Positions 1-28,412 of a DNA stretch of 28,412 bases are shown piece after piece. This DNA is from Candidatus Desantisbacteria bacterium CG1_02_38_46 (GTDB lineage: Bacteria > Desantisbacteria > UBA1551 > UBA1559). The notes beneath the pieces are model-generated. The model did not search any database. It saw only the letters and a list, made by a program, of their open reading frames with translations, and had not been told where the DNA came from. Position numbers and translations under genes: made by a program. Positions within the stretch are counted from its first letter, which is position 1; each line of letters begins with the position of its first letter. The stretch covers positions 1 through 28,412 of the forward strand of contig MNUO01000131.1 of assembly GCA_001871015.1 (NCBI GenBank), written 5' to 3'.

Positions 1-944
1 AATGTATCATCAAGTAAATCCATATTTTTGCGCAAGCCAATAATTGTATCAATGCCAAACTTATTCTTTAATGTTGATATGTCTTCTCCTGAAATAAATC
101 CCCTGTCCAATATCAGTTTTTTCATTATTCCTTTTCCTTCTCTGTTTACAAAATCCTTTACAAGAGAGTATAATGGATGCAGAGGATTAGCCTTTCCACC
201 AATAATTCTTAATGCTACTACAGCAAAGAATTGTTTATTTCTATTTGTATGAATAATCGACACCATCTGATAGCATCTCCTCCAGATGTATTTCCCCTTT
301 TTAATTAAGGATGCATCAACCTTATCCGGATCTACTGGGTGATTGTGTTCATCAAAAAGAAGGAGAGCACTACCTTCATATTTTGGATTATTGGGGACAA
401 ATAGATATGTTGAATCTCCAATAAACATACCGTCATTATCATATCCGGTTAATTTCCTAACACACCAGTTTACTCCTCTGTTATACCAATCCATTAATAA
501 ATCCGGGGCTGTGTCTTTACAGAACTTGCGCACAAAATCCTGATCCCATGGAGTTGTGCGTGAATATTGATTTTTTTTGTTAAATCCAGGACATCGCAAT
601 TCTATTGTTTTCTTTTCCTTATCTATTTTTCTTTCTGCAATGTGTGGACCCAATGCATCAATTAGCCCACCAATTCTTACAATATATGGAAAAGAATAGA
701 AACTCTGACTTCTGTGAATGCGCAAGGATATATTTGTGCAAACTGCTGCCCAGGCTGGAACCTCCTCTTTTTTTCGTGGGGTAGGATAGATTTTACCAAG
801 ATACTGAATAATCTCTTTATCCAATAGAAATTGGAAGAATTCTCTTTCCTGGATTTCAGTGGTAATATCAACATAATCAAAGTCTCCACTTTTGAAAGAG
901 TTTATTACAAATGATTGGTTTTGTTCAAAGACAACTACACTCAT
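1..944 (-). CDS. IS transposase, DDE type (3' part beyond window)
   Basis: An uninterrupted minus-strand frame runs from ATG at 942-944 to the left edge, so the C-terminus is missing. The sequence fits a DDE transposase of the IS4/IS1634 type. A first acidic residue lies in GMFIGDSTYLFV (a beta strand followed by Asp) and a second in LILDRGFISGED. The catalytic Glu would be off the window. The start codon overlaps the stop of the upstream ORF as ATGA, so translation of the two is probably coupled. DNA strand cleavage and transfer at the element's ends is the expected role. Family assignment is by motif pattern only. Confidence 0.8.
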   Translation of the reverse strand, partial: MSVVVFEQNQSFVINSFKSGDFDYVDITTEIQEREFFQFLLDKEIIQYLGKIYPTPRKKEEVPAWAAVCTNISLRIHRSQSFYSFPYIVRIGGLIDALGPHIAERKIDKEKKTIELRCPGFNKKNQYSRTTPWDQDFVRKFCKDTAPDLLMDWYNRGVNWCVRKLTGYDNDGMFIGDSTYLFVPNNPKYEGSALLLFDEHNHPVDPDKVDASLIKKGKYIWRRCYQMVSIIHTNRNKQFFAVVALRIIGGKANPLHPLYSLVKDFVNREGKGIMKKLILDRGFISGEDISTLKNKFGIDTIIGLRKNMDLLDDT

Positions 945-1342
945 TTTCTTTTATCCTCTTTTTCCTCTATTGATGAAATAGGTAAAGTCTGTAATTCTCC
1001 AATTTTGTCCAACAGTTGTAAAATTTGCCTGCTTAATGAACGAATTTCTTTCATCCACTTACAGAAATTGCGGTAATTTCCCGTAAGAAACACTGCATTG
1101 TCTAAATCTCTCTTTGGAATATATTTATGCCTGGTAGTTGTACCATCAAAATATGTAATATACCCGTATCTTGGATGGGGTTTGGTCTGGGCAATAGCAT
1201 AAGAGGTATCACTACTATGAGGAAAAGCACGCAGGATAAGGGATGCTGGAAGCATTTTACCTATTCTCTGGCATCTCTTCTCCAGGAAATATCTATGCCT
1301 ATTCAACTTTGTAATAGCTGATTTTAGTGTCTCAATGTTCAT
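941..1342 (-). CDS. IS-associated accessory ORF (DUF6788-like)
   Basis: A basic 133-residue protein beginning MNIETLKSAITKLNRHRY, with a hydrophobic core LPASLILRAFPHS and a basic-acidic coiled C-terminal half. It resembles the small DUF6788-type proteins encoded just upstream of IS transposases; function unknown, possibly DNA binding or control of transposase expression. The ATG at 1342 is chosen over an in-frame ATG at 1402 because the latter lies inside the -35 box of the promoter at 1374-1402 and would precede the transcript. It ends in an ATGA overlap with the transposase, forming a two-gene IS operon. Confidence 0.65.
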   Translation of the reverse strand: MNIETLKSAITKLNRHRYFLEKRCQRIGKMLPASLILRAFPHSSDTSYAIAQTKPHPRYGYITYFDGTTTRHKYIPKRDLDNAVFLTGNYRNFCKWMKEIRSLSRQILQLLDKIGELQTLPISSIEEKEDKRK

Positions 1343-1372
1343 ATAACACCATATATTATATATTGGTGTTAT
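1343..1372. repeat. Inverted repeat in the IS leader
   Basis: Perfect 9-bp arms ATAACACCA (1343-1351) and TGGTGTTAT (1364-1372) around an all-AT loop, directly between the -10 box and the ATG at 1342. As RNA it would fold over the ribosome entry region; as DNA it could be an operator. Either would limit transposase expression (inference). Confidence 0.6.
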
Positions 1373-1373
1373 A

Positions 1374-1402
1374 ATTATATCACAAAAAAAGAAGAAAGTC
1401 AA
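1374..1402 (-). promoter_or_regulatory. Sigma70-type promoter of the IS operon
   Basis: On the minus strand TTGACT (1397-1402), a 17-base spacer and TATAAT (1374-1379). It reads into the accessory ORF and transposase, and predicts a start near 1367. Confidence 0.75.
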
Positions 1403-1441
1403 GTTTTCAGCGATTTTTTTTATTTTTCCGAGACTGTTTAT

Positions 1442-1459
1442 TTAGTGTCTGAATCACAG
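1442..1459 (+). repeat. Candidate IS terminal inverted repeat
   Basis: TTAGTGTCTGAATCACAG lies just outside the IS promoter. The exact reverse complement is at 4223-4240 and a near copy is at 5488-5504 in the same orientation as this one. Its position beyond the promoter of the transposase operon fits the right end of that IS. Confidence 0.55.
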
Positions 1460-1479
1460 AAATAAATTTAAAATAAATT

Positions 1480-1890
1480 TCAAATCCGGCATTTTTGTAT
1501 AATCTCTATTGCTTTTTTATTGTTATTCGATGAAAATACAAGCGAGCACACTTTCTGGTTTCCGCCAGTGGTAGCATAAATGTATTTGAGATTTATCCCT
1601 TTACTGGACAATTTCTCACTTACCTTTTCCATCGCCCCAACTTTATCTTCCAGAACAAGCAGAACTACTTCTTTTTCTTTGACAGGAAAACGCAGTGGCT
1701 TGAGTGCTTTAATTGCCTTTGAGTTATTTGAAGTCACCATCATAAAATATGCTCTTCCTTTTTCTCCGCAGGCGCATATTGCACGGATATTCACTCCAGC
1801 CGAAGCAATTGCCGAAGAAATTTTTGCCAACATCCCTTTTTTATCCTGTGCCTCAACCAACAGTTCTTTTCCCAGTGCTGCTTTTGCCAT
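1480..1890 (-). CDS. Tandem ACT-domain protein
   Basis: A 136-residue protein of two consecutive ACT folds, about residues 8-66 (ELLVEAQDKKGMLAKISSAIASAGVNI starts the first) and 74-136 (VVLLVLEDKVGAMEKVSEKLSSKGINL starts the second). Each has the beta-alpha-beta start with the Gly-loop where small ligands, often amino acids, bind. No catalytic domain is attached, so it is probably a stand-alone amino-acid-sensing regulator; the ligand cannot be told from sequence. A strong Shine-Dalgarno GGAGGTGAT precedes the ATG. It lies 55 bases downstream of tRNA-Leu with no T-rich terminator between them, so it may be read from the tRNA promoter. Confidence 0.85.
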   Translation of the reverse strand: MAKAALGKELLVEAQDKKGMLAKISSAIASAGVNIRAICACGEKGRAYFMMVTSNNSKAIKALKPLRFPVKEKEVVLLVLEDKVGAMEKVSEKLSSKGINLKYIYATTGGNQKVCSLVFSSNNNKKAIEIIQKCRI

Positions 1891-1912
1891 CTATATCACC
1901 TCCATATTATAC

Positions 1913-1929
1913 AGAGGGACTGTCCCTCT
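1913..1929. repeat. Short GGGAC/GTCCC palindrome
   Basis: AGAGGGA (1913-1919) and TCCCTCT (1923-1929) form a tight 7-bp hairpin between tRNA-Leu and the ACT gene. No T-run follows on the minus strand, so it is not a convincing terminator. The GGGACTGTCCC core recurs at 27632-27642 and, in variant form, at 2279-2308 and 28018-28036. Confidence 0.5.
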
Positions 1930-1945
1930 CATCAATTTTCGAGTA

Positions 1946-2028
1946 TGCCGGAGGAGGGAGTCGAACCCTCAAGCCCTTACGGACATTGGATTTTGAGTCC
2001 AACGCGTCTGCCATTCCGCCACTCCGGC
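1946..2028 (-). tRNA. tRNA-Leu (anticodon CAA)
   Basis: The 83-base minus-strand gene has acceptor arms GCCGGAG and CTCCGGC with discriminator A. The anticodon stem TTGGA/TCCAA carries loop CTCAAAA, giving anticodon CAA (bases 1993-1995). A T-arm GAGGG-TTCGACT-CCCTC and a long class II variable arm, as expected of tRNA-Leu, are present. The CCA end is not encoded. It reads UUG codons. Its own promoter lies at 2086-2113. Confidence 0.97.
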
Positions 2029-2085
2029 GCGATTCAAGAAACCATTGATTTTATTGCAGTTATATCAACGCAACAACTTTTATAT

Positions 2086-2113
2086 ATTATACCTCTTATC
2101 AGAAAAAAGTCAA
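2086..2113 (-). promoter_or_regulatory. Promoter of tRNA-Leu
   Basis: Minus strand TTGACT (2108-2113), 16-base spacer, TATAAT (2086-2091), about 50 bases upstream of the mature tRNA 5' end. Confidence 0.8.
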
Positions 2114-2160
2114 GAAAAAGAGGTAGAAATTTATATAGAAATCCTGATTTGAGTCGAAGG

Positions 2161-2192
2161 AAAACAGAAAAGCCGCCTAAAAATCGGCGGCT
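2161..2192 (-). terminator. Rho-independent terminator of the ars-like cluster
   Basis: On the minus strand a GC-rich 7-bp stem AGCCGCC/GGCGGCT (2186-2192 with 2171-2177) is followed by TTTTCTGTTTTCC. It lies downstream of the arsC remnant and just before the tRNA-Leu promoter, separating the two units. Confidence 0.75.
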
Positions 2193-2275
2193 AATCGCAA
2201 ATAAAATTCATTTATAAATAACACTTTCAATTTGAGTATACGGAATGGCTCCCTTTGGAATAAGTGGTACATCTT

Positions 2276-2602
2276 TTAGGGGACAGGCCACCTATTTTCA
2301 ACAGTCCCTATCACTTTTTTCACTTTTTCTTCGATTTTATCCCTCACACCTCTAAAGAATTCTATGGATTTTCCTTTCGGGTCCGGGATATCCCATTCAA
2401 TATGCTCTTTTGAGGAAACAAAAGGACATATATCCTTACAACCCATTGTGACGACAATGTCAAGTTCTTTAACGGGAAGGTCCAGAAAACCCTTGGAAGA
2501 TTGTCCTGATATGTCAATTCCCTTCTCCTGCATCACCCTTATTGCTATTTCGTCCACCATACCTGAGGGCTTTGAACCAGCGCTGTAGGCTTCTATTTGG
2601 AC
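2276..2602 (-). pseudogene. Arsenate reductase-like (low-MW phosphatase fold) remnant
   Basis: Homology to thioredoxin-type ArsC begins abruptly at VQIEAYSAGSKPSG (about 2602) and runs through DIVVTMGCKDICPF, which carries the downstream redox Cys pair, to FFRGVRDKIEEKVKK. The first 35-40 residues of the family, including the P-loop with the nucleophilic Cys (CxxNxxRS), are absent. In their place the upstream DNA encodes the permease at 2593-2994 in another frame. The C-terminus is rewritten by the palindrome at 2279-2308. Without the P-loop it cannot reduce arsenate. An internal ATG at 2560 opens a 94-codon frame, but its product would be only a fragment. The cause looks like a deletion joining permease to arsC. 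Confidence 0.7.
2279..2308. repeat. GGGGAC...GTCCC palindromic element at the arsC 3' end
   Basis: GGGGACAGGCCACC, then TATTTTC, then AACAGTCCC: an imperfect palindrome with GGGAC/GTCCC ends. Read on the minus strand it supplies the last residues (GTVENRWPVP) and stop codon of the arsC remnant. Similar GGGAC/GTCCC palindromes are known in many bacterial genomes with RAYT-type transposases; no such transposase is in this window. Confidence 0.55.
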
Positions 2603-2994
2603 TCGAACATAATCATCGGTATCTTTATTGCAGACCAGGAACAGAGGAATATCACTGCATTGAAGACACTTGCTCCTTTATTCAACAGGAACACTGCAAT
2701 TGGGAAGGCAACATACAACGGACCTGCAGCAGCAGTACCTGTAAGAATTGCGATGCCTGCACCTTTCACTCCGGATCTTTCGCCCAGCGTTTTCTCAACG
2801 ATTTTCCTCGGAACCCAGGTATCCAGCAAGCCGAGCAGAATAAGAATGGGCGGAAGGATTGATAACACTTCTATTAAATATTGCGCTGAGATACGGGAAA
2901 TATTACTTGCCCTATCCGGCATAAAAGGATACAATACCATTATCAAAACTATGAGAATTATCAAGAGCCCGTATTGCCTGAGTATTTTTTTCAT
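2593..2994 (-). CDS. Permease half (DUF318/ArsP-like), C-terminus cut short
   Basis: A 133-residue membrane protein with a signal-anchor-like first helix (LLIILIVLIMVLYPF), then ILPPILILLGLLDTWVP and the family signature GTAAAGPLYVAFPIAVFLLNKGA, followed by WSAIKIPMIMFE. Relatives continue for a further helix of about 25 residues; here a stop follows FESK where the arsC remnant begins. It probably belonged to a multi-subunit permease exporting a metal(loid) or organoarsenical. The ATG overlaps the upstream permease stop (ATGA). A missing last helix may make it non-functional; whether it is expressed is unknown. Confidence 0.65.
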   Translation of the reverse strand: MKKILRQYGLLIILIVLIMVLYPFMPDRASNISRISAQYLIEVLSILPPILILLGLLDTWVPRKIVEKTLGERSGVKGAGIAILTGTAAAGPLYVAFPIAVFLLNKGASVFNAVIFLCSWSAIKIPMIMFESK

Positions 2995-3368
2995 TTAAGC
3001 ACACTCCCCATTATGAGTGCTATAAGCAATGCAAACCCGAAACTTAAGAGATTACGCCACAGGGTAAATTTCTTTCCGAGTAGTTTTGATTCCATGGGAG
3101 CAGTGACGATTCCAACCATAACCAAAGTGGTTATAAACGCTGCAATTGAAGTTATGCCGGCGCCTCCCTGCAAAAGCGAGCCGCTTAAGGGTACGGCTAT
3201 GAAATGAGGAACAAGCAATATTGAACCGAATATTGCCGCGATAATCACACCCAAGAAACCTGCTTTTTTACCGATAATATTTGCAATCACGGGACCGGGA
3301 ACAAATGTAAGCAGGAAGCCGATTACAACAATAATGGTCAGGATGAATGGCAGGACCTGAATAAAGAA
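2991..3368 (-). pseudogene. Permease, C-terminal part of a second family member
   Basis: From about residue FFIQVLPFILTIIVV onward this frame encodes a DUF318-type permease half with TFVPGPVIANIIGKKAGFLGV, GSILLVPHFIAVPL, AAFITTLVMVGIVTAPME and a final helix LLSFGFALLIALIMG. Upstream of 3368 the same frame is only an out-of-frame reading of the permease at 3268-3651, so its own N-terminal helix and start are missing. A short stretch (about 3346-3368) encodes plausible family residues in both frames, placing a deletion junction there. Apparent loss of the gene start makes it a pseudogene unless the join is an assembly error. Confidence 0.65.
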
Positions 3369-3651
3369 AGGCGATTGCCGGACCAAGCCCTGCGCCCAGA
3401 TTGTATATTCCCGCAAATAAAGGAAGCACTGTGCAGGAACAGACTGCAAGTATCGTACCGGACACAGATGCTACCCCGTACGACAAGACCTTGTTCGTTT
3501 TGGCTCCGAAATACCGCATAACCGATGCCTGCGAAACAAAAACCGATATAGCGCCTGCTATAAAAAAAGCAGGGATAAGGCAGGTAAGTACGTGCGCGGA
3601 AAGATATTCAACAAGCGCCAAAAAACCTGCATACATAAGTTTTTCAAACAT
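3268..3651 (-). pseudogene. Permease, N-terminal part (DUF318 family)
   Basis: Starts MFEKLMYAGFLALVEYL after a good Shine-Dalgarno (GGGGGG). It shows a helix LIPAFFIAGAISVFVS, the YFGAKTNKVLSYGVASVSG segment and the family motif AVCSCTVLPLFAGIYNLGAGLGPAIAFLYSGPAI (residues 69-102). The family then has Asn and two more helices, but here the frame shifts into nonsense (HPDHYCCNRL) and stops. The Cys-Ser-Cys motif is typical of metal(loid) permeases of this group. It is the first gene after arsR, consistent with a metal-responsive efflux operon that has decayed. Confidence 0.7.
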
Positions 3652-3673
3652 ATATCCCCCCTGTTTACATTTG

Positions 3674-3687
3674 TATATTTAAATACC
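3674..3687. promoter_or_regulatory. Candidate ArsR operator, distal copy
   Basis: TATATTTAAATACC in the arsR-permease gap, identical to 4153-4166 at the arsR promoter. The shared 14-mer contains the palindrome TATTTAAATA. Operator role is inference from position. Confidence 0.4.
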
Positions 3688-3716
3688 CACATATTAGTGA
3701 TAAAAAAATAAAAGTA

Positions 3717-4067
3717 TTACCTGCAAACCTTTACTTTACTCAATTTGACTGCCTTTTTCAATCTCCTGGCATCCTCAATAATAATATCTTCGTCTTCAAG
3801 CCATTTGTCAAGAAGAGCGCTTATTGCCTTGTGGTATTGGTTAACCTTATCTTTATTGATTGAATAGTGCACCCAGAGTCCCTGCCTCCTGTCCACAACG
3901 AATCCAGCATTTTTAAGAATACCGAGATTTCTTGAGGCGCGTGTCTGTGAAATATCCAGCGCCTGCATTATCTTACATACGCAAAGTTCCCTGCCCTGAA
4001 GGAGTTTTAGCATTCTCAATCTTATGGGATCTGACAGGGCTTTAAAAACTTTCACAATGTCTCTCAT
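3717..4067 (-). CDS. arsR: ArsR/SmtB-family metalloregulator
   Basis: A 116-residue winged-helix repressor. FKALSDPIRLRMLKLL forms the first helices. ELCVCKIMQALDISQTRASRNLGILKNAGFV is the helix-turn-helix, with the CVC metal(loid)-binding pair (C29, C31) typical of As(III)/Sb(III) sensors, and a further Cys sits near the C-terminus (C115). Binding of metal should release DNA and open the downstream permease genes. The ATG at 4067 is preferred because GAGG lies 5 bases upstream; a TTG 18 bases further up is in frame but lacks a ribosome site. Promoter and candidate operator are at 4174-4201 and 4153-4166. Confidence 0.88.
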   Translation of the reverse strand: MRDIVKVFKALSDPIRLRMLKLLQGRELCVCKIMQALDISQTRASRNLGILKNAGFVVDRRQGLWVHYSINKDKVNQYHKAISALLDKWLEDEDIIIEDARRLKKAVKLSKVKVCR

Positions 4068-4152
4068 TTTTCCTCTTTTGACCAATCCGCGACTTTAGTC
4101 TCTATAAGTCCCGATGGAATTTCTTATGAACAGAGTCCTTCAATAATATCCT

Positions 4153-4166
4153 TATATTTAAATACC
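4153..4166. promoter_or_regulatory. Candidate ArsR operator at the promoter
   Basis: Exact copy of the 14-mer at 3674-3687, located just downstream of the -10 box of the arsR promoter, where a bound repressor would block initiation. ArsR proteins usually autoregulate this way. Confidence 0.45.
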
Positions 4167-4173
4167 TGTATAT

Positions 4174-4201
4174 GTTATACCATAAAAAATACATTTGTCA
4201 A
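4174..4201 (-). promoter_or_regulatory. Promoter of the arsR-permease operon
   Basis: Minus strand TTGACA (4196-4201), 16-base spacer, TATAAC (4174-4179), about 107 bases upstream of the arsR start. Confidence 0.7.
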
Positions 4202-4222
4202 GTTTTCGCATTAAATCATCAC

Positions 4223-4240
4223 CTGTGATTCAGACACTAA
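4223..4240 (-). repeat. Candidate terminal inverted repeat, left end of a 1.3-kb unit
   Basis: CTGTGATTCAGACACTAA is the exact reverse complement of 1442-1459 and pairs, with two differences, with 5488-5504. The pair 4223/5504 points inward around a transposase remnant and the toxin-antitoxin genes. Confidence 0.5.
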
Positions 4241-4433
4241 GACCAAAAAATGAAAAAATTCGTTAGAAGCCCCAGATTCTTTTTAAGGAACACAAGTAAG
4301 GTTATTTATCCTCTCTTGGAATGAGTGCTTAAATTAGAAAAAAACAAGAAAAAGGGATAGTAATATCCTGAAGGAAGAAAGAGGGGGTCATTTTTCAATT
4401 ATAATTTCCAAGGTAAAAGTAATCTCAAGGCCT

Positions 4434-4629
4434 ATTCCTCCTGACAAAAACTTAGAGATTATATTCTGCTTATCCCAGGATAGTGAAGAAAGACGGGACA
4501 ATAAAGGTTAAGGGAAGATCATGGAAGATAGAACAATTTCCTGGAGGGGAAGTAACTGTTTGCCTAGTTCCTAAAGAGAAATTTACAGTTCTAAAAGACG
4601 AACAGAAAATCGGGGAATTTTACCTTTAG
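4434..4629 (+). pseudogene. Transposase C-terminal remnant
   Basis: The gene-poor stretch 4241-4664 holds, on the plus strand, PPDKNLEIIFCLSQ, then after a one-base frame change KDGTIKVKGRSWKIE, then a stretch VCLVPKEKFTVLKD and IGEFYL before TAG at 4627. The pattern, a Leu-x-x-Ile-Phe-Cys strand, a KDGTIKVKGR strand and a small beta-barrel-like end, resembles the C-terminal domain of IS transposases/integrases of the ISNCY sort. There is no start and no catalytic domain, so it is a decayed end. The rest of this interval (4241-4433, 4630-4664) shows nothing recognisable. Confidence 0.4.
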
Positions 4630-4664
4630 GTAATTGATGCAAAAGTAACATTGGATAAAAACCC

Positions 4665-5081
4665 TTATGGCAAAAAATGCTGCTTAATCTCGGAGAGAAA
4701 TTTATCAGGACTGACAATTTTAATCCCCTTGTATTCTTTTATATTTTTCAAATGGGGATCTCCAGTAACAATGTAGTGTGCTGCACCAGAAATTGCACAC
4801 TCTATAATCTTATTATCACTGGGATCATCTTTTACTATTTCTAGCTTAATTTTATGTTCTATGAAATCGCAATAGTGAAATAATAAGTTCACCTCATCTT
4901 CTATACGATCCTGTGGAAGTGTAAATTTATCACTAAGTTTATTGATTAATTCTGCAAGAATTTCTGCAGAAAGAATAAGGCGGTATTTACCCTCAAAGCC
5001 ACCTTTAATTACTTGATAGGGTTTTCCTTTCCAGAAAATAGAAGAAATTAAAATGTTGGTATCCGGAACTACTCTAATCAT
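4665..5081 (-). CDS. PIN-domain toxin (putative RNase)
   Basis: A 138-residue PIN protein of the 'putative toxin, PIN family' type. The N-terminal strand VVPDTNILISSIF has the first catalytic Asp, SAEILAEL the Glu, DDPSDNKIIECA the third acidic residue and YIVTGDPHL the fourth. These chelate Mg2+/Mn2+ in VapC-like ribonucleases. The ATG at 5081 gives the usual MIRVVxDTN start and overlaps the antitoxin stop by 8 bases; an in-frame ATG at 5093 is possible. Overlap with an AbrB-type gene marks it as the toxin of a type II pair. Confidence 0.85.
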   Translation of the reverse strand: MIRVVPDTNILISSIFWKGKPYQVIKGGFEGKYRLILSAEILAELINKLSDKFTLPQDRIEDEVNLLFHYCDFIEHKIKLEIVKDDPSDNKIIECAISGAAHYIVTGDPHLKNIKEYKGIKIVSPDKFLSEIKQHFLP

Positions 5082-5316
5082 CTTCAAGGACATCTTTAGG
5101 TTTTATTCCTCTCTTCTTGGCAAATTCAACTCCCCACTCAGTTAATTTTTCAAAATTGCTTAGGGTAGGAAGCTCCATCTTCTTTAAAATTATAGTATCC
5201 CCGCTCTTAAAAAGGATGTATCTTGCTCCTTTCTTCAACCCCACTTGTCTCCCTATTTTGGCAGGAAGAACAATCTGCTCTGCAGAAAGCATGGCCACCA
5301 TCTCTTCTGTCGCCAT
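5074..5316 (-). CDS. AbrB/MazE-type antitoxin
   Basis: An 80-residue protein with a SpoVT/AbrB swapped-hairpin DNA-binding domain (about residues 12-52: QIVLPAKIGRQVGLKKGARYILFKSGDTIILKK) and a C-terminal tail (FEKLTEWGVEFAKKRGIKPKDVLEDD) suited to wrapping the toxin. It should neutralise the downstream PIN protein and repress its own promoter. An excellent Shine-Dalgarno AAGGAGGTGA precedes the ATG at 5316. It overlaps the toxin gene. Confidence 0.85.
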   Translation of the reverse strand: MATEEMVAMLSAEQIVLPAKIGRQVGLKKGARYILFKSGDTIILKKMELPTLSNFEKLTEWGVEFAKKRGIKPKDVLEDD

Positions 5317-5405
5317 TCCCTCACCTCCTTACAACGAATTAGTTAAATCTATTTTTATTATAAACTACCCATTACCTTTATTCCCTTCTTTCTTTCCTGA
5401 TATAT

Positions 5406-5433
5406 ATTCTACACAAAATTAAATTTTTGTCAA
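5406..5433 (-). promoter_or_regulatory. Promoter of the toxin-antitoxin pair
   Basis: Minus strand TTGACA (5428-5433), 16-base spacer, TAGAAT (5406-5411), 90 bases upstream of the antitoxin start. Confidence 0.6.
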
Positions 5434-5487
5434 TGAAAAAGTATTTATTTTTTCGCTTCGGGCAGGTTTTTCGAGGAATTGACCCCT

Positions 5488-5504
5488 TATGTCTGAATTA
5501 CAGA
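5488..5504 (+). repeat. Candidate terminal inverted repeat, right end of the 1.3-kb unit
   Basis: TTATGTCTGAATTACAG resembles 1442-1459 (one missing base and one C-to-T change) and is the inverted partner of 4223-4240. It ends only 4 bases from the stop of the aldolase gene. Confidence 0.45.
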
Positions 5505-5508
5505 GATT

Positions 5509-6360
5509 TTATGAGCGCCCTGCTGCTCCAGTGATAAGTATCCATTTTTCTACTACTCTTGCTAAGTCATTCATCGCTTCAACCTGAGCTGCAGGAACCC
5601 AGAGATTCTTCCCGGCATTCCACTGGCTGAGAAGTGATTCTCTTACCACCTTAAGCAACTCACTTGCCACATTGACTTTTGCAATTCCCAGGGATATTGC
5701 TTTCTTTATATCCTGTTCGGGCGTACCTGAACCACCGTGCAGCACAAGAGGAATCCTGACCTTTGAATTAATCTTTGCAAGCAGGTCAAATTCAAATTGC
5801 GGGAGTTTGGTATAAATACCATGGGCATTCCCAATCGAAACAGCAAGAGCATCCACGCCTGTCTGTTTAGCATACTGTAAAGCTTGTTCCGGGTCAGTCA
5901 GGGAAGAGAAATACCCGCCTTCTTTTGTAACTTTATCAAGAAACCCAACCGAGCCTATTTCTCCTTCAACACTAATTCCTGAGGGATGAGCCATTTCTAC
6001 TACCTGGCGGAGTGCCTTTGCATTCTCTTCAAATGGTCTTGTGGAATAATCTAACATTACAGAAGTATATTTTGCAGAAATGCAGGACTTTACCATATCA
6101 ATAGAATTTCCATGGTCAAGATGCAAAGCAGCCTGAACATCATATTGTCCGATTAGATTATAAGCTATTGCTGACGAAATCCCTGGCTCAACCAGAGGAA
6201 ATTCGCCGGGCCCGTTCATCAATATAACAGGAGCTTTAAGTTTTTCAGCAACTTCAATAACTTTTTGTATTGTTTCAGCGCTCCATACACAAAACGACGG
6301 CACTGCATAACCCTCTTTATATGCTTTTATCAAAAGTTCTTTCATCGGCACAAGCGGCAT
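5509..6360 (-). CDS. Class II ketose-bisphosphate aldolase
   Basis: A 283-residue TIM-barrel aldolase of the FbaA/GatY/KbaY group, which splits or forms ketose (bis)phosphates using Zn2+. Visible are HLDHG (80-84; Asp82 is the likely proton donor, His83 a zinc ligand), the EGEIG motif (132-136), GNAHG with a zinc His (180), LHGGSG (208-212) with the third His and the phosphate loop, and IAKVNVAS. The substrate cannot be assigned. Shine-Dalgarno AAGGAT precedes the ATG. It follows the RuBisCO-like stub by 10 bases, so the two were one operon, perhaps for a sugar-phosphate or nucleoside salvage route. Its upstream partner is now destroyed. Confidence 0.88.
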   Translation of the reverse strand: MPLVPMKELLIKAYKEGYAVPSFCVWSAETIQKVIEVAEKLKAPVILMNGPGEFPLVEPGISSAIAYNLIGQYDVQAALHLDHGNSIDMVKSCISAKYTSVMLDYSTRPFEENAKALRQVVEMAHPSGISVEGEIGSVGFLDKVTKEGGYFSSLTDPEQALQYAKQTGVDALAVSIGNAHGIYTKLPQFEFDLLAKINSKVRIPLVLHGGSGTPEQDIKKAISLGIAKVNVASELLKVVRESLLSQWNAGKNLWVPAAQVEAMNDLARVVEKWILITGAAGRS

Positions 6361-6370
6361 TTTATCCTTT

Positions 6371-6550
6371 TTACTTCAGAGCGCGCAACAATGCTCTGCC
6401 TGAACTACCCATCCCGAGTGCGTGCTTCTTCAATTTTTCCACTTCTGTAATCTTATGTTTTTTGTAAGCCTGGTATGCTAAAATCAGTGCTTTAACTCCA
6501 GCCGATGGTCCATCAGGATGACTGTAAACAGAAGTTCCAGCAGGGATTCT
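6371..6550 (-). pseudogene. C-terminal stub of a RuBisCO large-chain-like protein
   Basis: Between the methyltransferase stop and the aldolase an open frame without a start encodes 59 residues. It opens IPAGTSVYSHPDGPSAGVKA and continues through ALILAYQAYKKHKI to MGSSGRALLRALK. The GG/GT-x-x-x-HPDGP-x-AG-x-(K/R)(A/S)L segment matches the phosphate-binding C-terminal end of the RuBisCO barrel (forms III/IV). A stop lies immediately upstream at 6551-6553, only 3 bases or fewer from the R-M cluster, so the gene was cut when that DNA arrived or by rearrangement. The N-terminal 300 or more residues are not in the window. Form cannot be decided from the stub. Confidence 0.6.
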
Positions 6551-6553
6551 TTA

Positions 6554-7597
6554 CTATTTTGCTATTAGTAAATACTCATAATTATTCTTTCTTTTATAAC
6601 CACTTTTATATATATACTCCTTCTCAATGATATTTATTTTCCTTTTATCATTAATAGTAGTGATAAGTTCTTTGAAATCATTCAGCGAGGGATACCCTTT
6701 CATATTGTGGCTCAATACCCAATATTTTATATGACCCGATCTTTCAAATAAGATTTTAAATTGTTTTAGTATCTCTTGCTTATCGTTTAGAGAAAATCTA
6801 CTTTTTTCTTTAACTACTTCCTTCGTCTTTTTAATAAATACAGGTTTCGCAGGATAAACAACAAAAGTTTCCAGGAAATGATAATATCTGTAGTAATCAG
6901 GGTAATCGGTTCCAATGTATGGAGGGTCAATATATATTAAATCTGCTTTGATATTTCTTACTATATTCGGTGTTGAAGCACAATACATTTCATTTTTTTT
7001 CTTATTATCATATATAGCAGCATTCCAAATTTTGGAATATTCTATAAATTTTTCTTTAATGTTATAATTGTTAAGATAACTTTTAAACTTGGAATTTCTA
7101 TATGGAATAGCGGTAGTGTAATTAAATTTTCCAAAGGGAATCATGTTAATCAGTACTTTCGTCATAATTGCAAAAGATAAAGACCTCTTAATCCCTTTTA
7201 ATTTTTCATTATTATATCTAAAATTATCTAATGTCTTACACTCTTCCTTTGTATAAAAGAGGTCAGAATAAACTTTTTCAAAAAACTGTCTTTTATTTTT
7301 ATTAAATGCGAATAAGACATCAATTTCTTTTTTACCTAGTGTTATATTATTGTTGACAAGCAGGCTATTCCCGACGTGATAATTAAATTTTAAATAATCA
7401 TTGCCGATAACTTTTTTATTTAATAATTTAAAAATATATCCAACATAAGCACTTCCAGAAAATGCATCAAAAACAGTATTTATTTTTTCTAAGCCGATAT
7501 ATTTTTCAACATTTTCTATAATAAAGGAACCTAGTTTTTCTTTACTTCCAAAATATTGTGTCTGTGGAAAACAAATATTTTCTATCATATTAACCAT
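6554..7597 (-). CDS. D12-class N6-adenine DNA methyltransferase (second of pair)
   Basis: A 347-residue methyltransferase of the Dam/EcoRV (D12, alpha) class. Motif X is YFGSKEKL (15-22), the SAM-binding motif I FDAFSGSAYVG (43-53), and the catalytic motif IV DPPY (224-227) followed by IGTDYPDYYRYYHFLE. The target-recognition region lies between motifs I and IV. It should methylate adenine in one strand of the site cut by the neighbouring endonuclease. It is the last gene of the lexA-MTase-HNH-MTase run, 9 bases after the endonuclease stop, with no clear Shine-Dalgarno. Strongly AT-rich with many Asn/Lys/Ile codons, unlike the neighbouring aldolase, which suggests acquisition by transfer. Confidence 0.88.
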   Translation of the reverse strand: MVNMIENICFPQTQYFGSKEKLGSFIIENVEKYIGLEKINTVFDAFSGSAYVGYIFKLLNKKVIGNDYLKFNYHVGNSLLVNNNITLGKKEIDVLFAFNKNKRQFFEKVYSDLFYTKEECKTLDNFRYNNEKLKGIKRSLSFAIMTKVLINMIPFGKFNYTTAIPYRNSKFKSYLNNYNIKEKFIEYSKIWNAAIYDNKKKNEMYCASTPNIVRNIKADLIYIDPPYIGTDYPDYYRYYHFLETFVVYPAKPVFIKKTKEVVKEKSRFSLNDKQEILKQFKILFERSGHIKYWVLSHNMKGYPSLNDFKELITTINDKRKINIIEKEYIYKSGYKRKNNYEYLLIAK

Positions 7598-7606
7598 TTT
7601 AAGAAA

Positions 7607-8911
7607 TTAAATATTTAATATTTTAAATTCTACCAAAGTTATAATTCCTTCTTTTCTCAAAAATTTTAGCTGTTCATCAGTAATGGTTTTTATTTTTGCC
7701 AATTTTACAAAATAGTTAAGCTTAATACACCCTTTTTTTAGAAGAATTTTATAAACACTGATTCTTTCTTTAGGACCCCCGTGATGTATTTTTGCATGAC
7801 ACAATGGGCACAAAACAATTATATTATCTGGATTATCCACCTCTCCACCTTTAGCTCGCGCAATGATATGATGAGGTTCACAATAGCCATAACCTTTTTT
7901 ATCTTTAAAAGAAAACTTTCCGCATGCTTGACAAGTAAAATTTGCATGTTTTTTTACCAGTGCTCTTAATTCTGCCGACATTGGAATATAAAGTCTATTA
8001 GACGATTTGTTGCCTTTCGCCCACGAAATTCTTCTATATTTTTCAATAAGCCTTTTAATACTTTCTTTAGAAAATTTATTAACTTTTTTCAATAGACTGT
8101 ATTCTTTTTTACTTTGATATTCTCTGTATTTAAAATCAGAGCAATTAAATAACTCCAAGGTTTTTTGAGCTAAATTTTGATTAATTGAATTGCTATCTGA
8201 AGCATCGTTTATTATCTCTTTATAATTAAGTTTTACGGCCCCTTTAATATTGGGATGATCTTCTATATAGTTGGTGTTCTTTATTAATGCTTTAATCCAA
8301 CTTCCATGATTGGTATATGTTTTTTCACTATTTCCAGCCAGAAAGTTTGGATAATTATTTGTTTGATGAGATTTATATATAGATTCTCCGATATTAGCAA
8401 TTTTATCTTTATTCTTAACAAAAATTAAATGGTGAGAAAAATCGTCGTTTGTCAAATAAGATTCTCGGTCGCCATAATATTTTTCTAGGTAAAAAAGAAC
8501 ATTCAATATAAACAAGCCAGGATTAATATTAAAATTAGGATCTATCTCGGATACCTTATTTTCTTTATTGAATTCTATTTCAAAAAAACATTTTGTGTAT
8601 ATATCACTTGGATTTTCAACAAAAGCCTTTGAAATTTTACTTAATGTAAATACATCTTTTTTATTTGGGCCTTTATATTTTTTTACTAAACCTAGATGTT
8701 CTAACGCCTTTATGTGTTGTCTAGCGCCAAACAAGGATTTTATTGGAACCTTGGTATCATTTGAAAGATCCTGTAATAATAATCTTTGCAATTTAGTGTA
8801 CTCAATAGAACTGTAATGTTTATTTACAAGGTATTTTAATAAGTAATGGAATGAGCCAAGCGATGTAATTGCTGAGCTGAGAATCCAATGATTTCTACTC
8901 TTTTTTCTCAT
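7607..8911 (-). CDS. HNH restriction endonuclease (putative type II)
   Basis: A 434-residue protein. The N-terminal third reads as a winged-helix region (LQRLLLQDLS...SLFGARQHIKALEHLGLVKKY). The C-terminal HNH (beta-beta-alpha-metal) nuclease runs from about residue 327: CQACG, then EPHHIIARAKGGEVDNPDNI, then LCPLCHAKIHH, with two CxxC pairs holding structural zinc and His/Asn/His for metal and catalysis. Lying between two adenine methyltransferases it is most likely the cutting partner of a type II, perhaps IIS, system. ATG 8911 is preferred over an in-frame TTG at 8944 because AGGAG lies 11 bases upstream and the TTG lies inside the methyltransferase gene. AT-rich like its neighbours. Recognition site unknown. 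Confidence 0.75.
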   Translation of the reverse strand: MRKKSRNHWILSSAITSLGSFHYLLKYLVNKHYSSIEYTKLQRLLLQDLSNDTKVPIKSLFGARQHIKALEHLGLVKKYKGPNKKDVFTLSKISKAFVENPSDIYTKCFFEIEFNKENKVSEIDPNFNINPGLFILNVLFYLEKYYGDRESYLTNDDFSHHLIFVKNKDKIANIGESIYKSHQTNNYPNFLAGNSEKTYTNHGSWIKALIKNTNYIEDHPNIKGAVKLNYKEIINDASDSNSINQNLAQKTLELFNCSDFKYREYQSKKEYSLLKKVNKFSKESIKRLIEKYRRISWAKGNKSSNRLYIPMSAELRALVKKHANFTCQACGKFSFKDKKGYGYCEPHHIIARAKGGEVDNPDNIIVLCPLCHAKIHHGGPKERISVYKILLKKGCIKLNYFVKLAKIKTITDEQLKFLRKEGIITLVEFKILNI

Positions 8912-8934
8912 TATTTTTAATACTCCTTTCAAAA

Positions 8935-10116
8935 TTATTTGCAAATAAATAAATATTCCGTACCATTTCTGTTAGTACCCCTCCTGTATTTGTACGAGTG
9001 CTCTGCATTATATACTTTCACTCTGTTCGTAAAAGCTTTTAAAATGTTAATTATTCTATTTACAGAAGTCCAGCTTGAATCATTAAAAGAAAAAATCCAG
9101 GTACTTATTTTATTAAATTTAAGCAACTCCAACAATTTAATAAATGACTTCTCGTATTCTATTTTTGAATTAAAGTAATTAATTTCATTAAGATAGTTTA
9201 GCTGTAATATTGGTTTGCTAAGGACATAACTTTCTAGTAAACCATACAATTTAAAATAATCCGTATGTTCCCCACCGTAAGGTAAATCAATATATATAAG
9301 GTCAATGGGATTATTAACAAATGCTTTTGTTTGCAATAAACTCATTGTATCTGTATTAAAAGTCAATGCGTTTGTTTCTATAGGCTCAATACATCTATTT
9401 ATTTTATCCAAACTACTTTTCGAATATTTTAGGTAATCTAATACTAATTCTTCTCCAATAAATGGCCTATCTTTTCTTTTTGCTTTTTCTCTACTTACTG
9501 TAAATATTTTTCTTGATTTATATGAAGGAGAACTGAATTTTCCAGCACCTCCCCCAAACCAGCTAGATATCATTGAGAGAATCGCAGCAAAAGCAGCAGC
9601 CTGCTTGTAACCAATTTTAAATATCTGATCATCATTAATATTTATTCTATTTTTTCTCAGATAAAATATATCCTGCATATTAATTTTAATATTTCCATCT
9701 AAGTCTTCTATGTTGACTTTAAAATTATCTAAAAATATCGATTCCTTTTCATGAAAATATTTCTCTTCTCCAGTATAATATTTTTGCATGAATGAATCAG
9801 TCTTTCTATTCTTATTATAAATAAGGTATTTTATCTCTTCTTCAGAAAGTTTTAATCCTGGATTTTCAACAAATGTTTTTACATATAAGGCACTGCTTAT
9901 TAGAAAATCATTTGAAAATATTTTTTTTGCTCCAATTAACTTGGAATAAATTGAAAAAGATCCTGTTCCACTAAAAGCATCGAAAACAGTTGAATTCTTT
10001 AAATCAATGCCCTCATTTTGAAAGCATGAATTTATCCAGGATATTTTGTTTTTTTTACTACCAACATATCCATTTGGTGTAATATTTAATTTTTTTTCTA
10101 TAGAATTAATATCCAT
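8935..10116 (-). CDS. D12-like N6-adenine DNA methyltransferase (first of pair)
   Basis: A 393-residue protein with motif X-like YVGSKKNKI (17-25), motif I FDAFSGTGSFSIY (45-57) and motif IV at 277-280. Motif IV reads DLPY instead of the usual DPPY, followed by GGEHTDYFKLYGLLESY, which lines up with the sister enzyme at 6554-7597. The Leu for Pro change leaves the catalytic Asp and Tyr but may lower or alter activity. It begins 16 bases after the lexA stop, with AGGAGAG overlapping that stop, so the two genes look co-transcribed. The endonuclease gene starts 23 bases after it ends. It presumably protects the other strand of an asymmetric site. Confidence 0.8.
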   Translation of the reverse strand: MDINSIEKKLNITPNGYVGSKKNKISWINSCFQNEGIDLKNSTVFDAFSGTGSFSIYSKLIGAKKIFSNDFLISSALYVKTFVENPGLKLSEEEIKYLIYNKNRKTDSFMQKYYTGEEKYFHEKESIFLDNFKVNIEDLDGNIKINMQDIFYLRKNRININDDQIFKIGYKQAAAFAAILSMISSWFGGGAGKFSSPSYKSRKIFTVSREKAKRKDRPFIGEELVLDYLKYSKSSLDKINRCIEPIETNALTFNTDTMSLLQTKAFVNNPIDLIYIDLPYGGEHTDYFKLYGLLESYVLSKPILQLNYLNEINYFNSKIEYEKSFIKLLELLKFNKISTWIFSFNDSSWTSVNRIINILKAFTNRVKVYNAEHSYKYRRGTNRNGTEYLFICK

Positions 10117-10132
10117 TTTTTTATTGTCTCTC

Positions 10133-10750
10133 CTATGTATTATTCTTCTTTATCACCCCCACCACTTTGCCAATGGGGGATAAATATCTTCCGTCGTCTC
10201 TAATAACAATATTGGGGTAATTTGGATTTGCGGGTTTCAAAATTATGTTGCCGCCTTCCCTGTAGAATCTCTTAACTGTGGATTCCTCATCTACAAGGAA
10301 AACAACTATGTCGCCATTTTGGATATTAATTCCTTTTTTGACAGCAACAAGGTCACCATTGTTTATTCCTGCCTCGAGCATACTATCGCCCTTGACTTCC
10401 AAAAGAAAGTCGGGAATGTAGACAAATGTACCTGTAGAAACCGTTTCATAACCCTTGATATTCTCCTGTGCCAAAATCGGAGGACCACCTGCAGTTGTGC
10501 CAAGTATGGGAACTTTCAGCAAATTCTCATCTTCGCTGGACCTTAAAATAATTATACCCCTGTGGCCCGGTAAGAGTTGAAGGAATCCCTTTCTTACCAA
10601 TACCTTAATGTATTTGGCAATGGTGGCAAGGGAATTAACTTTCATTCTCTCCGCTAATTCCTTGTATGTAGGAGCTATCTGATGTTCGGAGAAATATTCA
10701 TTAATCCGCTTTAATATTTCTTTTTGACGCACAGTAAGGTGTTTAGCCAT
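10133..10750 (-). CDS. lexA: LexA repressor
   Basis: A 205-residue SOS repressor of normal length. The winged helix (residues 1-65: TVRQKEILKRINEYF, APTYKELAERMKVNS, ATIAKYIKVLVRKGFL) is followed by the autoproteolytic domain. That domain has the scissile Ala87-Gly88 (GTTAGGPP), the nucleophile Ser123 (VKGDSM) and the general-base Lys160 (TVKRFY). RecA-stimulated self-cleavage after DNA damage should inactivate it. It has its own consensus promoter with a palindrome over the -10 box, and an AAGAGGT ribosome site. The R-M genes follow at operon distance, so in this arrangement they would be under the same promoter. Confidence 0.95.
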   Translation of the reverse strand: MAKHLTVRQKEILKRINEYFSEHQIAPTYKELAERMKVNSLATIAKYIKVLVRKGFLQLLPGHRGIIILRSSEDENLLKVPILGTTAGGPPILAQENIKGYETVSTGTFVYIPDFLLEVKGDSMLEAGINNGDLVAVKKGINIQNGDIVVFLVDEESTVKRFYREGGNIILKPANPNYPNIVIRDDGRYLSPIGKVVGVIKKNNT

Positions 10751-10763
10751 CTTTTACCTCTTG

Positions 10764-10779
10764 TGCTACCATTATAGCA
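10764..10779. promoter_or_regulatory. Candidate LexA operator
   Basis: TGCTA and TAGCA arms separated by 6 bases, covering the -10 box and the expected start. It does not match the E. coli (CTGT-N8-ACAG) or Bacillus (GAAC-N4-GTTC) boxes. A lineage-specific SOS box is inferred from position only. Confidence 0.35.
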
Positions 10780-10799
10780 TACTTTTCGCCTTTTGTCAA
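10771..10799 (-). promoter_or_regulatory. Promoter of lexA (and probably the R-M genes)
   Basis: Minus strand TTGACA (10794-10799), 17-base spacer, TATAAT (10771-10776): full consensus, 21 bases upstream of the lexA ATG. Confidence 0.88.
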
Positions 10800-10860
10800 G
10801 TAAAAAATGCTTAAAAGGGCGAATATTTGATTTAGAATACCTCTGACCGAAAAGAAATAA

Positions 10861-10892
10861 AAAACTACTGTTCGGCAATAAACAGTAGTTTT
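10861..10892 (-). terminator. Hairpin terminator downstream of the TPR gene
   Basis: A 12-bp stem AAAACTACTGTT/AACAGTAGTTTT with an 8-base loop. On the minus strand it is followed by TTTTTTATTTCTTTT-like sequence, insulating lexA from leftward transcription; on the plus strand it ends in TTTT. Confidence 0.7.
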
Positions 10893-10929
10893 ATCAATTA
10901 AAAATTCCTAAATAACCGCCATCCCTTCC

Positions 10930-11018
10930 GGGGCTGAAGCCCCGTAGTGTGTCCCGATGCCCGATATAACATTAGGGATACGGGATCCCCCTGTATGGGT
11001 CTGTAAGACCCAGGGGGA
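10930..11018. repeat. Array of three palindromic (REP-like) modules
   Basis: The gene-free stretch 10751-11155 holds the lexA promoter, the terminator and, here, three adjacent hairpins: GGGGCT-GA-AGCCCC (10930-10943); a GTAGTG head (10944-10949) with an imperfect stem from TCCCGATGCCC to GGGATACGGGA; and CCCCCTG...GGGTCT-GTA-AGACCC-AGGGGG (10987-11017). The rest of the interval shows only the short direct repeat at 11117-11150. Confidence 0.6.
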
Positions 11019-11116
11019 CAAGTTTATCCTCTTTCCTTACTCACGTGCGCATTAAATCATCAAAAAAGTAACCGAAATGTGATATAATATTCCTTAGTCT
11101 TGTCCGATATTTTCGA

Positions 11117-11150
11117 AAATCGCCAAGTAATCGCCAAAATCGCCAAGTAA
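11117..11150. repeat. Short direct repeat
   Basis: AAATCGCCAAGTAA occurs at 11117-11130 and 11137-11150, a 20-base period, just downstream of the TPR gene. A further 14-mer TGTCCGATATTTTC at 11101-11114 recurs at 11813-11826, so it brackets the TPR gene. Confidence 0.5.
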
Positions 11151-11155
11151 ACATC

Positions 11156-11749
11156 TTATCCATATTTTTCAACTGCTTTTTCCCACCAGCTAAATTCGTC
11201 CGGGAATTTTTTATAATTTTTATTGAACCAGTCAGCAGATTCATTATCGTAATAACCACCCTTGTTGAAACGTTTTTCGTACTCTTTGTAGGTCATATTC
11301 ATCCTAATTGCCAAAATGAAATCTCTGGCACCCACATTGTCTCCTGGATTGGTTTTTAATAACTTTCTGAAAATGTCCAGGGCTTCTTCAGTTTTATTTT
11401 TATCCCATAAAAGAATGGCTTTGTTTAAAATAGCCCTTATGATGTGTCTATTTTCCAGCCAGCCCCATTCAAGAACATCGGGCCAATTACCATGTTTGTC
11501 CGTTATCAATTTTATTGCTCTGTTATAGGCTTCATCTAATATTTTTTCTGTTTCTGCAGGATTATCTTCGTCCTGCAATATCTGATAAAGTAACACGTGA
11601 GAATCCAAAAAATCAGGGTCTTTTTCAATTAATTTCTTCAATCGTTTTTTTATGCTTTCCCCATTTCCCCCGCTATAACTCTCGCTTAAATCATAGAATT
11701 CATCCATTACTTCGCGGTTTTTATCCTCAAATTCTCTTGGTTTACTCAT
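11156..11749 (-). CDS. TPR-like protein of unknown role
   Basis: A 197-residue helical protein. Helix-turn-helix pairs fit TPR spacing: KKRLKKLIEKDPDFLDSHVLLYQILQ (about 34-59), AETEKILDEAYNRAIKLI (65-82), then HIIRAILNKAILLWDKNKTEEALDIFRKLLKTNPGDN (101-137), whose last part is a textbook TPR with NPGD. The end is rich in Trp and Tyr (ADWFNKNYKKFPDEFSWWEK). No signal peptide, so cytoplasmic, probably a protein-binding scaffold; the family is conserved-hypothetical as far as I can tell. Shine-Dalgarno GGAGGTGAT sits directly before the ATG. A hairpin terminator follows at 10861-10892. Confidence 0.75.
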   Translation of the reverse strand: MSKPREFEDKNREVMDEFYDLSESYSGGNGESIKKRLKKLIEKDPDFLDSHVLLYQILQDEDNPAETEKILDEAYNRAIKLITDKHGNWPDVLEWGWLENRHIIRAILNKAILLWDKNKTEEALDIFRKLLKTNPGDNVGARDFILAIRMNMTYKEYEKRFNKGGYYDNESADWFNKNYKKFPDEFSWWEKAVEKYG

Positions 11750-11767
11750 ATCACCTCCGGGATTTAA

Positions 11768-11790
11768 GCAGAGTAAACTCTGCCACTACA
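11768..11790 (-). repeat. Single GTAGTG-headed palindrome (class A)
   Basis: Minus strand: GTAGTG then GCAGAGT-TT-ACTCTGC. It sits just upstream of the TPR gene's ribosome site. Same stem as at 14496, 15993, 25208 and 27507. Confidence 0.7.
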
Positions 11791-11948
11791 TTCCAACGAA
11801 ACATGTCTGATATGTCCGATATTTTCAGGTAATTTATATTAGCAACTAAAACACTCAGCATGAGTGGTTACAATAAAAAGATTGCTTCACCACGCGCTTT
11901 CTTGCCAGAAAATCATTAATTTCTCTATTTCGATTTCAAGCAATGCTT

Positions 11949-13715
11949 TCATTTCAGTTCCTTAAAATTTTTAAATTCTTTCCAGATTTCTTCTGGCATC
12001 CTTTTGCCAAACTGTTCAAAAAACTTCTGGATATCTTTAATCTCCTCCCCCCAATCCTCAATGTTAACTTCAAACAATTTTTCTAAATTCTCTTGAGGAA
12101 TATTTATTCCATCTAGTTCTAAATCTTTTGGATTAGGAACAAACCCGATGGGTGTTTCTTTTGCCCCAATTTTATTATTTATCCGCTCAATTATCCATTT
12201 TAGCACACGGATGTTTTCCCCGAATCCTGGCCATAGAAAATTTCCTTCCCCATCAGTCCTGAACCAGTTAACTGCAAATATCTTTGGTGGATGTGCTAAT
12301 CTTTTTCCAATGTTAAGCCAGTGTCTGAAATAATCGCCCATATTATATCCGCAGAAAGGCAGCATTGCCATTGGATCTCGTCGCAAAACTCCTACCTTAT
12401 GAATAGCAGCGGCAGTAGTTTCTGAGCCAATTCCGCCACCAGTAAATACACCATGTTGCCAGTTAAAACTCTCATATACTAACGGGATAAGATTAGTTCT
12501 TCTACCGCCCAAAAGTATTGCAGAGATTGGCACGCCATCAGGATTATTAAATTCAGGAGAAACCGTTGGACACTGGGAAATTGCAACAGTAAATCTCGAA
12601 TTAGGATGCGCAGCTTTGGTGCCCAGTGACGGGTTCCATTCTCTTCCTCGCCAATCAACAAGATTTGATGGAATTTCACCATCCAAACCTTCCCACCAGG
12701 GGTCATTTGTGTCAGTGTTCAGCGCGGTATTTGTAAAAATTGTCGGGTAGAATTTTCCCGCTTTAAGAGTTCTTATCATATTTGGATTGGTTTTCATGGA
12801 AGTTCCAGATGCTACTCCAAAAAATCCGTTTTCCGGATTTATTGCCCACAATCTTCCATCAGGACCAATATTTAACCATGCTATGTCATCTCCGACAGTC
12901 CATACTTTGTAGCCCGGCAAAGCAGGTTCCATCATTGCAAGGTTTGTTTTCCCACAGGCACTGGGCATTGCAGCAGCTATATAGGTTATTTTACCCTGAG
13001 GGTCTTCAACACCTATAATAATCATATGCTCTGCCAGCCAATTTTCCTTTAGTCCCAGCCAGGATGCAATCCTCAAAGAAAAACATTTTTTGCCAAGAAG
13101 TGCGTTTCCGCCATAGCCTGAACCAATACTCCAGACAAGATTTTCATCAGGGAAATGCATAATAAATCTTCTGTCCTGGTGGAAGTCACCAACAGAATGA
13201 AATCCTCTGACAAAATTATCAGTTTTTTTTATTTTCTGTATTACCCCTTTACCCACGCGGGTCATTATTCTCATGCTTACAGCTACATAAGAAACATCGG
13301 TGAGTTGAACGCAGGCTTTTGCATAAGGTGATTCAGGATGACCCATCATATACGGAAGAACATACATAGTTCTTCCGCGCATACATCCATCAGACAATTT
13401 TGTTAGTTTTTCTTTAGCCTGTGCAGGTGGCATCCAGTTATTATTTGGTCCTGCAGTTTTTTTATCAGAATGGCAGACATATGTTAAGTGTTCTGCTCTT
13501 GCAACATCTGTAGGATGGCTTCTATGAAGATAACTGCTCGGGAAAGTTTTCTGGCTGAGTTTGTGAAATACATTATAATCTTCTATGCGTTCCCGGGTAA
13601 GTCCTATTTCTACAATCTTACGAGCTTCTTCATCAGAGCCATCACACCAATAAATTTTATCAGGCTTGGTCAACCTTGCCTGCTCTTCAACCCATTTTTC
13701 AAGAAATGTTGCCAT
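11949..13715 (-). CDS. pckG: Phosphoenolpyruvate carboxykinase (GTP)
   Basis: A 588-residue GTP-dependent PEP carboxykinase, close to the usual length of about 600. It interconverts oxaloacetate + GTP and PEP + CO2 + GDP. Visible are the P-loop/active-site segment SACGKTN (252-258, with the reactive Cys254), the metal-binding GDDIAW (275-280), INPENGFFGV, and the GTP-type TNLIPLVYESFNWQHGVFTGGG. It could run gluconeogenically or as an anaplerotic, GTP-yielding step in an anaerobe. Ribosome site AAGGAAAA. It begins 89 bases after the ispG stop with no terminator visible, so it may be the distal gene of that operon. Confidence 0.97.
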   Translation of the reverse strand: MATFLEKWVEEQARLTKPDKIYWCDGSDEEARKIVEIGLTRERIEDYNVFHKLSQKTFPSSYLHRSHPTDVARAEHLTYVCHSDKKTAGPNNNWMPPAQAKEKLTKLSDGCMRGRTMYVLPYMMGHPESPYAKACVQLTDVSYVAVSMRIMTRVGKGVIQKIKKTDNFVRGFHSVGDFHQDRRFIMHFPDENLVWSIGSGYGGNALLGKKCFSLRIASWLGLKENWLAEHMIIIGVEDPQGKITYIAAAMPSACGKTNLAMMEPALPGYKVWTVGDDIAWLNIGPDGRLWAINPENGFFGVASGTSMKTNPNMIRTLKAGKFYPTIFTNTALNTDTNDPWWEGLDGEIPSNLVDWRGREWNPSLGTKAAHPNSRFTVAISQCPTVSPEFNNPDGVPISAILLGGRRTNLIPLVYESFNWQHGVFTGGGIGSETTAAAIHKVGVLRRDPMAMLPFCGYNMGDYFRHWLNIGKRLAHPPKIFAVNWFRTDGEGNFLWPGFGENIRVLKWIIERINNKIGAKETPIGFVPNPKDLELDGINIPQENLEKLFEVNIEDWGEEIKDIQKFFEQFGKRMPEEIWKEFKNFKELK

Positions 13716-13804
13716 AACGTTTTCCTTGTTTTAATTCCTGTATTTTCTTCTTTCCAAAATCTAAATCTTCAAATATTTTTCCTAAACCCACAAAAAATTT
13801 TCCT

Positions 13805-14953
13805 TTAAAAAATTTTCCTTCTAACTTCGTTTAATAATATTTGGGCTGCATCCTTGTCGGAAATCTTTTTAACCGGTTTTCCTTTTTTGAACAACAAAGC
13901 ATTCTTACCACTGAAGGCAATGCCAATATCCGCCTCTTTTGCCTCACCAGGACCGTTGACCTCGCAACCCATAATAGCTACCTTTAACGATGACAATAAA
14001 GCAGAATCGGGGCACACCGATGTTACCATCGGGGTCGTGCCACTACGATTCCAAGATTTTTCAAAATCGTGAACGATTTTGACTAAATTGACTTTGCAAC
14101 GACCACAGGTCGGGCAAGAAATTATTTCAATTCCAGGTTCTAATCTCAATATTTTAAGAATTTCATGTCCTGCTTTAACTTCTTCCACGGGACTTCCTGT
14201 CAGAGAAACACGAATTGTATCTCCAATCCCCCCCATAAGAAGGGTCCCTATTCCCAGAGAAGATTTAATTAATGCCGGAACCAGCGACCCGGTTGCTGTC
14301 ATCCCTAAATGAAATGGATAATCCACTTCTTTTGCCATCAACCTGTATGATTCAATTGTTGATTGGATATCCGGAGTCTTAAGGGAAATGATAATATCAT
14401 TAAACTTTAATTTCTCAAAGAGCCGAATATAACCCAGAGCGGAATCGACCATTCGTCCTGATAATGAACCCCGATGTAACATTGGGGCGCTACTTGCAGA
14501 GTTCACTCTGCCACTACAAGTGCGATGAATCGCACCGCTACCTATGGAACCAGAGTTGACACCTATACGAATCGGGATTTTTCTGCGCTTCGATTCTTTG
14601 ACAACTATTTCAATCTCGTCAGGGCGGCGTATATTGCCTGGATTTAACCTTATCTTATCAACTCCATGTTCGATTGCCACAAGTGCAAGACGATAGTTAA
14701 AGTGAATATCCGCAACCAGGGGAACATTTATTTCTTTTTTAATCGCTGAAATTGCCTGAGCAGATTTTAAATCAGGGACAGCGACTCGTACAATCTGGCA
14801 ACCCGCTTCTTTCAGTTCCCTTATTTGCCGAACTGTCTTTCTGATATCAGATGTTGGTACTTTTACCATTGACTGAATGGAAATTGGAGCATTTCCTCCA
14901 ATTGGAACATTGCCAACCCAAATCTTTATAGTGTTTCTTCGTTTAATTTTTAT
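13805..14953 (-). CDS. ispG: 4-hydroxy-3-methylbut-2-en-1-yl diphosphate synthase
   Basis: A MEP-pathway [4Fe-4S] enzyme converting ME-cPP to HMBPP. The barrel has VRVAVPDLKSA, NVPLVADIHFNYRLAL, KIRLNPGN and RIGVNSGS. The cluster domain has ISCPTCGRCKVN and MGCEVNGPGEA (cluster Cys residues). The first ATG in frame (14869) would drop the conserved VGNVPIGGNAPISIQSM, which is encoded upstream. In that frame no ATG, GTG or TTG exists, so the start must be an AUA (14953, GAGG 5 bases upstream) or AUU (14947); 14953 is used here. Three palindromic modules (14469-14541) are inserted in frame, adding GSGAIHRTCSGRVNSASSAP between GVNSGSI and the MVDSALG helix. It overlaps the end of rseP. Confidence 0.93.
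   Translation of the reverse strand: MKIKRRNTIKIWVGNVPIGGNAPISIQSMVKVPTSDIRKTVRQIRELKEAGCQIVRVAVPDLKSAQAISAIKKEINVPLVADIHFNYRLALVAIEHGVDKIRLNPGNIRRPDEIEIVVKESKRRKIPIRIGVNSGSIGSGAIHRTCSGRVNSASSAPMLHRGSLSGRMVDSALGYIRLFEKLKFNDIIISLKTPDIQSTIESYRLMAKEVDYPFHLGMTATGSLVPALIKSSLGIGTLLMGGIGDTIRVSLTGSPVEEVKAGHEILKILRLEPGIEIISCPTCGRCKVNLVKIVHDFEKSWNRSGTTPMVTSVCPDSALLSSLKVAIMGCEVNGPGEAKEADIGIAFSGKNALLFKKGKPVKKISDKDAAQILLNEVRRKIF
14469..14541 (-). repeat. Three REP-like modules inside ispG
   Basis: On the coding strand: GTAGCG + GTGCGAT-TC-ATCGCAC (14520-14541), GTAGTG + GCAGAGT-GA-ACTCTGC (14496-14517), GTAGCG + CCCCAATG-TTA-CATCGGGG (14469-14493). Three different stems share the same GTAG(T/C)G head and orientation, back to back, without breaking the ispG frame. 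Confidence 0.8.
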
Positions 14954-15978
14954 CTTATCCTCACTATATCCTTGAATGTTGCAAATATCATCAGGATTAT
15001 AAGTAACACCAGCCCTACTTGTTCCAGCAACTGCCTGTTTTTATCCGAAACTGGCCTACCCTTTAACTTTTCTATAAACAGAAGTAGAATAACACCTCCA
15101 TCCACAATGGGAATCGGAAAAAGATTTATTATGGCTAAGTTTACGCTTAGAAATCCTATGAAATATAAAAGGGAAGTAATTCCATAACGAACCTGGGCTC
15201 CAAGCATCTGCACGATTCCAATTGGTCCAGCAATGTCCGGTTTAATTCTTCCAATTATAATTAGGAACAACCCCTTGAGGATTGCGTAAGTAAGTAAAAC
15301 GGTCTGGAGGAATCCTTCATATATTGCTTTCAAGATAGAAAATTTCTTGATACTCTCCTGAGGGCTAATTCCAATGATTTTCCTCATCTCATCTTTATCC
15401 CACCGCGGCAAAATTTTAAGTTCCATCTCGCGTGTTCCCCGGAGAACTCTTATGTTAAGCGGATGTTCTATACCTTTGCGAATATTTCCTTGAACCTCCA
15501 TCCAATTGGAAACTTTTTCACCATTAATGCTTATGATTTTATCGCCAGGAACCAATCCTGCAGTTTGCGCCGGATAACCCTCAGATATTTTACCTATTAT
15601 TGTAGTATCAATGTTAAAGGAAACCACGCCTATTTTGAAAACAATAACAAACAGGAGGAATGCGAGTATGAAATTGAAGAGTGGCCCGAAAAACACAACA
15701 AGCATTCTCTCTCCTACTGAACGCATATTGAATTCCCACGGCATCCCCTGCCTGGCTTGAGAATTCTCGCCAGCCATTTTCACATATCCGCCAAAAGGAA
15801 TTAGAGATACGAGATATCTTGTTTCACCCTTTGTAAATCCTATAAGTTCTGGACCAAAACCTAATGAGAATTTTTCCACGCGAATGCCGATTTTCTTTGC
15901 GATTAGAAAATGACCGAGTTCATGAAAAAAAATCAGCAGCCCAAGCGAAATAATTGAAACTACAATTGTCGTAATCAT
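14950..15978 (-). CDS. rseP: Site-2 protease RseP (M50)
   Basis: A 342-residue inner-membrane zinc metalloprotease. HELGH (19-23) lies in the first transmembrane helix (LGLLIFFHELGHFLIA). A single PDZ domain occupies roughly residues 115-195 (AQTAGLVPGDKIISINGEKVSNW). The C-terminal NLFPIPIVDGG supplies the third zinc ligand. It cleaves anti-sigma factors or signal-peptide remnants within the membrane. Family members with one PDZ are common. Ribosome site GAGGGAAG. It sits between dxr and ispG, the usual place in bacterial frr-uppS-cdsA-dxr-rseP clusters. Confidence 0.95.
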   Translation of the reverse strand: MITTIVVSIISLGLLIFFHELGHFLIAKKIGIRVEKFSLGFGPELIGFTKGETRYLVSLIPFGGYVKMAGENSQARQGMPWEFNMRSVGERMLVVFFGPLFNFILAFLLFVIVFKIGVVSFNIDTTIIGKISEGYPAQTAGLVPGDKIISINGEKVSNWMEVQGNIRKGIEHPLNIRVLRGTREMELKILPRWDKDEMRKIIGISPQESIKKFSILKAIYEGFLQTVLLTYAILKGLFLIIIGRIKPDIAGPIGIVQMLGAQVRYGITSLLYFIGFLSVNLAIINLFPIPIVDGGVILLLFIEKLKGRPVSDKNRQLLEQVGLVLLIILMIFATFKDIVRIR

Positions 15979-15988
15979 CTTTCTTCCC

Positions 15989-17158
15989 TCATGCAGAGTT
16001 CACTCTGCCACTACAAATTATTTTTTCCGTTTCATCTCTTGCCCATTCATCTGCCTCTAATAGTTCTTTTAATGTTTGACACTTTCTTTTATATTTATCC
16101 ATTACTCTCTTTATAACCCTCGGAATGTCCATAAAACCTATTTTTCCTTCAAGGAAGGCATTAACTCCTACTTCATCCGCAGCACTTAAAACTGCAGGCA
16201 TACCTTTTCCAATAACAACGGCTTCTCGGGCATATTGAAGACAGGGAAAGGACTTAGTATCTGGATGGATAAATTCTAAATTTCCTGCCTTTGCCAAATC
16301 AGCTGATGGAAGAAAAGTCCCAATTCTTTTCGGATAGAATAGGACGTACTGAATCGGAATTCGCATATCAGGAATTGCCAATTGTGCCAAACTTATCCCA
16401 TCAATAAACGAAACAACTGAATGAATTATAGTCTGGGGATGAATCAGCACTCTGATTTTACTTAAAGGAATCCCGAAGAAGTTGCTTGCTTCAATTATTT
16501 CCAGTCCTTTATTCATCAGAGTGGCGGAATCCACAGAAATTTTTTTCCCCATCTTCCATATTGGATGTTTAATTGCCTCCTGCCTTGTAACTTTCTCCAA
16601 TGCCATTCGCGAAAGACGATAAAATGGCCCACCAGAAGCTGTAAGAATAACTTCCTTTACCTCATCTATATTCCTTCCTTCTAAACATTGGAATATTGCG
16701 CTTATCTCACTATCCACTGGTAGAATTCTCACTTTTTTCTTTTTAGCCTCATTCACGAGAATTTTTCCAAAACCTACAATCACCTCTTTATTTGCAACGG
16801 CAATATCCTTACCCTTGCCTATCGCTCTTAACAGGGGAAAAAGACTGTTTTTCCCGGTAAGTGCTCCGACTACCATATTCACTTCTTTTGCCTCGGCAAT
16901 CTTTATTAAACCACTCATTCCACTATAAATTTCAACTTTTTTACCCTTCAATAACTTCTTTACTTCAATAGCCTTTTCTTCATTTAGGATTGCTACACTA
17001 TGGGGATTAAATTTTTCTATCTGCCTTATGAGTAGTCCAATGTTTTCCCTGCAGGACAATCCATAGATGGCAAAGTCCTCTGGAAACTTCGAAATAACAT
17101 CCAGGGTATTTATACCAACAGAGCCCGTGGAACCTAAAATGGATATTATCTTTTTCAT
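15989..17158 (-). CDS. dxr: 1-deoxy-D-xylulose-5-phosphate reductoisomerase
   Basis: A 389-residue enzyme making MEP from DXP with NADPH. It has the Rossmann loop ILGSTGSVG (7-15), the metal-binding region VDSEISAIFQCLEG, ASGGPF, HPIWKMGKKISVDSATLMNKGLE and PQTIIHS. The last eight residues, CSGRVNSA, and effectively the stop come from the GTAGTG palindrome at 15993-16015, so the native C-terminus has been rewritten. The C-terminal helical domain appears otherwise complete (ELLEADEWARDETEKI). Part of the rpsB-ispG operon. Confidence 0.96.
   Translation of the reverse strand: MKKIISILGSTGSVGINTLDVISKFPEDFAIYGLSCRENIGLLIRQIEKFNPHSVAILNEEKAIEVKKLLKGKKVEIYSGMSGLIKIAEAKEVNMVVGALTGKNSLFPLLRAIGKGKDIAVANKEVIVGFGKILVNEAKKKKVRILPVDSEISAIFQCLEGRNIDEVKEVILTASGGPFYRLSRMALEKVTRQEAIKHPIWKMGKKISVDSATLMNKGLEIIEASNFFGIPLSKIRVLIHPQTIIHSVVSFIDGISLAQLAIPDMRIPIQYVLFYPKRIGTFLPSADLAKAGNLEFIHPDTKSFPCLQYAREAVVIGKGMPAVLSAADEVGVNAFLEGKIGFMDIPRVIKRVMDKYKRKCQTLKELLEADEWARDETEKIICSGRVNSA
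15993..16015 (-). repeat. Class A palindrome at the dxr C-terminus
   Basis: Coding strand GTAGTG then GCAGAGT-GA-ACTCTGC, read as CSGRVNSA and ending at the TGA (15989-15991). Same stem and same frame as in ispG. Confidence 0.75.
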
Positions 17159-17185
17159 AAATAATCCAACAATCAGTAGTCAGCA

Positions 17186-18019
17186 CTATAGGGAATAAAT
17201 AGAGAGGAAATAATAGAAAAATGGGGCAGTGAAAAGAAGGCTGTCAAATCTATCAAGTAATCCCCCGTGGCCTGGAATAAAATCCCCGGAATCCTTTGTC
17301 TCTACATCCCGCTTTAAAAGTGACTCTACCAGATCTCCAGCTTGAGCAAAAATCCCTATTAAAATTCCCAGTAATAGACTGGTCTCCAGGGAAAAATCAA
17401 ATATCCAAAATCTGGCAATAAGAAAGACGAGCAGCCCCGCAGATATCCCGCCAATTGCTCCCTCAATGGATTTATGCATACTTATCTTTGGAATCAGTTT
17501 ATGCCGTCCCCATTTTTTCCCGACGAAATAGGCTGCACTATCAGCGCACCATGTTCCGAAAAAGAGAAGATAAATAAATCGCAAGCCCCTCTCGCGCAGA
17601 AAAAACAAATGGGAAAGCAGGAAAGTAACATAAAGAACACCAAAGATAGTTGCAGCAACATTATTTACTACACTATGTCTTTCAATCTTTTTACTGAATG
17701 ATTTTTTAAATAATTCTATTATCAGAGACAGAAATATCAAAAAGACCAGGATGGAAATCGGAGAATAAATTCTGCGAAAGGCACTGATGCATAAAATCAG
17801 ACTGACGACAATTCCTGTTTCATATTGAGGATTTGACCTGTACCTCTGCAGGTCATAGAATTCAATCAGTCCAATAATGGCAGTACCTGCAACCATCAGA
17901 AAAAAAGATGCTCCTCCAAAATGAACGGCGAGAAATAAAATAGGAATAAAAATGACACTTGTGATGAGTCTCTCTGCCAATGAAAAGGTGTCAGATGAAA
18001 AGGTGTCAGGTCTTGACAA
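17186..18019 (-). CDS. cdsA: Phosphatidate cytidylyltransferase
   Basis: A multi-helix inner-membrane enzyme making CDP-diacylglycerol from phosphatidate and CTP. The C-terminal CDS signature is complete: SLLKRDVETKDSGDFIPGHGGLLDRFD. About eight hydrophobic segments follow the N-terminus (SVIFIPILFLAVHFGG, FFLMVAGTAIIGLIEF). TTG at 18019 is chosen because GGGGAGG lies 6-7 bases upstream; an in-frame ATG at 18073 would overlap the oxidoreductase gene by 68 bases and has no such site. The first residues (LSRPDTFSSDTFS) come from the repeat at 17981-18028. Confidence 0.9.
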   Translation of the reverse strand: MSRPDTFSSDTFSLAERLITSVIFIPILFLAVHFGGASFFLMVAGTAIIGLIEFYDLQRYRSNPQYETGIVVSLILCISAFRRIYSPISILVFLIFLSLIIELFKKSFSKKIERHSVVNNVAATIFGVLYVTFLLSHLFFLRERGLRFIYLLFFGTWCADSAAYFVGKKWGRHKLIPKISMHKSIEGAIGGISAGLLVFLIARFWIFDFSLETSLLLGILIGIFAQAGDLVESLLKRDVETKDSGDFIPGHGGLLDRFDSLLFTAPFFYYFLSIYSL

Positions 18020-18028
18020 ATGACACCT
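17981..18028. repeat. Tandem duplication plus AGGTGTCA palindrome at the cdsA start
   Basis: TGAAAAGGTGTCAGA (17981-17995) is repeated with one change at 17996-18010. The second copy starts an inverted repeat AGGTGTCA (18001-18008) / TGACACCT (18021-18028). It supplies part of the cdsA ribosome site and N-terminus and the last codons of the upstream oxidoreductase. Confidence 0.7.
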
Positions 18029-19034
18029 CCCCTTTCTGCAAGGATTTAGTAATTGCCTCAATAATCCTGACATTTAAAAGTGCTTCTTCTGGTTTCACCA
18101 GAGGTTCTTTATTTTTAAGAACACAGCCAATAAAATGTTTTATCGGCATTGGAACAAAACCATGGGTTCTGTCATAAATTTCCATTTTCCCACTTATGAA
18201 CGGCATATTATAAACATTTTTCCCGGAAATCCTCAAACCCTGGTCAGTAAGGTCAATGTCTATTCTGCCTTCAGTCCCGTGTACGGAAAGATTAAATTCA
18301 ATCAGGGAAGGCCAGGTAGACGGAAGTATCCATGATGTCTCTACTGTTGCGAAACAGTTTTCAAGTTTAAGCATGGCCTGAACAAGGTCATAGGTATCGA
18401 TACCAGCTTTTTTCAAAACCTCTTTCTTTCCAATAGCATAGACATCTAAAACCTTTTCTCCGGTTAACCAGCAGATGAGATCAATAAGATGAGGGAATAG
18501 AAACCAATGCGGGCCAGATTTTCCTGACCACTTAAACCATTTAGTAGCTACTTCAATTCGATCACTCATTTTCCCTGAAAGCATCAATGGTTTACCGATA
18601 TTACCTTTTTCAATTTCTTCCTTTGCTCTGACAAATGGAGGGTTCCAGCGGTTATGAAAATCAACCATCAGTTTTACTTTTGCCTTTTTTGCAGCGGAAA
18701 TTATAGCCTCAGCATCCTGAACAGTTGTCGCCAGTGGTTTCTCTACAATTATATGTTTTCCAGAAGAAGCCATCTCTATAGCCGCATCTCTATGGACAAA
18801 GTCTGGTGTAGCGATGCTTACAATTTCAATCTCTTTATTTGTGGCAATATCCCCGGTTTTTGTTGTCCAGGAGCAATTATATTTCTTTCCTATTTCTTTC
18901 GCCCTTTTTTCATTTAAATCACAGACTATCGCCAATTCAACTCTTTCGTCCTCAGCATAAACTGCGGCATGCTCTTCACCGAAAATTCCCACACCAACAA
19001 CTGCTGTTTTAATCTTTTTCACTTCAGTCTCCAT
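18006..19034 (-). CDS. Gfo/Idh/MocA-family oxidoreductase
   Basis: A 342-residue NAD(P)-dependent dehydrogenase. The Rossmann start AVVGVGIFGEEHAAVY (GxGxxG) is followed by the family's EKPLATTVQDAE, with the conserved Lys of the active site, and VDFHNRWNPPF. The C-terminal alpha/beta domain forms the substrate site (SGPHWFLFPHLIDLICWLTG with the His for catalysis). Relatives oxidise or reduce sugars, inositols or biliverdin; the substrate here is unknown. It lies 2 bases after uppS and overlaps cdsA, so it is embedded in a lipid/isoprenoid operon where it is not normally found. Confidence 0.85.
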   Translation of the reverse strand: METEVKKIKTAVVGVGIFGEEHAAVYAEDERVELAIVCDLNEKRAKEIGKKYNCSWTTKTGDIATNKEIEIVSIATPDFVHRDAAIEMASSGKHIIVEKPLATTVQDAEAIISAAKKAKVKLMVDFHNRWNPPFVRAKEEIEKGNIGKPLMLSGKMSDRIEVATKWFKWSGKSGPHWFLFPHLIDLICWLTGEKVLDVYAIGKKEVLKKAGIDTYDLVQAMLKLENCFATVETSWILPSTWPSLIEFNLSVHGTEGRIDIDLTDQGLRISGKNVYNMPFISGKMEIYDRTHGFVPMPIKHFIGCVLKNKEPLVKPEEALLNVRIIEAITKSLQKGEVSFVKT

Positions 19035-19036
19035 TT

Positions 19037-19789
19037 TTAATTCACTTTCCCTATCTTGCCAAATCTGCGCTGTCTATTTTGATAATCAAGAATTGCTCTT
19101 ATAAGATGGGCAGGCGTAAAATCTGGCCAGTAAGTGGGAGTTACCCATAATTCTGCATAGGCAGATTGCCAGAGCAGGAAATTACTGATACGCATTTCGC
19201 CACCTGTGCGAATTAACAAATCCAGGGAAGGAAGTCCCACTGTATACAAGAAACTTTCAAAATTCTCCTCATTAATTTCTTCAGAGAACTCTCCCCTGCT
19301 CTTTCTGGCAATTATCTTTTTTACAGCATCGATAACCTCAGTTCTTCCTCCATAATTTATGGCTAAATTGAGGATTAAGCCTGTATTTTTCTCGAGTGCT
19401 TTAACTGAGTTGTCAAGGCTGGATTTGATATTTTCTGGTAAATTTGAGCGCCGTCCGATCCATGCTAATCTCACATTATTTTTATCCAATTCAGGAACTT
19501 CTAATTTCAGATATTTTCTAAGCAAAATCATAAGGCCATGTACTTCTCTTTTGGGGCGAGACCAATTCTCTGTTGAAAAAACATACAGTGTAAGCACCTC
19601 GACACCGGCAAGGTTTTTGCCGGTAAACCTCACAATCTCCCTGACAACATCAACCCCTTTCCGATGGCCAATAAGCCTGGGTAATCCTCTCTCCTTTGCC
19701 CATCGTCCATTCCCATCCATAATTATTGCTATGTGCCGGGGCATCCTGTTACTATCTAATTTTTTAAATAACTCCTGTGCATTTTTCAT
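19037..19789 (-). CDS. uppS: Undecaprenyl diphosphate synthase
   Basis: A 250-residue cis-prenyltransferase making C55-PP, the carrier for cell-wall glycans. It shows the catalytic IAIIMDGNGRWA (Asp25), GHRKGVDVVREIV, TLYVFSTENWSRP, NLAINYGGRTE and RTGGEMRISNFLLWQSAYAEL near the C-terminus. Usual length. It begins 4 bases after the frr stop. Confidence 0.97.
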   Translation of the reverse strand: MKNAQELFKKLDSNRMPRHIAIIMDGNGRWAKERGLPRLIGHRKGVDVVREIVRFTGKNLAGVEVLTLYVFSTENWSRPKREVHGLMILLRKYLKLEVPELDKNNVRLAWIGRRSNLPENIKSSLDNSVKALEKNTGLILNLAINYGGRTEVIDAVKKIIARKSRGEFSEEINEENFESFLYTVGLPSLDLLIRTGGEMRISNFLLWQSAYAELWVTPTYWPDFTPAHLIRAILDYQNRQRRFGKIGKVN

Positions 19790-19793
19790 AAAT

Positions 19794-20351
19794 TTAGAGT
19801 TGTGTCATTTCTTTTTCTTTATTCTTTGCTATTCCATCAATCTCTAAAATAAATTCATCAGTTATTTTCTGAATCTTCTCATGTGCAATTCTCAATTCAT
19901 CCTCGGAAATTGAACTTTCATCCTCTAATTTTTTAATTTTATCATTAGCGTCTCTGCGCACATTTCTAATTGCGATCTTTCCATCCTCAGCCTTCTTCCT
20001 GGCTACTTTAATCAACTCCTGTCTTCTCTCCATACTTAAGGGAGGGACAGGAATACGTATGACATTTCCGTCATTTGTGGGTGTAAGTCCGAGATCCGAT
20101 GTAAGAATCCCCTTCTCTATTTCTGCAAGCTGACTCTTATCCCATGGTTGAACGATAATAAGGTGAGGATCTGCAACTGTGATAGTAGCAACCTGGTTGA
20201 GGGGAAGAACTGTATTGTAACATGAGATTTTTACCTTTTCCAATATTGTAATAGATGCCCTTCCTGTACGGATGGCTGCAAAATCCCCTCTGAGTACATC
20301 TATTACAATTTGCATTTTTTCCTTTATCTCCTTATATATATTTTCCAACAT
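19794..20351 (-). CDS. frr: Ribosome recycling factor
   Basis: A 185-residue RRF of standard length that splits post-termination ribosomes with EF-G. It has the N-terminal helix with LRGDFAAIRTGRAS, the beta domain LPLNQVATITVADPHLIIVQPWDKS, IPVPPLSMERRQELIKVARKKAEDGKIAIRNVRRDAND, and the long C-terminal helix. Ribosome site GGAGGAAG; 12 bases after pyrH. Confidence 0.97.
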   Translation of the reverse strand: MLENIYKEIKEKMQIVIDVLRGDFAAIRTGRASITILEKVKISCYNTVLPLNQVATITVADPHLIIVQPWDKSQLAEIEKGILTSDLGLTPTNDGNVIRIPVPPLSMERRQELIKVARKKAEDGKIAIRNVRRDANDKIKKLEDESSISEDELRIAHEKIQKITDEFILEIDGIAKNKEKEMTQL

Positions 20352-20363
20352 TTCTTCCTCCGC

Positions 20364-21581
<1,218 letters not shown>

Positions 21582-21598
<17 letters not shown>

Positions 21599-22421
21599 TT
21601 TCGCTACTTTCCTCCTCATGCTCATCTGCCGCAGTCAGTGGTTCGGTTTCACTCTGCGGAGATGGTTCTTCCTGCAATGGCTCCTCCTGCGATGATTCCT
21701 CATCAACCACAGGAATTTCTTCGCCTTCCACCTTTGTGCATAATCCTTTACCTTCAATCACTGCCTCGGCAATCTGATTGGTAAATAGTTTAATGCCACG
21801 AATAGCATCATCATTCCCTGGAATACAATAATTAACAAGGTTTGGGTTGCAATCTGTATCCACTATCCCCACCACCGGTATGCCAATTTTCTTTGCCTCT
21901 GCTATTGCAATTTGCTCCTTTTTAAGATCAATCACAAAGATAGCATCAGGTAATTTCTCCATATCCCTTATACCTCCTAACAAGAGGTTCAGTTTTTCCT
22001 TTTCTTTCTTCAACTTTTTGACTTCACCATCTGGTAGAACCTCAAACAATCCTTCTTTTTCCTTTTCCTCCAATTCTTTAAGTCTATTAATATTCTTACG
22101 GATTGTTTGGAAGTTGGTAAGCATTCCGCCTAACCATCTGGAATTGACATAATAAGATTGACATCTTACAGCCTCCTCCTTTATTATCTCCTGCGCCTGT
22201 TTTTTCGTCCCTACGAAAAGCACTGCCCCCCCCTGAGCAGTTAAATCTTTAATAAAATCATACGCCTCTTTGAATTTCTTTACTGTTTTCTGCAAATCAA
22301 TTACATGTATCCCGTTCCTCTGCGAAAAAATATAACTTTTCATTCCTGGATGCCAATGTTGAGTTTGATGCCCAAAGTGCACCCCCGCCTCTAAAAGTTG
22401 TTTAATTGTCAGTGACAGCAT
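21582..22421 (-). CDS. rpsB: Ribosomal protein S2
   Basis: A 279-residue S2: [82 protein letters not shown] and [15 protein letters not shown] are all typical. A Glu/Ser-rich tail of about 45 residues follows residue 235 ([18 protein letters not shown]...), an acidic extension not found in E. coli. First gene of the operon; its promoter lies inside the end of miaA. The ribosome site is GGGGGTGG. Confidence 0.97.
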
Positions 22422-22450
22422 TCCACCCCCTTATTGAAATTCCTTATCTT

Positions 22451-22478
22451 AGTATACTTCATTTTTTAAAATTGTCAA
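22451..22478 (-). promoter_or_regulatory. Promoter of the rpsB operon
   Basis: Minus strand TTGACA (22473-22478), 16-base spacer, TATACT (22451-22456). The -35 box overlaps the last codons of miaA. Confidence 0.78.
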
Positions 22479-23406
22479 GAACTTTTCCTGCCTCCTCAAT
22501 TACGGCGGAAATATTTCCACCTTTTACATCAATCCATTTTATTCGTTTATCTTTCTTAAACCAGATTACCTGGCGCCTTGCATATCGCCTCGTATTTCTC
22601 TTCAATAACCGTATTGCTTCTTCCAATTGATATTTTCCCATTAAATATCCGATTATTTCTTTATAACCCAGACTCTCCATAGATTTCCCCCCCGTCTTGC
22701 TCGCCACGGCGAGCAGGGGGGGTCCATAACCGGCGGCAAGCAACCCTTCTACTTCTTTAATTAAACCTATTTTAATCATCAGGTCAACTCTCTTGTTTAT
22801 CTTTTTGTAAAGTTCGTTCATCGGATACCTGATTCCAATTATAAACAAATCATAGCTTGGAATTGTGGTTTTAGCCTGGTAATAGGAAAAAGGGTTCCCT
22901 GTCTGCTCATAAACTTCCAGTGCTCTTATTATCCTGCGCCGGTCATTGGGATGAATCCTTCCTGCTATCACAGGGTCAATTTCTTTAAGTCTGTTGTATA
23001 TATAGATATTTCCATATTGATTTGCTTCTGAATCTAACTTCTTGCGAATCTGCCAGTTTGCCGAGGGTGCAGGGCATAACCCATCAATCACTGCACGAAT
23101 ATATAAACCGGAACCACCAACCAAAAATGGAATTCTCTTCTTTCTGTATATTTCCTTAATTATCCTATCAGCTCTTTTTTTATAATCAGCTACTGTAAAA
23201 TCTTCGTCAGGTTTTACAATATCAATAAGATGACAAGCCTCCTTTCCGCCTGATGCAGATTTTCCAGTGCCTATATCCATAAATTTGTAAACCTGTCTGG
23301 AATCCGCAGAAATAATTTCCAATGGATATCGCCTGGCCAATTGTTCTGCAACCTCAGTCTTACCTGAAGCAGTTGGACCAACAAGCACTACTAATGGCTT
23401 TTTCAT
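22459..23406 (-). CDS. miaA: tRNA dimethylallyltransferase
   Basis: A 315-residue enzyme adding dimethylallyl to A37 of tRNAs that read UNN codons. It has the P-loop GPTASGKTEVAEQLA (10-24), ISADSRQVYKFMDIGTGKS, FLVGGSGLYIRAVIDGL, NDRRRIIRALEVYEQTGNPFS and YARRQVIWFKKD. Between LLAAGYG and SMESLGYKEI the family has about three residues. Here a palindrome (22687-22722) adds PPLLAVASKTGGK in frame, near the tRNA-contacting region. It starts 7 bases after the ferredoxin gene. Confidence 0.95.
   Translation of the reverse strand: MKKPLVVLVGPTASGKTEVAEQLARRYPLEIISADSRQVYKFMDIGTGKSASGGKEACHLIDIVKPDEDFTVADYKKRADRIIKEIYRKKRIPFLVGGSGLYIRAVIDGLCPAPSANWQIRKKLDSEANQYGNIYIYNRLKEIDPVIAGRIHPNDRRRIIRALEVYEQTGNPFSYYQAKTTIPSYDLFIIGIRYPMNELYKKINKRVDLMIKIGLIKEVEGLLAAGYGPPLLAVASKTGGKSMESLGYKEIIGYLMGKYQLEEAIRLLKRNTRRYARRQVIWFKKDKRIKWIDVKGGNISAVIEEAGKVLDNFKK
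22687..22722. repeat. Class B palindrome inside miaA
   Basis: C-tract, TCTTGCTCGCC, AC, GGCGAGCA and G-tract form a strong GC-rich hairpin of 36 bp (12 codons), standing out from the AT-rich gene. The same element is at 27030-27063. Confidence 0.8.
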
Positions 23407-23413
23407 GGCGCTA

Positions 23414-23605
23414 CTACTTCATCGTTATTGCTTCATTTGGACAGGACTCAGCGCATTTCCCGCATCCATCACAATCCTGCACTCGAACTACTGATGCTAT
23501 GTCATCAACCAGTTCCAGTGCTTTGTTGGGACATTCATCTATACAAATTTCGCAGCCTGTACACATCTCTTTATCAATCACCGGACTCTTCTTTTCTTCC
23601 GCCAT
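23414..23605 (-). CDS. 2[4Fe-4S] ferredoxin
   Basis: A 63-residue clostridial-type ferredoxin: CxxCxxCxxxCP twice (Cys 15, 18, 21, 25 and 45, 48, 51, 55), giving two low-potential clusters. It carries electrons in the cytoplasm, with partners unknown. Ribosome site AAAGGAGAAAAG. Its place between miaA and mnmA in a close-packed run suggests a role near tRNA modification or sulfur handling, but co-transcription alone does not prove that. Confidence 0.95.
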   Translation of the reverse strand: MAEEKKSPVIDKEMCTGCEICIDECPNKALELVDDIASVVRVQDCDGCGKCAESCPNEAITMK

Positions 23606-23623
23606 TTCTCTTTTCTCCTTTCT

Positions 23624-24727
23624 TTAATTAATTATTATACCACCGCCAATCACAACATCTCCATCATAAAAAACTGCTGATTGTCCTGGTGTTATTGCGC
23701 GCTGGGCTTGTTTAAATTTAACCTTGACTTTTCCGTTATCTAATGGCAAAATAGTTGCAAAGATTGCTTCATGCTTATACCTTATTTTCACTTCTGCATT
23801 GAGAGGTTGTGACAATTTTTTAATGGAAATATAATTAACATTTCCAGCAATCAACTGATTTTTATAAAGCGCTTTATCAGGACCAACAACAATCGTGTTA
23901 TTTTTTGGATTAACAGATACCACGTAAAGTGGTTCTCTGAATGATATTCCAAGTCCTCTGCGCTGTCCAATTGTATAAAATGCTACACCTTTATGTTCTC
24001 CTATTATTTCTCCATTTAGACTTATAATTGGACCGCGGTTTATCTCTTTGTTTCCACATAAGCCGGAAATCTGTGGTTTTAGAAATCTATGGTAGTTATT
24101 ATCAGGTATAAAACAAATTTCCTGGCTTTCTTTCTTGTCCGCGACTAATAATCCTTTTTTGCGAGCGATCTCCCTCACTTCTATCTTACTGAGATTTCCC
24201 AGCGGTAAGAGAATATGTTTCAATTGCTCCTGTGACAGAGGATAAAGTACATAGGATTGGTCCTTGCTAATATCTCTGCCTTTTTTTAACAACCACCTTT
24301 TTATTTTTGCATCATATTCAATCCTGGCGTAATGACCGGTAGCAACAAAATTTGCATTCAACTCCCTTGCTTTATAAAGGAGCGCGCCAAACTTTATAAA
24401 TTGATTGCATCTGATGCAGGGATTTGGGGTCCTGCCCTTTTTATATTCCTGAATGAAATTGTCAATAACCTTTTTCCTGAATACTCTTCGAAAATTCAGG
24501 ACATAGTGAGGTATCTCAAGCCTATATGCTACACGCTTTGCATCCTCAATTGCTAGAAGTGAACAACAACCACCGAAATGTTCATTGTTTAAATAATTAT
24601 CGGTGGGCCAAATTTGCATTGTGATACCAACAACATCATAACCATTATTTTTTAGTAGTGTTGCAGCAACAGAAGAATCAACACCACCGCTCATCGCCAC
24701 CACTACTCGTTCTTTTTTTTTAACCAC
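23624..24727 (-). CDS. mnmA: tRNA-specific 2-thiouridylase
   Basis: A 367-residue enzyme making s2U34 in tRNAs for Glu, Gln and Lys. It has the PP-loop AMSGGVDSSVAATLL (11-25), the catalytic Cys104 in TPNPCIRCNQFIKFG, GHYAR, the second catalytic Cys in ESQEICFIPD, and FYTIGQRRGLGI with a C-terminal beta-barrel ending in AITPGQSAVFYDGDVVIGGG. Normal length. The start overlaps the stop of the RseC-like gene by 8 bases. Confidence 0.97.
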   Translation of the reverse strand: MVKKKERVVVAMSGGVDSSVAATLLKNNGYDVVGITMQIWPTDNYLNNEHFGGCCSLLAIEDAKRVAYRLEIPHYVLNFRRVFRKKVIDNFIQEYKKGRTPNPCIRCNQFIKFGALLYKARELNANFVATGHYARIEYDAKIKRWLLKKGRDISKDQSYVLYPLSQEQLKHILLPLGNLSKIEVREIARKKGLLVADKKESQEICFIPDNNYHRFLKPQISGLCGNKEINRGPIISLNGEIIGEHKGVAFYTIGQRRGLGISFREPLYVVSVNPKNNTIVVGPDKALYKNQLIAGNVNYISIKKLSQPLNAEVKIRYKHEAIFATILPLDNGKVKVKFKQAQRAITPGQSAVFYDGDVVIGGGIIIN

Positions 24728-25193
24728 CTGATACTATTTCCTTTACGGTGGGTATTAATTTTCTTGCTTCAGGACTAAAGTCCTGAGTTACGTAACTCAG
24801 ACCTTCAGGTCTGATTTTTCTTGATTTGTTCATCCTCTTGTCGAAAGAACGCACAATCAAAAATGAAAAAGCCATTGCGCTCATTCCAATAATTATTGCC
24901 ATATTCTGGCTAGAACTAATCCACTGGGTCAAACCACCAGCAATAAGAAGTGCAATTATGGGAAATATATAGACCAAAAAGGCGCTGGCAAGAATATTCC
25001 CTGAACCGATTTCAATTTTTACGAGCTGCCCTACTTTTGCTCCTATTTCATTCGCTGCTTCTATTATCCTTGAATCGCCTGTTGCCAATTTACAAAAACT
25101 TGCCGAAGGGCACTTGTGGCAAACTTCTTTTTGTGCCACCTCAACTTTTGCCATATTACCTTTAATTTCTATTACCCTTCCGACTTCATCCAT
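24720..25193 (-). CDS. RseC/MucC-family membrane protein
   Basis: A 157-residue protein with an N-terminal beta-rich domain (GRVIEIKGNMAKVEV) holding three Cys (25, 28, 34: VCHKCPSASFC). Two membrane helices follow (ASAFLVYIFPIIALLIAGG and NMAIIIGMSAMAFSFLIV) and a basic tail. RseC proteins sit beside sigma-E or electron-transport (Rnf/SoxR-reducing) systems; here rubrerythrin is upstream. Near the C-terminus, PEGLSYVTQDFSPEA is encoded by three fused palindromes (24769-24814), an in-frame insertion into the cytoplasmic tail. Confidence 0.75.
   Translation of the reverse strand: MDEVGRVIEIKGNMAKVEVAQKEVCHKCPSASFCKLATGDSRIIEAANEIGAKVGQLVKIEIGSGNILASAFLVYIFPIIALLIAGGLTQWISSSQNMAIIIGMSAMAFSFLIVRSFDKRMNKSRKIRPEGLSYVTQDFSPEARKLIPTVKEIVSGG
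24769..24814. repeat. Three overlapping palindromes inside the RseC-like gene (class D)
   Basis: TCAGGACTAAAGTCCTGA (24769-24786), GAGTTACGTAACTC (24785-24798, perfect) and TCAGACCTTCAGGTCTGA (24797-24814). Their GTAACTCAG edge recurs in the array at 25995-26070. Confidence 0.75.
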
Positions 25194-25207
25194 AAATTTT
25201 TTATATT

Positions 25208-25259
25208 GTAGTGGCAGAGTTTACTCTGCTTGAGGAAGTAGTGGCAGAGTTTACTCTGC
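25208..25259 (+). repeat. Two class A modules, 30-bp period
   Basis: GTAGTG + GCAGAGT-TT-ACTCTGC at 25208-25229 and 25238-25259, joined by TTGAGGAA. Intergenic, between rubrerythrin and the RseC-like gene. Identical in unit and linker to the array at 27507-27618. Confidence 0.85.
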
Positions 25260-25277
25260 TTTATAGGATTGATTGTT

Positions 25278-25850
25278 TTAATAATTTTCAACCATCAATT
25301 CATAATATGCCTGCGGATGGACACAAGCAGGGCATTCTTTTGGAGGCTCAGTCCCTTCATGAATATAACCGCAATTACGACATCTCCATCTGACAGTTTT
25401 ACTGCGCTTGAACACTCTTCCTTCCTGAATGTTTTCGAGAAGTGCAAGATACCTTGCCTCATGTCCCTTTTCTGCTACAGCAATTGACTCAAACATCCTG
25501 GCTATTTCTTCAAACCCTTCTTCACGTGCAATTTTTGCAAATTCAGGATACATCTCTGTCCACTCGTAATTTTCGCCTGCAGCAGCAGCCTTCAAATTTT
25601 CTTGAGTAGTACCAATTGCGCCTGCAGGAAATGCTGCCTGAATCTCTACATCTCCACCCTGAAGGAATTTAAATTCTCTCTTGGCATGTTCTTTCTCGTT
25701 TTCTGCAGTATCCAGAAATATACCATAAATTTGCTCATATCCTTCTTTTTTTGCCTGCGAAGCCCAATAAGTATATCGATTTCTCGCCTGTGATTCGCCA
25801 GCAAATGCTGTCAGTAAATTTTTCTCAGTCCTACTTCCTTTTAATTGCAT
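25278..25850 (-). CDS. Rubrerythrin
   Basis: A 190-residue peroxide-reducing protein of anaerobes. The four-helix di-iron domain has [29 protein letters not shown] and [20 protein letters not shown], which give the ExxH ligands. The C-terminal rubredoxin domain has [23 protein letters not shown] with two CxxC-type pairs for Fe. It reduces H2O2 using electrons from rubredoxin/NADH or ferredoxin. ATG 25850 is chosen over 25868 because GGGGGTG lies just upstream and homology starts at [12 protein letters not shown]. The upstream region overlaps the end of a DsbD fragment. Confidence 0.96.
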
Positions 25851-25994
25851 AACACACCCCCTTGTCAATTACTTCAACGAAGAAATACTCTCCAAGTGCA
25901 ATCATAAACCAGCCAAATATTTTTTGAATTACATTAGTCCATACCCCCGGCTTTGGAAGTGCAAGAAGGAACCCAGTAAATGTCCTGCAATGTA
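25831..25994 (-). pseudogene. DsbD/CcdA-like C-terminal fragment
   Basis: A frame without a start encodes TFTGFLLALPKPGVWTNVIQ, then KIFGWFMIALGEYFF, and ends at TAG 25831-25833 inside the rubrerythrin gene. The LPKPG-W-x(6)-K-x-FG-hydrophobic-YF pattern matches the last helix of DsbD/CcdA thiol-disulfide membrane transporters. Everything N-terminal to it is replaced by the palindrome array at 25995-26070. Confidence 0.55.
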
Positions 25995-26070
25995 ACTCAG
26001 GGCTTTAGCCCTGATATCACACTCAGGGCTTTAGCCCTGATATCACACTCAGGGCTTTAGCCCTGATATC
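25995..26070. repeat. Three tandem class D palindromes, 26-bp period
   Basis: TCAGGGCTTTAGCCCTGA followed by TATCACAC, three times, starting at 25995, 26021 and 26047. Not followed by a T-run. It occupies the join between the redoxin fragment and the DsbD fragment. Confidence 0.9.
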
Positions 26071-26210
26071 AAACCTAAATCCTTGAGGGAAAAAATTGGC
26101 GCAGTCTCACCTATACAAATTCCCTTTTCTGCAGATATTGTCTGCAAAGGCAAAGCACACAAAGATACAAAAACAAAACATATTGTAATCAGACTTCCAT
26201 TTTTTGACAT
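26049..26210 (-). pseudogene. Secreted redoxin (TlpA/AhpC-TSA type), N-terminal fragment
   Basis: From ATG 26210, 8 bases after the stop of the large fusion gene, a signal-peptide-like start (SLITICFVFVSLCALPLQTISA) leads to GICIGETAPIFSLKDLG, the first strand of a thioredoxin-fold redoxin (G-x-x-AP-x-FSLKDL). The frame then enters the class D array and stops (ISGLKP). The CxxC active site is gone, so this is a truncated exported redoxin, apparently part of a thiol-redox cluster with the fusion protein. Confidence 0.6.
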
Positions 26211-26218
26211 TTTTGCCG

Positions 26219-28412
26219 TCACTTTAATGCAATCAATAGCATTGCAAGCCCGAAGAAGAAAATTGCGGTTAACACCTTTGTAAATACAAGATGCCTCTGT
26301 GAAAATTGTCCTAACTTTTGAGAACCCACACCAAAATATGCAAGCAAAAATACTACGACAAGCGGCACAATGAACATCAGGTTATAAAGGATGAGGTAAA
26401 AATAAGCCCGGCTTGCAAGCGATGGTTCCTTTGTCATAAATATAATGGTTGGAAGGTAAATTTGCCCGGTGCAAACCGCTTCAAGTATTGAAATAAGCAG
26501 TCCTGTAGTAAAAGAACCTATGACTATGAAAGAAGTACTGATGTTTTTTCTTATCCAGAAGTGAATATTCTCTTTGATGGAACGGGGCAGTTGAAGTGTA
26601 ATCCCTTTAGTTTCCCCGGTCTTTTTAAATATGCAGGCATCGTAGAGACTGAAGAATCCCAGACTTAAGGTTAACGCCAGTATCGCATAGAAAATTATTC
26701 TGGAGATAATATTGAAAACAAGCAGACTGTGCATAATTTTAAACAATCCGACACCAAGCAGAAAATAGGCGCAGAAGACACCCATGGCAAAAAAAATCCC
26801 GGTGAGAAGGATATCCTTTCTGTTCCTTCTAATATAAGTAAGAAATGAAATAAAGAAGACAATTGTGGCAAAAGCGCAAGGGTTAATTCCATCAATAAGC
26901 CCAGCTATAACTATTGCAAACGGACCAAACGATTTAAACCTCTGCACAATTTTGCTCTCTTTTTCTGGCTTTGTAGTGGCACGACTCGCCTCGGCTGGTG
27001 CCCCGGCTCTGCTTACTTCTCTTGTAGTGCCCCCCTTCTTGCTCGCCACGGCGAGCAGGGGGGTTGTAAATGTTTTTATAATCAATTCCAGTTTTTCTTT
27101 GATTTCTTTTCTGCCCAGTAAGGGCTGATTTCCAGCAAATACTTCCATCGGGGCACTTTGCTTCACTCCATATTTCTCCTCAAGTTCAACCAGCAATTCA
27201 TAATTCTCTTTTTTTGAAATATCATATTCTCTTATCTCAATAGCTCCTCCATATTTTCTCCTGATTGCAGGAAGGAACTTGTTCTTAATTTCCTCGCAAT
27301 AATGACAGCCTGAAGAATAAAAGAATAGCACAGGGAATCTGCCTGTAGAAGGAACAACCTTGCTGGTAGGAACTGAAGTTGTCTCTGCGCTTACACGGGC
27401 AAGCCTTGCGGTTTCCTGCCATTTATCGTACTCTTCAACCAATTTTGCAATTTCAGGGTCGTCAGAAATTTTATCTGTGAGCAAGGTCAATTTATAATTA
27501 ACAATCGTAGTGGCAGAGTTTACTCTGCTTGAGGAAGTAGTGGCAGAGATTGCTCTGCTTGAGGAAGTAGTGGCAGAGTTTACTCTGCTTGAGGAAGTAG
27601 TGGCAGAGTTTACTCTGCTTGAATTGAAAATGGGACTGTCCCCTTTTGAAATATTTAGCGTAATTTCTCCCAGGTGTTCCCCATTCTTTCCAGCCTGCAC
27701 TATAATAGTCCTGCCCACTTTCAATGGTTCCTCTATCAAGGTCTGGGTGTGTCCCCCGATAATCAAGTCAATACCTTCTACTTCCTGTGCCAGTTTCTCA
27801 TCACTTTCATCTCCGAGATGTGAAAGCAAAATAACAAAATCAACTTTATCCCTTAACTCAGAAAGAATTTTTCTTAATTCTGCTGATGGCTCAAGAATGG
27901 TCAGGCCTTCAATCTTTTCCTTTGGAAAAAAAATAAATGCTCTGTTGCTGATCACCCCTGCGATAAGGATTTTTAATCCCGCAATTTCCTTGATAATATA
28001 CGGCTTCGCAAATAAATGGGACTGTGGACTGTCCTCTTTAGTAATATCTTTGACGTAAGCAATAGTTGATGAAATAAATGGAAAATTCACCTCTTTCATT
28101 TTCTGTAGTAGAAAATCCTTGCCGTATGTGAATTCCTGGTCACCAATCCCTATTGCATCATATTTCATCAGAGTTACTGCTTTGAGGGTGTATTCTGCCC
28201 GTTCCTTTGGAGCAATTACTGGAAACAAATCACCAGAGTCAAGCAGAAGTATGTTCTTGTATTTGCTGCGATATTCATTAATTAAAGTTGCACGTCTTGC
28301 AAGACCACCATAGAGTAAATTGGGGCAGGTCGGGCACGCCCTGAGCATTCCATTTGTCGAATTAGTAAAAAGAATTGTGATTGTAGTGCCCCGATTTATC
28401 GGGATTGTAGTG
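26219..28412 (-). CDS. Phosphoesterase / thioredoxin-like / CcdA membrane fusion (5' end beyond window)
   Basis: The frame is open to the right edge, so the N-terminus is missing; ATG 28348 is internal, because ILFTNSTNGMLRACPTCPN, the usual first strand of the domain, is encoded upstream of it. First comes a 5'-nucleotidase/UshA-type metallophosphoesterase (ILLLDSGDLF, VILLSHLGDE, DLIIGGHTQ). Its usual GNHEF motif reads GDQEF, so metal binding may be altered. Next is a thioredoxin-like domain (FPVLFFYSSGCHYCEE; CHYC at 27296-27307). Last is a CcdA/DsbD-type transporter domain with about six helices (LIDGINPCAFATIVFF, EAVCTGQIYLP). It would move reducing power across the membrane to an attached sensor or hydrolase. 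Palindromes inserted in frame encode four SSSRVNSATT-like repeats, PLLAVASKKGG, RAGAPAEASRATT, KGDSPIF and TTIPINRGTT. Confidence 0.8.
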   Translation of the reverse strand, partial: TTIPINRGTTITILFTNSTNGMLRACPTCPNLLYGGLARRATLINEYRSKYKNILLLDSGDLFPVIAPKERAEYTLKAVTLMKYDAIGIGDQEFTYGKDFLLQKMKEVNFPFISSTIAYVKDITKEDSPQSHLFAKPYIIKEIAGLKILIAGVISNRAFIFFPKEKIEGLTILEPSAELRKILSELRDKVDFVILLSHLGDESDEKLAQEVEGIDLIIGGHTQTLIEEPLKVGRTIIVQAGKNGEHLGEITLNISKGDSPIFNSSRVNSATTSSSRVNSATTSSSRAISATTSSSRVNSATTIVNYKLTLLTDKISDDPEIAKLVEEYDKWQETARLARVSAETTSVPTSKVVPSTGRFPVLFFYSSGCHYCEEIKNKFLPAIRRKYGGAIEIREYDISKKENYELLVELEEKYGVKQSAPMEVFAGNQPLLGRKEIKEKLELIIKTFTTPLLAVASKKGGTTREVSRAGAPAEASRATTKPEKESKIVQRFKSFGPFAIVIAGLIDGINPCAFATIVFFISFLTYIRRNRKDILLTGIFFAMGVFCAYFLLGVGLFKIMHSLLVFNIISRIIFYAILALTLSLGFFSLYDACIFKKTGETKGITLQLPRSIKENIHFWIRKNISTSFIVIGSFTTGLLISILEAVCTGQIYLPTIIFMTKEPSLASRAYFYLILYNLMFIVPLVVVFLLAYFGVGSQKLGQFSQRHLVFTKVLTAIFFFGLAMLLIALK
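26972..27063 (+). repeat. Two GTAGTG-headed palindromes in the linker of the fusion gene
   Basis: GTAGTG with arms GGCAC...GTGCC (26972-27001), then GTAGTG (27024-27029) directly followed by the class B hairpin (27030-27063) also found in miaA. Both are read in frame as a low-complexity linker before the CcdA domain. Confidence 0.8.
27507..27618 (+). repeat. Four class A modules in tandem inside the fusion gene
   Basis: Units start at 27507, 27537, 27567 and 27597, exact 30-bp period: GTAGTG + GCAGAGT-TT-ACTCTGC + TTGAGGAA. The second has two substitutions (stem GCAGAGA-TT-GCTCTGC, still nearly paired). The translation is a 10-residue repeat SSSRVNSATT (once SSSRAISATT). Confidence 0.95.
27632..27642. 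repeat. GGGACTGTCCC palindrome inside the fusion gene
   Basis: Read in frame as KGDSPIF, directly beside the four-module array. Confidence 0.5.
28018..28036. repeat. GGGACTGTGGACTGTCC element inside the fusion gene
   Basis: Variant of the GGGAC/GTCCC palindrome, read in frame as EDSPQSH within the phosphoesterase domain, between strands IAYVKDITK and FAKPYIIKE. Confidence 0.45.
28383..28412 (+). repeat. GTAGTG + CCCCGAT-TT-ATCGGG module at the window edge
   Basis: GTAGTG head at 28383-28388, stem CCCCGAT...ATCGGG to 28403, and a further GTAGTG head at 28407-28412 cut by the window end. It lies in the open frame of the fusion gene (TTIPINRGTTITILF), so the array continues upstream. Confidence 0.75.

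Follow-up and report, generated by a model that had tools for sequence, protein, structure and literature searches.

REPs lying in frame inside genes have been described in Opitutus, Thauera, Thioalkalivibrio and others by Di Nocera et al. 2013 (PMC3733652), whose classification also places RPE-4 and RPE-6 of Rickettsia conorii among the CGTC REPs. In-frame REPs within the genes of TnpA-REP transposases themselves (subclass 2.4) were reported by Quentin et al. 2018 (PMC6006769). The IS200/IS605 TnpA is a related HUH Y1 transposase that works on hairpin ends; it mobilizes its own gene and is not the cognate enzyme of the REPs considered here.

We analyzed the hairpins of one stretch of 28,412 nt (the window) from Candidatus Desantisbacteria bacterium CG1_02_38_46 and of the remainder of this genome (G000). 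Like the published GTAG REPs (PMC3733652), those of the main family combine a GTAG foot with a short hairpin, a TY loop and covarying stems, occur as singles, dimers and clusters, and are mostly intergenic, with some copies in frame, including in repair and tRNA enzymes. Unlike them, they represent other stem families in another lineage, about a quarter of the copies are intragenic, and a single essential gene bears an array of up to about 7 units. The original prediction regarded such insertions as notable outside Rickettsiales; their novelty does not hold, because intragenic REPs had already been published in 2013 and 2018 (PMC3733652, PMC6006769). G000 is an unusually rich further case, a natural experiment on how essential enzymes outside Rickettsia gain peptides from small mobile hairpins. 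The new details, and the parts worth following, are a contrast between genomes in the intragenic share of one element (27% versus 4%), a REP at a shared codon of ThrC, and a GTAAC family. We regard it as very probable that non-autonomous GTAG REPs, spread by a TnpA-REP, are tolerated in frame in the essential genes of this bacterium.

Hairpins in the window

The following genes and repeats were located in the window (forward-strand positions):

11768..11789, minus strand: GTAG REP, intergenic
13805..14869, minus strand: ispG (GcpE), Pfam PF04551 (1.8e-117), one match in its own genome
14467..14541, minus strand: triple GTAG REP array in ispG, consisting of GTAGCGGTGCGATTCATCGCACTT, GTAGTGGCAGAGTGAACTCTGCAA and GTAGCGCCCCAATGTTACATCGGGGTT
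15989..17158, minus strand: dxr, single copy
15993..16014, minus strand: C-terminal GTAG REP of dxr, TGA stop directly after it
18002..18027, minus strand: palindrome of the TGTCAAGACCTGACACC family near cdsA, between the end of the upstream gene and the cdsA domain
22459..23406, minus strand: miaA, with Pfam IPPT and PDB matches, single copy
22688..22721, minus strand: C-rich hairpin within miaA, in frame
24769..24814, minus strand: GTAAC hairpin pair, head-to-head, in the C-terminal tail of an RseC-like gene
25208..25259, plus strand: two GTAG REPs, intergenic, 30 nt apart
25984..26074, plus strand: three TCAGGGCTTTAGCCCTGA hairpins (GTAAC family type), intergenic array with a period of 26 nt
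27030..27063, minus strand: second C-rich hairpin of the miaA type, in the redox fusion, in frame
27504..27620, plus strand: four GTAG REP units in the redox fusion, period 30 nt
28378..28412, plus strand: GTAG REP GTAGTGCCCCGATTTATCGGG by the right end of the window, within the redox fusion's upstream reading frame

The in-frame palindromes predicted within ispG, miaA and the redox fusion were confirmed. The ispG array is built of head-to-tail units of 24, 24 and 27 nt, i.e. 75 nt or exactly 25 codons (residues 110-134), and IspG has about 13 more residues at this site than the solved homolog 3noy, while IspG of the related genome G001 (see below) is free of the insert. An AlphaFold2 model built from two sequences was poor (mean pLDDT 57.7) and shows residues 110-134 as a loop of low confidence, so the placement of the loop relies mainly on the homolog alignments. 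MiaA is longer by 10 residues at its hairpin than the solved homolog 2qgn. In the redox fusion the four units run antisense to the gene and in frame, and encode SSRVNSATTS repeats. The REP predicted as the end of dxr is indeed followed at once by the stop codon, and the similarity to solved DXRs breaks off at about residue 376-382, short of the REP.

The RseC-like case was confirmed as well, with a palindrome of a different family: the GTAAC pair sits in the C-terminal tail of the protein, whose Pfam RseC domain ends at residue 130. The cdsA case was not confirmed. The palindrome said to form a coding end of this gene runs into the 3' part of its upstream neighbor and precedes the Pfam cdsA domain, which begins at residue 34; from the sequence, it probably lies 5' of the true cdsA start and is not coding, the true start likely being a TTG beyond the palindrome. 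As an in-frame insertion it is unproven and was set aside. Altogether, the six cases are a mixture of at least three repeat families, and their description as GC-rich is right only in part, as the stem of the main hairpin is about half GC in a genome with 38% GC.

Hairpin families and transposases

The G000 assembly (1.73 Mb, 133 contigs, 88% complete) is phylogenetically isolated, with G001 as the sole relative of the same order among the 40 genomes listed. About 1.63 Mb (about 94% of the assembly) was scanned for hairpins, and genes were called with a simple coding-model caller (1361 genes, 85% coding). The main 22-mer, with up to 3 mismatches, has 73+74 matches on the two strands, compared to 0+0 for a reversed-pattern control, thus its abundance exceeds chance. 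Curation yielded about 225 GTAG elements spread throughout the genome, built as GTAGTGG followed by a covarying stem of 6-8 bp and a TT/TC loop, with interchangeable paired stems (GTAGTG[gcagagt]TT[actctgc], [gtcgagt], [gtcgagc], [gcagacc]). A GTAG REP is expected to have its foot 0-2 nt from a hairpin with a short stem and a TY loop of 2-4 nt; in G000 an offset of 2 nt before the hairpin is the commonest (186 versus 10-60 at other offsets). The preferences around the insertion site are weak (T precedes GTAG in 67% of the elements), and a target-site motif was rejected. The GTAG foot, the hairpin with its two-base loop and the TnpA-REP genes flanked by such elements in other genomes (see below) indicate, at the level of sequence, that the main family is one of GTAG-class REPs and not of Rickettsia elements.

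The genome-wide count within ORFs, which the original prediction had proposed, gave 138 intergenic elements, 23 across gene ends and 64 inside gene calls, including 52 deep ones (with at least 30 codons of the ORF on each side), a few of which may be chance hairpins. GTAG REPs are open in about 4 of 6 reading frames; the frame with TAG is read by no same-strand element, as expected for any open ORF.

The second class, GTAAC[tcaggact]TT[agtcctga] and its variants, has about 180 members in G000 and is found almost wholly outside genes (8/180 inside). Its hairpins are open in 2 of 6 frames versus about 4 of 6 for GTAG, which is consistent with this scarcity, although the frames alone may not explain the whole gap. 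Among 22 genomes the GTAAC family is present in G000 and G001 only. As GTAAC hairpins lie on both sides of a 163-aa TnpA of G001 (L295:1435-1923), GTAAC seems to represent an additional REP foot beside the published GTAG/GTGG, CGTC and CnGA feet. The C-rich hairpin of the miaA type forms a third family with 3 copies found in total; CGTC occurs in 1 of the 3, and its assignment to the CGTC REPs was dropped. The TGTCAAGACCTGACACC palindrome family counts 58 copies.

Y1_Tnp genes were detected in 20/20 tested genomes with the exact 22-mer versus 5/14 controls. One clade (A1, after the alignment) consists of TnpA-REPs of about 150 aa, bracketed by REPs of the GTAGTGGTCGAGC, GTAGTGGCAAAGT, GTAGTTGCAGAGC or GTAGCGGTGCGAT type; loci at which the bracketing REPs belong to the families of G000 include those of Zixibacteria (L269), Ratteibacteria (L268), Elusimicrobia (L270 and L272) and others. 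REPs also lie in frame inside the transposase genes of several members of this clade in other genomes (e.g. L268, L270, L272, L273, L291). In being flanked by REPs and carrying them in frame, clade A1 resembles subclass 2.4 (PMC6006769), a likeness of features rather than a formal placement in that classification. A TnpA-REP of this clade was not found in the 88% complete G000 (best E-value 4.4e-4; local search: none); the cognate gene may reside in the missing 12%, may have been lost at repeat-rich contig ends, or may be gone. The Y1 transposases encoded by G000 were rejected as cognates: C60 and C109 belong to other branches and have no GTAG hairpins nearby, and C53 is a fragment of the IS200 type.

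According to the proposed mechanism, a TnpA-REP (RAYT) HUH transposase would recognize REP single strands by the GTAG foot and the hairpin (a candidate substrate for the clade A1 enzymes of L268 or L269 is GTAGTGGCAGAGTTTACTCTGC) and the copies would settle anywhere in the genome. Coding copies would survive if their length is a multiple of three, the frame is free of stops and they have landed in a loop or terminus that tolerates them, while purifying selection would remove the frame-breaking ones. Head-to-tail units of 24, 27 or 30 nt could then let an array grow with no loss of frame, as in IspE and HypD, giving rise to peptides such as (C)SGRVYSA, SRVNSATT and VVAEFTLL. For G000 we infer the mobilization by a TnpA-REP, the neutrality of the insertions and the translation of these peptides.

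Carrier genes in G000 and G001

Deep elements of the GTAG or GTAAC class occupy 34 genes of G000, and inserts of 8 to about 58 amino acids are encoded in dozens of genes, many of which are essential and present in a single copy. Carriers named by NCBIfam comprise TopA, DprA, IspE, PstB (GTAAC), Asd, ThiL, TsaB, TrpE, TrmD, MiaB, LeuC (GTAAC), ThrC, AroA-Cmk, RmlB, TsaD, HypD, Mfd and NrdG2. Most exceed the equivalog cut-offs, and TrmD, TsaB, TsaD, ThiL, IspE, Asd, TopA, AroA, ThrC and HypD pass the NCBIfam cut-offs despite their inserts. TsaB and ThiL carry 5 REPs each, Asd 4, and IspE about 7 tandem units (58 aa). Four of these proteins, TsaB, TsaD, TrmD and MiaB, are tRNA position-37 enzymes, as is MiaA, whose hairpin is of another family; this apparent enrichment was noticed post hoc.

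The mobile-type palindromes sit in frame at variable loops of essential enzymes, as originally predicted, and relatives and solved homologs are without the extra residues. TrmD exceeds the solved structure 3ky7 by 4 residues at the REP site, AroA exceeds 3rmt by about 13 and TsaD exceeds 6nak by about 22, and ThiL has several extra blocks at its REP sites compared to 1vqv. In G001, IspE has no insert and the loops of TsaD and Asd are shorter. The homologs checked lack the segments or have them shortened.

G001 has intragenic REPs of its own (about five of 18 copies), and one of them, in ThrC, lies at the identical codon in G000 and G001, which represent two families of the order. The stems are GAGC/GCTC in G001, its typical stem, versus GAGT/ACTC in G000. 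The simplest reading of these sequences would be an ancestral insertion with a later replacement of the stem; independent insertions at one site are possible. More generally, REPs in essential genes might be long-lived at orthologous codons throughout the order, their stems being overwritten to the prevailing REP of each genome and core enzymes being lengthened by concerted evolution, a generalization we put forward tentatively and consider rather unlikely. Orthologous REPs with genome-specific stems would allow the lifetime of an insert to be measured.

The ThrC case also bears on the alternative that survives best, although as an improbable one, namely that the hairpins are retained for an RNA or DNA function in genes (pausing, mRNA stability, gyrase sites). 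Such a function would agree with stems that remain paired through covarying bases and with a REP at one codon in two families, each with a different paired stem. However, the carriers are diverse in function, the inserts of IspG and IspE are missing and that of TsaD is shorter in G001, and spreading REP populations share stem types, so the pairing can persist without local selection.

The view of the original prediction that Rickettsia palindromic elements (RPE) are the closest kind, i.e. that the hairpins belong to a separate selfish class specialized in coding DNA, is very improbable. What the two have in common is that palindromes reside in frame in essential genes, where each carrier has one or several of them in variable loops of its protein; yet the GTAG foot, the short stem, the two-base TT/TC loop and the flanking of TnpA-REP genes elsewhere define REPs, and the majority of the copies are intergenic or extend across gene ends. 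RPE-4 and RPE-6 are CGTC-tagged and have neither the GTAG foot nor the TnpA-REP link, whereas the main families of G000 carry GTAG or GTAAC, and RPE membership was rejected on both grounds.

The large arrays in some loops (58 aa in IspE) could also suggest that the carriers are decaying pseudogenes that remain open by chance. This is hardly credible, as the carriers are open throughout and score well above their family cut-offs, and trmD, tsaD, ispG, ispE, dxr and topA were found in one copy each; for the twenty carriers checked, no second close copy exists in the approximately 1.63 Mb scanned, and RmlB, TrpE and Mfd have distant paralogs. Equally remote is an artefact of short-read assembly or binning that placed repeats in genes, for although the assembly is fragmented and the scanned pieces show a mild excess of elements at their ends (14 versus about 4 expected), most elements lie within contigs, the arrays are in frame in many genes, and the sister genome independently contains intragenic REPs, with that of ThrC at the same codon.

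The same element in other genomes

Copies of the exact 22-mer, with either T or C allowed in the loop, were counted as intragenic where the surrounding ORF was 150 aa or longer and extended for 30 codons on either side. By this definition 21/78 copies (27%) are intragenic in G000 versus 4/100 in 21 other genomes, where more than half of the set comes from one Elusimicrobia MAG and the copies are for this reason non-independent (Fisher p = 1.5e-5; 2.3e-4 with the G000 copies collapsed by ORF). Since nearly all copies of this 22-mer lie outside genes in those genomes, the contrast allows possible causes of tolerance (the enzyme, population size, repair) to be compared while the element sequence stays the same. 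The four intragenic copies of the other genomes resemble upstream extensions of ORFs.

In-frame REPs in transposase and threonine synthase genes

In-frame REPs lie within the coding sequence of the genes for TnpA-REP (RAYT), the REP-linked Y1 transposase, in five clade A1 examples from other genomes (L268, L270, L272, L273 and L291), where they occupy two recurrent places, the second of which carries a REP amplified about 4-fold in L291. Two of the order's families have a REP at the identical codon of the threonine synthase gene (loci L304 and L130:8487-9629), the stem being in each case of the type of the respective host genome.

Several carriers from the window's own genome, at loci L102, L115, L111 and L226, act in the modification of tRNA position 37: TsaB, TsaD, TrmD and MiaB. 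MiaA (window 22459-23406), also a tRNA position 37 enzyme, carries a different hairpin from these four.

A candidate transposase for the GTAAC family

L295:1277-2126 (sister genome G001, contig C23), Y1 transposase of 163 aa, GTAAC-tagged hairpins on either side

In the window's genome the GTAAC-tagged hairpins form the second REP family, for which this protein is a candidate cognate transposase. The GTAAC foot is absent from those named in the REP literature examined.

Other repeats and a gene cluster

The window's genome contains many other families of small repeats, among them TGTCAAGACCTGACACC (58 copies, 15 within gene calls), GGCACTCTGGAAGT and the CRISPR-like repeat GTTTCAATCCTTGT.

Window 6554-10116, an HNH-type gene clustered with two genes that resemble DNA adenine methylases

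This cluster is possibly a restriction-modification island.
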